Positions 1 through 64,000 of a stretch of DNA of 64,000 nt are shown piece by piece. The stretch is from Acidimicrobiales bacterium (GTDB lineage Bacteria > Actinomycetota > Acidimicrobiia > Acidimicrobiales > DATDAH01), in NCBI GenBank assembly GCA_016794585.1, contig JAEUJM010000026.1:65444-129443 (forward strand). Reading direction: 5' to 3'. Below the pieces are notes generated by a model, which searched no databases, was not told where the DNA came from, and worked only from the letters and a program-made list of their open reading frames with translations. Numbering within the stretch: position 1 is the stretch's first letter; the number at the start of each line of letters is the position of its first letter. Made by a program: the position numbers and the translations under genes.

Positions 1-39
1 GGGCTCGAGGTCGGCGAACTCGGCGGGCAGGATCGGCAC
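1..39 (-). CDS. Start of a truncated gene downstream of the Rieske oxygenase (partial)
   Basis: Only the first 13 codons lie in the window, reading VPILPAEFADLEP from a GTG at 39. A GAGGAG purine run lies about 8 nt upstream of that GTG, inside the short gap after the Rieske oxygenase stop at 69-71. The frame stays open upstream to the Rieske stop, so a rarer upstream start cannot be excluded. From memory, proteins beginning LPAEFADLEPF are encoded next to actinobacterial Rieske oxygenases, but their function is not known to me. Same direction and 29 nt spacing suggest one operon with the oxygenase. Confidence 0.4.
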   Translation of the reverse strand, partial: MPILPAEFADLEP

Positions 40-68
40 GGTGTGGGTCTCCTCGCTCGGCTCGGCGC

Positions 69-1352
69 TCAGGACGCGGCCGAGATGCGCACGGCGGTCT
101 CGGGCTGGCTCTCGAGGTACTCGGCGATGTGGCGCCGGCACACGGTGTGCAGGTGGCGCAGGAGCACCTCCTGGTCGTTCAGCGGGAACTCGGTCACCGC
201 CTGCGATTCGAGCATCACCTGGGTGGCCTCGAGGGTGTTGCCGTCCTGGAGGGCGTACTCCTTGAAGGTGACCGCGGCCAGCTCCTGGGCGACCCGCTCG
301 CGGGCGTTCTTCGGGGACACGAAGTAGAGCCCGCCCTCGAAGATGTGGGTGTTGTAGCTCGTCGGCCAGTAGTGGTACGTGAGGTACCAGCCCGGCTTCC
401 AGATGAGCAGCATGAAGTTGGGGAACAGCAGGAACGAGTCCACGCCCCACTTGGGGTGGCCCGACGGGTTGACGCCGGGGGGCAGCTCGCCGAGGTCGGG
501 GCCGTCCCAGGGGCCGAACAGGCCGCTGCGGGTGACCTGCTCGATGGGCTTCACCATGGCGAGGTCCTTCGGCGGGGACATGCCGCCCCACGACGAGACG
601 ACGGCGTGGTCGCCCTTGATCTCGTAGGCGAGGGCCTCGTAGCCGACGCCGGCCAGCTTGCGGGATTCCTCGGCCGTGGCCTGCTTCGCGTGCAGAACAG
701 GTGCGTGGTAGAACTCGGTGAAGGCGTCGATGAAGAGCTTCCAGTTGGCGCCCACCTCGGCCCGGTACTTCGAGACCTGGGTCATCTCGCCGAAGGGGTA
801 GCCGGCGAGGTCGGCGCCCATCTGGCCGAGCGACTCCTCGAGCGAGGCGGCGTCGTTATCGAGGTTCACGAAGACGAACCCCTCCCACACCTCGCAGCGC
901 ACGGGGGCGAGGCCGTAGGCGTCCTTGTCGAGGTCGAAGAACTCGCCTTCCTGCTGGACGAAGGTCAGGCCGCCGTCGAGGCCGTAGCGCCAGCCGTGGT
1001 ACTTGCAGGTGAACTGGCGGCACGTGCCGCTGGTCTCGTCGCGGGGGTAGTCGTCCCACACCAGCTTGTTGCCGCGGTGGCGGCAGACGTTGTGGAACGC
1101 CCGGGGCGAGCCGTCGGGGTCGCGCACGACGATCACCGAGGTGCGGGCGGCGTGGAGCTCCTTGGTGAAGTAGGCGCCGGTGCGCGGGAGCTGCTCCATC
1201 CGGCCGACGTTCAGCCACGTCTTGCGGAAGATGGCGTCGCGCTCGAGCTCGTAGTGCTCGGGCGAGATCGAGTCGTCGTAGCTGACGGGGCCGGTGTCGA
1301 GGCCGAAGTGCTCGGTCCAGGAGCCCTCGGCGGGCTTGGTGAAGTGCGCCAT
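69..1352 (-). CDS. Rieske [2Fe-2S] aromatic ring-hydroxylating oxygenase, alpha subunit
   Basis: This 427-aa protein should be the terminal oxygenase of a Rieske non-haem iron system, hydroxylating an unknown aromatic or alicyclic substrate with electrons from a reductase. The Rieske ligands are C90-R-H92 and C116-KY-H119. The catalytic-domain signature follows as NWKLFIDAFTEFYH then APVLH, giving the two iron-binding histidines, and a QDGNTLEATQ segment near the C-terminus fits the region of the Asp ligand. The ATG at 1352 is chosen over an upstream in-frame start because GGAGGGG sits 8 nt before it. No small beta subunit is seen. The sequence does not look like KshA. It is divergent from the TumE-like toxin-antitoxin pair. 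A palindrome at 1418-1438 may control it. Confidence 0.93.
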   Translation of the reverse strand: MAHFTKPAEGSWTEHFGLDTGPVSYDDSISPEHYELERDAIFRKTWLNVGRMEQLPRTGAYFTKELHAARTSVIVVRDPDGSPRAFHNVCRHRGNKLVWDDYPRDETSGTCRQFTCKYHGWRYGLDGGLTFVQQEGEFFDLDKDAYGLAPVRCEVWEGFVFVNLDNDAASLEESLGQMGADLAGYPFGEMTQVSKYRAEVGANWKLFIDAFTEFYHAPVLHAKQATAEESRKLAGVGYEALAYEIKGDHAVVSSWGGMSPPKDLAMVKPIEQVTRSGLFGPWDGPDLGELPPGVNPSGHPKWGVDSFLLFPNFMLLIWKPGWYLTYHYWPTSYNTHIFEGGLYFVSPKNARERVAQELAAVTFKEYALQDGNTLEATQVMLESQAVTEFPLNDQEVLLRHLHTVCRRHIAEYLESQPETAVRISAAS

Positions 1353-1417
1353 GTGTCGGTCCCCTCCGGTCGCGTCCGATCGCGCGTGCGGCGGCAACGA
1401 TAGCAGCAATCTCACAG

Positions 1418-1438
1418 GATGAGAAGGGCGTTATCACT
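1418..1438. promoter_or_regulatory. Candidate operator of the 9-3-9 TGAGAA family, Rieske promoter region
   Basis: The half sites are GATGAGAAG and GTTATCACT around GGC. The left half matches 7 of 9 and the right half 6 of 9 positions of the perfect site at 50912-50932. An overlapping inverted repeat, TCTCA-CAGGA-TGAGA, occupies 1410-1424. Both lie about 60-85 bp upstream of the Rieske start, where a TetR-type repressor could act. The binding protein is unknown. Confidence 0.4.
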
Positions 1439-1481
1439 CGGCCGTCGACTGGCTCCGCCGGTAGTGAGAAACGCCGATGCA

Positions 1482-1515
1482 TTGACACGAGTTGACATCT
1501 CGATAGCCTGTGTCC
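1482..1515 (+). promoter_or_regulatory. Leaderless promoter with embedded operator for the TA-like pair
   Basis: A consensus -35 TTGACA (1482-1487) is followed after 16 nt by TAGCCT (1504-1509), placing the transcription start at about the ATG at 1516. The spacer contains the inverted repeat CGAG-TTGACAT-CTCG (1488-1502), a natural site for autorepression by the HTH protein encoded next. The arrangement is seen directly; the repression is inferred. Confidence 0.5.
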
Positions 1516-2016
1516 ATGGGCCGGATCGACGATGTGCTCGACGGTGTGCGGGCCGAGCTCCGCGACGAACACGACGTTCCGGACGTTCGATCGGCGGTCG
1601 AGGCAATGGTCCGTGCGTACCGGCAAGCGACCACCGAGAAAGCGGTTCTCACCGGCTCGGCGGTCGCCCGCCTGCTCGGCGTGAGCCGGCAGGCGGTCCA
1701 TCAGCGGGCCAGCCGGGGGTCGCTCCTCGCCGTCGCCGATGCGGACGGTGTCCGCTACCCGATGTGGCAGTTCCGCGACGGGGAGCCGGTCCCCGGTCTG
1801 CTGCACCTGGTGCGGTCGTCTCGGGACGCCGGCGTCGACGACGCCGCGCTGGCCTCGTGGATCGAGTCGGACGAGGAGCGACTGGCAGCGATCGCGGCGG
1901 GCGATCTCGATGCCCTGCTGGCCCACGTCGAGGAGGCGCGGGTGCGCAAGACGTCCATGACACGACGCCGTGTCGCCGGTCCTGCTCGCCGGCTGACGGA
2001 CGAAGCCGCATCCTGA
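1516..2016 (+). CDS. HTH DNA-binding protein, probable antitoxin partner
   Basis: This 166-aa protein carries a helix-turn-helix around LLGVSRQAVHQRASRGSLL, followed by a segment (PMWQF, then VPGLLHLV, then ALASWIESDEERL) resembling the C-terminal part of Xre/MbcA/ParS-type antitoxin-like proteins: a short HTH, a wing-like strand and a toxin-binding tail. ATG 1516 is preferred over GTG 1510 because the upstream TTGACA/TAGCCT promoter would give a leaderless message starting there and no ribosome binding site is visible. The gene ends 2 nt before a DUF6516/TumE-like gene, so the two are almost certainly cotranscribed. Role as antitoxin and autorepressor is inferred from this arrangement; it could instead be a plain transcriptional regulator. 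Confidence 0.75.
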   Translation: MGRIDDVLDGVRAELRDEHDVPDVRSAVEAMVRAYRQATTEKAVLTGSAVARLLGVSRQAVHQRASRGSLLAVADADGVRYPMWQFRDGEPVPGLLHLVRSSRDAGVDDAALASWIESDEERLAAIAAGDLDALLAHVEEARVRKTSMTRRRVAGPARRLTDEAAS

Positions 2017-2018
2017 GG

Positions 2019-2423
2019 ATGTTCCGCTCGTCGACCACCATCGACGAGGCGCTCGAGGAGATCGTGGGATGGGCCGACTCGCTGCCGGGCGACTTCTCGA
2101 TCGACGTGGTCGACCACGACGACGCCACGACCATCGACCTGCACGGCGCGCTGATCTCGTCGGCGGTCGAGGTCCGGGCGTCGCTCGTCGTCACCGCGGA
2201 CGCAACCGTGCTCGAGTACCGGTTCGACGTGCGCCGGCGGGAAGGCGGGCTGCTGTGGCGCCATGACCGTCACCTCGGTCACGAGCACGACCCGGGGATG
2301 CGTGGACCGGAGCACCTCCACGAGGTGCGAGCGGGGAAGGAGGTCCGCCTGCCCAGTGACCCCGTCGACCTCGCCGCCGTTCGAGTGCTCCTGGTGCAGA
2401 CCAACCTGGACCTCGCCCGCTGA
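2019..2423 (+). CDS. TumE-like (DUF6516) putative toxin
   Basis: This 134-aa protein matches my memory of the DUF6516/TumE toxin family: an N-terminal alpha-beta half with strands around VRASLVVTADATVLEYRF, then a conserved aromatic and His-rich block (LLWRHDRHLGHEHDP, then PEHLHE) where the family typically reads RWDNAPHH and PHHxH. Its ATG lies 2 nt after the stop of the HTH gene, the usual coupling for a type II toxin-antitoxin pair. Loss of some family residues (for example no clear DNAPHH) makes activity uncertain. The gene sits between two catabolic transcription units with no mobile-element gene beside it. An alternative reading is a chromosomal, no longer toxic, remnant. Confidence 0.65.
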   Translation: MFRSSTTIDEALEEIVGWADSLPGDFSIDVVDHDDATTIDLHGALISSAVEVRASLVVTADATVLEYRFDVRRREGGLLWRHDRHLGHEHDPGMRGPEHLHEVRAGKEVRLPSDPVDLAAVRVLLVQTNLDLAR

Positions 2424-2432
2424 CGGCTCCGG

Positions 2433-3056
2433 TCAGGGCGCCGGCGGCGGGAGGGGGGTGATGCCGGCGAGGTCGGCGTCGAGGGGGACGCCGAGGGTGC
2501 GCATCATCATGGCCAGCACGTCGTAGGCGCCGACGGTGAAGATCAGGTCGAGCAGCTGTTGGGTGTCGAACGTCGCTGCAAGGGTCGCCCAGGTGGCGTC
2601 GCTGATGAGCGCGTCGTCGAGGAGCTCGTCGACCGCCCGCACGATGGCGGCGTCGCCGTCGGACCAGCCGTCGGCGTCGGGGCCGTCGGCGACGCGCAGG
2701 ACCTCGTCGTCCGAGATGCCGACGTCGCCGGCGAGCACCACGTGCTGCGCCCACTCGTAGGCGGCCTGGCGGCGGAAGGCCACCCGCAGGACCAGGAGCT
2801 CGCGGGTCCGCAGGTCGAGCGTGGTGGCGAAGAGGAGGTGTCCGTTGAAGGTGTTGTAGGCCTTCGTCAGCTGGGGGTGGTGGGCGAACGAGCCGAGGAC
2901 GTTCATCCCCTTGGGGCGCCCCTCGGTGTTGGGGAACGGGTGGCGGGGCTCGGCCGGCCGGATGGCGGCGAGGGCGTCACGCATCGCCGGCGGCCACTCC
3001 TTCGGCCCCAGCGGAGCGACCCGGGGGGAGGTGGGGCCGGGGGTGGGTTCGGTCAC
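2433..3056 (-). CDS. Carboxymuconolactone decarboxylase/AhpD-like family protein
   Basis: This 207-aa alpha-helical protein has the CMD-family core REllvLRvA...YEWaQHV, seen as TRELLVLRVAFRRQAAYEWA followed by QHVVLAGDVGISDDEVLRV. No CxxC redox pair of true AhpD is visible, so a decarboxylase-like or accessory role is more likely than peroxidase activity. The GTG start at 3056 follows GGAGGCGCAGCC and overlaps the stop of the upstream ligase gene as GTGA, so translation is probably coupled. Members of this family are frequently encoded with acyl-CoA ligases in actinobacterial catabolic clusters. The substrate cannot be inferred from sequence. Confidence 0.85.
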   Translation of the reverse strand: MTEPTPGPTSPRVAPLGPKEWPPAMRDALAAIRPAEPRHPFPNTEGRPKGMNVLGSFAHHPQLTKAYNTFNGHLLFATTLDLRTRELLVLRVAFRRQAAYEWAQHVVLAGDVGISDDEVLRVADGPDADGWSDGDAAIVRAVDELLDDALISDATWATLAATFDTQQLLDLIFTVGAYDVLAMMMRTLGVPLDADLAGITPLPPPAP

Positions 3057-4693
3057 GGCTGCGCCTCCACGGAACCGTCGCGCAGCTGGGCGCGGAGGCG
3101 GTACTTCTGGACCTTGCCCGACGGCGTCCGGGGGAACTCGTCGACCGCGACGATCGACTCGGGCCACTTCTGGCGGGCCAGGCCCACCTGCTCGAGGTGG
3201 GCGCGGACCTCGTCGAGCGTCGGCGTCGCCTGGCCGTCGCGCAGGCGGACGATCGCGGCCGCCCGCTCGCCGAGGCGGTCGTCGGGCCGCCCCACCACCG
3301 CCACCTCGGCGACCGCGTCGAGCCCCATGAGCTGCTCCTCGACCTCTTGGGCGCTGATGTTCTCGCCGCCGCGGATGATCACGTCGGACAGGCGGTCGGT
3401 GATGGCCAGGTAGCCGTCGTCGTCCATGACCCCGACGTCGCCCGAGTGGTACCAGCCGTCCTCGTCGAAGACCCGGGCGGTGAGCTCGGCGTCGGTGTAG
3501 CCCACGCAGCAGTCGGGGCCACGGCTGAGGATCTCGCCCTCCTCGGTGAGGCGCACCTCGACGCCGGGCATGGCGTGGCCGTCGGTGGTGTGGCGCTTCT
3601 CGGCCGGCTCGCTGGCCAGGCTGCCGGTGATCGACGGGTGCTCGGTGCTGCCGTAGGAGCGGAAGGCGGTGATGCCCATGGCGGCCATGCGCTCCATGAC
3701 CGCGATCGGGACGGTCGAGCCGCCGAGGCCGGCGTAGGGCATGAGGGCGAGGTGGGCGTCGGAGAAGTCGGGGTGGTCGAGCAGGCTGGTCATGAAGTAG
3801 GTGGCGCCGCCGGACACGCCGATGTTCTCGGCGAGCATGAGGCGCAGGATCTCGCCCGGGTCCCACACGTCGACGAGGTGGACCTCGCGCTCGCGCAGCA
3901 GTGGCGTGAGGAAGGCGTTGAGCATCCCGATGAAGTGCCCGACCGGCGCGCCGGTGATGGGGGAGGGGCCGCCCTGCGGGTACATGTAGTCGAGCTGGCG
4001 GGTCTCGCAGGCGATCGTGCGGTGGGAGTGGACGACGCCCTTCGGGTCGCGGGTGGTGCCCGAGGTGAAGCCGATGATGGTGGGGGCGTCGGGGTTCACT
4101 GCGGCGTGCTCGCCGAGCGGCTCGGCGTCGAGGAGGGTGGCGAAGGGTTGCGCCGCGGCGGGCAGGTCGGCCGCCGGCGTCTCGCCCACCACGAACCAGT
4201 GCTCGACGGGCGTGTTGGCCATGGCCTCGCCGTGCACGGCCAGGTGCTCGACGTGGCCGAAGCGGTCGGCGCTGACCACGGCGGCCGGCTGGGTCGACCG
4301 CAGGATGTAGTCGACCTCCTTGGCCCCGTAGAAGTGGACGATGGGGACGACGACCGCGCCCAGGTAGGCGGCCGCCCAGAAGGTGATGCCCGCCTCGACC
4401 CAGTTCGGGAGCTGGACGACGATCACGTCGCCCGCCCCGACGCCCCGCGCCCGCAGCTCGGTGGCCATCGACCGGGCGGCCCGGTCCACGTCGCCGAACG
4501 TGCCCGACCACGGCCGGAATTTCGAGTGCACCTCGAAGCGGGTGTCGCCGAGGCGCTCGAGGCCGGCGGCGACCATGTCGCCGAGGCTCTCGTCCCGCCA
4601 CCACCCGTCGGCGATCCACCGCTGGGTGACGTCCTCCGGGATCGGCCGGCGGGCCCACCGGTGGACGGGATCAGCGTTCGTCGGTTCCCCCAT
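3053..4693 (-). CDS. AMP-dependent acyl-CoA synthetase/ligase
   Basis: This 546-aa ANL-superfamily enzyme should activate a carboxylic acid to its CoA thioester through an acyl-AMP. Visible core motifs in order are the phosphate loop FTSGTTRDPKGV, YGSTEH, WYHSGDVG, the hinge DRLSDVIIRGGENIS, and the C-terminal lysine region PRTPSGKVQKY. The length is usual for the family. The overall style resembles cyclohexanecarboxylate or medium-chain type ligases, but substrate is not assignable. ATG 4693 (MGEPTNADP) is preferred; the longer open frame upstream is repeat-rich and arginine-rich. It is cotranscribed and GTGA-coupled with the CMD-like gene downstream, and diverges from the intradiol dioxygenase gene. 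Confidence 0.93.
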   Translation of the reverse strand: MGEPTNADPVHRWARRPIPEDVTQRWIADGWWRDESLGDMVAAGLERLGDTRFEVHSKFRPWSGTFGDVDRAARSMATELRARGVGAGDVIVVQLPNWVEAGITFWAAAYLGAVVVPIVHFYGAKEVDYILRSTQPAAVVSADRFGHVEHLAVHGEAMANTPVEHWFVVGETPAADLPAAAQPFATLLDAEPLGEHAAVNPDAPTIIGFTSGTTRDPKGVVHSHRTIACETRQLDYMYPQGGPSPITGAPVGHFIGMLNAFLTPLLREREVHLVDVWDPGEILRLMLAENIGVSGGATYFMTSLLDHPDFSDAHLALMPYAGLGGSTVPIAVMERMAAMGITAFRSYGSTEHPSITGSLASEPAEKRHTTDGHAMPGVEVRLTEEGEILSRGPDCCVGYTDAELTARVFDEDGWYHSGDVGVMDDDGYLAITDRLSDVIIRGGENISAQEVEEQLMGLDAVAEVAVVGRPDDRLGERAAAIVRLRDGQATPTLDEVRAHLEQVGLARQKWPESIVAVDEFPRTPSGKVQKYRLRAQLRDGSVEAQP

Positions 4694-4806
4694 GGCCGAC
4701 GATGCTCGCGCGGATGCGGCGCCCCGGTGGACGGGACGGTCGGGCGCCGTGGCCGCGTCGAGCGCGACGGCCGGCGAGCACCAGCGTGCGCTCGGTGTGC
4801 GTCGCC

Positions 4807-4840
4807 GGCGTCCTCCGGCGTCCTCCGGCGTCCTCCGGCG
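4807..4840. repeat. 10-bp tandem repeat GGCGTCCTCC
   Basis: Three consecutive copies (4807-4836) and a partial fourth lie in the 180-bp gap between the divergent ligase and intradiol dioxygenase genes, just upstream of the latter's probable -10. The repeat could vary in copy number by slippage. Confidence 0.8.
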
Positions 4841-4861
4841 TTCCGAGGCGGGCGCCGCCGC

Positions 4862-4873
4862 CATACTGCGACG
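4862..4873 (+). promoter_or_regulatory. Probable -10 for a leaderless intradiol dioxygenase transcript
   Basis: CATACT (4862-4867) sits 6 nt before the GTG at 4874, the spacing of leaderless actinobacterial messages. No Shine-Dalgarno sequence is present and no strong -35 is visible; the tandem repeat occupies that area. Confidence 0.4.
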
Positions 4874-5599
4874 GTGATCCGTGACCCTGGACCGGACCCA
4901 CGGGACGAGCAGATCGCCGGGCTGTCCCGGCGGCGGCTGCTCGGCCTCCTCGGCGTCGGCGGCGCGGCCGTCGTGGTCGGGAGCTCAGGGCTCACCGACC
5001 TGGGCTCGTCGCCGACCCGCGCCGGCGCCGCGTCGCTCGGCCCGGTCTGCACGCTCACTCCGGAGGCGATGGAGGGGCCGTACTACCTGCGGGGCGGGCC
5101 GCGGCGGAGCGACATCCGTGAGGGTCGGGGCGGCGAGCGGCTCCGGCTGGTCCTCACCGTGGTGGACGCCACCACCTGTGATCCGATCGAGGGCGCCAAG
5201 GTCGACGTCTGGCACGCCGACCGGCTGGGGAACTACTCGGGCTTCGGCGCCACCGCCGCGAACGACACCTTCCTTCGGGGCCGCCAGATCTCCGACGAGG
5301 CGGGTCGGGTGATCTTCACCACCACCTATCCCGGCTGGTACCCCGGCCGCACGGCGCACATCCACGTGAAGGTGCACGTCGGCGGCGACGTGGTGCACAC
5401 CGGCCAGCTCTACTTCCCGCAGCGTTTCAACGACCGCGTCTACGCCCAGCCCCGCTACCGGCACCTCGGCAACCAGGTGACCAACCACCAGGACGGCATC
5501 TTCAACTCGTCCGGCGGCGCCCAGACCAAGCTGGCGCTCACCCGAGCCCAGGACGACAACGGCTACAAGGGCGTCATGACCCTCGCCGTCCAGCGCTGA
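4874..5599 (+). CDS. Tat-exported intradiol ring-cleavage dioxygenase-like protein
   Basis: This 241-aa protein begins with a twin-arginine signal: LSRRRLLGLLGVGGAA followed by a hydrophobic stretch to about residue 45. The mature part is a compact intradiol dioxygenase beta-sandwich: EGPYYL (first Tyr ligand), DVWHAD, GNYSGF, FLRGRQISDEAG, then YPGWYPGRTAHIHVKV, which supplies the second Tyr and two His iron ligands, and HTGQLYFP. Enzymes of this family cleave catechol-type rings between the hydroxyls using Fe(III); the exported branch is less well characterised. The GTG start is chosen because a -10 lies 6 nt upstream and the RR motif follows at a normal distance. It stands alone, divergent from the acyl-CoA ligase. 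Confidence 0.88.
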   Translation: MIRDPGPDPRDEQIAGLSRRRLLGLLGVGGAAVVVGSSGLTDLGSSPTRAGAASLGPVCTLTPEAMEGPYYLRGGPRRSDIREGRGGERLRLVLTVVDATTCDPIEGAKVDVWHADRLGNYSGFGATAANDTFLRGRQISDEAGRVIFTTTYPGWYPGRTAHIHVKVHVGGDVVHTGQLYFPQRFNDRVYAQPRYRHLGNQVTNHQDGIFNSSGGAQTKLALTRAQDDNGYKGVMTLAVQR

Positions 5600-5622
5600 T
5601 CCGCCCGGACGCGGCGTCGACC

Positions 5623-5659
5623 CGTGCGATTCTCCGCACGACGTGCGAAATCCTGCACG
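5623..5659. terminator. Two adjacent small hairpins between convergent genes
   Basis: CGTGCG-ATTCTC-CGCACG (5623-5640) is followed at once by CGTGC-GAAATCCT-GCACG (5642-5659). They lie between the convergent intradiol dioxygenase and hydroxyacid dehydrogenase genes and probably end transcription of one or both; no U-tract is present. Confidence 0.45.
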
Positions 5660-5677
5660 TCCTGCGGCAGGCCGAGA

Positions 5678-6562
5678 TCACGACCTCGATCGCTCTGACG
5701 ACTGGACGAAGGGGAAGATGCGGGTGAAGTCGGCGTCGGGCTCGGCGGCGGCGAAGGCCCGCCACAGGGCGACGGTGGTGTCGGCGAGGGCGTGGGGGCC
5801 GCCGGCGGCCTCGACCTCGTCGAGGTAGAGACCCACGTCCTTGGCCATGAGGCGGCCGGCGAACCCGGCGGCGTAGCGGCCGGTCAGGACGTGGTTCGGG
5901 AACTTGTCGCTCGTGGCGGCGCTCTGGCCGCTGGCGGCGTTGAGCACGTCGAGCATGGTGGCGAGGTCGAGGCCGGCGGCGAGCCCGAAGGCGATCGCCT
6001 CGCTGGTGGCGGCGAGGGCCGCGGCCGAGCAGTAGTTGTTGGCCAGCTTCATGGCCTGGGCCAGCCCGGGCCGGTCACCGACCCGGTGGCGGCGGTCGCT
6101 GAGCCCGGCCAGCACGGGCTCGGCCCGGGCGACGGCGGCGTCCGTGCCGGCGAACATCACCAGCAGCGTGCGGGCCCTTGCGCCGGCGACCCCACCGGAG
6201 ACCGGGGCGTCGACCAGGTCCACGCCTTCTTTCTGGAGGCGGCGGTGCAGCGTCTCGGCGGCCCGGACCCCGACCGTCGACGTGTCGATCACCAGGTCGG
6301 TGCGCCGCCCGTCGGTGGCGAGCAGGTCCTCGACCACGGCGGCGCACGCGGCGCCGTCCGGCAGGCTCAGCACGACGGTCGTCGCCCGCTCGGCCACCTC
6401 GGCGGCGCTCTCCACGAAGGTGACGCCCGCCGGCGCCCGCTCGGGCCCGGCGGCGTCGTGGGCGACCACGTCGAGCCCGGCGCCCGCCAGGTTGGCGGCC
6501 AGCACCTGCCCCATGTTCCCCAGCCCGACAACGCCGACGGGCCCGCCGGCCGCCTCGGTCAC
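5678..6562 (-). CDS. NAD(P)-dependent beta-hydroxyacid dehydrogenase family oxidoreductase
   Basis: This 294-aa protein belongs to the 3-hydroxyisobutyrate dehydrogenase/6-phosphogluconate-like family. The N-terminal Rossmann fold shows VGVVGLGNMGQVLAANL. The substrate-binding signature reads DAPVSGGVAGARARTLLVM, and the catalytic lysine lies in AQAMKLANNYCSAA. The C-terminal helical domain is complete. The GTG at 6562 overlaps the stop of the upstream CMD-family gene (GTGA), so the two are coupled. The likely role is reversible oxidation of a beta-hydroxy acid in a catabolic route; the substrate is unknown. Confidence 0.92.
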   Translation of the reverse strand: MTEAAGGPVGVVGLGNMGQVLAANLAGAGLDVVAHDAAGPERAPAGVTFVESAAEVAERATTVVLSLPDGAACAAVVEDLLATDGRRTDLVIDTSTVGVRAAETLHRRLQKEGVDLVDAPVSGGVAGARARTLLVMFAGTDAAVARAEPVLAGLSDRRHRVGDRPGLAQAMKLANNYCSAAALAATSEAIAFGLAAGLDLATMLDVLNAASGQSAATSDKFPNHVLTGRYAAGFAGRLMAKDVGLYLDEVEAAGGPHALADTTVALWRAFAAAEPDADFTRIFPFVQSSERSRS

Positions 6563-6957
6563 GTCTCGGCGTCGCGCTCGGCGCGGGTGGCCTTGACCGC
6601 CTTGCGGGCGGAGAGGCCGGCGGGGCCGCCGCAGTAGGCGGCGACCTGGAAGACCAGCTCGTCGACCTCCTCGTCGGTCACGCCGGCGTTGGGCGCCGCG
6701 GCGGCGTGGATGCGGAACTCGTCCATGCGCCCCATCGCCGCGGTCATGGCCAGTACGAGCAGGCTGCGGTCCCGCAGGCTCAGCGGCCCGCCGCGCGCCC
6801 ACACGCCCCAGGCCATCTCGGTGAGGTAGGTCTGGAACTCGGCGCCGACCGGGTCCTCGGCGACCTCGGCCAGCCGGGCGTCGACGTACTCGTCGCCGAG
6901 CACCCGCCGGCGCACCGCCCATCCGTCCGGAGCGTCAGTGCCGTCGGTGTCGTCCAT
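6559..6957 (-). CDS. 4-carboxymuconolactone decarboxylase family protein (PcaC-like)
   Basis: This 132-aa protein matches the gamma-carboxymuconolactone decarboxylase family along its whole length: RRRVLGDEYVDARLAE near the N-terminus, then WARGGPLSLRDRSLLVLAM, GRMDEFRIHAAAAPNAG, VTDEEVDELVFQVAAYCGGP. Classical members decarboxylate 4-carboxymuconolactone in the protocatechuate branch of the beta-ketoadipate pathway, but no other pca gene is seen here, so a related decarboxylase role is safer. ATG 6957 is preceded by GAGGGGGACCC. It leads a two-gene operon with the hydroxyacid dehydrogenase and is divergent from the aldehyde dehydrogenase. Confidence 0.88.
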   Translation of the reverse strand: MDDTDGTDAPDGWAVRRRVLGDEYVDARLAEVAEDPVGAEFQTYLTEMAWGVWARGGPLSLRDRSLLVLAMTAAMGRMDEFRIHAAAAPNAGVTDEEVDELVFQVAAYCGGPAGLSARKAVKATRAERDAET

Positions 6958-7006
6958 GGGTCCCCCTCGTCGTCCGGGCGTGTGCGATGTCTACGCAACC
7001 GTACGA

Positions 7007-7027
7007 CATGAGAATGCCCTTCTTCTC
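7007..7027. promoter_or_regulatory. Candidate operator of the 9-3-9 TGAGAA family, CMD/ALDH divergent promoter
   Basis: CATGAGAAT-GCC-CTTCTTCTC: the left half fits the family well, the right half weakly (5 of 9). It lies just upstream of a possible aldehyde dehydrogenase -10 (CATACT, 7032-7037) in the 118-bp divergent gap, so one repressor could control both directions. Confidence 0.35.
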
Positions 7028-7075
7028 CTGGCATACTACCGTTTCCAGAAAGTCAGACGGAGTGGAGGGGCACCG

Positions 7076-8542
7076 TTGGCCCAGTACGAGAACCGGGGCG
7101 AGCTGTTCATCGGGGGTGCCTGGGAGGCGCCGGCGGACGGGGGCACCGTCGAGGTGATCTCGCCCGTCAGCGAGCAGCCCATCGCCACGGTGGCCACCGC
7201 CGGGCCCGCCGACGTCGACAAGGCCGTCGCCGCCGCCCGGGCCGCGTTCGACGAGGGCCCGTGGCCCCGGCTCGACCCCGCCGAGCGCATCGACGCCGTC
7301 CGCCGCCTCGCCGACCTCTACGCCCCCCGCCGCAAGGAGCTGGCCCAGCTCATCACCGACGAGATGGGCGCCCCGATCTCGTTCTCGAAGTTCGCCCAGG
7401 CGACCCTGCCGTGGACGATGCTCGGCGCCTTCGCCGCCATCGGCGACGCCTACGCCTGGGAGGAGCGCCGCCCCGGCTACTTCGGCGACGAGGTCGTCCT
7501 GCGCAAGGAGCCCGCCGGCGTGGCCGCCGCCATCGTCCCGTGGAACATGCCGCAGTTCCTGATCGTCGGGAAGCTGGCGCCGGCGCTCATCGCCGGCTGC
7601 CCGATCATCATCAAGCCGGCGCCCGAGACGCCGCTCGACGCCCTCGTCCTCGCCGAGCTGGTCGAGCAGCTCGACCTGCCGCCGGGCGTGGTCAGCGTCT
7701 TGCCCGGCGGGCGCGACACCGGCGCCGCCCTGGTCGAGCACCCCGGCGTGGACAAGGTGGCCTTCACCGGCTCGACCGCCGCCGGCCGCCAGGTCGCCGC
7801 CGCCTGCGGTGCCGCCCTCAAGCGGGTGAGCCTCGAGTTGGGCGGCAAGTCCGCCGCCATCGTCCTCGACGACGCCGACCCGGCGATGGTCGCCCAGGGC
7901 GTGAAGGTCGCCGGCCTCATGAACAGCGGCCAGGCCTGCGTCGCCCAGACCCGGGTGCTCGTGCCCGCCGCCCGCGCCGCCGAGCACGTCGACGCCCTCG
8001 CCGCCATGGTGGAGGATCTGGTGCTGGGCGACCCCAACGACCCGGCGACCGAGATCGGCCCCCTCGTCGCCGAGCGCCAGCAGGCTCGGGTGCGGGGCTA
8101 CGTCGAGTCGGGCGTCACCGAGGGCGCCCGCCTGGTGGTGGGCGGCGCCGCCCGCCCGGCCGGCCTCGACCAGGGCTGGTTCGTGGCGCCGACGCTCTTC
8201 GCCGACGTCGACAACGCCATGACCATCGCCCGCGAGGAGATCTTCGGGCCCGTGCTGTCGGTCATCCCCTACGAGGGCGACGCCGACGCGCTGCGCATCG
8301 CCAACGACTCGGACTACGGCCTGTCCGGCTCGGTCTGGACCGCCGACGAGGAGCGCGGCCTGGCCGTCGCCGCCGGCGTGCGCACCGGCTCGTTCGGCGT
8401 GAACCAGCCCTACTCGATGGACCCGGCGGCGCCCTTCGGCGGCGTGAAGGCCAGCGGCCTCGGCCGTGAGCTCGGCCCCGAGGGCCTCGAGGGCTACCTC
8501 GACGTCAAGGCCATCTCCGTCCAGCGAGCCCCCGCCGGCTGA
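7076..8542 (+). CDS. NAD(P)-dependent aldehyde dehydrogenase
   Basis: This 488-aa protein is a full-length ALDH-superfamily enzyme oxidising an aldehyde to a carboxylate. The oxyanion Asn is in VPWNMPQF, the NAD-binding segment includes KPAPETPLDA and FTGSTAAGR, the general base Glu is in VSLELGGKSA, and the catalytic Cys is in NSGQACVAQTR. The C-terminal PFGGVKASGLGRELG and oligomerisation tail are present. I choose the rare TTG start at 7076 because GGAGGGG lies 6 nt upstream; the frame is open further up but that part is promoter sequence. It is divergent from the CMD/hydroxyacid dehydrogenase operon and convergent with the LuxR gene. Substrate unknown. Confidence 0.93.
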   Translation: MAQYENRGELFIGGAWEAPADGGTVEVISPVSEQPIATVATAGPADVDKAVAAARAAFDEGPWPRLDPAERIDAVRRLADLYAPRRKELAQLITDEMGAPISFSKFAQATLPWTMLGAFAAIGDAYAWEERRPGYFGDEVVLRKEPAGVAAAIVPWNMPQFLIVGKLAPALIAGCPIIIKPAPETPLDALVLAELVEQLDLPPGVVSVLPGGRDTGAALVEHPGVDKVAFTGSTAAGRQVAAACGAALKRVSLELGGKSAAIVLDDADPAMVAQGVKVAGLMNSGQACVAQTRVLVPAARAAEHVDALAAMVEDLVLGDPNDPATEIGPLVAERQQARVRGYVESGVTEGARLVVGGAARPAGLDQGWFVAPTLFADVDNAMTIAREEIFGPVLSVIPYEGDADALRIANDSDYGLSGSVWTADEERGLAVAAGVRTGSFGVNQPYSMDPAAPFGGVKASGLGRELGPEGLEGYLDVKAISVQRAPAG

Positions 8543-8596
8543 TCATGGTGTGAGGCGGCGGCGCCACCGTCCGCGCTCGTCCCGCTCGGGCTCACG

Positions 8597-8645
8597 GAAC
8601 TCGAGGCAAGAGCCGCCGGAATCCGGGGGGCATTGCCTCGAGTTC
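8597..8645. terminator. Long hairpin, CGAGGCAA family, between convergent genes
   Basis: Perfect 13-bp arms GAACTCGAGGCAA (8597-8609) and its complement (8633-8645) enclose a 23-nt loop with an inner CCGG-AAT-CCGG stem. It lies in the 248-bp gap between the convergent ALDH and LuxR genes, otherwise featureless. A second element with the same CGAGGCAA core is at 12320-12358. No U-tract follows, so a repeated palindrome doubling as terminator is likely. Confidence 0.6.
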
Positions 8646-8790
8646 GGCGTCGCCGACGGCCCGGGCCACGGAGCGTGGCCTCGCTTTCGCCGGCGTGGCG
8701 CCGAGGGGGGACGGATGACGGCTGCGCCCGGGGCCGGGCACCGGGACCACGGGTGCCACGCGCCGAGGTGGAGTCGCCGCCGGCCGCCGC

Positions 8791-9834
8791 TCAGGTGAGG
8801 TTGCCGACGAGCTCGCGCCGGCTGCGCACGCCGACCTTGGCGAACACCGACTTCAGGTGGTCCTGCACGGTGTTGGGCGAGATGAACAGGCGGGCGGCGA
8901 TGTCGTCTGTCGATCGACCGTCGAGCACCTCGAGCGCGACGTCCTGCTCGCGGGGCGACAGCCCGTAGGCGGCGAGCAGCAGCCGGCGCATCTCGCCGGG
9001 GGTGGCGGTCTCGATTGTCACCGCCACCCGGTCGTCCTCGTCAGCGCCGGCGAAGGCCAGCGGCGACGCCCGCAGCACCACCCAGCCGCCGCGGTCGTCC
9101 CGGAGCCGGACGTGCGCGTCGGGCGCGCCGTGCATGGCCGCCGAGGCCACGGTGCGCAGGGCCACCGAGACGCCCTGGGTCTCACCGAGGGCGTCCGCCC
9201 AGTCCTGCGCCGCCGCGGTGGCCGCCTGCACGCGGCCCCGGCCGTCGACGAGGATCACCGCCGGCGGCCGGGCCTCGTCCGAGCGTTCGCCGGGGCGCCG
9301 CAGCGCGGCTCGGGTGGCGGTGGCGATCACCGAGGAGGTCTCGGCGAGGAAGCGGATCTCGCGGTCCTCGAAGTCGTCGCTGCCCGGGGACCGCAGCAGG
9401 CCGGCGACGCCCCAGCAGACGCCGTCGGTGGTGAACGCCACGCGTGCCTCGTGGGCCAGGCCGAGCGGTCGGTACACCTCGTGCAGGCGCTGGCTCGCCG
9501 CCACCTGGCGATGGGGCAGGTCCGACAGGCGGGCCGCGGGGACGGGACCCCGGGCCAGGCTGGCGAACGAGTTCCCGTCGTTGCCGTGGTACTCGAGCTC
9601 GACGAACCGGGCCTCCTGCTCGGGGGACGGGGTGAAGGCGACGGTGAGCGACCCGGTGAGCATCATCGTCTCCGGGTCGACCGTCGCCCAGCAGGTGGCG
9701 TCGGACGGGACGACCCGGGACACAATGTCGATCGCCGCGGCGTGGACCTCGTCGACGGGGAGGCCCGCCTCGACGAGGGCGCCGAGGTCCCGGGTCGCCG
9801 CGTCGGCGCGCAGCTCGCTCCACATGCGCCCCAT
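8791..9834 (-). CDS. LuxR-family transcriptional regulator
   Basis: This 347-aa regulator has a sensory N-terminal half of GAF/PAS-like composition (residues about 20-270) and a C-terminal LuxR helix-turn-helix: LSPREQDVALEVLDGRSTDD, IAARLFISPNTVQDHLKSVF. No receiver-domain phosphorylation pattern is seen at the N-terminus, so it is probably a ligand-sensing single-component regulator. ATG 9834 gives 347 aa; a second in-frame ATG is at 9825, and neither has a convincing ribosome binding site. It diverges from a cupin gene across a 156-bp gap that holds a perfect palindrome (9861-9878), a likely LuxR operator controlling both genes. Confidence 0.88.
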   Translation of the reverse strand: MGRMWSELRADAATRDLGALVEAGLPVDEVHAAAIDIVSRVVPSDATCWATVDPETMMLTGSLTVAFTPSPEQEARFVELEYHGNDGNSFASLARGPVPAARLSDLPHRQVAASQRLHEVYRPLGLAHEARVAFTTDGVCWGVAGLLRSPGSDDFEDREIRFLAETSSVIATATRAALRRPGERSDEARPPAVILVDGRGRVQAATAAAQDWADALGETQGVSVALRTVASAAMHGAPDAHVRLRDDRGGWVVLRASPLAFAGADEDDRVAVTIETATPGEMRRLLLAAYGLSPREQDVALEVLDGRSTDDIAARLFISPNTVQDHLKSVFAKVGVRSRRELVGNLT

Positions 9835-9860
9835 TGTCGTCGCCGCCGGCGAGCGGCGAC

Positions 9861-9878
9861 ATCCCAGGTTCCTGGGAT
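9861..9878. promoter_or_regulatory. Perfect palindrome, probable LuxR operator
   Basis: ATCCCAGGTTCCTGGGAT has 8-bp arms around TT and lies 27 bp upstream of the LuxR start and about 110 bp upstream of the divergent cupin start. LuxR-type regulators bind such symmetric sites as dimers; which gene it serves is inferred from position. Confidence 0.5.
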
Positions 9879-9990
9879 TCGGGTCGTTGCGGGAACCCTC
9901 GGTGCCCGGGATGTTCACCGCCGGCGGCGATTCGTACGGTCCGGGAGACGACCACCGTGGCCGTCGAACGACCACCCCGAGGAGCACGAC

Positions 9991-10455
9991 ATGGCCCACC
10001 ACATCCGACACACCGACCCCGGCGAAGGCGCCCGCCTGAACACCATCGACAGCGTCGCCACCGTGAAGGTCACCGCCGACGACACCGACGGTGAGTACGA
10101 GCTGTTCGAGATCGACGCCCCGATGGGCAGCGGCATCCCGCCCCACCGCCACGACTGGCCCGAGGCCTACTACGTGCTGTCCGGCGCCCTCGCCGTGCAG
10201 GTGGGCGCCCGACAGATCGAGCTCGCGCCCGGCGGCACGGTGACGGTGCCGCCGAACGCGGCCCACACGTTCACCGTCAGCGCGCCGGGCACGACCTTCC
10301 TGGCGTTCAGCCTGACCGCCGCGAGCGGCCACCTGTTCGCCGACCTCGACCGGACCGTCCCCACGGACCGCCCCATGGAGGAGATCATCCCCCTGGTGAT
10401 GGAGGTGGCGGCCCGCAACGGCGTCGAGTTCGTCGGGGCGCCGCAGCCCGCCTGA
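9991..10455 (+). CDS. Cupin-domain protein
   Basis: This 154-aa single-domain cupin shows both family motifs: motif 1 as GIPPHRHDWPEAYYVLSG (His, His and Glu metal ligands) and motif 2 as PGGTVTVPPNAAHTF (fourth His). It is a small beta-barrel metalloprotein; possible roles include dioxygenase, isomerase or ligand sensor, and none can be fixed from sequence. ATG 9991 is preceded by GAGGAGCACGAC. LuxR plus cupin divergent pairs are common in actinobacteria, which makes the LuxR protein its probable regulator. Confidence 0.85.
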   Translation: MAHHIRHTDPGEGARLNTIDSVATVKVTADDTDGEYELFEIDAPMGSGIPPHRHDWPEAYYVLSGALAVQVGARQIELAPGGTVTVPPNAAHTFTVSAPGTTFLAFSLTAASGHLFADLDRTVPTDRPMEEIIPLVMEVAARNGVEFVGAPQPA

Positions 10456-10481
10456 CCGTTCCCCCCTCCCCCTCCGACCCG

Positions 10482-10690
10482 GTGTCGGCCTCGCGGCCGG
10501 CAACGGGTCGGAGCGCGCCGGCGTCGGGGCGCCGGCCCCGTCGACCATCGACTTGGGGCCGTGCGACTCGGGCTTCCGGGAGTGCCGCACGGTCACCGTC
10601 CCGCTCGACCCTCGGACCCCGGGGGCGCCACCATCGACGTGGCGATCACCCGCATCCCCGCCGCGAACCAGCATCGGGCCAACTCCCAGT
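10482..10690 (+). pseudogene. Remnant of a TAP-like alpha/beta hydrolase N-terminus, frameshifted
   Basis: Reading one frame gives APSTIDLGPCDSGFRECRTV then TVPLDPRTPG, the typical N-terminal block of exported tripeptidyl-aminopeptidase-like hydrolases (family pattern: C..GFECatv.VPLDy..PgGaTIdlav.R.pA). At the run CCCCGGGGG the reading must slip by one missing G, after which GGATIDVAITRIPAANQ continues in the next frame. Similarity stops at about 10680 and no catalytic domain follows; the KshB-like gene begins at 10741. The fragment has no recognisable start or signal peptide. I read it as a decayed and truncated gene. The frameshift could be a base-calling error, but the truncation could not. 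Confidence 0.6.
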
Positions 10691-10713
10691 TGGCGAGAAT
10701 GATGATCCGTACT

Positions 10714-10734
10714 GTGGAGAATCCGATTATCATC
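10714..10734. promoter_or_regulatory. Candidate operator of the 9-3-9 TGAGAA family over the reductase promoter
   Basis: GTGGAGAAT-CCG-ATTATCATC matches the site at 50912-50932 in 7 of 9 positions in each half, with the same 3-bp centre. It covers the probable -10 TATCAT (10728-10733), which lies 7 nt before the ATG at 10741, so the message would be leaderless and blocked by a bound repressor. Confidence 0.45.
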
Positions 10735-10740
10735 GGGCCG

Positions 10741-11841
10741 ATGGCTGTCCGGGACCACGGGTTCCACGCCCTGCGCCTCGCCCGGGTGGTCGCCGAGACC
10801 GCCGACGCCGCCACGTTCGTGCTCGACGTCCCCGCCGACCTGGCCGACGCCTTCGCCTACCGGGCGGGGCAGTTCTGCACGTTCCGGGTGCCGGTGGACG
10901 ATACGCCGCTGCTGCGGTGCTACTCGATGTCGTCGGCGCCGGGCGTCGACGCCGAGCTCGCCGTGACCGTCAAGCGGGTGCCGGGCGGGCGGGTGTCGAA
11001 CTGGATGATCGACCGGCTCGCCGCCGGCGACGAGGTCGAGGTCACCCTGCCCGCCGGTGTGTTCTGCCTGACCGACGACGCCGACGACGCCGCGGCGGGG
11101 GAGCGCCCGCTCGTCGCCTTCGCCGGCGGCAGCGGCATCACCCCGGTGTTCTCGCTGATCAAGGTGGCGCTGGCCACCACGTCCCGGCAGGTGCGCCTGC
11201 TCTACGCCAACCGGGACGCCGGCTCGGTGATCTTCCGCTCGGCGCTGGACGAGCTGGCCGCCGCCCACCCCGACCGGCTCACCGTCGCCTTCCACCACGA
11301 CGACGAGTCGGGCTACCTCGACGAGGCCGCCATCCGGGTTTTCGCCGCCGGCGCCCTCGACGGCGACCACTACGTCTGCGGCCCCACGCCGTTCATGGAC
11401 CTGGTCGAGCGGGTGCTGCTGGCCGACGGCGTCGACGCCGACCGCTTCCACATCGAGCGCTTCACCCCGAGCGGCGACCCCGTCACCCCGAGCGCGAGCC
11501 CGAGCCCGAGCGCCGGCACCGACGACGAAGCCAGCGAAGGCAACGCCGACAACAAGAGCGCCGGCATCACCGTCACCATCGAGCTCGACGGCCGCACCGA
11601 GACCACCGCCCACCACCCCGGCACGACGCTGCTCCAGACCGCCCGCCAGGTGGGGCTGTCGGCGCCGTCGTCGTGCGAGGCGGGCAGCTGCGCCACCTGC
11701 ATGGGGCGGCTGGTCGAGGGGGCGGTCGAGATGTTCGTGAACAACGCCCTGACCGACGACGAGGTGGCCGAGGGGTGGGTGCTCACCTGCCAGTCGGTGC
11801 CCACCACGCCCACCGTCCACGTCGTCTACGGCTTCGAGTAG
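10741..11841 (+). CDS. Ferredoxin-NAD(P)H reductase of an oxygenase system (KshB/PaaE-like)
   Basis: This 366-aa flavoprotein has three domains: an FAD-binding barrel with LLRCYSMSSAPG (FAD phosphate motif RxYS), an NAD(P)-binding domain with FAGGSGITPVFSLIKV and YVCGPTPFMD, and a C-terminal plant-type [2Fe-2S] ferredoxin with CEAGSCATCMG and a fourth Cys in VLTCQ. A Ser/Pro-rich linker (around residues 245-275) joins the reductase and ferredoxin. Such proteins feed electrons to Rieske oxygenases such as 3-ketosteroid 9-alpha-hydroxylase. ATG 10741 seems leaderless. It is followed closely by a SnoaL-like gene and two acyl-CoA dehydrogenases in the same direction. Its oxygenase partner is not fixed by sequence; the Rieske gene at 69-1352 is a candidate. 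Confidence 0.9.
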   Translation: MAVRDHGFHALRLARVVAETADAATFVLDVPADLADAFAYRAGQFCTFRVPVDDTPLLRCYSMSSAPGVDAELAVTVKRVPGGRVSNWMIDRLAAGDEVEVTLPAGVFCLTDDADDAAAGERPLVAFAGGSGITPVFSLIKVALATTSRQVRLLYANRDAGSVIFRSALDELAAAHPDRLTVAFHHDDESGYLDEAAIRVFAAGALDGDHYVCGPTPFMDLVERVLLADGVDADRFHIERFTPSGDPVTPSASPSPSAGTDDEASEGNADNKSAGITVTIELDGRTETTAHHPGTTLLQTARQVGLSAPSSCEAGSCATCMGRLVEGAVEMFVNNALTDDEVAEGWVLTCQSVPTTPTVHVVYGFE

Positions 11842-11863
11842 CCCCGACCGAGGAGGACCCGAC

Positions 11864-12298
11864 GTGCCCGCCCCCATCGAGGACGTCATCGAGATCGAGC
11901 AGCTCCTGGCCCGCTACGCCGTGGCCATGACCAAGGACGACGTCGAGGCGGTGGTCGAGGTCTTCACCCCCGACGGCACCTACTCGGCCTTCGGCGACAC
12001 CTACGCCCTGGCCGACTTCCCCACGCTGGTGGCGGCGGCGCCCAAGGGCCTGTTCATGACGGGGACGCCGGCGCTCGAGCTCGACGGCGACGCCGGCCGG
12101 GGCGAGCAGCCCCTGTGCTTCGTCGACCAGACGAACCACGCCATGCGCATCGGCTGGTACACCGACACCTACCGGCGGACGGACCAGGGCTGGCGCCTCG
12201 CCACCCGGTCCATGACCTTCCTGCGCCGCAGCGGCGAGCGGGACTCGGGCCGCGCCCACGACCCAACCCGCCCCCAACCGTCCAGCGAGGGCGAGTGA
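11864..12298 (+). CDS. SnoaL/NTF2-like fold protein
   Basis: This 144-aa protein has the nuclear-transport-factor-2/SnoaL-like layout: EIEQLLARYAVAMTKDD at the N-terminus, VVEVFTPDGTYSAFGDTY in the first strand pair, then a buried sheet ending GWYTDTYRRTDQGWRLATRS. Family members include steroid isomerases, dehydratases, small oxygenase subunits and polyketide cyclases. The GTG at 11864 follows GAGGAGGACCCGAC and lies 22 nt after the reductase stop, so it is cotranscribed. The polar, low-complexity C-terminal tail after about residue 125 is probably disordered. Confidence 0.82.
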   Translation: MPAPIEDVIEIEQLLARYAVAMTKDDVEAVVEVFTPDGTYSAFGDTYALADFPTLVAAAPKGLFMTGTPALELDGDAGRGEQPLCFVDQTNHAMRIGWYTDTYRRTDQGWRLATRSMTFLRRSGERDSGRAHDPTRPQPSSEGE

Positions 12299-12319
12299 TG
12301 CGCGGCGCCGAGCCGTTCT

Positions 12320-12358
12320 CGAGGCAATACCGCGCGCAGAGCGCGCGCCATTGCCTCG
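12320..12358. repeat. Hairpin, second copy of the CGAGGCAA family
   Basis: Outer arms CGAGGCAAT (12320-12328) and ATTGCCTCG (12350-12358) enclose an inner CGCGCGC-AGA-GCGCGCG stem. It lies in the 112-bp gap between the SnoaL-like and acyl-CoA dehydrogenase genes of the same direction, so it may attenuate rather than end transcription. Confidence 0.6.
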
Positions 12359-12410
12359 ACGTCGGGGTCTGGCCGCGCCGTCCCGCTCGGGTGGCACGAG
12401 GTGGGCAGTC

Positions 12411-13541
12411 ATGAACCTGGACGAGTTCCGGGTCGAGCTCGACGCCTGGCTCGACGAGCACGACGCCGAGCTACGGGCCGAGCACGAGGGCGTCGGCACC
12501 CTCGAGCAGCAGATGGCCCACCTGTCCCAGGTGAAGCGCCTCGCCTACGACGCCGGCTGGATGCGCTGGGGCTGGCCCGAGCGGGTGGGCGGGCTGGGCG
12601 GGTCGCCGCTGCTGCGGGGCTACCTGGGCGAGGCCCTGACCACCCGGGACCTCGTCGAGCCGGGCATCTACTCGATGACCGAGGTGCTGGCGCCGACGAT
12701 GATCGACTACGCCCGCCCCGACCTGGCCGCCGAGATGGTGCCGCGGCTGCTGCGGGGGGACGAGACGTGGTGCCAGGGCTTCTCCGAGCCGGGGACGGGC
12801 AGCAACCTGGGGTCGCTGATGTGCCGGGCCGTCGAGGTCGACGGCGCCTGGCGGGTGAACGGCCAGAAGGTGTGGACGTCGCTGGCCCAGTTCGCCCAGC
12901 GGTGCGTGCTGCTGACCCGCACGGGCACGCCGGAGTCCGCCCACCGGGGCATCACCGCGATGTTCGTGGACATGGACACGCCCGGCATCACCGTGCGCCC
13001 GCTGCGGACGATGCACGGCGTCGAGGAGTTCTCCGAGGTCTTCTTCGACGACGTGGTCGTCCCCCTCGACCGCACCCTCGGCGACGTCGGCCAGGGCTGG
13101 GCGGTGGCCATGGACCTGCTGCCCTACGAGCGCAGTACCGCCCTCTGGCACCGGGGCGCCTACCTGCACCGCCGCCTCAGCCAGCTCATCGAGCAGGCCC
13201 CCGAGGGCGCCCTCGACCCTGCCGCCGTCGGCGAGGTCTTCTGCCAGCTGTTCGCCTTCCGGTCCCGCTCGCTCGCCACCCAGCACCGCCTCGACGCCGG
13301 CGAGACCCTCGGCGCCGAGACCTCGATCGACAAGGTGCTGCTCGCCACCGTCGAGCAGGCCGTGTTCGACCTCGCCCTCGACGCCATCCCCGACGAGCTC
13401 GTCCTCGGCGACACCGGCACGGGCCCCCGTTGGCGCTCCGAGTTCCTGTACTCGCGGGCGGCGACGATCTACGGCGGCAGCGCCGAGATCCAGCGCAACA
13501 TCATCGCGAGGCGCCTGCTCGACCTGGGGGCCGACCGATGA
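12411..13541 (+). CDS. Acyl-CoA dehydrogenase family protein (first of a pair)
   Basis: This 376-aa FAD enzyme oxidises an acyl-CoA to the enoyl-CoA. Visible family motifs are GFSEPGTGSNLGSLMCRAV and WRVNGQKVWTS in the middle beta domain, the GVEEFSEVFFDDVVVP strand, and IYGGSAEIQRNIIARRLL at the C-terminus, which binds FAD of the partner. ATG 12411 is preceded by GAGGTGGGC. Its stop overlaps the start of a second, divergent-sequence acyl-CoA dehydrogenase gene as ATGA. Such adjacent unequal genes encode alpha2-beta2 dehydrogenases in actinobacterial steroid catabolism (FadE26/27 and FadE28/29 types), so a heteromer acting on a bulky CoA ester is probable. Confidence 0.92.
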   Translation: MNLDEFRVELDAWLDEHDAELRAEHEGVGTLEQQMAHLSQVKRLAYDAGWMRWGWPERVGGLGGSPLLRGYLGEALTTRDLVEPGIYSMTEVLAPTMIDYARPDLAAEMVPRLLRGDETWCQGFSEPGTGSNLGSLMCRAVEVDGAWRVNGQKVWTSLAQFAQRCVLLTRTGTPESAHRGITAMFVDMDTPGITVRPLRTMHGVEEFSEVFFDDVVVPLDRTLGDVGQGWAVAMDLLPYERSTALWHRGAYLHRRLSQLIEQAPEGALDPAAVGEVFCQLFAFRSRSLATQHRLDAGETLGAETSIDKVLLATVEQAVFDLALDAIPDELVLGDTGTGPRWRSEFLYSRAATIYGGSAEIQRNIIARRLLDLGADR

Positions 13542-14518
13542 CCGGCGACCGCATCGAAGGCGAGGACCTCGAGCTGTTCGAGCGCAGCCTGGCCCACGCC
13601 GCCGAGTCGGCGACCGGCCCGGAGCTCGACGCCGCCCTCGACGACCTCGGCTGGCTCGACGCCCTCGCGCTCGACCCCCAGGCCGCCATCGCCACGCTCT
13701 TCGCCGTCCAGGGCGCCACCAACTCGACCTCGTCGGCCCTCGACGCCGTCCTGGCCTCCTCGATCTTCACCCACGAGTGGGTCACCAGCGTCGCCAGGGC
13801 CCCGTCGGTGATCCTCCCCGGGCTCGGCACCGGCGCCGACGCCGTACCGGGGACGTTCGACGGTGAGCGGGTCGAGGTCGCCGGCCTCGCCACCGCCGCC
13901 ATCCAGCGCTCGACGCTGGCCCTGGTGGCGACGGGCCCCGGCGCCGTCGCCACGGTGCGGGTCGCCGACCTCACCGTCGAGCCCATCGCCGGCATGGATC
14001 CCGCCCTGGGCCTGTCCCGCGTGTCCGGCACCGTCGTGCCGGCGGCGGCGCCGGTGGACGCCGACTGGGAGGCCGCCGTCGCCCTCGGCCGCATGGCCCT
14101 GAGCGCCGAGATGATCGGCGCCTGCCGCACGATGCTCGAGCTGGCCCGCACCCACGCCCTCGAGCGCCTCCAGTTCGGCGTGCCCATCAGCTCGTTCCAG
14201 GCCGTCCGCCACCGCCTCGCCGAGGCCCTGGTCGCCATCGAGGCCGCCGCCGCCAGCTGCGACGGCGCCTGGGCCGACGCCACCCCCTTCACCGCCATGG
14301 TCGCCAAGGCCACCGCCGGCCGCACCACCCGCACCGTGGCCCGCCACTGCCAACAAGTCCTCGCCGGCGTCGGTTTCACCGCCGAACACGACTTCCACCA
14401 CCACCTGAAGCGGGCACTCGTCCGCGATCAACAGCTCGCTGGCGCTCCGGTCCTTGCCCACGCGATCGGAGCGGTACTTCTTGTTGTTGGGGAGTCGCAG
14501 GGTCTACAGCCGTTGTGA
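13538..14518 (+). CDS. Acyl-CoA dehydrogenase family protein (second of a pair); 3' end of foreign codon use
   Basis: This 326-aa protein is the smaller, more divergent partner: RLQFGVPISSFQAVRHRLAE in the helical domain and AGVGFTAEHDFHHHLKRAL near the C-terminus, where related partners read TWE. The N-terminal half is weakly conserved, as usual in this subtype. ATG 13538 overlaps the preceding stop. The last 40-45 codons are odd: from about 14380 GC-ending codons give way to CAA, GCT, GGA, GTA, CTT, GTT and CTA. The protein still ends plausibly (ESQGLQPL), but the switch coincides with the edge of the lower-GC restriction island, suggesting that the insertion replaced the 3' end of the gene. 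Confidence 0.85.
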   Translation: MTGDRIEGEDLELFERSLAHAAESATGPELDAALDDLGWLDALALDPQAAIATLFAVQGATNSTSSALDAVLASSIFTHEWVTSVARAPSVILPGLGTGADAVPGTFDGERVEVAGLATAAIQRSTLALVATGPGAVATVRVADLTVEPIAGMDPALGLSRVSGTVVPAAAPVDADWEAAVALGRMALSAEMIGACRTMLELARTHALERLQFGVPISSFQAVRHRLAEALVAIEAAAASCDGAWADATPFTAMVAKATAGRTTRTVARHCQQVLAGVGFTAEHDFHHHLKRALVRDQQLAGAPVLAHAIGAVLLVVGESQGLQPL

Positions 14519-14681
14519 GCAGGCGGCGATCGATACCGCCTTCTCGACCGATCGACTTGCGACCGAACTGCGATACTCGGACTCGGGCGGACTCGTGTCA
14601 GCCTCGACGGTTCAGCGTGAAGTGGCCGTGGGCTCCAGGAGGTCGACGGCCGCATGCCCGGAAGGAGATGTTCCGTCGCTA
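14519..14681. other. Gap at the left edge of the defence island
   Basis: 163 bp between the convergent acyl-CoA dehydrogenase and hsdR genes. GC content is lower than in the flanking chromosome. I see no tRNA, no attachment repeat matching the other edge near 28680, and no clear terminator hairpin. It probably holds the junction of the acquired segment. Confidence 0.4.
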
Positions 14682-17600
14682 TCAGCTGAGCCCGAAAAAT
14701 CGGTCGAAGAACTCGCTGAGCCTGCCGAGAACGGTCTGCTTCTTGGCAGCGTGCCCGCTGCTCGACCCGAACCGGGAGACCGGCGGAATGACCTTTGTGA
14801 TCGCGGTTCCGCTCGGCTGAACGGCACCGTCGCGGAAGGCTGCGTCGATGAACGAGCGGGTGGCTTCGGGATCGAGATCCTCCTCGGCGATGATGCGGTC
14901 GAGCTCCTCCGTTCGCTTCGCGGCGACGAAGGTGGCCCAGGCTCCGTCGACGTCGGCGCTGGCCGAGAGCGAATCCACGAACTCTTCGATGAGGTCCTTC
15001 TTGTTGCGCAGCGAGGGGCTCGAGGACACGGCTCGGTCAATGGCGGCACGGATCTCCTTGGCGTCGCCGTCGCCCTTCACAGCGCGGTACTGCTCGACGA
15101 GCATCAGGATGTAGTCGACGTTGATCTCGACCTGCTTGATCAGCTCGATCTCGAAGACGACCTCTTCGTGGATCGGCTCCTTGTCGGCGTCGCTCTGGCC
15201 GCGGAAGTCCTGGTACAAGTTGAGGTAGACGCTCTGGTAGTCCTGCATCGCACGCAATGTGAGGACCTCGTTGCCGGCGAAGTCGTCGAAGGAGCAGAGG
15301 ATGTTCCGGAGGCGCAGGATCGCACCGAATAGCGTGATGAACGCCTTCTGCGCAGTCTCTCCCACGATCGGTTGGCCGAGCGGGAAGTCGGTCTGCAGCT
15401 CCGTGACACGCTCGGCGTACTCGTCGTAGTACTCGGCATACGGCTTGAGGAGCACGATCCCTCGTGCGTCCTTGTTGCCGAACAGGGCGATGGCGTCGTT
15501 GGTCGCCTCTTCGAGGTCGCGGAAGCTGACGATGTTGCCGAAGGTCTTGACCGAATTAAGGATCCGGTTTGTCCGTGAATACGCCTGGATCATCCCGTGG
15601 GACCTGAGGTTTTTGTCGACCCACAGCGTGTTTAGCGTCGTGGCGTCGAAACCGGTGAGGAACATGTTGACCACAATCACGAGGTCGATCTCGCGGTTCT
15701 TCAGCCGCAGCGACAGGTCCTTGTAGTAGTTCTGGAACTTGTCGGCGGTCGTGTCAAAGCTGGTCCCGAAGATGTCGTTGTAGTCCTGGATGGCGTGCTC
15801 CAGGAACTCCCGCGCGTCGAAGCCGAGGGCGTCGGTCTCGAACTCCTCCTCGGGCAGTAGATCGTCAGGCTCGGCCTCGTTGGGGGTGTAGCTGTAGATC
15901 AACCCGACCTTGAGCTGCTGGTCCGACGGCAGGTCCTTCTGCTGGAGGTAGAAGTTGCTGTAGTAGCGCCGGGCGGCCTCGATCGATGCCGTGGCGAGCA
16001 ACGAGTTGAAGCCACGGACGCGCTTGCCTTGGAGGCTGTAGTGGGAGGCCCGCTTCGTCTTCTGGTCAAAGTGCTCACGGATGTAGGCGACGATCTGCTC
16101 GATGCGCTTGGGTGCGAGCAGCGCGTTCTCCTTGTCGATAGCGCTTACCTGCTTGTCCGCGATCGACTCGGGCATTTTGACGGTGTTCACGTAGTCGATC
16201 CGGAACGGAAGCACGTTCTTGTCGGTGATGGCGTCGACGATGGTGTAAGTGTGCAGCTTGTCGCCGAACGCCTGCTCTGTCGTGCGCAACTGCGGATTGC
16301 CGCCGGCGCCAGCGTTGGCGGCGAAGATCGGCGTCCCCGTGAAGCCGAAGAGGTGGTACCGGCGAAACGCCTTGGTGATCGCGGTGTGCATGTCGCCGAA
16401 CTGTGAGCGGTGGCACTCGTCGAAGACGATTACGACGTGGCCGTCGTAGATCTCGTGGCCCTTGTTGGCGGCGATGAAGGTGCTGAGCTTCTGGATCGTG
16501 GTGATGATGATCCGTGCCGCCGGGTCCTCAAGCTGCTGCTTGAGGACCCGAGTCGACGTGTTTGAGTTGGCGGCCCCCTTCTGGAAGCGGTCGTACTCCT
16601 GCATCGTCTGGTAGTCGAGGTCCTTGCGGTCCACGACGAAAAGCACTTTGTCGATCGTCGGCATCGCACTGGCGAGTTGCGCCGTTTTGAAGCTCGTGAG
16701 GGTCTTGCCAGAGCCAGTCGTGTGCCACACGTACCCGCCGCCCGCGACCGTGCCCCACTTCTTGTAGTTGGACGAGACCTGCACGCGACCCAGGATCTGT
16801 TCGGTCGCGACGATCTGGTATGGACGCATCACGAGCAGCGTGTGATCGGCGGTCAGCACGCAGTAGCGGGTGAGGATGTTCAGCAGCGTGTGCTTGGCGA
16901 AGAAGGTCTTGGCGAAGCCCCGAAGATCCTCGATCGGCTTGTTGGTCGCGTCTGCCCACCAGCTCGTGAAGGCGAAGCTGTTCGAGGTCCTGCGAGCCCG
17001 CTTCCCACCTGACCGCTCGGTGATGTGCTGCGCCCGGACCGTGTTGCTGTAGTACTTCGTGAGCGTGCCGTTGGTGATGACGAACAGCTGTACGTACTCG
17101 AACAGCCCGGACCCGGCCCAGAAGCTGTCTCGCTGGTAACGCTTGATCTGGTTGAACGCCTCTCGGATGTCGACACCCCGGCGCTTGATCTCGATGTGAA
17201 CCATCGGGAGGCCGTTGACGAGGACGGTCACGTCGTACCGATTGGCGTAGGTGCCGGTGACCTCGTACTGGTTGATCACCTGGAGACGGTTGTTGTGGAC
17301 GCTGGCTTTGTCGATCAGCGAGACGTTCTTCGTCGTTCCGTCATCTCGCTGGAGGAGCTGAACGTGGTCCTCTTGGAGCCGGGTCGTCTTCTCGACGGGG
17401 CCGTCCTTGGCGCTGGCGATGCGCTCGGAGAAGAACCGCTCCCACTCGGCCTCGGAGAACTCGATCCCGTTCAGCGCCTCGAGTTGGGTTCGAAGGTTGG
17501 CGATCAGCCCTTCCTCGCTCGTGAGCGGGAGGTACTCGTAGGCCTGCTCCTGGAGGAGGTCGAGGAAGGCGCTCTCGAGGTCGGCCTCGGACTGGTACCC

Positions 17601-17696
17601 GCTCTCGTGTGTCGCGTCGGCGACGAACTCAGCGACGACGGTGCTCTGCGAGCTGACGGCGATCGGCTCGTAGCGCGGAACCGATCCGTCGCTCAC
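14682..17696 (-). CDS. hsdR: Type I restriction endonuclease, R (translocase/nuclease) subunit
   Basis: This 1004-aa protein is the motor-nuclease subunit of a type I restriction system, which translocates and cuts unmethylated DNA. The N-terminal PD-(D/E)xK nuclease is visible at D155 and E169-I-K171 (VHIEIKRRG). The helicase core shows Walker A HTTGSGKT (325-332), DECH (426-429), TGTP (453-456) and a motif VI QAYSRTNR. The C-terminal helical region, which binds the methylase, is complete, giving normal family length. The GTG at 17696 follows GAGGAGGCCAC and overlaps the hsdS stop (GTGA). Codon choice is less GC-extreme than in the flanking genes, supporting acquisition. Confidence 0.96.
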   Translation of the reverse strand: MSDGSVPRYEPIAVSSQSTVVAEFVADATHESGYQSEADLESAFLDLLQEQAYEYLPLTSEEGLIANLRTQLEALNGIEFSEAEWERFFSERIASAKDGPVEKTTRLQEDHVQLLQRDDGTTKNVSLIDKASVHNNRLQVINQYEVTGTYANRYDVTVLVNGLPMVHIEIKRRGVDIREAFNQIKRYQRDSFWAGSGLFEYVQLFVITNGTLTKYYSNTVRAQHITERSGGKRARRTSNSFAFTSWWADATNKPIEDLRGFAKTFFAKHTLLNILTRYCVLTADHTLLVMRPYQIVATEQILGRVQVSSNYKKWGTVAGGGYVWHTTGSGKTLTSFKTAQLASAMPTIDKVLFVVDRKDLDYQTMQEYDRFQKGAANSNTSTRVLKQQLEDPAARIIITTIQKLSTFIAANKGHEIYDGHVVIVFDECHRSQFGDMHTAITKAFRRYHLFGFTGTPIFAANAGAGGNPQLRTTEQAFGDKLHTYTIVDAITDKNVLPFRIDYVNTVKMPESIADKQVSAIDKENALLAPKRIEQIVAYIREHFDQKTKRASHYSLQGKRVRGFNSLLATASIEAARRYYSNFYLQQKDLPSDQQLKVGLIYSYTPNEAEPDDLLPEEEFETDALGFDAREFLEHAIQDYNDIFGTSFDTTADKFQNYYKDLSLRLKNREIDLVIVVNMFLTGFDATTLNTLWVDKNLRSHGMIQAYSRTNRILNSVKTFGNIVSFRDLEEATNDAIALFGNKDARGIVLLKPYAEYYDEYAERVTELQTDFPLGQPIVGETAQKAFITLFGAILRLRNILCSFDDFAGNEVLTLRAMQDYQSVYLNLYQDFRGQSDADKEPIHEEVVFEIELIKQVEINVDYILMLVEQYRAVKGDGDAKEIRAAIDRAVSSSPSLRNKKDLIEEFVDSLSASADVDGAWATFVAAKRTEELDRIIAEEDLDPEATRSFIDAAFRDGAVQPSGTAITKVIPPVSRFGSSSGHAAKKQTVLGRLSEFFDRFFGLS

Positions 17697-18922
17697 GTGG
17701 CCTCCTCGAATGTGAGGAGCCGATCCCGGTAGTACTCGTACTGCGTCCGCCGGGCGACGATCTCAGCAGGTAGGCCGACGGATAGGTCGTTCACGAGTGC
17801 GTCGAACGTGTCGAGGACTTGGGCGATGCGCGCCTGCTCCGCGAGCGGCGGCAAGGCGATCGGGTACTTCTTCACGATCCCCATGTTGAGGTCGGAACGA
17901 TTGCCCTGGCCCCTAGATCGGAGGTCTTCATAGTGCTGCACGAGCCAGTAGTACACGTATCGGTAGTGGGCCGCGTCCGGTTCGATTTCAAGAGCGCAGC
18001 AGTGCTGGTTCGTCGTGAGGGGGATTCTGTTCACGGCTACCCGGCCCCGGGTCACACCGGCTCCCGAGATCGCCACGATCACACTGTTCGGAGAAACCCA
18101 GCGGGCTGCGGAGTTGTCGAGCCCGGCCTTAGTGATCTTCACCTCGGTGTCGACGATGTCAGCGTAACGAACCTCCTGGGTTCGCAGCCAGGGGATGTCG
18201 CCCCCGTAGAAGTCGGCGCGAGTGGAGAGAGGCGTACCCCCAGCGGAAACGAGCCGACAGATGTCAGCCAGCGTGACCCACTCGATCCCACTCTCGAACG
18301 TCAGCAGTGCCTTGCGGTAGTGCGCGTACTGGCGTCGTCGCGCCTGCAGCTCCGCCTGCAGCTCCGCCTGCAGCTCCGCCTGCAGCGACTCGAATGAGTC
18401 TAGGACTCGAACGACCTCCTCCTGAACCTCAAGCGGAGGTACTGGGATGCGGATCCTCTCGAGACCCGTGCGCGAGATTCGACGGACCTTGGCGCCGGTG
18501 ACATGTCGCCGCTTCTGAGTTTGGAACTGCTCGGACTGAAAGAAGTACGAGACGTACCTGGGGTCGAGCGAGTGGCGGTAAATTACCGCATCGGTGCCGA
18601 CTGCGACCTCATCATCACCGAGCCACGCGACTGCCTTTCCAACAGACTCGTCGTCCTCGCTGGTCGTTGCGATGACGACATTACCGGTCTTCGCCCGACG
18701 ACTACGTGCGGCCTGCTCAGGCGTCACGAACGACTTCGTTTCCGTTGCCGACGTTCCGTAGTGGGTATGGATCTGGCCATAGTGGATGCAGCCGACGCCC
18801 TCGTCGACGAAGTCAGACTTCTGGATCCCGCTCCCACGTTCGAACTCACCCAGGTCACCGAGCGCGCGGAACTCGACGCCGTTCGGGCAGCGCTCACGGA
18901 GCAGATCTTCTATCCGACTCAC
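17693..18922 (-). CDS. hsdS: Type I restriction-modification specificity subunit
   Basis: This 409-aa protein has two target-recognition domains, each followed by a conserved helix: TRD1 about 15-165 ending RIRIPVPPLEVQEEVVRVLD, and TRD2 about 213-370 ending YPIALPPLAEQARIAQVLDT. Between them lies a coiled spacer with the tandem repeat (LQAE)n at residues 180-195, encoded by an exact 12-bp repeat. In EcoR124-type systems the number of such 4-residue repeats sets the distance between the two DNA half sites. The GTG at 18922 overlaps the accessory gene's stop (GTGA). The target sequence cannot be predicted from sequence alone. Confidence 0.95.
   Translation of the reverse strand: MSRIEDLLRERCPNGVEFRALGDLGEFERGSGIQKSDFVDEGVGCIHYGQIHTHYGTSATETKSFVTPEQAARSRRAKTGNVVIATTSEDDESVGKAVAWLGDDEVAVGTDAVIYRHSLDPRYVSYFFQSEQFQTQKRRHVTGAKVRRISRTGLERIRIPVPPLEVQEEVVRVLDSFESLQAELQAELQAELQARRRQYAHYRKALLTFESGIEWVTLADICRLVSAGGTPLSTRADFYGGDIPWLRTQEVRYADIVDTEVKITKAGLDNSAARWVSPNSVIVAISGAGVTRGRVAVNRIPLTTNQHCCALEIEPDAAHYRYVYYWLVQHYEDLRSRGQGNRSDLNMGIVKKYPIALPPLAEQARIAQVLDTFDALVNDLSVGLPAEIVARRTQYEYYRDRLLTFEEAT
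18341..18386. repeat. 12-bp tandem repeat in hsdS encoding LQAE units
   Basis: The unit CGCCTGCAGCTC occurs three times (18341-18376) plus 10 of 12 bases of a fourth. It encodes LQAELQAELQAELQA in the linker between the two target-recognition domains. Copy-number change would keep the frame and alter linker length. Confidence 0.9.
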
Positions 18923-19725
18923 GGCGTCCGATCGGCGATCGGGGACTGCTCGTCGCCTTCCCAACCCAGCGTCGCAATTGCAGCAGCGAACTCGCTGCGG
19001 TTTCGAACGTTGCTCACAACCCCGAGAATGAGCCTGCGGCACGGATCGTACTTCTCAAGAGCTTCGGCTTCGTCGGCATCGCCATGTATGACATTACTGA
19101 GTTCCGCGAACAAGGTGTAGCCATTCTCGGCGAATTCGGTTGGAATGATCCGCGCTTGGCCATCGACCTCTTGAAGGAGCAGTCTGAAGTTCTTCCGCCT
19201 ACCGTTCGGGTGTGTCGTCGCGATTCCAGCGGCCACGGCAGCCTCCATGGTGAGAGATTCGAAGATCTTCCTCAGGTAGATCATGGCGCCGGCGCCAAGG
19301 CGATCATCGAAAGCAATCTGCGCCCTTTCGAACAGGTCGTCGATCTGTTCGATGCGCAGTCCTTGCGCTCCCGCTAGATCCCGGCGATTCTCAGTGAATC
19401 GCTGCAAGTACACCTCGGGCGCCGGGGAGTACAGGTCATCGCCACAACCAATTAGGAACCACGCTTCGGCCCCCGACCCGCAGCCGGAACAACGAAGCGC
19501 CACATCGATGCTCAGCACCTGTTCCCCGGCCACAAGACACGAGAGCTTTTCGCCAGAAACGAAGCTCCTCGTGTCTCCACACGCCAGACAGAAGTGGTTC
19601 CTGACAACCCTGCCGGCCGTTATCAACCGCTGTGCGCCCCACGAGACCTTCCGAGAACCAAGGAAGTTTTCGACCTGAGTCCTCGACGTATCTGGGGCTC
19701 TGTTCAAGACCTCCGACAGCCGCAC
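18919..19725 (-). CDS. Accessory protein within the hsd operon: zinc ribbon plus DUF4145-like domain
   Basis: This 268-aa protein lies between hsdM and hsdS and overlaps both. The N-terminal part has two Cys pairs, CLACGD and CSGCGS, fitting a zinc ribbon (about residues 46-83). The C-terminal part resembles DUF4145: IDDLFERAQIAFDDRLGAGA, MIYLRKIFESLTMEAA, then ELSNVIHGDADEAEALEKYD with the conserved HG pair. DUF4145 proteins are common passengers of restriction loci with no defined biochemical role that I know. The GTG at 19725 shares its first base with the hsdM stop (TAGTG). Tight coupling argues that it works with the restriction complex. Confidence 0.75.
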   Translation of the reverse strand: MRLSEVLNRAPDTSRTQVENFLGSRKVSWGAQRLITAGRVVRNHFCLACGDTRSFVSGEKLSCLVAGEQVLSIDVALRCSGCGSGAEAWFLIGCGDDLYSPAPEVYLQRFTENRRDLAGAQGLRIEQIDDLFERAQIAFDDRLGAGAMIYLRKIFESLTMEAAVAAGIATTHPNGRRKNFRLLLQEVDGQARIIPTEFAENGYTLFAELSNVIHGDADEAEALEKYDPCRRLILGVVSNVRNRSEFAAAIATLGWEGDEQSPIADRTP

Positions 19726-21284
19726 TACGACGAGCCTTCAAGGTCTTCGACGATCTGATCGATAGCGGTCCGGAGCTCCTGCTCACGAGCAACAATACGG
19801 ACGATCTCGGCGTTCAACACCACGATGTCAACCGGCTCGCGAGTATCTCGCTCCTCGACATAGGAGGAGACCGACAGGTTGTAGTCGTTTTCAGCGATCA
19901 CCGAGTTGTTAACCAAGCAAGCGAAGTGGTCTGCGTCGCCTCTCTCGATGAAGGCCTCGAGGATGGTGTCCTGGTTCTCCGGTGTGAGCTTGTTCTTGTT
20001 GCCACCCCGGACGAACTGGGTCGACGCGTCGATGAAGAGCGTTTTGTTGTCGGCCTTGGACTTCTTCAGCACGATGACGCAGGTTGCGATGGTTGTGCCG
20101 AAGAAGAGGTCTGGCGGCAGCTGGATCACGGTGTCGACGTAGTTGTTGTCGATTAGGTACTTGCGGATCTTCTGCTCGGCCCCGCTGCGGTAAAGCACGC
20201 CGGGGAACTCGACGATCGCCGCCGTTCCGTTCACCGCGAGCCAGCTGAGCATGTGCATCGTGAAGGCGAGGTCAGCCTTGCTCTTCGGCGCGAGAACACC
20301 GGCGGGGGCGTAGCGCGGGTCGTTGATCAGGAGCGGGTTGGCGTCGCCCTCCCATCGAATCGAGTACGGGGGGTTCGACACGATCGCCTCGAACGGTTCG
20401 TCGTCCATGTGGGCCGGATCGGTCAGTACATCGCCGTGGGCGATGTCGAACTTCTCGAAGTTGATGTCGTGTAGGAACATGTTGATCCGGCACAGGTTGT
20501 AGGTCGTGAGGTTGATCTCCTGACCGAAGAAGCCCTGGTGCACGTTGTCCTTGCCGAGCACCTTGGCGAACTTGAGCAGGAGCGAGCCGGACCCGCAGGC
20601 GGGGTCGTAGACCTTGTTCACCTCGGTCTTGCCCACGACGGTGATCCGGGCGAGCAGCTCGGACACTTCCTGTGGCGTGAAGAACTCGCCGCCCGACTTG
20701 CCGGCACCCGAAGCGTACATCGTCATCAGGTACTCGTAGGCGTCGCCGAACGCGTCGATCGAGTTGTCGGCATAGGAGCCGAGCCCGAGGTCTCCGACCG
20801 CGTCGAGCAGCTTCACGAGCTTCTCGTTGCGCTTGGCAACAGTCGGGCCGAGCTTGGAGCTGTTGAGGTCGAGGTCGTCGAACAGGCCCTTGAGGTCGTG
20901 TTCGCTGGGCGTGCCGAGGGCCGAACCTTCGATGTGGTTGAACACCTGCTCGAGGGTCTCGTTGAGGTTCTCGTCGTTCCGAGCTCGCTTGCGGACGTTG
21001 ACGAACAGCTCGGTCGGCGGGATGTAGAAGCCCTTCTCGGCGACGGTGTCCGCTCGGCCAGACTCGGCGGCCTCATCGTCGAGGTCGGTGTAGGCGAAGT
21101 CCGGGGCGCCCGACCTGTGCTCGTGCTCGTCGATGTACGCGGTTAGGTTCTCGGAGATATATCGGTAGAAGAGCATCCCGAGCACGTACTGCTTGAAGTC
21201 CCAGCCGTCGACGCTGCCGCGGAGGTCGTTGGCGATCCGCCAGATCGTCTTGTGCAGGTCGGCTCGCTGCGCTTCCTTCGTCAT
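19725..21284 (-). CDS. hsdM: Type I restriction-modification DNA methyltransferase (M) subunit
   Basis: This 519-aa protein is an N6-adenine methyltransferase. The N-terminal helical HsdM domain starts LHKTIWRIANDLRGSVDGWD. The catalytic domain shows FFTPQEVSELL, the SAM-binding motif DPACGSGSL (about 227-235) and the catalytic NPPYS (304-308). The C-terminal coil after about 470 contacts HsdS. ATG 21284 is chosen because it is the conserved N-terminus (MTKEAQRADLHKTIW). A possible -10 (TACAGT on the minus strand, 21319-21324) in the 118-bp gap upstream suggests its own promoter besides read-through from the helicase gene. It forms one coupled unit with the accessory, hsdS and hsdR genes. Confidence 0.96.
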   Translation of the reverse strand: MTKEAQRADLHKTIWRIANDLRGSVDGWDFKQYVLGMLFYRYISENLTAYIDEHEHRSGAPDFAYTDLDDEAAESGRADTVAEKGFYIPPTELFVNVRKRARNDENLNETLEQVFNHIEGSALGTPSEHDLKGLFDDLDLNSSKLGPTVAKRNEKLVKLLDAVGDLGLGSYADNSIDAFGDAYEYLMTMYASGAGKSGGEFFTPQEVSELLARITVVGKTEVNKVYDPACGSGSLLLKFAKVLGKDNVHQGFFGQEINLTTYNLCRINMFLHDINFEKFDIAHGDVLTDPAHMDDEPFEAIVSNPPYSIRWEGDANPLLINDPRYAPAGVLAPKSKADLAFTMHMLSWLAVNGTAAIVEFPGVLYRSGAEQKIRKYLIDNNYVDTVIQLPPDLFFGTTIATCVIVLKKSKADNKTLFIDASTQFVRGGNKNKLTPENQDTILEAFIERGDADHFACLVNNSVIAENDYNLSVSSYVEERDTREPVDIVVLNAEIVRIVAREQELRTAIDQIVEDLEGSS

Positions 21285-21402
21285 CACCGCGCTTCCCGAT
21301 GGTCGTTGAGGTCGCTCGACTGTACGGCATGGACCGCCCAGGGCGGCCGACCGCTCATCGGCCAACGAGCTCCCCGACCGACCGGACGTTGAGGCGCCCC
21401 TG

Positions 21403-22335
21403 TCAACTGTGCAGCGACAGGTCCATCGTGAGCTGCTCGGCAAGTTTCGCCGGCAGCGGCACGCGCTCGGCCTGGCGCTCGGTCGCCCACTCGCTTGAGT
21501 CGGGGGTCTCACCCATCACGACGCCGAACCAGCGCTCGCGGTCCTTGACGACACGGAACATCTTTTCGTCGTGCGTGCCGCCCAGGTACGGCTCGTAGAC
21601 GACGACTGGTTTCCCGAGGCGCTCGCCGAGCGAGGCGATGCGGTCGACCCGTCCAGTGCGCTGCTCCAGCGTACTCGGGTTCCAGTCCAGGTCGTGGTGG
21701 ATGACGTGGTGGCAGTCGCGGTGCAGGTCGACTCCCTCCGCCATCACCGAGCTGGCCACGAGGACCTCGGGGAAGAACGGCGTGTTGAACGCGAGCATCA
21801 GGCGCCGGCGGGTCGTCGCCTGCACGCCACCATTGGCGAGGCGGACGTTGGGCAGGAGCGTCTCGCGCCGGGCCGAGCGTTCGGACTCGTCGAAGTCCTC
21901 GGTGACCGCGGTGATGCTGCCGGTCTGGATCCGGTGGAGCGCGTCGAGGAGGTCGTCGCGTTCAGTGTCCACCTTCTGTGCGAGCAGCTCAGCGAAGGCT
22001 CGGACCCGGTCCGCGAGCGTCAGCCCACCGAGGAGACGATGCTCGAGCCCATCGAGCAGGTCGTCGGGGGTGGTGGCCGACGAGAGGTCCACGAAGCGCA
22101 CAAGGAACGATGGGGTTCGCATGAACCGGATGACGACGTCGGCGACAGCTTCGGCCGACTCGGCGTCGGACACGCCGGCAACGGAGGCGACACGAGACCG
22201 GAACCGCTGGAAGCCGCTGCTGTCGGAGCGAAGAAGCCGTTCAGCAGTTCGGTCGAGCTGCGCGACGACGGCGTCCTCATCGGCGGGATCGATGGAGAAC
22301 GCACGCCCGCTCCGTTCGAGGACCTCAGCGCGGGA
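21403..22335 (-). CDS. SNF2-like helicase, C-terminal part (separated by a frameshift)
   Basis: About 310 codons encode the second RecA-like half of the helicase whose first part ends at 22325. Continuing from the break the frame reads RAEVLERSGRAFSIDP, and near the end carries helicase motifs V and VI: VMAEGVDLHRDCHHVIHHDL then WNPSTLEQRTGRVDRIAS. There is no convincing own start; an in-frame ATG at 22410 lies inside the overlapping first part and would give unrelated N-terminal residues. Dropping one C from CTCCCGC at about 22331-22337 joins both parts into one protein of about 908 aa. I treat this as an interrupted gene. Confidence 0.8.
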   Translation of the reverse strand, partial: SRAEVLERSGRAFSIDPADEDAVVAQLDRTAERLLRSDSSGFQRFRSRVASVAGVSDAESAEAVADVVIRFMRTPSFLVRFVDLSSATTPDDLLDGLEHRLLGGLTLADRVRAFAELLAQKVDTERDDLLDALHRIQTGSITAVTEDFDESERSARRETLLPNVRLANGGVQATTRRRLMLAFNTPFFPEVLVASSVMAEGVDLHRDCHHVIHHDLDWNPSTLEQRTGRVDRIASLGERLGKPVVVYEPYLGGTHDEKMFRVVKDRERWFGVVMGETPDSSEWATERQAERVPLPAKLAEQLTMDLSLHS

Positions 22336-24130
22336 GCGCGCGCGAGATGTGTGCTCGCAGCGCCTTGCCGGTCTCGACATAGAAGCAGAACACGAGCACC
22401 TTCTCGCCATCCCGCCAGAGCGATGTCACCCGGTCGACCACCGCCCGCACCTTCGGATGCGATGCCCAGCCGTCGGTGGTGTCGTCGGGTAGCTCCGCAC
22501 TGATCCGATCGAGGTACCAGCGCAGGCGGGGAGAGTCGGCAACGCGGTCGGCGACCGCGTCGCCGGCATCGTCGTCGAGGACGGCCGTACGGTTCCGCCG
22601 CGTGTCGGCGTAGGCCTCGAACGAGGAGGCGAGTCCGTACGCGAAGTACGACCGTGCGGCTGCGGCGCCGTCAGGGCGGACCAGGCTCGACACGGCCTGC
22701 GCCCGCGCTGCCAGGAGGAACGGAAGCGTTGCTGGCCCGTCGACGGCGAGGCCGCTGTCGGAGCGGCTCGCGTCGGTGATGCCGGCGCCTGGCAGGTACC
22801 GGCGCCGGTGGGCCTTGTCGGCCCGGGCATGGCGGATCACCCACGGACGAAGGCGCAGCTCGGCGTCGTCCAGCTCGGTGGCGGCCTGAGCGGCGACCTC
22901 CAGCGCGGTGCGAACCGGCTCGGGCTGCTCGGGTGTGGGCTCGAAGGACATGAGCGCCTCGACCGCCGGCGCGTCCTCGGGCGCAATACGGGCCCAGGCC
23001 CGTTCGAGGCGGAGCGCCGACGCCTGCGCCCGGTCGAGCGAGATACGCAGGGTGTCCAGCTGTTCGTCGAACGCGGCACGCGTGGTCTTGTTCGCCCATC
23101 GGATGCCGTGAAAGCGGTCGAGCACGCTGACGAGCTCGTGGTGGCCGAGCTGGAAGGGGGTGGCAGTCAGGAACAACATCCGCTCGAACATGCCGCCGAG
23201 CGGTCCCTGCAGCGCAACGACGTCTGCCTCGGCCTCGTCATTGGTCAGCAGGCGCGAGAGCTGGTTGGCGTTCTTGACGTGGTGGGCCTCGTCGAGGATG
23301 AGCAGCGGCAGGGCCTCGTCGAGGTGGCCGAGGCACTCCTTCCAGGTCTCGGTCATCGTCCGCCGGAGCTGCGCCCGAACCGCCTTCAACTTGCGGTCCA
23401 GCGAGGCGTTGTTGTGCACCGGCATCGACGCGACGACCTCGCGCACCGGACCGAGGTCCACGGCCTTCATCGCCCGGAGGGCGCTGAAGGGGACGGGGTC
23501 GTCATCGAGCGGGTGGTTGGGACGCCACCGGTTCCACGTGTCCTTCCAGCGGGTCGGCGGCACCGCGAGGAGCGCCTCGACGACGTCGGGACCGAAGGGC
23601 GCGTTGAACAGCTTCTTGGAGTAGCGGGCGATCGCCCGGCGACGGTTGGCGAGCGCAGGCCGGTTCGCCGTTGCCTGGCGGATGATCGCGAGCTTGATGA
23701 ACGGGTCGTTGAGCTGCCTCGTGAGCGCCCCGTGGGTGACGAAGATCAGGTGCTTCCGGCTGCGCGCCGGGTCGTCGAGCAGCTTGAGGAAGTCGCTGCC
23801 GCTGCGGACCGGCTCGGAGGCGCGCAAGCCGTGCCCTGGGGTCAGACACCGCTCGGAGAACACGGCCCACTCGGTCGGCCACTTCTCCGCCACGGCAGAA
23901 GGCACCATGATCACCACCGGGCGACGCCTCCGTGTGGCCTCGAGCACCGAGACAGCGACGGCAAGGGCGACGTAGGTCTTGCCCATGCCCACCTCGTCGG
24001 CCAGCACGATCCCGGGCTGGCTGTCGAGCCGGCGCAGGATCTCGGTGGCTGTGGCGGTCTGGCGGTCGGCGTCGGTGTCGGCGACGCGGTCGTTCCGCAT
24101 CGAGATCCGCGGGCTGATGGGCCACCTCAT
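22325..24130 (-). CDS. SNF2/DEAH-type helicase, N-terminal part (frameshifted gene)
   Basis: This 601-codon frame holds RecA domain 1 and the start of domain 2 of a large superfamily 2 helicase: Walker A ADEVGMGKT (44-52), DEAH (280-283), TATP (322-325), and the motif IV region VLVFCFYVETGKALRAHISR just before the stop. The reading frame then ends at a TGA two codons after CTCCCG, while the matching continuation runs in the next frame (21403-22335). ATG 24130 overlaps the PLD gene stop as ATGA. It is the third gene of an unknown/PLD/helicase cassette. The helicase would translocate on nucleic acid; its exact role and whether it is functional are uncertain. Confidence 0.85.
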   Translation of the reverse strand: MRWPISPRISMRNDRVADTDADRQTATATEILRRLDSQPGIVLADEVGMGKTYVALAVAVSVLEATRRRRPVVIMVPSAVAEKWPTEWAVFSERCLTPGHGLRASEPVRSGSDFLKLLDDPARSRKHLIFVTHGALTRQLNDPFIKLAIIRQATANRPALANRRRAIARYSKKLFNAPFGPDVVEALLAVPPTRWKDTWNRWRPNHPLDDDPVPFSALRAMKAVDLGPVREVVASMPVHNNASLDRKLKAVRAQLRRTMTETWKECLGHLDEALPLLILDEAHHVKNANQLSRLLTNDEAEADVVALQGPLGGMFERMLFLTATPFQLGHHELVSVLDRFHGIRWANKTTRAAFDEQLDTLRISLDRAQASALRLERAWARIAPEDAPAVEALMSFEPTPEQPEPVRTALEVAAQAATELDDAELRLRPWVIRHARADKAHRRRYLPGAGITDASRSDSGLAVDGPATLPFLLAARAQAVSSLVRPDGAAAARSYFAYGLASSFEAYADTRRNRTAVLDDDAGDAVADRVADSPRLRWYLDRISAELPDDTTDGWASHPKVRAVVDRVTSLWRDGEKVLVFCFYVETGKALRAHISRALPR

Positions 24131-26130
24131 CGGGCAGCCGCCTTCAGGGCGTCGGTCACGTACCGGTCGATGGCGCCATCGGCGGACGATGAGAGCTCGG
24201 CTCGATGGAGATCGATCGCCTGGATCGCCTCCGACACGACTCTTCGGACTGTCGTCTTGGGCAGCTTCGGGGCGGCGGCCTCCCAGTCGACGGCGGCGAC
24301 GGTCAGTGCGAGCTCAGCGAGCAGGAAGTGCGGCTCGCCGGGTAGCAGATCGCCGGCTCCGTCGGCGGCGAGCAGCCCGTCGGCGATGGCGAGCGGGCCG
24401 AAGGGCCCCTGGAGGCGCCAACGGAGGGCGTCCAGGCTGGATGCCGGGCGCGCCAGGCGCTCCTCGAGGCGCATCAGGGCGAGGGACACCCGCCGGGTGC
24501 GCTGCAGCAGGAGCGACCGATCGTCGAACCGCTTGAGGGGGTCGAGCTCGGCTCGACCGTTGGCCTCCGCCGCACGCTCCTGCCGTCGAAGCTCTCGCTC
24601 GACAGCTTCGGGCAGGGGACGGGTGGAGGCAAGCGCCTCGAGCAGCAGCGCCACGGGCAGGTCACGAAGCTCCTCGGGTGGCGGGAGCGCACCGCGATCC
24701 TCGACGTTCGCCGTCCAGGTGGCACGCACCTGCCCCTCGGCATCGGCCCACCGGACCGCCAGGAACGCGGGGAGGATCGCGTCCGGCAGCGGGATCGAGA
24801 CCGTCTCCGGCGAGCCTTCGGCGCGCCATGCACTGACGTCCAGGAGCTCGATGTCGGTCGGCGTGTTGACCGTCCATCGGACTGGCAGGTCGTCCCGTGA
24901 GAAGGTGAGCGTCACCGCTGGCGGGTCGGGCTGCACGACGCAGGACTGGAACCCGAGCGGGAGGGTCGGCGCTGTCGGTTCGTCCTCGTCATGATCCGGG
25001 TCCCACACGGCGTCATCGAGATCGATCGGGGCGCCGGCCCGGGTGAGTGCACGCAGGGCCTTGGCCTCCTTGGATCCTGCAGGGCAGCCGATCCAGACGT
25101 TGAGCTCGTGGTGCCCACGTCGCGGGTGGAGCCTGTAGCCGGCCTCGGTGGCGTTGGAGGAGCCGATCATCGCCGCCACCCACTCGTCGCTCTCGACGAC
25201 GAGCACCTTGGCATGGAGCAGGCGCTGTTCGGCGTCGTCGGGTTCGAACGCCACGAGGTCGAGCCCGCGCTGGCGCGCCATCGACACCGGCGCCTTGACC
25301 GCCTCCGTACGCGGATCAACGGCGGCGACGGCAACGAGGCCGCGCCGACTGGCGGGCCGTCCGGTGAGCAGCTGACCGATGGCGTCGAGCGCGGGAGCAG
25401 GCGCGGCGTCGTCCCAGAACGGCGACAGCACAGTCGCCCACAGGGGTTGCGGGCCTCGCCACACCGCGCGGAGCTGGTCCAGCGGGCTACGACCAGGTCG
25501 TGCCGGCGCGACGGCGAGCCGCAGGTTGCGGTCACCGGTAATGGGTAGCGACAGCGCCTGCACTCGTTCGGTAAGGAGGTCGAGCGTCGCCGACGCGCGG
25601 CTCTTCGGGCCGGCCAGTCCCGGGTCGTCGGGTGCGAGCTCGACGAGAACTCGGAGCTCGCTGACGAGGTCGTCGAGCACACTCCGCGGGACGGAGCAGT
25701 TCGAGTCGAGGTCGATGGCGATCGCCGTCTCGACCTGCTGGCGGTACCCGGCTGGGGTGAGGTTGGCCGACCCGACGACGACGCGCCCGGCCCGCTCCCA
25801 CAACAGCACCGCGACCTTGGCGTGCAGTAGCCCGCCCGGTGCCGCGACGGGCAGGAGATCCCAGCGAAGGTTCCGCTTCTCGCTGGCGGTGCTGCGATCG
25901 GCGAGCACACTGACCTGGACCTCGCTGAGTCGATCCTCCATCTCCAGGACCGCGGCGATGCTCGAGATGCGGTCGCCCTCGCTGGGCACCGACGAGAGCG
26001 ACAAGAACCGGGACAGGCAGTCCTCGTCGAAGAAGTCGGCCTGGAACGTGAAGGTGGTGGCGAGGGCCGCGACCGGTTCGCCAGCGCCTTCCGGTGGTGA
26101 CCAGTAGTCGAGGAGACGGGGCGCGCTCAT
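24127..26130 (-). CDS. Phospholipase-D-type (HKD-like) protein, probable nuclease of a defence cassette
   Basis: This 667-aa protein has two PLD-like half sites: LLHAKVAVLLWERAGRVVVG with SAN (H103, K105, S121, N123), and LLHAKVLVVE with IGSSNATEAG (H306, K308, S324, N326). In the classical HxKx4D motif the Asp is replaced by Leu110 in the first and Glu313 in the second, a feature to test. The C-terminal 300 residues are unassigned. PLD-fold proteins beside helicases in defence loci usually act as nucleases (compare DrmC of DISARM). ATG 26130 and its stop both overlap neighbours as ATGA, so it is translationally coupled to the unknown protein and the helicase. Confidence 0.82.
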   Translation of the reverse strand: MSAPRLLDYWSPPEGAGEPVAALATTFTFQADFFDEDCLSRFLSLSSVPSEGDRISSIAAVLEMEDRLSEVQVSVLADRSTASEKRNLRWDLLPVAAPGGLLHAKVAVLLWERAGRVVVGSANLTPAGYRQQVETAIAIDLDSNCSVPRSVLDDLVSELRVLVELAPDDPGLAGPKSRASATLDLLTERVQALSLPITGDRNLRLAVAPARPGRSPLDQLRAVWRGPQPLWATVLSPFWDDAAPAPALDAIGQLLTGRPASRRGLVAVAAVDPRTEAVKAPVSMARQRGLDLVAFEPDDAEQRLLHAKVLVVESDEWVAAMIGSSNATEAGYRLHPRRGHHELNVWIGCPAGSKEAKALRALTRAGAPIDLDDAVWDPDHDEDEPTAPTLPLGFQSCVVQPDPPAVTLTFSRDDLPVRWTVNTPTDIELLDVSAWRAEGSPETVSIPLPDAILPAFLAVRWADAEGQVRATWTANVEDRGALPPPEELRDLPVALLLEALASTRPLPEAVERELRRQERAAEANGRAELDPLKRFDDRSLLLQRTRRVSLALMRLEERLARPASSLDALRWRLQGPFGPLAIADGLLAADGAGDLLPGEPHFLLAELALTVAAVDWEAAAPKLPKTTVRRVVSEAIQAIDLHRAELSSSADGAIDRYVTDALKAAAR

Positions 26131-27431
26131 GGGGCGGTGTCGGAGAGGAAGCGCCGGACGGCAGCGACCCGCACCGGGTGGATGAAGCGGCCGTCGAGCA
26201 CCGGTTCGTCGGGGGTTCCGTAAGACGGACGCACGACCCACCCGTCTCGAAGCGGCTCGAACCACGGTCGCTTGCCGTTGGGGGGCTTGTGGGCCTGCAC
26301 CTGCTCGTGATGGCCCATGACGACCTCGACGAGCTCGGAGGGGCTGCGTCGGATGGCGAGCTCTCCGAGGTCTTGCTCCATCTGGCCGATGGCGTCGATC
26401 GCAGCCATCTGCTCGATCGCTCGTTCGAACAGCGACGGAAGCTCCTTGGCGCCACGGACGATCGTCCTGTGCGTGGCCGCGTTGGAAGGGGCCATGGGCT
26501 TGGTGCCGAGTGCGTAGGAGATCGAGCAGAGCGTCCGGAACACGGCGTCGGCGAGCGCAGCGAACCGCTCGTAGGCGATGACGGCGTCCACGACCGCGCC
26601 GAGGGACGGCGAGCACTGGGGTCGGACCGCGAGCAGCAGGCCTGCCTCTCTAGCGTCGTCGATCTCGCCGACGTTCGCGAGGAGGCGAGCGAGCTCGGCA
26701 CGGCCCTCGTGGTGGGGTGACAGCAGGAGCATGCGGAGGTGGTGGCGCTCGGCGGCGTGCGCGTGGTCCGGATGAAAGGTGGCGGCCAGGCGCCCGAAGA
26801 GCCAGGAGCCCGTCTTCGTGGTGACGTGGTCGTTGGCGAGCGCGCTGCGCACGGCGTCTCGGATATCCCGGCGGAGCGTCGCTCCGTTGCTGCGAGGCAC
26901 GTCGTCGGTGAAGCCCTCCGCGTCGTTCTCCCGCTCCCACTCGCGGACCAGCTCGGCGCATCGACCGGCTGGCTCGAGGTTCGCATCGACGATGTCGGCG
27001 TCGACCGAGAACGGCTTGTAGACACCGTTGAAGCCGAACACCTTCGGGCCCTTCAGATAGGTCGGGGCCGACAGTCGCTGCTGCCGGGCGACGACGTTCC
27101 GGGCCTTGTTGACGCCCGGGACCCCGGGAGGGATCTCATTGGGGCGCAGCCGGCGGACGAACGCCTCCAACACGACCCACTCGAAGCAGATCGGTGGCGT
27201 CGATACCTGGTCGGCCGCTGGGACCTCACCCAGCCCGTCGCAGGCGAGAGCGCCCACCGCCGTCGCCGTGACGAACCGCATCCGCTGCATCCGCGATCGG
27301 ATGCCCGGCACGAGACGGTCGGCCAGGCGGTCCGAGATCGCCGCCAACCCGATCGGGTCGAGGCTTCCCTCTCCGGCGACCGGCGGGTCGTAGGCCGACA
27401 GCTCCGGCAGCGTGAGCCCCGCGATCGCCAC
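26127..27431 (-). CDS. Unrecognised 434-aa protein, first gene of the island operon
   Basis: I do not recognise a family. The protein is soluble and mixed alpha/beta with no signal peptide or membrane segment. Notable stretches are a region rich in basic residues (VNKARNVVARQQRLSAPTYL, then KGPKVFGFNGVYKPF) and a helical C-terminal half ending PNGKRPWFEPLRDGW and FIHPVRVAAVRRFL. The GTG at 27431 follows AGGACTTCC, and the stop overlaps the PLD gene as ATGA. Conserved coupling with a PLD protein and an SNF2 helicase suggests a recognition or structural subunit of a three-part defence complex. That role is inferred from context only. Confidence 0.7.
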   Translation of the reverse strand: MAIAGLTLPELSAYDPPVAGEGSLDPIGLAAISDRLADRLVPGIRSRMQRMRFVTATAVGALACDGLGEVPAADQVSTPPICFEWVVLEAFVRRLRPNEIPPGVPGVNKARNVVARQQRLSAPTYLKGPKVFGFNGVYKPFSVDADIVDANLEPAGRCAELVREWERENDAEGFTDDVPRSNGATLRRDIRDAVRSALANDHVTTKTGSWLFGRLAATFHPDHAHAAERHHLRMLLLSPHHEGRAELARLLANVGEIDDAREAGLLLAVRPQCSPSLGAVVDAVIAYERFAALADAVFRTLCSISYALGTKPMAPSNAATHRTIVRGAKELPSLFERAIEQMAAIDAIGQMEQDLGELAIRRSPSELVEVVMGHHEQVQAHKPPNGKRPWFEPLRDGWVVRPSYGTPDEPVLDGRFIHPVRVAAVRRFLSDTAP

Positions 27432-27848
27432 GGAAGTCCTACGACGGCCTCGGTGCGACGGGGACCGGCTTGCTCTCGCATAGCTCCGGCCCCGGCCTCA
27501 CGGCCGCCTGTCCTCCGGCGCAGCTACGCGCGATCGTTTCCAAGGCGGGCCATGCCGCCTCCGCTGCTTGCATCGTCTGCAAACCGTATCCACGGCGACA
27601 TGGCGCAAGGCCGCCGGCCACACCGAATGTGCCGCGGTCAAGGGTGGGCGGGAGGGTCGGCTTCTGGAAAGAACTTGCCAAACATAGTCGCGAACAGCGG
27701 GACTGCCTTGCGATGGCCACCTCGACATAGGTGCGCTGGCTAGACCGCATGCACATCTGCTGCCACTGCGGCCATGTCGCCCTCCGTTGTCCTTCGGCGA
27801 CTCGTCCCACGACAGTCGGCCGTGGGACGAGATGCCTCGAAAGAGTGT
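27432..27848. other. 417-bp intergenic gap upstream of the island operon
   Basis: No coding frame here looks real: the open frames on both strands are rich in Arg, Cys and Trp and lack starts with ribosome binding sites. The gap should hold the promoter of the leftward operon starting at 27431, but I see no convincing -35/-10 pair. A strong hairpin lies at its right end (27802-27830). Confidence 0.5.
27802..27830 (-). terminator. Hairpin 3' of the hypothetical gene
   Basis: TCGTCCCACG (27802-27811) and CGTGGGACGA (27821-27830) form a perfect 10-bp stem with a 9-nt loop, 18 bp beyond the stop of the leftward gene ending at 27849. Position fits a terminator; no U-tract is visible. Confidence 0.5.
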
Positions 27849-28658
27849 CTACCTGGGTCTCCGGGCGCGCAAGAAATCGCGCGCTGCGGCGGGATCGTCG
27901 AATGTTCCTGCCGCGATTCCGGCCATTCCCACAGGGAACGAGGCGAGAGCGGGAATGCCGCCCCCAGCAACCGCTGGTACGTCTGCCATGACGATGGTGG
28001 CGCCGGCCAATACAGACACAGCGCGCCCAAAGCTGCGCAGCCAACTGGGTGAGTTGGGTTCACCGGCAACTTGCTCTGCATCCAGTTGTTCGGCGAGATC
28101 TCGGATCCTGGCTCTCACCGCTTGACCGTCAGGAAACCGGTTCACGCGGCTAGCTGCCTCAGCCGCTTGCTCGATGACCATCTGCAATACCGTCGTCGCT
28201 GCTGGACTTAGGTTCGGCGCCAAATCGTGCACGAGCTCGATTTCCTGCGCGAGGAAAGTGTTGTCGTCCAAGATCTCGATCGGTACAGGTTCAGCATTTC
28301 GAATGACCTGATCCCAGCTGTCCCAGAAACTGTCACTGTCTGCTAACTGTTGAAGGATGGCGGCGACATCATTGCCTGAGCCAGCGACGACGTTGATAAA
28401 TGCCTGGGGGAGCCATGGCAACGAGGTGAAGCCGGACACGTGCTCCTGGGACAGGGCCATGCGCAGAAGGTACTCCAAGTGACCGAGTGAGTCTCTAGCT
28501 CCCTGCGCTTGCGCAACGAGTCCGGTCACGAGCCTGTACGTCGACTCGGGTGTGTACGACGGCTCGCACGAGGTGCATTTCTTGGCAGCGGATTCCTCGT
28601 TGACGGAGGAAGAGCGCTCTAGCTGCAGCGATACTCCAGCCTCGCCTAGGTTCGACAC
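27849..28658 (-). CDS. Hypothetical protein with hydrophobic C-terminal region
   Basis: This 269-aa frame is not recognised. It has a Cys pair near the N-terminus (KKCTSCEPSYTP), a long helical middle (LVTGLVAQAQGARDSLGHLE, AATTVLQMVIEQAAEAASRV) and a hydrophobic, Gly/Ala-rich stretch near the C-terminus (AVSVLAGATIVMADVPAV, then FPVGMAGIAAG) that could cross a membrane. The GTG at 28658 is the first plausible start after the acyl-CoA dehydrogenase fragment that ends at 28682; no strong ribosome binding site is seen. Codon use is less GC-biased than in the flanking chromosome, so it belongs to the island. An abortive-infection-type membrane protein is one guess without direct support. Confidence 0.55.
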   Translation of the reverse strand: MSNLGEAGVSLQLERSSSVNEESAAKKCTSCEPSYTPESTYRLVTGLVAQAQGARDSLGHLEYLLRMALSQEHVSGFTSLPWLPQAFINVVAGSGNDVAAILQQLADSDSFWDSWDQVIRNAEPVPIEILDDNTFLAQEIELVHDLAPNLSPAATTVLQMVIEQAAEAASRVNRFPDGQAVRARIRDLAEQLDAEQVAGEPNSPSWLRSFGRAVSVLAGATIVMADVPAVAGGGIPALASFPVGMAGIAAGTFDDPAAARDFLRARRPR

Positions 28659-28681
28659 CGATGTGGGCGAACGATTTCTGC

Positions 28682-29206
28682 TTACCTCGGCAGCCCGAGG
28701 ACCCTCTCGGCGATGATGTTGCGTTGGATCTGGCTGGTGCCGCCGGCGATGGTGCCGGCGAAGCTGCGGAGGTAGAGGTCCCACCAGCTGGCGCTGACGA
28801 ACTGGGACTGGAGGGCGGACTTGGGGGCGCCGGGGAGGTCGGGGTCGAGCGCGGCGGGGCCGAGGGACTCGACGAGGGCGAGGTTGGCGGCCTGGCCGGC
28901 CTCCGATCCCATGAGCTTGAGGATGGACTGCTCGGCGGCCTCCATGCCCTTACGGGCCTTGGCCAGGGTGCGGTAGCCGAGGAGGCGCATGGCGTAGGCG
29001 TCGACGACGAGGTTGCCGAACCAGTCCTCGACGATGGGGTCGTGGGCGGCGCCGGCCCGCTCGAGGGTGACGGGGCCCCACTGGACCATGGACTCGAGGC
29101 GGGTGGCGAAGCCGAGCCAGAGCATGGCCCGTTCGTGGCCGAGGGAGCCGTTGGCGACGCCCCAGCCCCGGTTGAGCTCGCCGACGAGGATCTCGGCGGA
29201 GACGTC
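28682..29206 (-). pseudogene. Duplicated 3' fragment of an acyl-CoA dehydrogenase gene
   Basis: This segment encodes the last ~175 residues of the acyl-CoA dehydrogenase at 31256-32449 (from about LVGELNRGWGVANGSLGHER to IIAERVLGLPR, then TAA). The nucleotide sequence is nearly identical to 31258-31779, with scattered single-base changes, and ends abruptly at about 29206, where unrelated sequence begins. There is no start codon context and no FAD/substrate N-terminal half, so it is a non-functional copy. With the intact gene it makes direct repeats of about 520 bp that bracket a 2-kb cargo (29207-31257). Confidence 0.88.
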
Positions 29207-29258
29207 GGCACCGGTCGAATCCCCTCCGCCGTCAGGGGACTGATGCGAGGATCTGGGG

Positions 29259-30425
29259 ATGCTGGTCGTGCGGGGCACCAAGAAGCTGCGGGACCGGGTG
29301 AAGGGGCCGGTGGCCGCCGCCGACGAGGTGTCGGCCACGGCGTTGGGGGACTGGTTCGCCACGGCGCTGTTCTGGAAGCCGCAGGTCGCGTTGCTGGTGA
29401 ACCAGCGGACGTTCCTGCCGGTGTTCATGGAGCTGGCGCCGGCGGCGACGCTGCTCGACCGGATCCCTGCGGCCGTCGAGGCGGCGCTGCGCCGGCAGGG
29501 GGTCGACGAGGCGTTCATCGCCACCGAGCGGGCGGCGATGGGCGAGGTGCGCATCGCGCCGACGAACGATCGCAGCGTGGTCGGCGTCATGACCGAGTTC
29601 GGCCTCCACGCCGGGTGGGCCCGTGAGAAGCGCCCCACCGATCTGGACGACCTGTCGCGGCGCCTGGCGACCATGCTCCTCGGGCCGCTGATGAAGGGGG
29701 ACGGGCCCGGGTCGCCGGACCGGGCGCTGGCGGCGCTCGTGGGCGGCGCCGGCCCGCTCGCCGAGGTCATCTCGCTCCGCCCGGACCTTGGGGACCAGGC
29801 GCCGGCTCCGAGCGGTCCGCTGACGGGGGCTGCCCGCGGTGACGTGTTCCAGCTGAAGGTCACCCTCCTGGGGATCAAGCCGCCCGTGTGGCGTCGGGTG
29901 CTGGTCGACGGCGCCAGCACGCTCGACCAGGTCCACGAGGTGATCCAGGCGGCGTTCGGGTGGTGGAACTACCACCTGCACGAGTTCGAGGTGGGCGACG
30001 ACCGCTACGGCGTCCCCGACGAGGACTACAACCCGGAGTACGACTTCGGCCCGCCGACGATCGACGAGGGCCTGGTCCGCCTCGACTCGGTTGCCGGCGA
30101 GGGATCGAAGTTCGACTACGCCTACGACTTCGGTGACGACTGGCGCCACCGGATCGTGGTCGAGAAGGTGCTGCCGGCGGACGGTGGGGCCCCGGTCACG
30201 GTGCCGGCGTGCGTCGACGGCCGCCGGGCCTGCCCGCCCGAGGACTGCGGCGGCCCCTGGGGCTACGAGGAGCTGCTGGCCATCCTCGCCGACCCATCCC
30301 ACCCCGAGCACACCGAGCGCCTGGAGTGGCTCGGCCGTCCCTTCGACCCCGATGCCTTCGAGGCCGGCGACTTCGAGACCAACCTCCGCAACCAGCAGCT
30401 CACCGCCTTCGACGACTGGCACTGA
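29259..30425 (+). CDS. DUF6933-like plus plasmid pRiA4b ORF-3-like protein
   Basis: This 388-aa protein appears to join two parts. Residues 1-150 start MLVVRGTKKLRDRVKG and resemble DUF6933. Residues about 195-388 match the pRiA4b ORF-3 family (also found as a passenger of IS1096-type elements): VFQLKVTLLGIKPPVWRRVL, FGWWNYHLHEFEVGD, YDFGDDWRHRIVVEKVLP, CVDGRRACPPEDCGGPWGYE. The family's function is unknown to me. It is frequently plasmid- or element-borne, which fits its place between direct repeats. ATG 29259 is preceded by GAGGATCTGGGG. It reads opposite to the neighbouring toxin-antitoxin pair. Confidence 0.85.
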   Translation: MLVVRGTKKLRDRVKGPVAAADEVSATALGDWFATALFWKPQVALLVNQRTFLPVFMELAPAATLLDRIPAAVEAALRRQGVDEAFIATERAAMGEVRIAPTNDRSVVGVMTEFGLHAGWAREKRPTDLDDLSRRLATMLLGPLMKGDGPGSPDRALAALVGGAGPLAEVISLRPDLGDQAPAPSGPLTGAARGDVFQLKVTLLGIKPPVWRRVLVDGASTLDQVHEVIQAAFGWWNYHLHEFEVGDDRYGVPDEDYNPEYDFGPPTIDEGLVRLDSVAGEGSKFDYAYDFGDDWRHRIVVEKVLPADGGAPVTVPACVDGRRACPPEDCGGPWGYEELLAILADPSHPEHTERLEWLGRPFDPDAFEAGDFETNLRNQQLTAFDDWH

Positions 30426-30452
30426 GGCCGTCAGGCTGGCGGCGGCGATGCG

Positions 30453-30782
30453 TCAGGCGGCGGAGTCCTTGCCGAGGTGGATGGGGACCCGCCGATCCTC
30501 GTCGTCGAACACGGCGACGAGCTCCAGGCGCGCCCCGAGGGCGTCGAGGTACTGGCGAAGGGTGGAGACCCGGACGTCCTCGGAGTGCTCGAGCTTCGAG
30601 ATCGCACCCTGGGTGACGTCGAGCCGGCCGGCGAGCTCGGCCTGGCTCACGGCCTCGGTGTGGCGCAGCTCGTAGAGCCGGATCTCCTCGAGCGTCTCGG
30701 CCCGTGCCGCGGCGAGACGCTCTCGGGCGCCGGGGCGTGCCTCCACCTCCTTGCGCAGCTCGGAGAACTTGGTTCGTGCCAT
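30453..30782 (-). CDS. XRE-family antitoxin
   Basis: This 109-aa protein has an XRE/lambda-repressor-type helix-turn-helix: VSQAELAGRLDVTQGAISKL followed by EHSEDVRVSTLRQYLDALGA. Its N-terminal helix (MARTKFSELRKEVEARPG) is typical of HigA-like or MqsA-like antitoxins. ATG 30782 overlaps the toxin stop (ATGA), and the gene lies second in the operon, the inverted order (toxin first) of HigBA-type systems. It should neutralise the toxin and repress the operon through the palindrome at 31164-31181. Confidence 0.88.
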   Translation of the reverse strand: MARTKFSELRKEVEARPGARERLAAARAETLEEIRLYELRHTEAVSQAELAGRLDVTQGAISKLEHSEDVRVSTLRQYLDALGARLELVAVFDDEDRRVPIHLGKDSAA

Positions 30783-31138
30783 CAGATCAGTCCCTCCTCC
30801 TTCAACTCATCGAGGTAGACGTCGTAGAGGTCGTCAGCCGCAGGGACCGCCCACTCGTACCACGCCGTCCATTCGCCGCTCTTGTCGCCACCCAGCAGCA
30901 GGATGGCCTGCCGACGAGGATCGAACATGAACAACACGCGCAGGGCGCCACCTTGCGCCGCCCGGAGCTCCTTCATGTTGTGGTGACGGGAGCTCTGGAT
31001 GCGATCCACCACCGGACGTCCGAGATCCGGGCCCCGCTCGGCCAAGAGGTCGACGCGGTCCGTGAGCGCTTCCTGCTGGTCGGACGTGAGCGACTGCCAC
31101 CACTCCTCGAACTCGTCGGTGACCTCGACGTCCCACAC
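30782..31138 (-). CDS. RelE/HigB-type toxin (phage Gp49-like family)
   Basis: This 118-aa protein fits the RelE/ParE-superfamily Gp49/HigB branch: WDVEVTDEFEEWWQSLTSDQ at the N-terminus, then the core HHNMKELRAAQGGALRVLFM, FDPRRQAILLLGGDKSGEW, and a helical tail ending YLDELKEEG. Toxins of this group are usually ribosome-dependent mRNA endonucleases. The GTG at 31138 gives the full N-terminal strand; a leaderless or weakly initiated message is likely because no strong ribosome binding site is seen. It precedes the XRE antitoxin gene with ATGA overlap. Confidence 0.87.
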   Translation of the reverse strand: MWDVEVTDEFEEWWQSLTSDQQEALTDRVDLLAERGPDLGRPVVDRIQSSRHHNMKELRAAQGGALRVLFMFDPRRQAILLLGGDKSGEWTAWYEWAVPAADDLYDVYLDELKEEGLI

Positions 31139-31163
31139 CGACCCAGCATGAGCTATCCCTCAT

Positions 31164-31181
31164 CATGAGTCAATACTCATG
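31164..31181. promoter_or_regulatory. Palindromic operator of the toxin-antitoxin operon
   Basis: CATGAGT-CAAT-ACTCATG is a perfect 7-bp-arm palindrome 26 bp upstream of the toxin start. It overlaps a possible -35 (TTGACT on the minus strand). A wider AGCATGAG/CTCATGCT repeat surrounds it (31145-31182). Autorepression by the XRE antitoxin is the expected use. Confidence 0.55.
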
Positions 31182-31255
31182 CTGCGGACGGGTGGTCGAT
31201 CTGGCCGATCGAGACGGCGGACGCCCAGTGGGCGCTCGAGGTCAGCCGGGTTGAG

Positions 31256-32449
31256 CTACCTCGGCAACCCGAGGACCCGCTCGGCGATGATGTTGCGTTG
31301 GATCTGGCTGGTGCCGCCGGCGATGGTGCCGGCGAAGCTGCGGAGGTAGAGGTCCCACCAGCTGGCGCTGACGAACTGGGATTGGAGGGCGGAGCGGGGG
31401 GCGCCGGGGAGGTCGGGGTCAAGGGCGGCGGGGCCGAGGGACTCGACGAGGGCGAGGTTGGCGGCCTGGCCGGCCTCTGAGCCCATGAGTTTGAGGATGG
31501 ACTGCTCGGCGGCTTCCATGCCTTTGCGGGCCTTGGCGAGGGTGCGGTAGCCGAGGAGGCGCATGGCGTAGGCGTCGACGACGAGGTTGCCGAACCAGTC
31601 CTCGACGATGGGGTCGTGGGCGGCGCCGGCCCGCTCGAGGGTGACCGGGCCCCACTGGACCATGGACTCGAGGCGGGTGGCGAAGCCGAGCCAGAGCATG
31701 GCCCGTTCGTGGCCGAGGGAGCCGTTGGCAACACCCCAGCCCCGGTTGAGCTCGCCGACGAGGTTCTCGGCGGGGACGTGGACGTCGTCGAAGAACACCT
31801 CGTTGAAGTCGAGGTCGTCGGGGGAGATGAACGAGCCGAACGGCCGGCGGGTGAGGCCGGGGGAGTCGGTCGGGATGATCAGGACGCTGATGCCCTTGTG
31901 CTTGGGGACGTCGGGGTCGGTGCGCACGAAGGCGAGGATGAAGTCGGCGTCGTGGGCGCCGGAGGTCCACACCTTCTGGCCGTTGACCACGAAGTGGTCG
32001 CCGTCGAGCACGGCGCGGGTGCGCAGGCCGGCGAGGTCGGAGCCGGCGTCGGGCTCGGACATGCCGAGCGCGGCGGTGATGTCGCCCCGCAGCAGCGGTA
32101 CGGCCCACTTCTGCTTCTGCTCCTCGGTGCCGAACCCGAGTAGCGAGGGGCCGATGATGGTGAGGCCCTGGGGGTTCTGGGTGACGTCGATGCCCCGGCT
32201 GGTCAGCTCCTCCTGGTGGACGAACTGCTCGACCAGGGTGGCGTTGCGGCCGCCGTACTCGGGCGGGTTGCCCGGCACGAGCCAGCCCGCCTCGAACAGC
32301 TTCCGCTGCCAGTCCCGCGCCCACTGGGGGGCGTGGGCGCTCGACAGCGAGGGCTCGGTCACCTCGGACGGGTCGGGGGCGTTGGCGTCGAGCCAGGCGG
32401 CGAACTCGGCCCGGAAGGCCTCGGTCTCGGCGTCGAAGGCGAGCTTCAT
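31256..32449 (-). CDS. Acyl-CoA dehydrogenase family protein (large partner)
   Basis: This 397-aa enzyme is a complete acyl-CoA dehydrogenase: helical N-terminus, GMSEPDAGSDLAGLRTRAV and FVVNGQKVWTSGAHDADFIL in the beta domain, PDVPKHKGISVLIIPTDSPG, and SWWDLYLRSFAGTIAGGTSQ then IQRNIIAERVLGLPR at the C-terminus. ATG 32449 overlaps the stop of the upstream second dehydrogenase gene (ATGA), so the two are coupled and probably form one heteromeric enzyme. The last ~520 bp are repeated as a fragment at 28682-29206, showing that this 3' end was the site of a duplication or insertion event. Confidence 0.94.
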   Translation of the reverse strand: MKLAFDAETEAFRAEFAAWLDANAPDPSEVTEPSLSSAHAPQWARDWQRKLFEAGWLVPGNPPEYGGRNATLVEQFVHQEELTSRGIDVTQNPQGLTIIGPSLLGFGTEEQKQKWAVPLLRGDITAALGMSEPDAGSDLAGLRTRAVLDGDHFVVNGQKVWTSGAHDADFILAFVRTDPDVPKHKGISVLIIPTDSPGLTRRPFGSFISPDDLDFNEVFFDDVHVPAENLVGELNRGWGVANGSLGHERAMLWLGFATRLESMVQWGPVTLERAGAAHDPIVEDWFGNLVVDAYAMRLLGYRTLAKARKGMEAAEQSILKLMGSEAGQAANLALVESLGPAALDPDLPGAPRSALQSQFVSASWWDLYLRSFAGTIAGGTSQIQRNIIAERVLGLPR

Positions 32450-33594
32450 CGGGCGACCTCCCCGGTCGCGCCCGCCGCAGCGAGCGATTGGGCGATCACG
32501 GTCCGGCCCGCCTGGGCCCGGTGGTCCTTGGTGGTGCCGAACAGCAGCTCGCCGGCCTTGGCCCGCTTCACGTAGAGCTGCACGTCGTTCTCCCACGTGT
32601 ACCCGAGCCCGCCGAAGAGCTGGATGCCGTGCTTGGCGGTCAGGCGCTGGCAGTCGCCCGCCGCCGCCTTGGCCAGCGACGGGGCGAGGTTGCGGCGCTC
32701 GTCGTCCTCGGCGATGGCCAGGGCGGCGAACTGGGCGAGGGCCCGGGCCCGCTCGATGACCACGTAGACGTCGACGGCCATGTGCTTCACCGCCTGGAAC
32801 GAGCCGATGGGCACGCCGAACTGGTGGCGGGACTTGATGTGCTCGAGCACGATCTCGAAGGCCCGCTGGCAGGCGCCCACCATCTGGGCCGACAGGCCGG
32901 TGACGGCGAGCTCGCCGGCCCGGACCACGGCGGCAGCCACGTCGTCGGTGCCGGTGAGGGCCCCGTCGGCGCCGACCCGGGCCCCGCCGAAGTCGACGGT
33001 GGCGACGTGCAGCGCCGGGTCGAACGAGGGTTGGCGGGTGGCGGTCACGGCGTCGGTGGGGACGACGAACACGCCGAGCCCGCCCTGCCCGTCGTCACCG
33101 CCGCCGTCGCCCGTGGACGCCACCACGGCGATGCGGTCGGCCCGGTCGCCGTCGACGACGTGGGCGGCGGTGCCCGAGAGCACCCAGCCGTCGCCGTCGG
33201 CGGTGGCCGAGACGGTGTCGGCGCTGAAGGCGGCCGCGCCCGTCCCGCCGGCGCAGATCGCACCGAGCAACGACTGGCGCTGGGCCTCGGTGCCGCACTC
33301 CTGGACCAGCGGCACGTACTGCGTGGTCGTGGCCAGGAAGGGGGTGGGGTCGCCGCCCCAGCCGAGCTGCTCGATGGCGATGATCAGCTCGACGGCGGAG
33401 GCGCCGCTGCCCCCGTCGGCCTCGGCGACGGCCAGGCCGGGCCAGTCGTTGGCGACGAGGGTCTTCCAGAACGACGAGCCGTCGTCCCTGCCCTCGAACA
33501 CGGCCCGCAGCAGGGTGGCGGGGCAGTCACGCTCGACGAGGTCGTGGACGACCTCCTGCAGCGCGTGCTGTTCATCGGTGAGCTCGAAGTCCAC
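32446..33594 (-). CDS. Acyl-CoA dehydrogenase family protein (small partner)
   Basis: This 382-aa protein has the divergent partner layout: DFELTDEQHALQEVVHDLVE at the N-terminus, SRHQFGVPIGSFQAVKHMAV in the helical domain and KHGIQLFGGLGYTWENDVQL near the C-terminus; the TWE glutamate is the candidate catalytic base. The central beta domain is less conserved. The GTG at 33594 is chosen because AGGAG lies 6 nt upstream (GAAGGAGCTTCC); the open frame before it is proline/threonine-rich non-coding sequence. It lies 82 bp after an enoyl-CoA hydratase gene and is coupled to the large partner. Confidence 0.92.
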   Translation of the reverse strand: MDFELTDEQHALQEVVHDLVERDCPATLLRAVFEGRDDGSSFWKTLVANDWPGLAVAEADGGSGASAVELIIAIEQLGWGGDPTPFLATTTQYVPLVQECGTEAQRQSLLGAICAGGTGAAAFSADTVSATADGDGWVLSGTAAHVVDGDRADRIAVVASTGDGGGDDGQGGLGVFVVPTDAVTATRQPSFDPALHVATVDFGGARVGADGALTGTDDVAAAVVRAGELAVTGLSAQMVGACQRAFEIVLEHIKSRHQFGVPIGSFQAVKHMAVDVYVVIERARALAQFAALAIAEDDERRNLAPSLAKAAAGDCQRLTAKHGIQLFGGLGYTWENDVQLYVKRAKAGELLFGTTKDHRAQAGRTVIAQSLAAAGATGEVAR

Positions 33595-33676
33595 GGAAGC
33601 TCCTTCTCGGTTTCTGGGCAGGTGCGGCGGAGTGGGGTGGCCGGCGGTGGGCGTCGTGGTGAAGGTGGGTGAGCGT

Positions 33677-34453
33677 TCAGTCTCGCGGCAAGAGGCGGTC
33701 GAGGTTGGCACGGAGCTCGGGGGAGTCGAACGAGCGGTGCTCGGCGGTCAGCGCGTAGTCGAGGGTGGCGAGCACGGCCCGCTCCATGTGGAGGTTGATG
33801 ACCCGCTTGGTGTCCTCGACCGCGCCCTGGGGGAGGGCGGCGATGCGCTGGGCGCAGGCGAGGGCGGCGTCGAGCACCTCGTCGTCGGGGACCACGTGGT
33901 TGACCAGGCCGATCTGCGCCGCCCGCTCGGCGGGGATGCGGTCGCCGGTGAGGGCGTACTCCTTGGCCAGCATGAGGCTGGTGAGGAGCGGCCACGTGAT
34001 GGGGCCGCCGTCGGCCGCCACCAGGCCCATGAGGACGTGGGGGTCGGCGAGGTGGGCGCTCTCGGCCATGAAGGCGATGTCGGACAGGGCCACGAGGCTG
34101 CAGCCGAGGCCGACCGCCGGCCCGTTCACCGCGGCGACGATGGGCACGCGGCAGCGGATCATCCCGGTGACGATCGCTCGGCCATGGACCAGGGTGATGC
34201 GGCGGAGCTCGTCGTCCTTCGTGAGCTCGTCGAGGTAGGCGAAGTCGCCGCCGGCGGAGAAGGCCCGGCCGGCGCCGGTGAGCACCGCCGCCCGGGCGTC
34301 GGCGTCGGCGTCGAGCTGGGGCCACAGCTCGGCCAGGCCCTGGTGGAGGGCGTGGTTGGTGGCGTTGAGGTCGTCCGGCCGGTTGAGGGTGATGATCCGC
34401 AGCGGCCCGTCGGCCGTCACCTGGATCTCGTCGGGCAGGTCGTAGTCGCTCAC
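33677..34453 (-). CDS. Enoyl-CoA hydratase/isomerase family protein
   Basis: This 258-aa crotonase-fold protein should hydrate or isomerise an enoyl-CoA made by the neighbouring dehydrogenases. The oxyanion hole segments are GAGRAFSAGGDFAYL (first) and AAVNGPAVGLGCSLVALSDI (second). In the usual catalytic positions the region LADPHVLMGLVAADGGPITW lacks the paired Glu residues of classical hydratase, so isomerase or another crotonase chemistry is possible. The GTG at 34453 is used. It heads the hydratase/dehydrogenase/dehydrogenase unit reading leftward. Confidence 0.9.
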   Translation of the reverse strand: MSDYDLPDEIQVTADGPLRIITLNRPDDLNATNHALHQGLAELWPQLDADADARAAVLTGAGRAFSAGGDFAYLDELTKDDELRRITLVHGRAIVTGMIRCRVPIVAAVNGPAVGLGCSLVALSDIAFMAESAHLADPHVLMGLVAADGGPITWPLLTSLMLAKEYALTGDRIPAERAAQIGLVNHVVPDDEVLDAALACAQRIAALPQGAVEDTKRVINLHMERAVLATLDYALTAEHRSFDSPELRANLDRLLPRD

Positions 34454-34686
34454 GGGGTCTCGCTCATCGGGTCGGCGGCGGGTCGTACGACGGGGGCGGC
34501 GCCATCACAGGATGGCCGCTGGAAGGGCGGCGGCGGGACGGGCGTCGGGGTGGCGAGCCAACTGCAGCGGTGTCTGACACCTTTGCAGTAGGGCCCGCGG
34601 GGCTGTCGTGCTGCAGGCCGGCGCCGGATCGCGGACGGCGGGGCGATCGTCCCGCCGGGCGGGCTGTGCCGGGCCGAGGGTACGGG
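34454..34686. other. 233-bp gap with a small hairpin
   Basis: Between two leftward genes. It contains ACTGCAGCGGTGTC facing GACACCTTTGCAGT (34561-34589), an imperfect hairpin with two mismatches that could be the terminator of the acyl-CoA dehydrogenase unit ending at 34687. No reading frame looks real. The promoter of the hydratase unit should lie on its left side. Confidence 0.4.
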
Positions 34687-35838
34687 TCACCGGGGGAGGC
34701 CCATGATGCGGGTGGCGATCAGGTTGCGCTGGATCTGGGACGTGCCGCCCATCACGGACTGGGCCCGGGAGTAGAGGTAGACGGCCAGCCAGGTGTCGTC
34801 GTCCACTCCTCCTTGTCCCTGTGCGGCGCCGCCGGTGGGGAGGCCGCCGACGGCGAGGGCGGCGTGGCCGACGGCCTGCTCGGTCCACGTCATCAGCAGC
34901 TTGTCGACCGAGCCCTCGGGGCCGTGGGTGACGCCGTCGTAGCGGTCGGACAGGCGGCGGGCCACGTGGCTGCGCAGCATCTCGGCGCCGACGTAGGCCC
35001 GGGCCAGGTCGCGGCGGGCGTCGACGCCGTGGCGCTCGGGGTCGGCGGCGACCCGGCCGGCCAGCTCCTTGACCACCTTGCGGTAGCGGGCGACGTAGCC
35101 CAGCTCGCCGGGCTCGCGCTCGTGGCTGACCACGGTCATGGCGAGGGGCCAGCCCTCGCCGGGCTCGCCGATCATGTTGGCGGCGGGCACCCGCGCCTCG
35201 TCGAAGATCACCTCGCCGAACTCCCGGGTGATCCCGTTGATCATCTTCAGCGGGCGCTGCTCGATGCCCGGCTGGTCCATGCGGATGGCGAAGGCGGAGA
35301 TGCCCTTGTGCTTGGGGACGTCGGCGTCGGTGCGGGCGAGGACGAGGCACCAGTCGGCGAGGTCGGAGTAGCTGGTCCAGACCTTGTGGCCGGTGATCAC
35401 AAGGTCGTCGCCGTCGCGGACCGCGCGGGTGCGGAGGGAGGCGAGGTCGGAGCCGGCGTCGGGCTCGCTGAAGCCCTGGCACCAGCGGTCCCGGCCGTTG
35501 ACGATGCCGGGCAGGAAGCGGCGGCGGACGTCCTCGTTGCCGTGGTGGAGGATGCCGAGCACGAGGTAGCCGAGGCTCGGCCGGGGCGGGGCGCCGGCGG
35601 CGGCGAGCTCGTCGTCGACGATCACGTCGTAGACGCTGGGCAGCCCCTTGCCGCCGACCTCCTCCGGCCATGACAGTCCGAAGAACCCGCCGTCGTAGAG
35701 CGCCTGGTGCCAGGCGGGCTGGCCCTCCCAGTACTCGTCCGACGTGGAGGAGGCGGGCAGGTGCGGGTTGTGGTCGACCAGCCAGGCCCGGAGGCGGGCC
35801 CGGAACTCGGCCTCGGCCGGCGAGTCACCGAAGTCCAC
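34687..35838 (-). CDS. Acyl-CoA dehydrogenase family protein (large partner)
   Basis: This 383-aa enzyme shows GFSEPDAGSDLASLRTRAV, LVITGHKVWTSYSDLADWC, TDADVPKHKGISAFAIRMDQ, FGEVIFDEARVPAANMIG and, at the C-terminus, YSRAQSVMGGTSQIQRNLIA. It is a full-length FAD-dependent acyl-CoA dehydrogenase. The GTG at 35838 follows GAAGGAGCGCCGCC, a clear ribosome binding site. The next upstream gene in the same direction (36211-37335) is the small-partner type, but a 372-bp gap with a strong hairpin separates them, so they may not share one message. Confidence 0.93.
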   Translation of the reverse strand: MDFGDSPAEAEFRARLRAWLVDHNPHLPASSTSDEYWEGQPAWHQALYDGGFFGLSWPEEVGGKGLPSVYDVIVDDELAAAGAPPRPSLGYLVLGILHHGNEDVRRRFLPGIVNGRDRWCQGFSEPDAGSDLASLRTRAVRDGDDLVITGHKVWTSYSDLADWCLVLARTDADVPKHKGISAFAIRMDQPGIEQRPLKMINGITREFGEVIFDEARVPAANMIGEPGEGWPLAMTVVSHEREPGELGYVARYRKVVKELAGRVAADPERHGVDARRDLARAYVGAEMLRSHVARRLSDRYDGVTHGPEGSVDKLLMTWTEQAVGHAALAVGGLPTGGAAQGQGGVDDDTWLAVYLYSRAQSVMGGTSQIQRNLIATRIMGLPR

Positions 35839-36045
35839 GGCGGCGCTCCTTCGTGTGTCCGGCGGCGGCGGGCGGGCTCTTGGGCGCGTGGGGTCGGTGG
35901 TGTGGGACCGCCGTCGACCCGACGAGGGCGGCGCTGCTCGAGGAACTGCCGCAACGGAGGGGGTGCAGCGTCGATCGTTCGCTCGCTTCACCCGTCTCGC
36001 CACGGACCGTGGCCGGCTGTGGGTCCACGTCCCCGCGAAGCGGAT

Positions 36046-36091
36046 CGTTGGAGGAAATAGCCCCGCTCTGGGCGAGGTATTTCCTCCAACG
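36046..36091. terminator. Strong hairpin in the 372-bp gap 35839-36210
   Basis: Perfect 14-bp arms CGTTGGAGGAAATA (36046-36059) and TATTTCCTCCAACG (36078-36091) enclose an 18-nt loop with a small inner GCCC/GGGC stem. It lies 3' of the leftward dehydrogenase gene ending at 36211 and upstream of the one starting at 35838. The rest of the gap shows nothing convincing. The two-level stem resembles the hairpin at 8597-8645, with different bases. Confidence 0.55.
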
Positions 36092-36210
36092 AGTCCGTCG
36101 AACGGCGTGCTCGTCACGCTGGGTGGCGGCGGCATGGCTCGAGTCCCGGCCCGGGTTGTCGAGCCAGGGGACAAGCGCCGAGCGCCGCGGGATCTGGGTG
36201 CCGACCGGGG

Positions 36211-37335
36211 TCATGCGTCGGCTCCGAGGCCGAGGTGGGTGAGGACCCGGTCGAGGTTTGGGCCCTCGCCGCCGGCGATCTCGGTGGACACGAGGGCCCG
36301 GCGCAGGTGGACGTGGGCCAGGCACTCCCACGTGTTGCCGATGCCGCCGTGGACCTGGATGGCGGTCTCGCAGGCCGTGCGGGCGGCGGCGCTGGCGTAG
36401 GCCTTGGCCACGGCGCCGGCGACGACCGCCTCGTCGGGCGGGAGGGTGTCGACCGCCCAGGCGGCGTGGAGGGCCGCGCTCCGGGCGCCCTCGGCGACGG
36501 TGAAGGCGTCGGCCAGCAGGTGCTGGACGGCCTGGAACGAGCCAACCGCCACGCCGTACTGCTGGCGCTCGGCGGCGTAGGCCCGGGCCAGCTCGGTGGC
36601 GCCCGCCATGGTGCCGACGAGGTCGGCGGCGGTGACGGCGAGGGCGAGGGCGGTCCAGCGGGCGAGGGCGTCGTCGTCGAGGGGGGCGGCGCCGGCGACG
36701 GGGGCCACGGTGGCGCCGGGGGCGAGGGCGACGGACGGCCGGGTGAGGTCGACGGCGGCGCTGCTCGTCGCGCTCGGGTCGGGCAGCTCGACCGTCGCCA
36801 GGGCCTGGCCGCTGGCGACGGGGGAGAGCACGAGCGCCTGGGTGGCGCCGGCGGCGTCGATCGCGACGAGACCGCCCCCGTTCGCGGTACTGGCACCGGA
36901 TCTCGGTGCCCTGACACCGAGATCGGGTGCCAGTTCGGATGCCGCGACCCCGCCGACGGCGAGCACGGCCAGGGCCGAAAGGTCAGGGGCGAGGGCGACG
37001 GTCTCGTGGACGTCCGCCGGTGGGGCGCCGGCGAGGCGGCGCAGCTCGGCGGCGAGGGTGGGCCCGACGAAGGCGGCGTCGGCGACCCCCCACCCGAGCG
37101 CCTCGGCCACGATCCCGACCTCGACCGCGGAGGCGAGGGGGGCGGCGCCCGGGCCGGCCGGGTCCTCGGCGGGCAGGCGGAGCTCCCGCCACCCGGCCGC
37201 AGCGACGGCGGCGTCGAGCTTGGCGGCGCGGCCGTCGTCGTCGAGGTCGCCGACCGCCTTGGGCCCGAGGTCGCGCACGACCTGGGCGGCGGCGTCCCGC
37301 AGCGCCTTCTGCTCGGCGTCGAGTCGGACGTCCAT
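36211..37335 (-). CDS. Acyl-CoA dehydrogenase family protein (small partner) with an inserted palindrome
   Basis: This 374-aa protein has MDVRLDAEQKALRDAAAQVV at the N-terminus, ERQQYGVAVGSFQAVQHLLA in the helical domain and IQVHGGIGNTWECLAHVHLR near the C-terminus, with the TWE glutamate. It is the divergent partner type. ATG 37335 follows GCAGGGGTGCGCTG. Around residues 134-149 the frame contains a 20-bp inverted repeat (36889-36934) that encodes about 15 residues (LAPDLGVRAPRSGAS) in the poorly conserved central domain. A relative of this palindrome sits in the intergenic DNA just upstream of the gene (37531-37574), so the piece was probably inserted in frame. Confidence 0.88.
   Translation of the reverse strand: MDVRLDAEQKALRDAAAQVVRDLGPKAVGDLDDDGRAAKLDAAVAAAGWRELRLPAEDPAGPGAAPLASAVEVGIVAEALGWGVADAAFVGPTLAAELRRLAGAPPADVHETVALAPDLSALAVLAVGGVAASELAPDLGVRAPRSGASTANGGGLVAIDAAGATQALVLSPVASGQALATVELPDPSATSSAAVDLTRPSVALAPGATVAPVAGAAPLDDDALARWTALALAVTAADLVGTMAGATELARAYAAERQQYGVAVGSFQAVQHLLADAFTVAEGARSAALHAAWAVDTLPPDEAVVAGAVAKAYASAAARTACETAIQVHGGIGNTWECLAHVHLRRALVSTEIAGGEGPNLDRVLTHLGLGADA
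36889..36934. repeat. Palindromic element inside an acyl-CoA dehydrogenase gene
   Basis: Arms ACTGGCACCGGATCTCGGTG (36889-36908) and its complement (36915-36934, one mismatch) flank a 6-nt loop. It shares the CTGGCNCCCGAT start with the intergenic hairpin at 37531-37574. The reading frame stays open through it. Confidence 0.75.
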
Positions 37336-37455
37336 CAGCGCACCCCTGCGGCGATCGGGGCGGCGCCCGCCGAGGTGGGGCGGACGACGGGTCGGCCGTT
37401 GTGCCGGCGTGGCCCATCGGATGACGACTCGGAGCAACCCGCGACTTGGCGGGCA

Positions 37456-37471
37456 GCGTTCAGCTGAACGC
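37456..37471. promoter_or_regulatory. 16-bp perfect palindrome GCGTTCAGCTGAACGC
   Basis: It lies in the 286-bp gap upstream of the small-partner dehydrogenase and may be an operator. A partial copy (GCGTTCAGGTCAACG) follows at about 37596-37610, close to the stop of the leftward ligase gene. Function is a guess from symmetry and position. Confidence 0.35.
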
Positions 37472-37530
37472 CGCGACCGTCCATCGCACCAGGAGCGTCC
37501 GACTGCGCTGGACGTGCCAGCCGAGCCGAA

Positions 37531-37574
37531 CTGGCTCCCGATTCGATCGCCAGGACGGTCGAATCGGGAGCCAG
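37531..37574. repeat. Intergenic palindromic element related to the in-gene copy
   Basis: Perfect 16-bp arms CTGGCTCCCGATTCGA (37531-37546) and TCGAATCGGGAGCCAG (37559-37574) around a 12-nt loop, 3' of the leftward ligase gene that ends at 37622. It may serve as its terminator. The CTGGCNCCCGAT core links it with 36889-36934. Confidence 0.7.
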
Positions 37575-37621
37575 GACGTAAGTGGTGCAGGGGGCGTTCA
37601 GGTCAACGTCGGGGCTGGGCA

Positions 37622-39259
37622 TCAGGCGGGGACCTCGGCGCCGGCGAGCCACTGGTCGCGGAGGACCCGACGGAGGGCCTTGCCCGAGGGGAGGCGGGGG
37701 ATGGTGTCGACGACCTCGACCTGGCGGAGCTGCTTGTAAGTGGCGAGGGTGTCGGCCACGAGGGCGCGCAGGGCGTCGGGCTCAACGGGGTGGGCCGGGT
37801 CGAGAACGACGGCGGCGACGGGCACCTCGCCGGCGGCCTCGTCGGGCACGCCGAACACGGCGCAGTCGACCACCGACGGGTGGCCGAGCAGAACGGCCTC
37901 GACCTCGGCCGGCGCCACCTGGAAGCCCTTGACCTTGATCATCTCCTTGGAGCGGTCGGTCAGGTGGACCCAGCCGTCGGGCTCGAGCCAGCCGATGTCG
38001 CCGGTGCGGTACCAGTCGCCGTCGAAGGCGTCGGCGGTGGCCTCGGCGGGGAGGTAGCCGGCCATGACCGAGGCGCTGCGGGCCTGGATCTCGCCGGTGG
38101 CGCCGGCGGGCAGGACGTCGCCCGTGTCGAGGTCGACCACCCGCAGCTCGACGCCGGGCGCTGGCAGCCCCGCCGAGTCGAGGCGCCACTCGTCGGGGCG
38201 GTCGACGGGGTTGCAGGTGATGACGGGCAGCTCGCTGGCGCCGTAGGCGGGCAGCCAGCGCACGCCGGTGCGGGCGGTGACGGTCTCGGCCACGCTGGCG
38301 GTGACCGGGGTGGCGCCCCACATGACGTAGCGCAGCGAGGAGAGGTCGTAGCGCTCGAGGTCGGGGTGGTTGGCCATGGCCAGGGCGATGGGTGCGACGG
38401 CCATCTCGAGGGTGAGGCGGTCGGCCTCGATGCTGCGCAGGACATCGTCGAGGTCGAAGCGGGCGTGGAGGCGGACGGTGGCGCCGGCCTCGGCGGCGGC
38501 GAGCAGGTTGAGCAGCCCGAGGATGTGGGTGGGTGGCGTGGCGACCTGGAAGCGGTCGGCGTCGGTGAGGCCGAGGCAGTGGACCCAGTGGTCGGTGGCG
38601 ACGCCCATGGAGGCGTGCGTGTGGCGGACGGCCTTGGGCATGCCCGTGGTACCCGACGAGAAGACCAGGACGGCGTCGGCGTCGGGGCCCGGTTCGGGGG
38701 CGGCGGCGCCCCGGTGGTCGGACGAGTCGTCGGCAGACCCCGGCGATGAGGCGCGAGCAGCGGCGGCGCCAGGAGCGACCCGGGAGTTGGCGTCGGGATC
38801 GGTGCCCGGTCGAATCGCCCCGGGTCGGTGGGTCGGCCCCGCCGTGATGGCCCTCTGGGTGTCGGGGTCGTCGAGGTCGGTGACCCGGTCGGGGCTCATC
38901 GCCTCGGCGAGGAGGGCGACCCCGGCGCCGTCGGCCACGGCGTGGACCGGCTCGGTGAGGGCGACGGCGTTCGCGACCTCGGTGGCCTTCCACGCCGGGC
39001 TCACCATGACCGCGGCGGCGCCGAGGCGGCTGGCGCCCTGAACGGCGAGGACCAGCTCGACCCGGTTGGAGGACATCACCGCCACCCGGTCGCCCGGCCC
39101 CACGCCGGCGGCGGCGAGGTGATGGGCGAAGGCGTTGCTGAGGCCGTCGAGCTCGGCGAACGTCCAGACCTCGTCGCCGGCGAGCACGGCGGGACGGTCA
39201 CCGAGGCGCGCCGCGGCCCGCTCCAGCCCCCCGTGCATGGCCCCCGGCATCGGAAACAT
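37622..39259 (-). CDS. AMP-dependent acyl-CoA synthetase/ligase
   Basis: This 545-aa ANL enzyme shows VLVFSSGTTGMPKAVRHTHA (phosphate loop), YGASELPVITCNP, DWYRTGDIGWLEPDG, LTDRSKEMIKVKGFQVAPAE and PRLPSGKALRRVLR with the catalytic Lys. The N-terminal domain carries an unusual Gly/Pro/Ala/Asp-rich stretch of about 50 residues (roughly 143-193) just before the phosphate loop, probably a disordered insertion. The class resembles 4-coumarate-type ligases, so an aromatic or branched acid is likely; the exact substrate is unknown. ATG 39259 begins MFPMPGAMHGGLERA. It diverges from an O-methyltransferase gene. Confidence 0.92.
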   Translation of the reverse strand: MFPMPGAMHGGLERAAARLGDRPAVLAGDEVWTFAELDGLSNAFAHHLAAAGVGPGDRVAVMSSNRVELVLAVQGASRLGAAAVMVSPAWKATEVANAVALTEPVHAVADGAGVALLAEAMSPDRVTDLDDPDTQRAITAGPTHRPGAIRPGTDPDANSRVAPGAAAARASSPGSADDSSDHRGAAAPEPGPDADAVLVFSSGTTGMPKAVRHTHASMGVATDHWVHCLGLTDADRFQVATPPTHILGLLNLLAAAEAGATVRLHARFDLDDVLRSIEADRLTLEMAVAPIALAMANHPDLERYDLSSLRYVMWGATPVTASVAETVTARTGVRWLPAYGASELPVITCNPVDRPDEWRLDSAGLPAPGVELRVVDLDTGDVLPAGATGEIQARSASVMAGYLPAEATADAFDGDWYRTGDIGWLEPDGWVHLTDRSKEMIKVKGFQVAPAEVEAVLLGHPSVVDCAVFGVPDEAAGEVPVAAVVLDPAHPVEPDALRALVADTLATYKQLRQVEVVDTIPRLPSGKALRRVLRDQWLAGAEVPA

Positions 39260-39385
39260 TGTTCTCGCCTGAGGAGATCGCTGTCAACACGTCGGCGTGA
39301 GCGCCGTTTCCGCTTGGTTCGTCGGGCCACGCGGCCTCAGACGGCGGCGGTGGCGCGCGCTGCCCGATGGTGTGAGGCTCGGGGG

Positions 39386-40045
39386 ATGGCCCCGCGGAGC
39401 TTCCTCATCGACGACGTCCTGAACGACTACCTGCTGGCGCACACGACGGCGGCGGACGAGGTGCAGCGGTCGTTGATCGACGCCACCCAGGCGCTCGGGG
39501 ACATCTCCGGGATGCAGATCGCCATCGACCAGGGGAACCTGCTCACGCTGCTGGTGCGGATCGTCGGCGCCCGGCGGGCCATCGAGGTCGGCACGTTCAC
39601 CGGCTACTCGGCGCTGTGCATCGCCCGGGGGTTGCCCGACGACGGGCACCTGCTGTGCTGCGACGTCAGCGAGGAGTGGACCGCCATCGGGCGTGAGCAC
39701 TGGGACCGGGCCGGCGTCGGCGACAAGATCGAGCTGCGCATCGGGCCCGGCGCCGACACCTTGGCGGCGCTGCGGGCCGAGCCGCAGTTCGACCTCGCCT
39801 TCGTCGACGCCGACAAGCCCAGCTACGTCCGCTACGTCGACGAGCTCGTGCCCCGCCTCCGGGCCGGCGGCCTGCTGCTCATCGACAACGTCCTGTGGAG
39901 CGGCAACGTCGTCAACGCCGAGATGACCGACGACAACACCGAGGCCATCCGCCGCTGCAACGACCACGTCGCCGCTCACCCCGAGCTCGAGTCGCTGATC
40001 CTGCCCATCGGCGACGGCCTTACCCTCGCCCGCAAGCGCGGCTGA
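39386..40045 (+). CDS. Class I SAM-dependent O-methyltransferase (catechol/caffeoyl-CoA OMT family)
   Basis: This 219-aa protein is a family-3 O-methyltransferase using S-adenosylmethionine and a divalent metal. The N-terminal lid helix is followed by the SAM loop RAIEVGTFTGYSALCIARGL, then the acidic motif LLCCDVSEEW, the metal-binding segment FDLAFVDADKPSYVRY and LLLIDNVLWSGNVVN. ATG 39386 is preceded by GGGGG at short spacing. Related enzymes methylate catechols or phenylpropanoid-CoA esters, or have no known target. It stands alone between the ligase and a small membrane protein gene. Confidence 0.93.
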   Translation: MAPRSFLIDDVLNDYLLAHTTAADEVQRSLIDATQALGDISGMQIAIDQGNLLTLLVRIVGARRAIEVGTFTGYSALCIARGLPDDGHLLCCDVSEEWTAIGREHWDRAGVGDKIELRIGPGADTLAALRAEPQFDLAFVDADKPSYVRYVDELVPRLRAGGLLLIDNVLWSGNVVNAEMTDDNTEAIRRCNDHVAAHPELESLILPIGDGLTLARKRG

Positions 40046-40087
40046 GCGGCCGTTGGCAGACCCCGGTCCGTCGGAGCGTCGAACACC

Positions 40088-40315
40088 GTGCAGCAGTACA
40101 CGCGACTCGGGATGCGGTGGCCGTTGCACCGGGACTGGGCGTTCTGGCTCAGCCTCCTGCTCGGCGTGTGGGTCTGGTCTGGCGTCCGACCCGCGCAGTG
40201 GTGGCTGGCTGCGCTGTGCCTGGTCCCCTGGCTGTTCATTTCGTTCACCGCGGTGGGCACGACGGTGGGATGGATCCGACGCGCCAGACAGCGCCGTAGT
40301 CGCATGCGTCGCTGA
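40088..40315 (+). CDS. Small hypothetical membrane protein
   Basis: This 75-aa frame (GTG 40088) has two hydrophobic helices, about residues 17-33 (DWAFWLSLLLGVWVWSG) and 38-58 (WWLAALCLVPWLFISFTAVG), and an Arg-rich cytoplasmic tail (RRARQRRSRMRR). This fits the positive-inside rule for a two-pass protein. No ribosome binding site is evident and I know no family. The low arginine content in the helices, compared with shadow frames of this DNA, supports real coding. The confidence is moderate. Confidence 0.5.
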   Translation: MQQYTRLGMRWPLHRDWAFWLSLLLGVWVWSGVRPAQWWLAALCLVPWLFISFTAVGTTVGWIRRARQRRSRMRR

Positions 40316-40431
40316 GACTCGCCCGTGCTGATCCGACACGGGTGGTCCTGCCCGCCACGGGAGTCGCCGTGGGACGCCGGTCGGGCCGTCAGCTCAGGAG
40401 ATCCTCAGGAAGGGTTCGTAGATTCGCCGGC

Positions 40432-41481
40432 GTGAACCCCGCAGCTGCTCGACCTGACATCGCTTCGCTCACGCCCCGGAGGCGGCGGACCCATCGTCGG
40501 CTCTCGTTGACCGCGGTGACCGTGCTGGCGCTGGCGCTGGTGGCCGCCGCCTGCGGTAGCTCGTCGACGGAGGAGACCGGCGCCGCCTCGACCGCGACGT
40601 CGGACGCGGGCGCCACCACCTCGACCACCGCGGCATCGACCGCCACGACCGCCGGCGACGAGATCGTGAACGTCTGGGAGGGGCCGGCGGCGGACCTGAC
40701 TGCGCTGCCCATCGGCACGGCGCACGTCTCGACTACGGGTGCCGCCGTAGGCGACCTCTTCGCCTGTGACGCCGGCAACCCCAACGGTGGGGGCGCCTTC
40801 GCGGTCGGTCCGTGGATCGACGAGGCCGCCGGCACGTGGGACCGCACCGAGAAAGTGGCGGTGCAGGGCGAGGTGTCCTGGCCGATGGCCCAGTACGACG
40901 AGCAGGTGGACGGCGACGTCCGCACCATCAACAGCAACGGCCTGCCCGTAGACATGGTGACCGGCACATTCCCGGTGGCGGCCGACGACCCGGCCTACTC
41001 CTACGACCGCAACCCGAACTCGATCGCCGAGACCGATCTCTCGGTCACCCTGCCGGCGTCGCCGACGGTGGCGGACACGCCGACCTGCCTCGGCAAGGGC
41101 GTCATCGGGGTGCTGCGCAACGGCGTCGCCATCTTCGCCCCGGTCGACGAGCGCAACCGCGACGCCGTGGCCTACGAGACGCAGGACGAGTGCGACGGCC
41201 ACCCGCAGCAGACGAGCACGTACCACCACCACGACGTCCCGTCGTGCGTGCTGGACGCCTCGACCGGCCCGTCCACCGTGGTCGGCTTCGCCTACGACGG
41301 CTTCCCGATCGTGGTCGAGCGCGACGCCGACGGGAACCTTCCCACCAACGCCGACCTCGACGAGTGCCACGGCCGGACCTCCTCGATCCTTCTCGACGGC
41401 GAGGTCGTCGAGACCTACCACTACTCGGCCACCTACGAGTTCCCGTATTTCATGGGTTGCTTCCGGGGCGCCACGGCGTGA
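40432..41481 (+). CDS. YHYH-domain lipoprotein
   Basis: This 349-aa exported protein starts with an Arg-rich n-region, a hydrophobic core LSLTAVTVLALALVAAACGS and a lipobox-like Cys, then a long Ser/Thr/Ala linker. The globular part carries the YHYH family signatures TSTYHHHDVPSCVLD and VVETYHYSATYEFPYFMGCF, and matches the family length. The biochemical role of YHYH proteins is not known to me; the His clusters suggest metal binding. The GTG at 40432 is chosen because TAGATT (40419-40424) lies 7 nt upstream, giving a leaderless message. It stands between the small membrane protein and a DUF1232 gene. Confidence 0.85.
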   Translation: MNPAAARPDIASLTPRRRRTHRRLSLTAVTVLALALVAAACGSSSTEETGAASTATSDAGATTSTTAASTATTAGDEIVNVWEGPAADLTALPIGTAHVSTTGAAVGDLFACDAGNPNGGGAFAVGPWIDEAAGTWDRTEKVAVQGEVSWPMAQYDEQVDGDVRTINSNGLPVDMVTGTFPVAADDPAYSYDRNPNSIAETDLSVTLPASPTVADTPTCLGKGVIGVLRNGVAIFAPVDERNRDAVAYETQDECDGHPQQTSTYHHHDVPSCVLDASTGPSTVVGFAYDGFPIVVERDADGNLPTNADLDECHGRTSSILLDGEVVETYHYSATYEFPYFMGCFRGATA

Positions 41482-41570
41482 CGGGTGACACCTTCGGGGC
41501 GGGCACGAAAGGCGCGCCGCTAGCGTTGTGAGTGGTAACGCCTCACGACGAGGCGGGACGAGGAGCGATC

Positions 41571-41828
41571 GTGGCCCTGAGCACGAAATCCGACGACTTC
41601 CTGGCGGCGTCCGAGTCCGCCGCCGCCCCCCGCAAGCGCCGCGGGCTGCGCGCCCCGGAGTGGGTCGCGCTCGTCCTCGCGCTGGTGTACATCCTCTCCC
41701 CGGTGGACGTGATCCCCGAGGTGCTCCTCGGGCCCCTCGGTCTGACCGACGACGTCGTCGCCGTCGCCCTCGTGGCGAAGCTCGGCTGGTCGGCCTTCCG
41801 CCCGGCGGAGCCCGACCCCGCCGAGTAG
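41571..41828 (+). CDS. DUF1232 (YkvA-type) small membrane protein
   Basis: This 85-aa protein contains the DUF1232 core: WVALVLALVYILSPVDVIPE, then GPLGLTDDVVAVALVAKLGW. It has one or two membrane helices. The GTG at 41571 is preferred over an in-frame GTG at 41532 since GAGGAGCGATC immediately precedes it. The family's function is unclear; it is widespread in bacteria. Confidence 0.85.
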   Translation: MALSTKSDDFLAASESAAAPRKRRGLRAPEWVALVLALVYILSPVDVIPEVLLGPLGLTDDVVAVALVAKLGWSAFRPAEPDPAE

Positions 41829-42070
41829 CCGACGGCGCCGCGACCTCGGTCTGCGCCTCCTGGTCGGCCAGGCCCGGGCGTCCCTGCAAGAGCGCGTCCA
41901 CTACGCGTTTCGGTCGAGGTGCTCCGTCCCGCCGGCCACGGAATCGGTTTCCACGTGGTGCTCGGAGAACGAGGCTCTTCGCGGACGAGAGCAACGATCC
42001 GTCGTGGCCTAGGATGGGCTGGCGTCGGGACGGCCGGCGCACCGGGGGGACCGGGGAACGAGGGGGAACG

Positions 42071-43123
42071 ATGGGGAGCCAGCCGCTTCGCGTGGTGCAG
42101 TGGACGACCGGGTACGTCGGCCAGCAGGCCGTGAAGGAGATCGTGCGCCGGCCCGACCTCGAGCTCGTCGGCGTGTTCGCCCACGACCCGGGCAAGGTCG
42201 GTCAGGACGCCGCCGAGCTCTGCGGGCTCGACGAGCCGACCGGCGTGCTCGCCACGGACGACGAGGCCGCGCTGCTGGCGCTCGCCCCCGACTGCGTCTC
42301 CTACAACCGCCTCCACATCGACGCCGACGAGGTCGCCCGCATCCTGGCCGCCGGCGTCAACGTCGTGACCACCTCCGAATTCCTCACCGGGTACGGCACC
42401 GGGCCCGAGGCCACCGCGAAGATCGCCGCCGGGGCGGAGGCGGGCGGCGCCACCATCCTCGGCACGGGCGTGAACCCCGGCTTCGCCGAGCTGTTCGCCG
42501 CCGTGGGTGCGGGTATCAGCCGCAACATCCGCAAGCTCACCCTGAGCGAGTCCGCCGACGTCACCCTCTTCGCCAACGACCCCAACTTCACCGGCGTCGG
42601 CTGGAACCGCCCCGGCGGCGACCCCGGCCACGCCGCCGACGTCGAGCAGGCCACCATCGTCTTCGGCGACGCCCTCGAAGAGCTCGCCGGCCTGATGGGC
42701 CTCACCCTCGACGAGCGCCGCTGCACCGTCACCTTTGCCCACGCCACCGAGGACCTCGAGATCCCCGGCATGACCATCCCCGCCGGCCACGTCGCCGGCA
42801 TGGACGTCAACTGGGACGGCGTGGTCGACGGGACGGTGCGCATCGGCGTCCACCAGCGCTGGGCCATCGGCGACAAGATCGACCCGCCGCTGCCCGTCGA
42901 GTTCGGTTACGTGGTCGAGGTCGAGGGCGACCCGAACCTGCGCATCAAGCTCGACCTCTGGCCCGACGAGGACATGACGACGATGGACGTCGACGACTTC
43001 CGCAGCATCGGCATGCGCATCACCGCCACGCCGGCGGTCAACGCCATCCCCGCGGTGGTGGCGGCGGCGCCCGGCATCGCCACCTACGCCGACCTCCCGA
43101 CGGTCACCTCGCTCATGACCTGA
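42071..43123 (+). CDS. Dihydrodipicolinate-reductase-like NAD(P)-dependent oxidoreductase
   Basis: This 350-aa protein has an N-terminal Rossmann domain (RVVQWTTGYVGQQAVKEIV, with a GxVG-type loop) and a C-terminal domain like DapB-type reductases and 2,4-diaminopentanoate dehydrogenase: ILGTGVNPGFAELFAAVGAG is the signature before the substrate loop. Actinobacteria carry many such paralogues in catabolic regions, mostly with unknown substrates. ATG 42071 follows GAGGGGGAACG. A possible -10, TAGGAT (about 42010-42015), lies some 60 bp upstream; the 240-bp gap before the gene holds nothing else I can name. Confidence 0.9.
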   Translation: MGSQPLRVVQWTTGYVGQQAVKEIVRRPDLELVGVFAHDPGKVGQDAAELCGLDEPTGVLATDDEAALLALAPDCVSYNRLHIDADEVARILAAGVNVVTTSEFLTGYGTGPEATAKIAAGAEAGGATILGTGVNPGFAELFAAVGAGISRNIRKLTLSESADVTLFANDPNFTGVGWNRPGGDPGHAADVEQATIVFGDALEELAGLMGLTLDERRCTVTFAHATEDLEIPGMTIPAGHVAGMDVNWDGVVDGTVRIGVHQRWAIGDKIDPPLPVEFGYVVEVEGDPNLRIKLDLWPDEDMTTMDVDDFRSIGMRITATPAVNAIPAVVAAAPGIATYADLPTVTSLMT

Positions 43124-43157
43124 GCCGGCGGCGGCGGGCCTGCGATCGGCCGCTTCC

Positions 43158-43197
43158 GGGTAGTCGTATGTGTTCTCCAGAACACAGACGAGTACCC
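43158..43197. terminator. Long hairpin between convergent genes (GTACTCGTATGTGTTCT family)
   Basis: Arms of 19 bp (43158-43176 and 43179-43197) with 2 mismatches and a CC loop, between the convergent reductase and PQQ-protein genes. A perfect copy is at 56833-56872, so this is a repeated palindrome that probably works as a bidirectional terminator. Confidence 0.7.
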
Positions 43198-43234
43198 AGA
43201 ACGCGAGAAGTGGGTGGCAGGAGAGGGTGGGCGG

Positions 43235-44812
43235 CTACTCGAGGGAGAGGTGGAGGAGCGCCGGCGGGTCGGCGTTGCCGACGGGGACGAAGAGCTCGTC
43301 GCCGGCGACGGCCATCCAGCCGTTGACGCCGCCGCCGGCGTCGCCGGTCCAGACGATCTCGCCGGTGTCGCGGTCGAGCGCCAAGAGAGTGCCGTCGAGC
43401 AGCGCCGTGAACACGAGGTCGTTGACGACGGTGGTGGCGCCGAGGGGATCGCCGGGGACCTCGGTGGCCCAGAGCACCTCGCCGGTGTCGGCCGACACCG
43501 CGGTGACCTCGCCGTCCTCGCTGCCGAGGGGCGCTCCGAAGTAGGCGGTCTCGTCGGGCCTCAGCTCGGTGGGCGCGTCGACGGTGGCGAGGTAGACGAC
43601 GCCGTCGGCGGTCGAGGGCGGGGTGAGCACACCGCCGTAGGTGCCGGGGGAGACGACGGTGGGGCCGTCGAGTTCGGTGAGGTCGTCGTTCTCGTGGTGG
43701 CCGACCTCGGTGGTCCAGCGGACGGTGCCTTCGTCGGGGTCGAGGCCGACCACTACGCCGGACTTGCCGGCGCTGACGATCACGTCGGTGCCGTCGTCCA
43801 GGCGGGCCATGAGGGTGTGGACCTGGTCCCGGTCGAAGATGTCGTGCGGGGTCACCTGGTGGAACCACAGGAGCTCGCCGGTGTCGAGGTCCAAGGCGAC
43901 GATCGAGTTCGTGTACAGGTTCGGCCCAGGCCGACTGGTGCCGTTGGGGAACTCGGGTGTGCCGGGAAAGGGCGCAGGGTTGGCCACGCCGGCGTAGACG
44001 ATGCGGCGCTCGAGGTCGACGACCGGGGAGTACCAGACCCCGCCGCCGGAGTTGACATCCGGGTGGCCCCAGAGGTCGCCCTTGACGGTGTCGAAGGTCC
44101 AGAGGACCTCACCGGTGACGGCGTCGAGGGCGCTGACCACGCCGCGGTCCCCGGGGGCGTAGATGCCGCCGATGCTGATGGGGACCGAGCTGGCGAGGAT
44201 GGTGCCGTCGGCGATCACCGACTGGATGTCGACGCCGGTCGTGTCGGTGGCGGTGATGTCGGTGGCCCACACCTCGGCCCCGTCGGCGGCATCGAGCGCG
44301 ACCACGCCGGTCGCGGCGTCCATGCCGTACACCTGCCCGTCGCCCACGGCCACGCCGAAGGGCCCGATGTTCAGCCCCCGCGCCTCGCTGGCCCACCGCT
44401 GGTCGCCGGTCGCCCGGTCGATGGCGAACACCGAGCCGAAGCCGGCCTGGAGGTAGGCCGTGTCGCCCTGGATGATCGGCGTGGTGGTCAGCGCGCCGGC
44501 GCCCTCCAGTCCGGCCCGCCAGGTCTCCTCCAGCTGGTCGACGCTTTCGGCGGTGATGCCCGACGCCGCCGCCGCTCTCGTGTTGAGCAGGTCCTGGCCG
44601 GCGGTGGGCCAGTCGGCGGCGTGCTCGACCAGCTCGGCCGGCGTGCCCGCCGGGGGCGCCTCAGTGGTGGTCGACGTGTTGGCGGCCGACTCCTCCCGGG
44701 GCGCGGCGTCGTCCGACGTGTCGGCGCTGCAGGCGGCGACCAGGGCAAGCACGACGGCGATGGCAGCGAGCCCGATGACGCGGGCGGGGCGGCGGCGGTC
44801 CGGCGAGAGCAC
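43235..44812 (-). CDS. PQQ-binding-like beta-propeller lipoprotein
   Basis: This 525-aa protein has a lipoprotein signal (VIGLAAIAVVLALVAAC) and a Ser/Thr-rich spacer, then a quinoprotein-type eight-bladed propeller with repeated W/G motifs: LTTTPIIQGDTAYLQAGFGS, VVALDAADGAEVWATDI, VVSALDAVTGEVLWTFD, IVALDLDTGELLWFHQV, VVGLDPDEGTVRWTTEV, VTAVSADTGEVLWATEV, LLALDRDTGEIVWTGDA. These are the tryptophan docking repeats of PQQ-dependent dehydrogenases, but I do not see a clear PQQ-site Cys-Cys pair or a cytochrome c domain, so it may be a non-catalytic propeller. The GTG at 44812 starts just before the signal peptide. Confidence 0.9.
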   Translation of the reverse strand: MLSPDRRRPARVIGLAAIAVVLALVAACSADTSDDAAPREESAANTSTTTEAPPAGTPAELVEHAADWPTAGQDLLNTRAAAASGITAESVDQLEETWRAGLEGAGALTTTPIIQGDTAYLQAGFGSVFAIDRATGDQRWASEARGLNIGPFGVAVGDGQVYGMDAATGVVALDAADGAEVWATDITATDTTGVDIQSVIADGTILASSVPISIGGIYAPGDRGVVSALDAVTGEVLWTFDTVKGDLWGHPDVNSGGGVWYSPVVDLERRIVYAGVANPAPFPGTPEFPNGTSRPGPNLYTNSIVALDLDTGELLWFHQVTPHDIFDRDQVHTLMARLDDGTDVIVSAGKSGVVVGLDPDEGTVRWTTEVGHHENDDLTELDGPTVVSPGTYGGVLTPPSTADGVVYLATVDAPTELRPDETAYFGAPLGSEDGEVTAVSADTGEVLWATEVPGDPLGATTVVNDLVFTALLDGTLLALDRDTGEIVWTGDAGGGVNGWMAVAGDELFVPVGNADPPALLHLSLE

Positions 44813-44893
44813 GCCGGGACGGTAGTGCGGCGCCGACCCGCGTCCGGGCGACGGGTTGCCGAAGGGCAACTCCGTCCTCTGGGCTCGATTCAA

Positions 44894-44930
44894 TGACGGA
44901 TCGACGGCACATGGCGCTGTCGATCCGTCA
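44894..44930. repeat. Hairpin upstream of the P450 gene
   Basis: Perfect 12-bp arms TGACGGATCGAC and GTCGATCCGTCA around a 13-nt loop, in the 224-bp divergent gap between the PQQ-protein and P450 genes. It may be an operator or one more intergenic palindrome. A GATATT hexamer near 44988 is a possible P450 -10. Confidence 0.5.
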
Positions 44931-45036
44931 ACGAAGGGCGCCTCCCGGACCGGGCGAGCGCGAGCCGCAGTCCGATTGACCGAGGCGGATATTCGTGTCA
45001 CGGTGCTGCCATCAAATCGCACAGGGGGAGCGCCAC

Positions 45037-46233
45037 GTGACGGTCACGACCGACAGCGACGTCTACTACGACCCGTACGACGTCGAGATCAACGCCGACC
45101 CGTACCCGGTGTACCGCCGCCTCCGGGAGGAGGCGCCGCTCTACTACAACGAGCCGTACGACTTCTACGCCGTGAGCCGGGCCGACGACGTCGAGCGGGG
45201 CCTGCGGGACAGGGACACCTTCATCTCCGGCCGCGGCGGCATCCTCGAGGTCATCAAGGCCGGCGTGGAGATGCCGCCCGGGCTGGTCATCTTCGAGGAC
45301 CCACCCACCCATGGCATGCACCGCAGCCTGATGGCCCGGATGTTCACGCCCAAGAAGGTGGCGTCGCTCGAACCCCAGATCCGCGAGCTCTGCGCCCGCA
45401 GCATGGACCCGCTCGTCGGCAGCGACGGCTTCGACGTCATCGCCGAGATCGGTGCCATCGTCCCCACGCGGGTCATCGGCATGCTCCTCGGCATCCCCGA
45501 GGAGGACCAGGCCGCGGTGAAGGCCCGCACCGACGCCCACCTGCGCACGGAGGCGGGCAAGCCCATGGAGGTGGGCGACGACTTCATCGAGTCCAACCAG
45601 TTCGGCGAGTACATCGACTGGCGGGCCGAGCACCCCTCCGACGACATCATGACCGAGATGCTCAACGTCGAGTTCGATGACGAGCACGGCGTCCATCGCC
45701 GCCTCTCCCGTGAGGAGCTCCTCACCTATCTGACCGTCGTGGCCGGCGCCGGCAACGAGACCACCACCAAGCTCATCGGCTGGTTCACCAAGCTCCTGGC
45801 CGACCACCCCGACCAGCGTCGGGCCGTGGTCGAGGACCGCTCGCTCGTGACCAGCACCATCGAGGAGGTGCTCCGCTTCCAGCCGCCGGGCCCGGCCGTG
45901 GCCCGCTACGTGGCCAAGGACGCCGAGTTCCACGGCCAGACCGTGCCCGCCGGCAGCGCCATCCTCTGCCTCGTCGGCGCCGCCAACCGCGACGACACCC
46001 GTTTCCCCGACGCCGAGCGCTTCGACGTGCGCCGCGACGACGGCCCCCACATCACCTTCGGCTACGGCGCCCACTTCTGCCTCGGCGCCGCGCTGGCCCG
46101 CCTCCAGGGCCGGATCGTGCTCGACGAGATGCTCCAGCGCTTCCCCGAGTGGGAGGTCGACATGGCGGGAGCCAACCTCGCCCCGACCTCTACGGTGCGG
46201 GGATGGGAGAGGCTGCCGATCCGACTGCCGTGA
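45037..46233 (+). CDS. Cytochrome P450
   Basis: This 398-aa haem monooxygenase shows the I-helix oxygen-binding motif AGAGNETTTK, the ExxR of the K-helix in IEEVLRFQPP, and the haem loop FGYGAHFCLG with the axial Cys at about 348. Length and style match soluble actinobacterial class I P450s, some of which hydroxylate sterols, terpenes or fatty acids. The substrate is not assignable. The GTG at 45037 follows GGGGGAGCGCCAC. No ferredoxin or reductase gene is adjacent. The 3' end overlaps a TetR-type regulator gene, which probably controls it. Confidence 0.96.
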   Translation: MTVTTDSDVYYDPYDVEINADPYPVYRRLREEAPLYYNEPYDFYAVSRADDVERGLRDRDTFISGRGGILEVIKAGVEMPPGLVIFEDPPTHGMHRSLMARMFTPKKVASLEPQIRELCARSMDPLVGSDGFDVIAEIGAIVPTRVIGMLLGIPEEDQAAVKARTDAHLRTEAGKPMEVGDDFIESNQFGEYIDWRAEHPSDDIMTEMLNVEFDDEHGVHRRLSREELLTYLTVVAGAGNETTTKLIGWFTKLLADHPDQRRAVVEDRSLVTSTIEEVLRFQPPGPAVARYVAKDAEFHGQTVPAGSAILCLVGAANRDDTRFPDAERFDVRRDDGPHITFGYGAHFCLGAALARLQGRIVLDEMLQRFPEWEVDMAGANLAPTSTVRGWERLPIRLP

Positions 46234-46886
46234 CCGCGGCGACGTCGGAGACGTCGGTCGAGTCGGTGGTGGAGGCGAGCGTGGACACGGGGAAGCGCCG
46301 CTACGACAGCCCGGTGCGGCGCGAGCAGGCCAACGCCACCCGCCGGCGCATCATCGACGCCGCCTGCGACCTGCTGACCGAGGGCTCGTCGATCCGGGAC
46401 TGGCAGGGCCTCACCGTGCGCGCCGTCGCCGAGCGCGCGGGCGTGAGCGAGCGCACCGTGTTCCGCCACTTCGAGAACGAGCGTGGTCTGCGCGACGCGG
46501 TCATGCGTCGACTCGAGGAGCAGGCCGGGGTCGACCTCGGCCAGCTCGAAGCGGATGACATCCCGCGGGTGGTGGCCCGGGCCATCGAAGCCATCGCCGC
46601 CCACCCCCTGCCGCCGAGAGCGCCGCTCGACCCGACCCTGTCCGACGCCAGCCGGCGCCAGCACGAGGCGCTGCGCTCGGCGCTCGCCCCGCACACGGAG
46701 GGCTGGTCCGACCGGGACCGCACCGTCGCCGCGGGGGTGCTCGACGTCCTCTGGGGCCTCGCCACCTACGAGCGCCTCGCCGCCGACTGGGACCTGAGCG
46801 CCGCCGACGTCGCCGCCGGCGCGTCCTGGGTGGCGGCGCTGGTGGTCGATGCCGTGCAGTCAGGCCGGCGCCCCCTCGATCCCTGA
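46230..46886 (+). CDS. TetR-family transcriptional regulator
   Basis: This protein (218 aa from the GTG at 46230, or 227 aa from an ATG at 46203) has an N-terminal TetR helix-turn-helix: NATRRRIIDAACDLLTEGSS, LTVRAVAERAGVSERTVFRH with FENERGLRDAVM, then a ligand-binding helical domain. I chose the GTG because it overlaps the P450 stop as GTGA, the favoured coupling here, but the ATG is also preceded by purines (GGTGCGGGG). As it is cotranscribed with the P450, local repression of that gene by an inducer-released TetR is the simplest model. Confidence 0.87.
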   Translation: MTAATSETSVESVVEASVDTGKRRYDSPVRREQANATRRRIIDAACDLLTEGSSIRDWQGLTVRAVAERAGVSERTVFRHFENERGLRDAVMRRLEEQAGVDLGQLEADDIPRVVARAIEAIAAHPLPPRAPLDPTLSDASRRQHEALRSALAPHTEGWSDRDRTVAAGVLDVLWGLATYERLAADWDLSAADVAAGASWVAALVVDAVQSGRRPLDP

Positions 46887-46949
46887 GGCCTGTCCTCCTC
46901 GCTCAGCTGCGGGCCGATGCCGAGCGTCTTCTGAAGCACTGACCGTGCG

Positions 46950-48554
46950 TCAGCCGGGGCCGGTGACGCCGGCGGACGCCGCCCGGGCGCGGAGGTCGTC
47001 CTTGACCACCTTGCCGGTGGCGTTGATGGGGAGGGCGTCGACGATCTCGACCTTGCGGGGCGCCTTGTAGTTGGCCATGTGCTCGCGGGACCACGCCACG
47101 ACCTCGTCGGGGTCGAGGGTGGCGCCGGGCGCCGGCACGAGGAAGGCCATGCCCACCTCGCCGAGGCGGGCGTCGGGGATGCCGATGACCGCGGCCTGGC
47201 CGATGCCCGGGTGGGCGAGCAGGAGGTTCTCGATCTCGGCGGGATAGGCGTTGAAGCCGCCGACGATGAACATGTCCTTCGAGCGGCCGACGATGCGGAG
47301 GTTGCCGCGTTCGTCGACCACGCCCAGGTCGCCGGTGCGCAGCCAGCCGTCCGCCGACAGGGTCGCCGCAGTGGCGTCGGGGTCGTCGAGGTAGCCGAGC
47401 ATCACGGTCGGGCCCCGCAGGACGATCTCGCCGGGCTCGCCGGCGGGCATCTCCCGATCGCCCTCGCCGAGGATGCGCACCTCGAACCCGGGTCGGGCTC
47501 GGCCGACCGTGGTGGCGACCGTCTCGGCGTCGTCGCCGGGGACGGTGGCCGACGCGGTGCCCGCCTCGGTGAGCCCGTAGCCGGTGACGACCACCGAGAA
47601 CGGCAGTTCCTCGAAGACCCGGCGGATGAGCTCGACGGGGATGTCGGCGGCGCCGGTCACCGCCACCCGCAGGGAGGACAGGTCGTGGCCGGCGCGGTCG
47701 GGATGGTCGAGGATCGCCTGGTAGATCGTCGGCGCGCCCGGGAGCACGGTGATGCTCTCGGCGGCGACCCGGGCCAGGGCGCGGTCGACGTCGAAGACGG
47801 CCTCGGGGTACATCGTGGTGCCGGCCGCGACCGAGGCGAGGATGCCCGCCTTCAGCCCGAACATGTGGAAGTACGGGTTCACCATCAGGTAGCGGTCGTC
47901 GGCGGAGAGCCCGGTCATGGCGACCCAGTCGGTGGCCACGCCGAGGGTGCGTCCGTGGGTCATCACCACGCCCTTGGGGACGCCGGTGGTGCCCGACGTG
48001 AAGAGGATGTCGGACGGGTCGTCCCGGGTGAGCGCCGCGGCTCGGGCGTCGGCCTCGGCCTGCGCCGCCCCGTTGGACCCGGCGAGGAAGTCGTCCCAGC
48101 CGACGGTGCCGTCGGGGGCGGGGCCCCGGGCGACGATCGTGAGCTCGAGGTCGGGCAGGTCCGCGTCGGCCGCCGCCAGCAGGGCGACGTAGTCGGTGTC
48201 GAGGAAGTCGGTGGCGGTGATGAGCGCCTTGGCGCCGCTGCGCTCGAGCAGGACCGCCGCCTCGGTGCCCTTGAACCGGGTGTTGATGGGCACCAGCACG
48301 GCGCCGGCCCGGAACAGGCCGAGCACGGCGACGATCCACTCGATGCCGTTGGGCGACCAGATCGCCACCCGGTCGCCGGCGCCGATGCCGGCGGCGACGA
48401 GGGCGCCGGCGAACTCACGCGACCGGGCGTCGAGATCGGCCCACGTGACCGGCCCGTCGCCGGTGACCACCGCGGGACGGTCGCCGCCGGCGGCGACGGT
48501 GGCCGCCAGCAGCGCCGGGATGCTGGCGGGCGCCACGGTCGTCCCGCCGCTCAC
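46950..48554 (-). CDS. FadD3-like acyl-CoA ligase
   Basis: This 534-aa ANL ligase resembles FadD3, which in mycobacteria couples CoA to the two-ring steroid intermediate HIP: RVAIWSPNGIEWIVAVLGLF, DILFTSGTTGVPKGVVMTHG, DRYLMVNPYFHMFGLKAGIL, ITVLPGAPTIYQAILDHPDR, DLSSLRVAVTGAADIPVEL, GYGLTEAGTASATVP, DGWLRTGDLGVVDERG, PINATGKVVKDDL. The likeness is along the whole protein from memory, but substrate identity remains an inference. The GTG at 48554 is preferred; an upstream in-frame GTG at 48629 would add 25 weakly protein-like residues. The downstream gap holds only 63 bp to the TetR gene end. Confidence 0.88.
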   Translation of the reverse strand: MSGGTTVAPASIPALLAATVAAGGDRPAVVTGDGPVTWADLDARSREFAGALVAAGIGAGDRVAIWSPNGIEWIVAVLGLFRAGAVLVPINTRFKGTEAAVLLERSGAKALITATDFLDTDYVALLAAADADLPDLELTIVARGPAPDGTVGWDDFLAGSNGAAQAEADARAAALTRDDPSDILFTSGTTGVPKGVVMTHGRTLGVATDWVAMTGLSADDRYLMVNPYFHMFGLKAGILASVAAGTTMYPEAVFDVDRALARVAAESITVLPGAPTIYQAILDHPDRAGHDLSSLRVAVTGAADIPVELIRRVFEELPFSVVVTGYGLTEAGTASATVPGDDAETVATTVGRARPGFEVRILGEGDREMPAGEPGEIVLRGPTVMLGYLDDPDATAATLSADGWLRTGDLGVVDERGNLRIVGRSKDMFIVGGFNAYPAEIENLLLAHPGIGQAAVIGIPDARLGEVGMAFLVPAPGATLDPDEVVAWSREHMANYKAPRKVEIVDALPINATGKVVKDDLRARAASAGVTGPG

Positions 48555-48672
48555 CGTGTGGCCACCGTTCGAGCCCGCCGTGTCCGACGAGCAGAGCGAT
48601 CCGCAGTGACGTCCGACAGCGGCGGGCACACGGTCGGAGATGTGGCGCCGCCGGCGCCGCCGCCCGACGGCA

Positions 48673-49863
48673 TCACGCCGCCGGGGTGAGGTCGACGTTC
48701 ATGAGGCGGGCGAGGTTGCCGCCCATGATCTGGCGGACGAGGCCGTCGTCGAGGTGGGTGAGCTCGTCGAGGTAGCTCGTCGGGTTCCCGAGGCCCTCGG
48801 GGTGCGGGTAGTCCGACCCGAACAGCACCTGGGTGGGGCCGAGCACGTCGGCGAGGTGGCCGAGGTCCTCCTCCCAGAACGGCGAGATGTGGATGTTGCG
48901 CTTCACCGCCGCCACCGGGTCCTCGGGGAAGTCCTGGGGCATCTTCTTGTACAGGTCGCGCATGCGGTCGAGGAGCGGGCCGATCCAGCTGGCGCCGTTC
49001 TCGATGGCGGCGATCTTCAGGGTGGGGAAGCGCGACAGCGCCCCGTGGCAGACGAGCGACGACACCGCGTCCTCGATGGGGCGCCACGCCGACAGCATCC
49101 GGAAGGCCTCGGGTTTGAAGGGCAGCATCTCGGAGTCGCCGCCGACCCACTCGTTGGCGAAGCGCTCGTAGCCGGAGTCGGACGAGTGCAGGGCGACGAG
49201 CAGGTCGTGCTCGACCACCTTCTCCCAGAACGGGTCGAACTCGGGCAGGGCGAACGAGCGAGGACCCTTGAGGCCGAACGCCGGCGCCGGCCGGATCAGG
49301 ACGACCTTGGCGCCGCGCTCGACCACCCACTCGAGCTCCTCGATGGCCTTGTCGACGATCGGGAGCGTGATCACCGGGGTCGTGTAGATGCGCGACTCGT
49401 AGTCGAAGGTCCACGTCTCGTAGAGCCACTCGTTCAACGAGTGGATGACGGCGTGGGTGAGCTCGGGCGCGTCCCGCATGCGCTCCTCGATGACGCTGGC
49501 CAGCGTGGGGAACATGAGGGTGCGGTCGAGGCCCTGCTCGTCCATGAGCTCGATCCGGGGCTCGGGTGCCCGGAAGGCGGGGAGGGACTTGATCGGATCG
49601 CCGAACAGCTCCCGCCGGCTGAGGCCGTCGGGGTTGCCCTTGCGGTAGTAGTCCTCCATCGCCCCGGGCCGGGCCACCACGTCGAAGGTGGGGTTGGGGA
49701 TGTAGTCGCTGATCCGGCCCCGCACGACGATCTTCGTGCGGCCCCGCACGTCGACGTAGTCGACCGCGCCCTTGTAGCGGTCGGGGAGGAACTTCGTGAG
49801 CGCGTCACGGGTCTCGTAGAGGTGGTTGTCGGCGTCGAACACCGGGATGCCGGCGGCGGTCAT
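48673..49863 (-). CDS. Amidohydrolase family protein (ACMSD-like)
   Basis: This 396-aa protein is an amidohydrolase-2 type metal enzyme: VFDADNHLYETRDALTKFLP at the N-terminus (first metal motif, with the usual DxH read as ADNH), DRTLMFPTLASVIEERMRD, FGLKGPRSFALPEFDPFWEK, LVCHGALSRFPTLKIAAIEN, and LFGSDYPHPEGLGNP with the last metal-binding Asp. Family members decarboxylate or hydrolyse catabolic intermediates. ATG 49863 is preceded by AAGGGGGACCCCTG. It lies between the FadD3-like ligase and the LLM oxidoreductase, all leftward, so it may belong to the same pathway. Confidence 0.92.
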   Translation of the reverse strand: MTAAGIPVFDADNHLYETRDALTKFLPDRYKGAVDYVDVRGRTKIVVRGRISDYIPNPTFDVVARPGAMEDYYRKGNPDGLSRRELFGDPIKSLPAFRAPEPRIELMDEQGLDRTLMFPTLASVIEERMRDAPELTHAVIHSLNEWLYETWTFDYESRIYTTPVITLPIVDKAIEELEWVVERGAKVVLIRPAPAFGLKGPRSFALPEFDPFWEKVVEHDLLVALHSSDSGYERFANEWVGGDSEMLPFKPEAFRMLSAWRPIEDAVSSLVCHGALSRFPTLKIAAIENGASWIGPLLDRMRDLYKKMPQDFPEDPVAAVKRNIHISPFWEEDLGHLADVLGPTQVLFGSDYPHPEGLGNPTSYLDELTHLDDGLVRQIMGGNLARLMNVDLTPAA

Positions 49864-49940
49864 CAGGGGTCCCCCTTGGTCTGAGGTTCGGGTGGTGCAG
49901 GTGGTGCAGGTCGCAGGTGGTGCAGAACGAGGATCGGCCG

Positions 49941-50897
49941 TCAGGCGAGGGCGCCGACGAGCGAGGCGAGCAGTTCGCGGGTGCGCTTGGACGAGGCGAT
50001 GAGCTCGTCGCGGCCGTCGCCGATGGGCACCACCCGCACGGACAGGTCGGTGACGCCGGCGTCCGCGTAGGCCCGCAGGCGGCGCTCGACCATGGCCTCG
50101 TCGCCGGCGGCGAGCAGGTCGCCGACGCTCTCCGCGTCGCCCAGGTCGAGCAGCTTCTGGTAGTTCGGCGAGACCTCGGCCTCGGAGAGGATCCGGTTGG
50201 TGCGCTCGACGGCGCGGTCCACCTCGTCGGGCCGGCACAGGCACACCGGCACGCCGGCGACGACTCGGGGCGCAGGGCGGCCGGCGCCCTCCGCGGCCTT
50301 GGTCAGGTGGGGCACGACGTGGGAGGCGATGGCCTTCTCGTCGGCCAGCCACAGGATGGTGCCGTCGGTGCGCTCGCCGGCGAGGCGCAACATCACGGGG
50401 CCGAGTGCGGCGAGCAGGACGGGCGTGGGGGCGACGTCGGTGACGTCGAGCGGGTTGTGGATGCGCCAGTCGTCGTTCTCGACGTCGACCATGCCCGGGC
50501 CGGCGAGGGCCCGGTCGAGCACGTCGAGGTAGTTGGCCATCGTGCGGGCGGGGCGCTCGTAGGGGAGGCCCAGCATCTCCTCGACGATCCAGTGGTGGGA
50601 GACGCCGAGGCCGAGCGAGAAGCGGCCCTCGCAGACGGCCTGGGTGGCGAGCGCCTGCTGCGCGGTGGCGATGGGGTGGCGGGTCTGGATGGGGACGACC
50701 GCGGTGCCGATCTCGACCCGCTCGGTGACGTCGCCGATGAGCGCCGCCGCGGTCATGGCGTCGAACTCGTCGGGGATCTGGGGGACCCACACCGAGGCCA
50801 GCCCGGCCTCCTCGGCCCAGGTGGCGTCGGCGCGCATGCGGGCGACCTTGGTCGCGTAACGGCCCCGCTCCGGGCCCACCATCACTCCGATGCGCAT
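49941..50897 (-). CDS. LLM-class (F420-dependent type) flavin oxidoreductase
   Basis: This 318-aa TIM-barrel protein is a luciferase-like monooxygenase superfamily member: MRIGVMVGPERGRYATKVAR, AEEAGLASVWVPQIPDEFDA, RVEIGTAVVPIQTRHPIATA, GRFSLGLGVSHHWIVEEMLG, VLLAALGPVMLRLAGERTDG. The pattern resembles mycobacterial F420-dependent oxidoreductases, so F420 rather than FMN is the likely cofactor (inference). ATG 50897 is preceded by GCAGGGGGACGGC. A perfect 9-bp-arm palindrome lies 15 bp upstream of the start codon and should control it tightly. Confidence 0.92.
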   Translation of the reverse strand: MRIGVMVGPERGRYATKVARMRADATWAEEAGLASVWVPQIPDEFDAMTAAALIGDVTERVEIGTAVVPIQTRHPIATAQQALATQAVCEGRFSLGLGVSHHWIVEEMLGLPYERPARTMANYLDVLDRALAGPGMVDVENDDWRIHNPLDVTDVAPTPVLLAALGPVMLRLAGERTDGTILWLADEKAIASHVVPHLTKAAEGAGRPAPRVVAGVPVCLCRPDEVDRAVERTNRILSEAEVSPNYQKLLDLGDAESVGDLLAAGDEAMVERRLRAYADAGVTDLSVRVVPIGDGRDELIASSKRTRELLASLVGALA

Positions 50898-50911
50898 GCC
50901 GTCCCCCTGCC

Positions 50912-50932
50912 GGTGAGAATCACATTCTCACC
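50912..50932. promoter_or_regulatory. Perfect operator palindrome upstream of the LLM gene (type site)
   Basis: Arms GGTGAGAAT (50912-50920) and ATTCTCACC (50924-50932) flank CAC. This is the best copy of a site seen in weaker form at 1418, 7007, 10714 and 51941. Overlap with the expected core promoter suggests repression by a TetR-type dimer. Confidence 0.65.
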
Positions 50933-50993
50933 ACAGCGTAACGCGGATCTCAGCAGCGCGGGCGGGGACCGTCCCGCCCGCGCCGCCGTCAGA

Positions 50994-51821
50994 TCAGAAC
51001 TCGCCCTCGAGGAAGCCCACGGCGAGGCCCGCGGTCTCGTACGCGCCGGTGACCCCGGAGGCGTGGTAGCCGGCGTCGGTGAAGACGGTCACGCCGGTGA
51101 TGCCGGCGGCGGCGTCGCTGCACAGGAAGACCAGCGGGTAGGCCTGCTCGAGCGGGGTCGACGCGGCGATGCCGGTCTCCTCGCGGTAGTCGGCGCCGAA
51201 GGTGAGCCAGGTGTCGGCGTTGGCCTGGGCGAGGGGGGTGTCGGTGGGGCCGGGGAGGATGGCGTTGATGCGCACGCCCTGCTTGAGCAGGTTCATGCAC
51301 TCGCCGGCGACGTAGCCGTTGACCGCCATCTTCGACCACATGTAGTCGGCCTTGGCGTTGTCCTGGGCCCAGGTGGACGCCTCCTCGAAGTCGGCGATCC
51401 CCAGGTAGGTCTGCACCTTCTCGAGGTTCGTGCGCCACCCCATGCCCGCCGCCGAGGAGATCATGCCGATGGCGGCGCCCCGGGCCAGCTTCCCGTTGGC
51501 GAGCAGCAGCTCGATGAGCAGGCGGTGGCCGAGGAAGTTGATCTTCTCGATGCCCGGGGTGCCGTCGGCCACGCCGGCGCAGGAGAAGAGGGCGTCGATC
51601 GGGCCCTCCACCTCGGCGGCGAGCGCCTCGATCGACGCCCGGTCGGCGAGGTCGACGGACAGCGCAGTGACGCCCTCCTGGGTGACCGGGGCGCGGTCGG
51701 CGTTCAGCACCTCGGCGCCGGCGTCCTTGACGAGCTCGGCCACGGCGGCGCCCATGCCGGTGGCGCCTCCGACCACCAGGGCGCGCTTGCCGTCGTACCG
51801 GAATGCGTCGAACAGGCTCAT
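50994..51821 (-). CDS. Short-chain dehydrogenase/reductase (hydroxysteroid or alcohol dehydrogenase type)
   Basis: This 275-aa SDR has the cofactor loop ALVVGGATGMGAAVAELV, DALFSCAGVAD, catalytic Ser region GMISSAAGMGW, and the active pair YMWSK. The C-terminal substrate region is complete. It resembles the 3-alpha-hydroxysteroid/coniferyl-alcohol dehydrogenase branch with a long segment before the catalytic Tyr, so a cyclic or phenylpropanoid alcohol is likely. ATG 51821 follows GGAGGCACCCCTC. It diverges from the transporter operon; a half-site of the TGAGAAT family (51941-51961) lies between them. Confidence 0.92.
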   Translation of the reverse strand: MSLFDAFRYDGKRALVVGGATGMGAAVAELVKDAGAEVLNADRAPVTQEGVTALSVDLADRASIEALAAEVEGPIDALFSCAGVADGTPGIEKINFLGHRLLIELLLANGKLARGAAIGMISSAAGMGWRTNLEKVQTYLGIADFEEASTWAQDNAKADYMWSKMAVNGYVAGECMNLLKQGVRINAILPGPTDTPLAQANADTWLTFGADYREETGIAASTPLEQAYPLVFLCSDAAAGITGVTVFTDAGYHASGVTGAYETAGLAVGFLEGEF

Positions 51822-51940
51822 GAGGGGTGCCTCCACTGCGTCGGGGGTCGATGGCTCGAGCGGGCCCCCGCCCCCTCGGCCCGGGCCCGCTCGGGCCCGA
51901 TAGGGGGATTCTGGCCCAGATGAGCATGGCGTGCACGAAA

Positions 51941-51961
51941 AGGTGGAACGGCATTCTCATC
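51941..51961. promoter_or_regulatory. Weak member of the TGAGAAT operator family, SDR/transporter gap
   Basis: AGGTGGAAC-GGC-ATTCTCATC: the right half matches 8 of 9 positions of the type site, the left only 4 of 9. It lies just upstream of a possible transporter -10 (TATGGT, 51980-51985). Confidence 0.3.
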
Positions 51962-52046
51962 AGGTTCGATCAGCTGGGCTATGGTCTGCGCCGACCGGCC
52001 CCCGGGTCGGCGCACGCGGCCACCAACCGCCCAGGGGGAATCGAGC

Positions 52047-52076
52047 ATGACGAACGCATCGGGGCGTCACGGGTGA
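52047..52076 (+). CDS. Possible 9-aa leader peptide upstream of the transporter
   Basis: ATG ACG AAC GCA TCG GGG (MTNASGRHG, stop TGA) has the best ribosome binding site of the region (AGGGGGAATCGAGC) and its stop overlaps the permease GTG as GTGA. The permease start itself has no ribosome binding site. The peptide may load ribosomes onto the permease by coupling, or regulate it. It could also be a chance result of a mis-chosen start. Confidence 0.4.
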   Translation: MTNASGRHG

Positions 52077-54178
52077 CCGGCATCCTCGCCGCGGGCCTGG
52101 GCACGGACGTGTTCCGGGGGTTCCTCCAGGGCCTGCCGCCGGGCACGGTGTACGCGCTGATCGCCCTCGGGTTCGTCCTCACGTACAAGACCTCGGGCGT
52201 GTTCAACCTGGCCTTCGGGGCGCAGGCGTACATCTCCGCCGTCGTCTACTTCAAGGCCCACACCGAGTGGGGCTGGCCCATCGTCCCCTCGGTGATCCTG
52301 TCGGTGGTCATCCTGGCACCGCTCGTCGGGTTCGTCCTCGAGGCGCTGATCTTCCGGCACCTCCGCACGGCCACCCCGGTGGCGAAGCTCGTGGTCACCA
52401 TCGGCCTGACGCTGGCGTTGCCGGCGCTCGTCGACCTGGCCGCGAACTTCCAGTCGGTGGCGGGCGTCACCCCGGAGGGGATCGTCCCCGACGGCGCCAG
52501 CGTGTTCTACGACCCCTTCGGGGTCTACGCGTTCAGCCGCAACGAGCTCGTGGCGATGGCCGTCGCCGTCCTCGCCATGCTCGGCCTCGGTGCTCTGTTC
52601 AAGTTCACGGTCAAGGGCCTCCAGATGCGGGCGGTGGTCGAGTCGCCCCGCATGACCGAGCTGAACGGCTGGGCCTCCGACCGCATTTCGTCGTTCGCCT
52701 GGATGCTCTCGTCGTTCTTCGCCGGCCTGGCGGGCGTGCTCATCGCCCCCCGCTTCAACACGTTGGCCGCGGGTGACTTCTTCAACCTCGTGGTGGTCGC
52801 CATCGCCGCAGCGGCGGTGGGCAAGCTGGTCAGCCTGCCCCGGGCCCTGCTCGGCGGCCTGGGCCTGGGCATCCTCATCGCCGAGATCAACACCTTCCTG
52901 CCCCGCTGGGCCGAGACCTACGACTGGCTGTCGCCGCTCCAGGACAACCTCACGCCGGCCATCCCCTTCATCGTCCTGTTCGGGGTGATCGTGCTGGCGC
53001 CGGGCATCGGGCGCACCCGGGAGGCGTCCGATCCGCTCGCCGGCGTCGACCCGCCGCCGCCGGCGCTCGGAGGCCGCTCGCAGACCGGGCGGTCGGCGCT
53101 GTTCACGTGGGGCATGGGCGCTGCGGTGTTCCTCGTGGTCGGGTCGGTGGTGTTCTTCCGGGCCGACGACCAGTGGATGTTCCTCGTCACCCAGGCCGCG
53201 ATCATGGCCACGATCTTCCTGTCCATCACCGTGATCACGGGCATGGCCGGGCAGATCTCGCTGGCCCAGGGGGCCTTCGCGGCCACCGGCGCGTTCACGG
53301 TGTTCCAGACCGTCGACCGCTACGACCTGTCGGTGATCGCCGGCGCATTGCTCGGCGGCGTGGTCGCCGCCGGGGTGGCGGTGCTCGTGGCGGTCCCCCT
53401 ACGCCGCGTGACGGGCATCTGGGTGGCCATCGGCACGCTGGCCTTCGCGTTCTTCTTCGACTCGGTGATCATCAAGATGTCGTGGGTCTCGGGCGACGCC
53501 TCCCTGTTCCAGGGCACCGACGTGCCCCGGCCGGTGATCGGCCCGTGGGACTTCGCCGACGACCGGGCCTTCCTCGTGCTGTGCCTCGTGGTGCTCGCGA
53601 TCGTCGGCCTCGTGGTCGTGCAGATCCGCGAGGGCACCACCGGCCAGGCGCTGCGGGCCCTCCGCGGCAGCCCGGTGGCGGCCCAGTCCATCGGCATCTC
53701 GCCCGGGCGGTCGACGCTGATCGCCTTCGCCCTGTCCGGCTTCATCGCCGGCCTCGGCGGCGCCCTGCTGGCCGTGCACCAGGAGAACGTCAACTACGGC
53801 ACCAACTTCTCCCCGTTCGCGGCGCTGTTCTGGCTCGTGCTCGTGGTCACGCTCGGGTCCCGCACCTTCGAGGGCGCGGCCGCGGCGGCGCTGGCCTTCG
53901 CGATCTTCGACACCCTGGTGCTCAAGGGGACGGTGTTCGAGTGGCTCCTGCGCAGCCCCGACCGGGTGCCGGGCCTGTTCCCCCTCGACCCGACGTGGCG
54001 CTTCGTGCTGTTCGGCCTCGCCACCATCCAGTTCGCCCGCCATCCCGAGGGTGTCATCGAGTCCAGCCGCCGGCGCAAGGCCGAGAAGGCCGCCCGCAAG
54101 GCGGCGGCGGCCGGTGGCGCCGGTGGTTCTGCACCCGGCCGACCAGCGCCCACCCCCGAGCCGGAGGCGGCGGCATGA
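52073..54178 (+). CDS. Branched-chain amino acid-type ABC transporter permease, LivH-LivM fusion
   Basis: This 701-aa membrane protein joins both permeases. The LivH half (about 1-315) shows GLPPGTVYALIALGFVLTYK, SGVFNLAFGAQAYISAVVYF and RAVVESPRMTELNGWASDRI. The LivM half (about 340-680) shows FLSITVITGMAGQISLAQGA, FAATGAFTVFQ, GIWVAIGTLAFAF, GQALRALRGSPVAAQSIGIS. Together they have roughly 16-18 membrane helices. The C-terminal tail is Ala/Lys/Pro-rich. The family imports branched-chain amino acids, amides or, in catabolic clusters, aromatic and alicyclic acids. The GTG at 52073 is chosen since no earlier start keeps the frame. No solute-binding LivK gene is seen in the window. Confidence 0.92.
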   Translation: MTGILAAGLGTDVFRGFLQGLPPGTVYALIALGFVLTYKTSGVFNLAFGAQAYISAVVYFKAHTEWGWPIVPSVILSVVILAPLVGFVLEALIFRHLRTATPVAKLVVTIGLTLALPALVDLAANFQSVAGVTPEGIVPDGASVFYDPFGVYAFSRNELVAMAVAVLAMLGLGALFKFTVKGLQMRAVVESPRMTELNGWASDRISSFAWMLSSFFAGLAGVLIAPRFNTLAAGDFFNLVVVAIAAAAVGKLVSLPRALLGGLGLGILIAEINTFLPRWAETYDWLSPLQDNLTPAIPFIVLFGVIVLAPGIGRTREASDPLAGVDPPPPALGGRSQTGRSALFTWGMGAAVFLVVGSVVFFRADDQWMFLVTQAAIMATIFLSITVITGMAGQISLAQGAFAATGAFTVFQTVDRYDLSVIAGALLGGVVAAGVAVLVAVPLRRVTGIWVAIGTLAFAFFFDSVIIKMSWVSGDASLFQGTDVPRPVIGPWDFADDRAFLVLCLVVLAIVGLVVVQIREGTTGQALRALRGSPVAAQSIGISPGRSTLIAFALSGFIAGLGGALLAVHQENVNYGTNFSPFAALFWLVLVVTLGSRTFEGAAAAALAFAIFDTLVLKGTVFEWLLRSPDRVPGLFPLDPTWRFVLFGLATIQFARHPEGVIESSRRRKAEKAARKAAAAGGAGGSAPGRPAPTPEPEAAA

Positions 54179-54270
54179 GGGCCCCAGCGGTCGTCGTCGA
54201 GGCCCTCCGTCCCGGCGCCGGGGTCCGGTGCCGGCCCGACGTCGTCGCGAACCGGGAGCACGGGGCATGA
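54175..54270 (+). CDS. Nested 31-aa small ORF between permease and ATPase genes
   Basis: The frame begins MRAPAVVVEALRPGAGVRC and ends in EHGA. It overlaps the permease stop and the LivG start as ATGA at both ends. This exact fit fills a 96-bp gap and could be a small transporter protein or only a translational bridge. The sequence is not recognised. Confidence 0.4.
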   Translation: MRAPAVVVEALRPGAGVRCRPDVVANREHGA

Positions 54271-55181
54271 GCGGGACCCGGGTCATCGAGGCCGTCGGCG
54301 TCACCAAGCGCTTCGCCGGCATCGTCGCCCTCGACGGCGTCGACCTCGCCATCGACGAGGGCGAGCGGGTCGGCCTCATCGGTCCCAACGGCGCCGGGAA
54401 GACCACGTTCTTCAACTGCCTGCTCGGCGTGCTGCGGGCCGACGGCGGCACGGTCAGCCTCGAAGGGCGCGATGTCACCCGCCTGCCCGTCCACCAGCGG
54501 GCTCGGCTCGGCATCGGGCGCACGTTCCAGCGCATCGAGCTGTTCCCCGACTCGACGGTGCGCGAGCACCTCCTCATCGCCGAGCGGGTCAAGCGTCGCA
54601 CCGGCCGTCTCTGGAAGGACGTCGTGGGCCTGGGCCGGCCGAACGCCGACGAGATCGCCACCTGCGACGAGGTGCTCGAGCTGCTCGGCCTCGCCGACCT
54701 GGCCGACGAGCCCATCGAGCGCCTCAGCCTCGGGCAGGGCCGGCTGGTCGAGGTGGGCCGGGCCCTGATGACCGAGCCCAAGCTCCTGTTGCTCGACGAG
54801 CCCTCGTCGGGCCTCGACCGCGGCGAGACCGCGGCGCTGGCCGAGACGCTCGGCGAGGTGCAGTCCCAGCGGGGCTTCGCCATCTTGTTGGTGGAGCACG
54901 ACGTCGAGCTGGTGGCCAGCTTCACCAGCCGGTGCTACCTGCTCGACTTCGGCCGTCTGATCGCGCAGGGTCCGACCGCCACCCTGATGGCCAGCGCCGA
55001 GATGCGCCACGCCTACCTGGGCGACCTCGAGCCGGCGAGCGCCGACGCCGCCGAGGCCGCCGAGGCCCTCGAGGCCGCCACATCGCCCGCCGGCGACGCC
55101 GATGACGGCGGATCCGCAGCCGGCGACGCCCCTGCCCAGCACGTTTCGGACCCCACGAGCACCGACGAGGAGCCGAGCTGA
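54267..55181 (+). CDS. livG: ABC transporter ATP-binding protein, LivG type
   Basis: This 304-aa ATPase has Walker A IGPNGAGKTTFFNCLLG, the LivG-type segment ARLGIGRTFQRIELFPDSTV, the signature LSLGQGRLVEVGRALM, Walker B LLLLDEPSSGLD and the switch His in LLVEHDVELV. A variable Ala/Glu/Asp-rich tail of about 50 residues follows. ATG 54267 overlaps the small ORF stop, and the stop overlaps livF (TGATG). Together with LivF it should power the fused permease. Confidence 0.93.
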   Translation: MSGTRVIEAVGVTKRFAGIVALDGVDLAIDEGERVGLIGPNGAGKTTFFNCLLGVLRADGGTVSLEGRDVTRLPVHQRARLGIGRTFQRIELFPDSTVREHLLIAERVKRRTGRLWKDVVGLGRPNADEIATCDEVLELLGLADLADEPIERLSLGQGRLVEVGRALMTEPKLLLLDEPSSGLDRGETAALAETLGEVQSQRGFAILLVEHDVELVASFTSRCYLLDFGRLIAQGPTATLMASAEMRHAYLGDLEPASADAAEAAEALEAATSPAGDADDGGSAAGDAPAQHVSDPTSTDEEPS

Positions 55182-55894
55182 TGACCGCCGCCCTCGAGCT
55201 CCGCGACGTCTCGGCCGGATACGGGCCCTTCCGGGCGCTGTTCGGCGTGTCCCTCACCGTCCAGCCCGGCGAGGCGGTGGCCCTCGTCGGCCCCAATGGC
55301 GCCGGCAAGACCACGGTCGCCCGCCTGGCGTCGGGCCTCGTCGTCCCCACCGCCGGCCAGGTGTTGGTCGACGGCGCCGACCTCACCGGGGCGCGGCCCT
55401 ACCGCTTCAACCGCGCCGGGATCTCCCATGCCCCGGAGGGGCGCTCGGTGTTCGCCACCTTGAGCGTCGAGGAGAACCTCACCCTCGCCTTCCGCCGCAC
55501 CCTCGGGCGTGGCGGGGTCGCCGGCGGCCTGGCCAAGGCCTACGAGATGTTCCCCGTGCTCGAGCAGCGTCGGCGCCAGCAGGCGGGGACGCTCTCGGGC
55601 GGCGAGCAGCGCATGCTCTCCATGGCCCGGGTCCTGGTCGAGGAGCCGAAGGTGCTCGTCGCCGACGAGCTGTCGCTCGGCCTCGCCCCCATCATCGTGG
55701 AGCGCACCTACGACTCGCTGCGGCGCCTGCGCGAGCAGGGCACGGCCCTGCTGATCATCGAGCAACACGTCACCCACGCACTGGCGCTCTGCGATCAGGT
55801 GGCCGTCCTCGACCACGGCACCGTGCTGTGGTCGGGCCCCAGCGCCGAGGCGGGCGAGCGGGTCGCCACCCAGCTGGACCTACCCACCTCCTGA
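55181..55894 (+). CDS. livF: ABC transporter ATP-binding protein, LivF type
   Basis: This 237-aa ATPase has Walker A LVGPNGAGKTTVARLASG, the LivF-type ISHAPEGRSVFATLSVEENL, the signature LSGGEQRMLSMARVLV, Walker B VLVADELSLGLAP and the switch His in LLIIEQHVTHAL. Walker B has DE followed by LS, common in LivF. ATG 55181 shares its first base with the livG stop. It closes the transporter operon; no clear terminator is seen in the 86 bp before the convergent SDR gene. Confidence 0.93.
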   Translation: MTAALELRDVSAGYGPFRALFGVSLTVQPGEAVALVGPNGAGKTTVARLASGLVVPTAGQVLVDGADLTGARPYRFNRAGISHAPEGRSVFATLSVEENLTLAFRRTLGRGGVAGGLAKAYEMFPVLEQRRRQQAGTLSGGEQRMLSMARVLVEEPKVLVADELSLGLAPIIVERTYDSLRRLREQGTALLIIEQHVTHALALCDQVAVLDHGTVLWSGPSAEAGERVATQLDLPTS

Positions 55895-55980
55895 CGAAGC
55901 AACGGAAGAGAGCGCGGCCCGCGCACGCGCCCACCTCCGGCGGGGACCTCCTCAGTGGCAGGTTGATCCCGGCGGGCCGG

Positions 55981-56772
55981 TCAGTCGCCGGCGAGGTCGC
56001 CGAGCTGTTCGGCGAGCTCGGGTGGCATGGGGCTCACACGCGGGGCGAGGGTCACGGAGGGCACCGCCACGGTGGCACCGGTGGACAGCACCGTGTGGGC
56101 CACGGCGACGACCTCCTCCACGTCGAGGAGCGAGCCCGAGAGGTAGTTGCGCTGGAACCAGATGGGCACGACCTCGCCGGCCAGGTCCATGTCCCAACCC
56201 TGGTTGAACTCGGTGGCGCCCTCGCCCTCGCCGCCGGCGCAGTCGCCCACCACCAGGCGGGTGAAGCCCACCGACGGGTGCTCCATGCGCCACGCCTCGA
56301 CCAGCTTGTCGAGGGCGGCCTTGCTGACCGCGTAGGCGCCGAGCGCCGGCCACGGCGGTGTCAGCGAGGCGATGACCGAGGACAGGAAGACCGCGGTGCC
56401 CTGCGACGCCTCGAGGTGGGGCATGGCCGCGGCGGTGACCAGGGCGGCGCCGGTGACGTTGGTGGCGAAGACCTGGGCCCAGGTGTCACCGTCGATGTCG
56501 GTGAGCTTGGCCAGGGGGCCGATGGCGGGGGCGTAGACGAGCCCGTCGATTCCCCCGAGCGTGGCGGCCGCCTCTTCGATGGCCCGTTGGATCGACGCGC
56601 CGTCGGTGACGTCGCAGGCGATGGGGTGGGCGTGCTCACCGGCGTCGGCGGCGGCGCTCTCCAACCGGTCGAGGCGGCGGGCGAGGAGGGCCACCTCGTC
56701 GCCCCGCTGGGCCAGCCCGACCCCGATGCAGCGGCCGAGACCGCTCGATGCTCCAACGACGACCGTGCGCAC
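55981..56772 (-). CDS. Short-chain dehydrogenase/reductase
   Basis: This 263-aa SDR starts RTVVVGASSGLGRCIGVGLA (TGxxxGxG-type cofactor loop with an Ala), has the DVTDG acidic segment for adenine recognition, NVTGAALVTAAAMPHL, the catalytic Ser in VFLSSVIASL, and the YAVSK pair. The Arg pair after strand 2 (LARRLDR) favours NADP. The GTG at 56772 follows AAGGGGGGTGCAACC. The upstream gap carries GACGTCACCC (56809-56818), shared with the promoter of the enoyl-CoA hydratase/tandem-TetR unit. Confidence 0.92.
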   Translation of the reverse strand: MRTVVVGASSGLGRCIGVGLAQRGDEVALLARRLDRLESAAADAGEHAHPIACDVTDGASIQRAIEEAAATLGGIDGLVYAPAIGPLAKLTDIDGDTWAQVFATNVTGAALVTAAAMPHLEASQGTAVFLSSVIASLTPPWPALGAYAVSKAALDKLVEAWRMEHPSVGFTRLVVGDCAGGEGEGATEFNQGWDMDLAGEVVPIWFQRNYLSGSLLDVEEVVAVAHTVLSTGATVAVPSVTLAPRVSPMPPELAEQLGDLAGD

Positions 56773-56808
56773 GGTTGCACCCCCCTTGAGTTGACGCCGA
56801 TGTTAGAC

Positions 56809-56818
56809 GACGTCACCC
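56809..56818. promoter_or_regulatory. GACGTCACCC site upstream of the SDR gene
   Basis: The decamer also occurs at 59285-59294, upstream of the hydratase/tandem-TetR operon, in each case beside an AT-rich TTAGA/CTAAC hexamer. It is a candidate binding site for the tandem TetR regulator encoded between the two promoters. Confidence 0.35.
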
Positions 56819-56832
56819 ACGCCCATCGTTCC

Positions 56833-56872
56833 GGGTACTCGTATGTGTTCTGGAGAACACATACGAGTACCC
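56833..56872. terminator. Perfect 19-bp hairpin, second copy of the GTACTCGTATGTGTTCT family
   Basis: Arms GGGTACTCGTATGTGTTCT (56833-56851) and its exact complement (56854-56872) around GG. It lies 3' of the leftward tandem-TetR gene. The match with 43158-43197 shows that it is a repeated element; terminator use is inferred from location. Confidence 0.75.
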
Positions 56873-56906
56873 AGAAGGGGCGGGAGGGTGGTCGCGGGGC
56901 GCCCGG

Positions 56907-58292
56907 TCAGTCCATCGTGCGGCCGAGGAGGCCGCGTTCGATGACGTCGGCGGCGGTGGCGGTGGCCGCGGAGGAGCGGGCGCGGGCGCCGTAGACCTCG
57001 AGGAGCGCGACGAGGACGACGGCCTCGGTGTCGACGTCGCCGCCGAAGGGGCGGGGCTGGAGGAAGCGGGCCATCTGGCGCCGTCCCCAGTCGAGGACGG
57101 CGGCCGACTCGGTGCGGAGGGCGGGCTCCTGGAAGGTGGCGTCGGACCACACCCGGATCAGTGCCGCCTCGCCCGCCTGGGCGCTGTTGTAGCGGCGCAA
57201 CCAGGTGCGCAGGGCGGCGGCGCCGTCCACCCCGCCGTCCGCCTCGGCACCTTCGGCGCCACTGCCGTCGGCATGGACGGCCTCGGTGGGGATGCCCGCG
57301 AAGGCGGTCGAGACCGTGCGCATGGCCTCGCCGGCCAGGAGGCGGGCGAACTCGTCCTTGTTCTCGAAGTACCGGTAGAACGCGCCGTGGGACAGGTCGG
57401 CGGCGGTGACGATGTCGTCCACGCGGGTGCCGTGGTAGCCGTGCTTCACGAGCTCTTGGCGACCGGCGGCGAGGAGCGCCTCGAGGGTGCGGCGGCCGGC
57501 CGGGGTGAGGTCGGCGCCGTCGTGGTGGGACTCGAGCACCTTGGTCATGGCCGGGCCGAAGGCGATCTCGGGGGGCCGGCGGCGCGCCGGGGGGTGCACA
57601 CTGACGGCGGGCTGCAGGCCGAACAGGGTGCGGTGCATGACGTCGGCGAGGGCGTCGGCCACCCGGCCGGCGGGCCACGCCGCCGGAGCGGCCGAGCGCA
57701 GCGTGGCCGCGGTGCCGATGCCCGCGGTGACCGACTTCACCAGCAGGTCGAGGGTGGCGTCGAGCGATCGGTCAGGGACGGTGCTGCCCTCGATGCGGGC
57801 GCGCAGTCGCGCCCGGTTGCGCTCGCCGGTGCGCATCGAGCCGCCGGCGACCTCCTCGTCGCTGGTGACCGCGGACTGGAAGGTGGAGAACACGGGGGTG
57901 AAGCGGGCGTGGATCTCGACGTAGCGCTCGACCCAGTTGCGGAGCTGGGTCCACCCATCCAGGTCGGGGGTGAGCGGCCCGAGGGCCTCGACCGACGCGT
58001 TCAGCTGGCGGGCCACCTGCCCGGCGAGCTGGCGGAACACGTCCTCTTTGCCGGCGAAGTACTGGTAGAAGGAGATGCGCGAGCAGCCCGCCTCTTTGGC
58101 GATGCGGTCGATGCTGCACGGGTGGTAGCCCACCTCGCCGAACACGGTGAGGGCGGCGTCGAGGATGCGCTGCTGCGTGCGCTGCCCGCGGGCGCCGACG
58201 GTGGGGTTGTCGGAGAAGGGGGCGCGCCGGAGCACCGGCTCCGGCTCGCCGGGAGCGCCCGGTGGCGCCGCGCCCTTGTCCGCCTCGGCCAT
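56907..58292 (-). CDS. Tandem TetR regulator (two TetR modules, Mce3R-like)
   Basis: This 461-aa protein contains two complete TetR-type units. Module 1 has its helix-turn-helix at about 38-90 (CSIDRIAKEAGCSRISFYQY), and module 2 at about 265-320 (TRVDDIVTAADLSHGAFYRY), each followed by a ligand-binding helical domain. The mycobacterial Mce3R repressor has the same double build and controls lipid/steroid-related genes, so this is its probable relative. A monomer or dimer could bind asymmetric sites. ATG 58292 directly follows the hydratase stop (TAG-ATG), so the regulator is cotranscribed with the gene it likely controls. Confidence 0.9.
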   Translation of the reverse strand: MAEADKGAAPPGAPGEPEPVLRRAPFSDNPTVGARGQRTQQRILDAALTVFGEVGYHPCSIDRIAKEAGCSRISFYQYFAGKEDVFRQLAGQVARQLNASVEALGPLTPDLDGWTQLRNWVERYVEIHARFTPVFSTFQSAVTSDEEVAGGSMRTGERNRARLRARIEGSTVPDRSLDATLDLLVKSVTAGIGTAATLRSAAPAAWPAGRVADALADVMHRTLFGLQPAVSVHPPARRRPPEIAFGPAMTKVLESHHDGADLTPAGRRTLEALLAAGRQELVKHGYHGTRVDDIVTAADLSHGAFYRYFENKDEFARLLAGEAMRTVSTAFAGIPTEAVHADGSGAEGAEADGGVDGAAALRTWLRRYNSAQAGEAALIRVWSDATFQEPALRTESAAVLDWGRRQMARFLQPRPFGGDVDTEAVVLVALLEVYGARARSSAATATAADVIERGLLGRTMD

Positions 58293-59213
58293 CTAGGGCT
58301 CGGCCCGCACCTGGTCCTTGACCGCCGGGACGATGGGCGGGGCGTCCTTGAAGTGGGGGATGCCGTCCTGCTCCTGGGCGACGGGGTAGCCGCCGCCGTG
58401 CACCCACGCCCAGTGCGAGTGGTTCAGCTCGTGGAGGGTGAAGCAGGCGTTCAGCGAGTTGTAGAAGCCCTGGTTGTCGACGGTCTGGTTGACCGCCTCC
58501 TTGATGAGCAGCGCGGCCATCGTGGGCGTCTGGGCGATGCGCCGGGCGAACTCGACGGCGCGGTCCTGCACGACGTCGGCGGGGAAGATCTTGGACACCA
58601 TGCCGAGCGCATGCGCCTCCTCGCCGGAGATGGAGTCGCCGGTGAGGAGCAGCTCCTTGGCCTTGCGGGGGCCGAACTCCCACGGGTGACCGAAGTACTC
58701 GACGCCGCACATCCCGAGGCGGCTGCCCACCACGTCGGCGAAGGTGGTGCCCTCGGCGGCGACGATGAGGTCGCAGGACCAGAGCAGCATGAGCGCGGCG
58801 GCGTAGACGTCGCCGTGGGCCACACCGATGGTGATCTTGCGCAGGTTGCGCCAGCGGCGGGTGTTCTCGAAGAAGTAGTGCCACTCCTGGAGCATCAGGG
58901 CCTCGGCGCCCTCGCGGGTGCCGCCGTTGATGGCGCGGGTGGGGTGCTGGTTCGGGCCGGGCGTGTACTCCTCGACGGAGACCTTCGAGCCGAGGTCGTG
59001 GCCGGAGGAGAACATCTTCCCGTTGCCGCCGAGGATGACCACGCGGACCTGGTCGTCGGCCTCGGCCCGCAGGAAGGCGTCGTTCAGCTCGACGAGCATG
59101 CCCCGGTTCTGGGCGTTGCGGGCGTCCGGCCGGTCGAGCATGATCCGGGCGATCGTCCCGTCGTCGAGGGTCTCGTAGGTGACGAACTTGTAGTCGGGCT
59201 GACCGTCGGACAT
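58293..59213 (-). CDS. Enoyl-CoA hydratase family protein
   Basis: This 306-aa crotonase-fold protein shows IMLDRPDARNAQNRGMLVEL, the first oxyanion segment GNGKMFSSGHDLGSK and the second ITIGVAHGDVYAAALMLLWS. It is longer than standard hydratases, with an insertion around 85-120 (TPGPNQHPTRAINGGTREGA) and a C-terminal tail rich in His and Pro. This matches an EchA subgroup frequent in mycobacteria. ATG 59213 is preceded by a strong CAGGAGGCC site. The upstream promoter region contains the palindrome GGTGACGTCACC (59282-59293). Confidence 0.92.
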   Translation of the reverse strand: MSDGQPDYKFVTYETLDDGTIARIMLDRPDARNAQNRGMLVELNDAFLRAEADDQVRVVILGGNGKMFSSGHDLGSKVSVEEYTPGPNQHPTRAINGGTREGAEALMLQEWHYFFENTRRWRNLRKITIGVAHGDVYAAALMLLWSCDLIVAAEGTTFADVVGSRLGMCGVEYFGHPWEFGPRKAKELLLTGDSISGEEAHALGMVSKIFPADVVQDRAVEFARRIAQTPTMAALLIKEAVNQTVDNQGFYNSLNACFTLHELNHSHWAWVHGGGYPVAQEQDGIPHFKDAPPIVPAVKDQVRAEP

Positions 59214-59281
59214 GGTCGGGGGCCTCCTGTGGCGGGGCGTCGTCGGTGGATCGCTGGCCCGGACCCTAGTGGGTATCTAAC

Positions 59282-59294
59282 GGTGACGTCACCC
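59282..59294. promoter_or_regulatory. GGTGACGTCACC palindrome upstream of the hydratase/tandem-TetR operon
   Basis: A perfect 12-bp palindrome in the divergent gap; read leftward it is followed by TTAGAT, a possible -10. Shares GACGTCACCC with 56809-56818. Candidate autoregulatory site. Confidence 0.4.
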
Positions 59295-59368
59295 ATCCGC
59301 TAGGCTGCGCGGCGCTACGAGGCGTGGGCTGTCGCCGTGCGCCGCCACCGGGGAGGACACGAGGATCC

Positions 59369-59677
59369 ATGGAGCTACGGCCGGGCCTGAAGTTGGCGAG
59401 TGCGGTCTGCGACGCGCAGGTGGTCGTGGTGCGCGCCCCGGCGGGTGACGTCGAGGTGGGCTGCGGTGGTGCGCCGATGGTCCCCGACGGCGAGGACGCG
59501 CCGGCCGGCGCCGCCCTCGACGAGTCCCTGGGGGACGGGCCGCAGCTCGGTAAGCGCTACGCCGACGAGGAGCTCGGGCTCGAGCTGCTCTGCACCCGCG
59601 CCGGCGCCGGCGCGCTGACCGCCGACGGTGCGGTGCTGGCGCTGAAGGGCGCCAAGCCCCTGCCCTCGTCGGACTGA
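59369..59677 (+). CDS. Conserved hypothetical small protein upstream of a ligase
   Basis: This 102-aa protein starts MELRPGLKLASAVCDAQVVV and contains VGCGGAPMVPDGE and LGKRYADEELGLELLCTRAG, ending LALKGAKPLPSSD. I recall close relatives next to acyl-CoA ligase genes in actinobacteria; function is unknown. Conserved Cys residues at about 15, 31 and 72 could bind metal. ATG 59369 follows GAGGACACGAGGATCC. It precedes the ligase by 131 bp. Confidence 0.75.
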   Translation: MELRPGLKLASAVCDAQVVVVRAPAGDVEVGCGGAPMVPDGEDAPAGAALDESLGDGPQLGKRYADEELGLELLCTRAGAGALTADGAVLALKGAKPLPSSD

Positions 59678-59808
59678 CCTCGTGCCGGCGCCGAGCCCAC
59701 CTCGTGTCGCCGCCCGCCGGCACCCGTCGCCTGACCGTCGGCCGTCGAGCGATCGGCGTGTCGACGAGCCCCACCGCCTGACCCCCTGACGGATCCGGAG
59801 CGCCTCCT

Positions 59809-61305
59809 GTGAACCTCCTCCTGCTTGCCGACATGGCCGCGGCCGGTCGCGCCGACGAGGTCGCGGTGCAGGCCGGCGGCGAGTCGCTGACCGCGGCCGA
59901 GCTGCTGGCCGGCGCCTGGGCGGGCGCCGCCCTGGTCGACGGCGCCGACGTGCTCGCCTACGTGGGCACCAACGGTCTGGCCTTCCCCCTCGGGCTGTTC
60001 GCGGCGGCGGCGGCCGAGGTGCCCTTCGTTCCCTTGAACTACCGACTCACCGACGAGCAGCTCCACGAGCTCCTCGTCCCCCTCGGCCAGGCGTTGGTGA
60101 TCGCCGAGGGCGAGGTGGGTGAGCACCTCGCCGCCCGCGGTCACCGGGTGGTGGCCGCCGAGGACTTCGTGGCCGCCGCCCGCGCCGGCGCCGACCTCGG
60201 CGACCTGCCCTTCGACGCCGAGGCCCCCGCGGTCCTGCTCTACACGAGCGGCACGACCGCGGCGCCCAAGGCCGCGGTGCTGCGCCACCGCCACCTCACC
60301 TCGTACATCATCGGCACCGTCGAGTTCGGCGGCGCCGGCGAGCACGAGACCGTCCTCGTGAGCGTGCCGCCGTACCACATCGCCGGCATCGCCAACCTGC
60401 TCTCGAACCTCTACGCCGGCCGGCGCATCGTCTACCTGACCCAGTTCGACGCCCGGGGCTGGGTCGACGCCGTGCGTCGCGAGCAGGTCACCAACGCCAT
60501 GGTCGTCCCCACGATGCTGTCGCGCATCTGCGACATCGTGGAGGCCGACCGCGAGGGCCTGCCCACCCTGCGCTCGCTGAGCTACGGCGGCGCCCGCACC
60601 CCGTCCACCGTGCTCCAGCGCGTGATGACGGTCCTGCCCGACGTGAACCTGGTCAACGCCTACGGCCTCACCGAGACCAGCTCGACCATCGCCGTGCTCG
60701 GCCCCGACGACCACCGCGCCGCCCGCGACGGTGACGCGGTGGCGATCGGCCGGCTCGCGTCGGTGGGGCAGGTGCTGCCGACGGTCGAGGTGCAGGTGCG
60801 GGGCGCCGAGGGTGAGGTGCTCGGCGCCGGCGAGGTGGGCGAGATCTGGGTGCGGGGCGAGCAGGTGTCCGGCGAGTACGCCGGCCGTGAGAACCCGCTC
60901 GACGACGAGGGCTGGTTCCCCACCCGTGACCGCGGCTGGGTCGATGACGAGGACTACCTCTTCGTCGAGGGGCGCAGCGACGACACCATCATCCGCGGCG
61001 GCGAGAACATCGCCCCCGCCGAGATCGAAGAGGTGCTCCTCACCCACGACGACGTGGCCGAGTGCGCGGTCGTGGGCGTCCCCGACGACGAGTGGGGCCA
61101 GCGCATCGCCGCCGTGGTCGTGCTGCGGCCCGGGGCGACGCCTGACGCGTCGGCGCTCCAGGACCACGCCCGGGCGGCCCTGCGGGGCTCGAAGACCCCC
61201 GACGTGGTCGTCTTCCATGAGACCCTGCCCCACACCGAGACGGGCAAGCTCCTGCGGCGGGTCGTCCTCGCCGACCTCGCGGCGGAGCTCGACGCCGGCG
61301 CCTGA
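59809..61305 (+). CDS. AMP-dependent acyl-CoA synthetase/ligase
   Basis: This 498-aa ANL enzyme shows AVLLYTSGTTAAPKAAVLRH (phosphate loop), VSVPPYHIAGIANLLSNLYA, NAYGLTETSSTIAVLG, WFPTRDRGWVDDEDYLFVEG, RSDDTIIRGGENIAPAEIEE and LPHTETGKLLRRVV with the catalytic Lys. The N-terminal domain is short, as in the fadD subgroup encoded with the preceding small protein. The GTG at 59809 is preceded by GGAGCGCC. It is convergent with the DUF427 gene across a gap containing tandem palindromes. Substrate unknown. Confidence 0.92.
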   Translation: MNLLLLADMAAAGRADEVAVQAGGESLTAAELLAGAWAGAALVDGADVLAYVGTNGLAFPLGLFAAAAAEVPFVPLNYRLTDEQLHELLVPLGQALVIAEGEVGEHLAARGHRVVAAEDFVAAARAGADLGDLPFDAEAPAVLLYTSGTTAAPKAAVLRHRHLTSYIIGTVEFGGAGEHETVLVSVPPYHIAGIANLLSNLYAGRRIVYLTQFDARGWVDAVRREQVTNAMVVPTMLSRICDIVEADREGLPTLRSLSYGGARTPSTVLQRVMTVLPDVNLVNAYGLTETSSTIAVLGPDDHRAARDGDAVAIGRLASVGQVLPTVEVQVRGAEGEVLGAGEVGEIWVRGEQVSGEYAGRENPLDDEGWFPTRDRGWVDDEDYLFVEGRSDDTIIRGGENIAPAEIEEVLLTHDDVAECAVVGVPDDEWGQRIAAVVVLRPGATPDASALQDHARAALRGSKTPDVVVFHETLPHTETGKLLRRVVLADLAAELDAGA

Positions 61306-61331
61306 CCGCGGAGACGACCGCCGCCTGCTCC

Positions 61332-61448
61332 CGTTCTGGGACAGGCTGGTGTTGCTGGTGGCGTGATGGTGGTCCCAGAAGGAGGGGGGGTTTCGTTCTG
61401 GGACCACGGTGGTGTTGCTGGTGGCGTGATCCTGGTCCCGGAAGGAGG
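61332..61448. repeat. Two tandem copies of a ~54-bp palindromic repeat
   Basis: Copy 1 (61332-61385) and copy 2 (61394-61448) share the inner GTGTTGCTGGTGGCGTGAT and have inverted ends TTCTGGGAC/GTCCCAGAA. They fill the gap between convergent genes, probably ending transcription from both sides. Confidence 0.7.
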
Positions 61449-61457
61449 AGCGTGCGG

Positions 61458-62159
61458 TCAGGCGGGCCCCGGAGGCAGGTCGGCGTCGATGCTCAGCGCG
61501 GGGTCGGTGGGGTCGAAGCAGAGGAGGCCGGCGATCGGGAGGCTCTCGGGGAGGGGGTCCTCGTAGCTCCAGGCCACGTCGGGGTGGGTGACGCCGTCGA
61601 CGACCGCGCTCCACCAGGTGGCGGTGCCCTTGGAGGGGCAGAGCGTGGTCGTGGTGCTGGGGACGAGAAGGTCGGTGCGTACCAGGGCCTTGTCGACGTA
61701 CAGCTTGGGCTCGAGGGCGGTCTCGTAGAGGGCGATGGTGGCGGGGGCGTCGACCAGGACGGTGTCGCCAACGGCCACCCGCAGGTGGCGGGTCGTCCGC
61801 AGGCACTCGATGCGGTGGTACGGGTTGCGGGGGTGGAGGAAGACCTCGTCCTCCTCCTCGTACCAGTGGTCGGGCGCGGCCCAGGCCACGGCCACGAAGC
61901 CGTCGGCGTCCGGGTGGGGCGTGACGGCGGCGCCGAGGGCGGCGACGTCCACATCGGCCGGTGGGAAGGCGTACGTGGGCGGGCCGCCGGCGCGGTGCAC
62001 GAGCAGAGCGGCCTCCGTGTCGACCACGATTCGGTCCGCCAGGACGGCCCGGACCCGCCGGCGCACCGGTTCGACGTAGGCGACGTCGTCGGGAACCGGA
62101 GCGGTGAACCGGCCGGCGGGGTTGCGGGAGAGCGGGCCGCGACCCGACGTGAGGCTCAT
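61458..62159 (-). CDS. DUF427-domain protein
   Basis: This 233-aa protein contains DUF427: VRAVLADRIVVDTEAALLVH in a first half and YVDKALVRTDLLVPSTTTTL, CPSKGTATWWSAVVDG, VAWSYEDPLPESLPIAGLLC in the second, the most conserved block. It appears to have two such units. DUF427 is widespread in actinobacteria and has no firm function known to me. ATG 62159 overlaps the thioesterase stop (ATGA), so both are coupled. Confidence 0.88.
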   Translation of the reverse strand: MSLTSGRGPLSRNPAGRFTAPVPDDVAYVEPVRRRVRAVLADRIVVDTEAALLVHRAGGPPTYAFPPADVDVAALGAAVTPHPDADGFVAVAWAAPDHWYEEEDEVFLHPRNPYHRIECLRTTRHLRVAVGDTVLVDAPATIALYETALEPKLYVDKALVRTDLLVPSTTTTLCPSKGTATWWSAVVDGVTHPDVAWSYEDPLPESLPIAGLLCFDPTDPALSIDADLPPGPA

Positions 62160-63331
62160 ATCGCGGTCCGGGGGTCGACGGCGGCGCCGGCGGGCGGGGC
62201 CATGGCCCGCACCATGGCGTCGACGGTGAAGGACGCGACCAGCACACCGTCCTCGTCGTGGACGCGGCACTCGCTGTGGGTCATGCCGTCGGCGGCGACC
62301 GTCGAGTGGTGGTGGTAGAGCAGCCACCGGTCCGCCCGCACGTCGGCGTGGAACGACAGAGCGATGGCGTTGATGCCGGTCGAGAGGGTGACGTGGGCGG
62401 CGCTCTGGCCGATCCCGGCGTGGGGGCGCAGGGCGGCGGCGATGGACATGTGACCCGTGAACTGGGCGAGCAGTCCGGCGTGGATGGCGGGGTCGTCCGG
62501 GACCTCACGGAAGCGCACCCAGGTGTCGAGCTCGGGCGGCCCGACGGGGGCGTCGGGGTCACCCGTGTAGGCGTCGTCGACGATGCGCAGGTCCCGACCG
62601 GTGACGGACATGTCGTAGGCCGGGCAGTCGAGCGGCCCCGGGACGTCGGGCGCGGGCTCGGCGTGGCGGATGAGGTCGGGGGCGGTGGCGTCGAGCAGGA
62701 AGGTGCCCGCCGCCACGAGCCGGTCGCCCTGGTGGGTGCGGACCTCGACGGTGGAGAAGGTGCGGCCGGCGCTGAGCTCGTCGACCGCGAAGCGCAGGGG
62801 CAGCCGGGCGTCGGCCACCCGCGGCACGACGAGATGGGCGGACACGACGCGTCGACCGCCGGCGTGGCGCATCGCCGCCACGACGCTCTGCCCCAGCATC
62901 TGGCTGGCCTCGACCACCGGCCGGCGCCAGTCGCTGCGGGCGCCGCTCACCCAGGCGAGATCGCCGTCGGGCGTGAGGTCGAGCAGGGCGATCAGGTCGG
63001 CGGCGTCACCCCAGAGGGGGAAGCGCTTGGTCGTGACCCCGGGCGCGTCCTCGGCCTCGCCGGGGCCGGCGTCGACCAGCTCGACCCGCAGGAGGTCGTG
63101 GTCGAGGGCGACCAGCCCGGCGGTGCCGTCGGGCGGCGGGGGAGCGTCGGCCCACCGGGCGCCGTCGGGGAGGGCGTCGAGGCGGACGTCGCCCTCGGGG
63201 AACCACAGCGCCGGCGGACCGTCGGCCTGGTCGACGCGCACGGCGCCGGCGCTGTCGGCCACCAGCGCGCCGTCCCACCAGGCTCGCGCCCGGTAGGGGA
63301 CGGGCGTGGCGGTGACCGTCGGATCGCTCAC
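62156..63331 (-). CDS. DUF427-like/acyl-CoA thioesterase (double hotdog) fusion
   Basis: This 391-aa protein starts with a DUF427-like unit of about 90 residues (YRARAWWDGALVADSAGAVR, then LWFPEGDVRLDAL), followed by a TesB-type double hotdog thioesterase: EASQMLGQSVVAAMRHAGGR, STVEVRTHQGDRLVAAGTFL, then LLYHHHSTVAADGMTHSECR with VLVASFTVDAMVR. It may release free acids from CoA esters. The GTG at 63331 is used; no strong ribosome binding site is seen. It precedes and overlaps the stand-alone DUF427 gene, linking the two domains functionally. Confidence 0.82.
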   Translation of the reverse strand: MSDPTVTATPVPYRARAWWDGALVADSAGAVRVDQADGPPALWFPEGDVRLDALPDGARWADAPPPPDGTAGLVALDHDLLRVELVDAGPGEAEDAPGVTTKRFPLWGDAADLIALLDLTPDGDLAWVSGARSDWRRPVVEASQMLGQSVVAAMRHAGGRRVVSAHLVVPRVADARLPLRFAVDELSAGRTFSTVEVRTHQGDRLVAAGTFLLDATAPDLIRHAEPAPDVPGPLDCPAYDMSVTGRDLRIVDDAYTGDPDAPVGPPELDTWVRFREVPDDPAIHAGLLAQFTGHMSIAAALRPHAGIGQSAAHVTLSTGINAIALSFHADVRADRWLLYHHHSTVAADGMTHSECRVHDEDGVLVASFTVDAMVRAMAPPAGAAVDPRTAI

Positions 63332-63436
63332 GGGCGCGCTGGGGAGTGGGTGTCCTCTGAGCCCGGCGCCGCCGCAGCGGCGACCCGGGTCGGAGGCCGC
63401 GGCGCGGTGGTGACGCCGGACACGGCGGGCGGCCCG

Positions 63437-64000
63437 TCAGGCGACGACGCCACGGACCTTCAGGTCGACGATGGTGTCCCAGTCGAGGCCGAGGCCTTCG
63501 AGGATGGCGTCGCCGTGCTCGTTGAACTCGGGCGCCCGTTGGGCCTGGGCGGGCACCCCGCCGTACTGGACGGGCGCGGTGGCGAGCTGGAAGGGCACGC
63601 CCGCCGAGGTGGCGCAGTCGGACACGTAGCCGTTGGCGACGGCCTGCTGGTCGGCGGCGGCCTCGATGGTGTCCTGCACCATGGCCCACTGGCCGCTGAA
63701 GGTGGACAGGCGCTCGCGCCACTCGTCGGCGGTGCGGGAGGCGATGGCTTCGCGCACGGCGGCAGTGGCCTCGGCGACGTTGCCCATGAGCGACAGCACG
63801 TCGGCGAAGCGCTCGTCGGTGGCCAGCTCGGGGATGCCCAGCTTCTCGCAGGCCTCGGCCCAATAGGCGCCGGGCTGCAGGCAGCACAGCGAGACGAACC
63901 GGCCGTCGGAGGTCTGGTAGGTGTTGACGAGCGGGTTCCCGGGGGGCGAGTTGCGTGGGGGCGGCGCCCAGGGGACGTCGTTCTGGAGGGAGAGGGCGAG
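63437..64000 (-). CDS. CaiB/BaiF-type (family III) CoA-transferase, C-terminal part (partial)
   Basis: The frame is open to the window end and gives 187 residues of a family III CoA-transferase: PPGNPLVNTYQTSDGRFVSL, CCLQPGAYWAEACEKLGIPE, TDERFADVLSLMGNVAEATA, the terminal domain ASRTADEWRERL, and HGDAILEGLGLDWDTIVDLK. These enzymes move CoA between carboxylic acids and often act on bile-acid or carnitine-like substrates. The catalytic Asp region lies outside the window. An internal GTG at 63799 is not a start, as homology continues upstream of it. Confidence 0.9.
   Translation of the reverse strand, partial: LALSLQNDVPWAPPPRNSPPGNPLVNTYQTSDGRFVSLCCLQPGAYWAEACEKLGIPELATDERFADVLSLMGNVAEATAAVREAIASRTADEWRERLSTFSGQWAMVQDTIEAAADQQAVANGYVSDCATSAGVPFQLATAPVQYGGVPAQAQRAPEFNEHGDAILEGLGLDWDTIVDLKVRGVVA

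Follow-up and report, generated by a model that had tools for sequence, protein, structure and literature searches.

ZacABC and PDC-M27ABC are named candidate anti-phage systems, each formed by three genes in the same order. ZacA of PADLOC corresponds to the Pfam family DUF6361, and ZacABC loci on plasmids of Halomarina, Cronobacter and Bradyrhizobium display the arrangement DUF6361, PLD-superfamily protein and helicase. PDC-M27 loci in Rhodoferax and Vibrio have an A protein of ~460 aa followed by a PLD protein and an SNF2-type protein, and these systems are also located on plasmids. The PDCs are candidates from guilt-by-embedding and mostly await validation (PMC12988326); two tested PDCs displayed no activity in one host (PMC12409345). 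In the literature searched, no paper describes ZacA/B/C, ZacABC, PDC-M27 or DUF6361, and none reports anti-phage activity for this group.

Described here is a three-gene cassette (genes A, B and C) at positions 21403-27431 of a 64,000-nucleotide stretch of DNA from an Acidimicrobiales bacterium, referred to as the window. The cassette is probably a third, uncatalogued branch of a ZacABC/PDC-M27ABC superfamily of three-gene candidate anti-phage systems.

Organization of the locus

All three genes are on the minus strand (Table 1). As originally predicted, they are joined by ATGA overlaps, at 26130-26127 between A and B and at 24130-24127 between B and C. Matches to Pfam and family models also bear out that the cassette is upstream of, and in line with, a complete hsdM/accessory/hsdS/hsdR operon.

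Table 1. Coordinates of the cassette genes and of adjacent features in the window
Feature	Position	Strand	Remarks
311-aa ORF	27849-28784	-	upstream of gene A; no Pfam match; GC 0.61
Gene A	27431..26127	-	GTG start; 434 aa
Gene B	26130..24127	-	ATG start; 667 aa; PLD-superfamily protein
Gene C, 5' piece	24130..22325	-	ATG at 24130; 601 codons; SNF2-type motor lobe 1
Gene C, frameshift zone	around 22325-22350	-	frame change; break in a CG-rich stretch around 22,330-22,350
Gene C, 3' piece	22410..21403	-	different frame; motor lobe 2
hsdM	19725..21284	-	start ATG 21284 inferred from family profile
Accessory ORF	18919..19725	-	268 aa; between hsdM and hsdS
hsdS	17693..19042	-	family match from residue 42; true start probably nearer 18919
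hsdR	14682..17696	-	EcoR124-type

The accessory ORF has an unusual position inside a type I restriction-modification (RM) operon, and has no Pfam, PADLOC or NCBIfam match.

The cassette had also been proposed as an accessory module or extension of this RM operon. It is on the same strand and upstream of it, and HsdR is also encoded near the cassette in a Bacteroidetes relative (L021). The distance between the end of gene C and the inferred hsdM start is about 118 bp, however, and thus C and hsdM are not translationally coupled. The RM genes have a GC content of 0.59-0.63. The window as a whole stands at 0.711, and A, B and the 5' piece of C at about 0.70-0.71; within window positions 14000-22000, GC falls to 0.60-0.65 over the RM operon. 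This drop suggests that the RM operon and the triplet were acquired separately. In addition, the window and L021 are the only two of 19 loci at which type I RM genes were recognized, with the neighbor genes scanned in part; most relatives show none, and neighbors differ between loci, with Wadjet, methylases and UvrD nucleases among them. The extension reading is therefore very unlikely, and the adjacent operon is an independent neighbor of lower GC content.

Recurrence and distribution of the triplet

Two short patterns from gene A, run once against 85,000 genome species, yielded 18 loci. Gene B is directly downstream of A at all of them, and gene C is found at all 17 where the contig continues. 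Recurrence of the triplet in other genomes, which had been the expectation, was thus observed as far as the contigs run, and the constancy of the A-B-C order shows the triplet to be a real unit, beyond chance. The loci are partly redundant: L019 is nearly identical to L025, and L006/L008 and L011 represent one locus. Four phyla are represented: Actinomycetota, Pseudomonadota, Verrucomicrobiota and Bacteroidota. Sources include Gordonia, Dietzia, Nostocoides, Dactylosporangium, Microlunatus, Cupriavidus, Ideonella, Luteibacter, HdN1, a Verrucomicrobia MAG and a Bacteroidetes MAG.

A, B and C give strongly correlated distance matrices (r 0.94-0.96; Mantel p 0.0001), which signifies that the genes travel together. 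In the trees, verrucomicrobial, actinobacterial and proteobacterial copies are interleaved, a pattern that suggests horizontal transfer of the cassette. It is a rare cassette: within the phylum it was found in 3 of 396 genomes, one of these being a weak match with internal stops, and among 59 close relatives it is present only in the window genome itself. No close relatives turned up when plasmids and viral contigs were searched with A and B.

Gene A, a predicted helical protein with remote counterparts

The first gene was originally described as not recognized, and this holds for single-protein scans: the window protein finds nothing in Pfam, PADLOC or NCBIfam, and a signal appears only once it is aligned with its relatives. 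What did not hold is the lack of any counterpart, as the alignment reveals a distant homologue of ZacA (DUF6361) and PDC-M27A. By itself, the window protein scores E 0.016 against the PADLOC ZacA model and does not match the DUF6361 model; the best DUF6361 value among gene-A members is E 0.083, in one member. The ZacA model is matched by 11 of 17 gene-A proteins (best 3.3e-5) and the PDC-M27A model by 4 of 17 (best 3.2e-5).

Profile-profile alignments with hhalign give a clearer picture. A against ZacA has P 2.5e-5 and a score of 47.2, compared with 25.8 for the best of 200 decoys, and the alignment is a colinear N-terminal segment. A against PDC-M27A has P 3e-7 over 389 columns and a score of 60.4, compared with 24.7 for the best of 100 decoys. 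Mismatched controls (A against ZacB or ZacC) remain at P 0.1-0.15. A direct comparison of ZacA with PDC-M27A gives no match (P 0.27). Judged from these comparisons, the link between A, ZacA and PDC-M27A is one of remote homology, well supported for the window group against each of the other two. In a viral-labelled contig with an intermediate triplet, the A protein is recognized by the window profile (5.7e-9) as well as by PDC-M27A (2.6e-13).

The predicted structure of A is mostly helical (pLDDT 87.5, pTM 0.85). In the fold search no solved fold rose above background; the best Foldseek hit has E 0.47 and the best VIA hit Z 5.3, a value within noise for helical proteins. This null does not prove that the fold is new. 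Gene A represents a family without a known fold, and is named here as the likely sensor or adaptor.

Gene B, a PLD protein with a predicted Tdp1-like fold

Gene B displays the Pfam domain PLDc_2 and two HxK...N motifs, H103/K105/N123 and H306/K308/N326, both in its N-terminal half. The two motifs are invariant in 15 of 15 relatives, and the aspartate of classical HKD motifs is absent. The closest structural match of the predicted fold is tyrosyl-DNA phosphodiesterase 1 (Tdp1): the first 380 residues of the AlphaFold2 model (pLDDT 85) superimpose on Tdp1 with Z 22.3 and an rmsd of 3.6 over 317 residues. Two HKN rather than HKD motifs in one chain, with a predicted PLD pseudo-dimer fold, are features that this half shares with Tdp1. 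Gene B differs from Tdp1 in having an extra C-terminal half, predicted to comprise a beta-rich region and then a helical C-terminus, and in having operon partners; its sequence has no match among PDB chains. The protein is presumably a nuclease, and Tdp1-like HKN chemistry offers a specific hypothesis for how the PLD component may perform catalysis.

Gene C, an interrupted SNF2-type motor

The 5' piece of gene C matches SNF2/ResIII in Pfam and carries the motifs GMGKT (Walker A), DEAH and TATPF; the 3' piece matches Helicase_C and carries EGVDLH, HHDLDWNP and EQRTGRVDR. The closest PDB sequence matches of gene C are RapA. In all 14 full-length relatives gene C is uninterrupted, a single ORF of 903-944 aa. 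Programmed frameshifting was considered and rejected, since none of these 14 relatives needs it.

The frameshift signifies that the window copy of C is inactive or that the break is an assembly error; unless it is such an error, the window cassette is probably inactive. That the window carries a decayed pseudogene remnant, whatever its ancestor did, is a substantial possibility, rated just short of probable, and one compatible with a third branch of the superfamily. Besides the frameshift itself, split copies are found elsewhere: B is split in a Pseudonocardiales MAG (L015, 9871-11852), and both A and B are split in the complete genome of HdN1 (L026, 10001-12420). Decay of the cassette therefore does occur within the branch. 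Against this, A and B of the window are intact, and B and C retain every catalytic motif, so that any decay would be recent or, again, the break an assembly error.

Comparison with DISARM

A PLD-superfamily protein together with an SNF2-like helicase is a combination also found in DISARM, and the cassette might be viewed as a DISARM variant or remnant, with the PLD protein as DrmC, the helicase as DrmD and the core genes lost. B does match DrmC weakly, C matches DrmD, and three relatives have DrmD-, DpdE- or DrmMI-like neighbors. The matches are, however, far under the cut-offs of the NCBIfam DISARM models (29 vs 133 bits for DrmC; 43-65 vs 610 bits for DrmD). Gene B, with 667 aa and two motifs, contrasts with DrmC models of ~240 aa. 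In the C tree the cassette proteins fall together with ZacC/PDC-M27C, and two DrmD-like proteins and one DpdE-like protein lie outside this group (support 96/91, long branches); gene A has no DISARM counterpart. DrmA and the DUF1998/MZB protein (DrmB) are absent from the locus; the sole MZB hit of the genome is on contig C15, whereas the cassette is on C26. No DrmA/DrmB-type genes linked to the triplet were seen in the neighborhoods examined. The separation from DISARM that was first proposed is thus upheld, and a DISARM variant or remnant is extremely unlikely.

A probable third branch of the ZacABC/PDC-M27 superfamily

When the proteins are compared with PADLOC models, ZacB is matched by 15 of 15 gene-B proteins, and PDC-M27C and ZacC by 14 of 14 gene-C proteins. 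The PADLOC check thus connects B with ZacB/PDC-M27B and C with ZacC/PDC-M27C, with A connected only remotely. hhalign results for B and C against their Zac and PDC-M27 counterparts are stronger than, or similar to, those for A. In both the B and C trees the window group, Zac and M27 form three clades with long stems (support 100/99 for C and 97/98 for B). All three genes have homologues in the same order in both named systems.

With ZacABC the cassette shares the one-strand order A-PLD-helicase with overlapping ends, a DPLG...D...PG motif in the N-terminal region of A, a two-motif PLD protein and an SNF2-type motor. It differs in that A is similar across only ~100 N-terminal residues, the curated models do not identify the first gene as ZacA/DUF6361, ZacC is larger (~1,045-1,101 aa), and B and C fall outside the ZacB and ZacC clades in a clade of their own. 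With PDC-M27ABC there is the same three-gene order, the long alignment of A and a strong likeness in the lobe-2 core of C. The differences are the separate, well-supported clades with long branches and the partial matches to the PDC-M27 models, which do not extend across most of the models: none for the window A protein, 5e-5 over ~50 residues for B, and 1.3e-14 and 4e-24 over short core stretches for the two pieces of C.

The IMG/VR contigs L053 and L055 carry, at about 4437-11477, an A-B-C triplet intermediate between PDC-M27 and the window branch. Queries of viral contigs with ZacA and PDC-M27A returned none. PDC-M27A was not found in the 396 genomes of the phylum, a null that does not show absence.

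The original prediction of a separate anti-phage system stands in part: the cassette is a defence-like unit apart from DISARM and RM. It is better viewed, however, as an uncatalogued branch of a candidate superfamily, ZacABC/PDC-M27, of which two branches are already named.

Neighboring genes and possible function

Defence-type neighbors are present at 9 of 19 loci, a raw count without a background rate (the window, L010, L011, L012, L013, L018, L020, L021 and L023). They comprise type I RM, Wadjet JetC/DUF3584, DrmD-like helicases, DpdE/DrmMI-like genes, an Eco57I/MmeI-type methylase and a UvrD + PD-(D/E)XK pair.

The pair of UvrD helicase and PD-(D/E)XK nuclease adjoins triplets of different branches (L050, L058, L054 and L012). 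The settings are Zac loci of Bradyrhizobium and Rhizobium, a viral-labelled contig with B-C, and a Cupriavidus MAG that carries the window branch. The pair may be a recurring partner module.

The likeness of B to Tdp1 in its best structural matches, and of C to RapA in its best PDB sequence matches, could also point to a DNA repair or end-processing module, formed by a Tdp1-like enzyme and a RapA/SNF2-like motor, with no part in defence. The patchy distribution across phyla argues against such a role, as do the defence-type neighbors, the plasmid location of the sister systems and the decayed copies (L015, L026 and the window). A repair function is therefore considered unlikely, and the preferred reading is an anti-phage function, in which A, B and C would presumably form a complex.

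As the unit combines a DNA motor with a phosphodiesterase, the most economical model, and the likely one, is an ATP-driven attack on invading DNA. According to this model, gene C would act as an ATP-dependent double-strand DNA translocase that engages invading or replicating foreign DNA. Gene A would recognize a feature of the foreign DNA, or couple the motor to the nuclease. Gene B would use the two HxK...N active sites of its Tdp1-like fold to break DNA phosphodiester or end-adduct bonds via a phosphohistidine intermediate. A more specific proposal is that of a separate defence type, whereby the Tdp1-like HKN phosphodiesterase, the SNF2 motor and a new-fold helical sensor attack covalently capped or adducted ends of invader DNA and do not act as a plain endonuclease. 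Targets might then be terminal-protein phages and relaxase-linked plasmid strands. This proposal is regarded as quite improbable.

ZacABC and PDC-M27, catalogued apart, can now be viewed as one probable superfamily with a third branch that curated models have missed. If active, this branch would add to the catalogue a widespread, horizontally moving anti-invader system.
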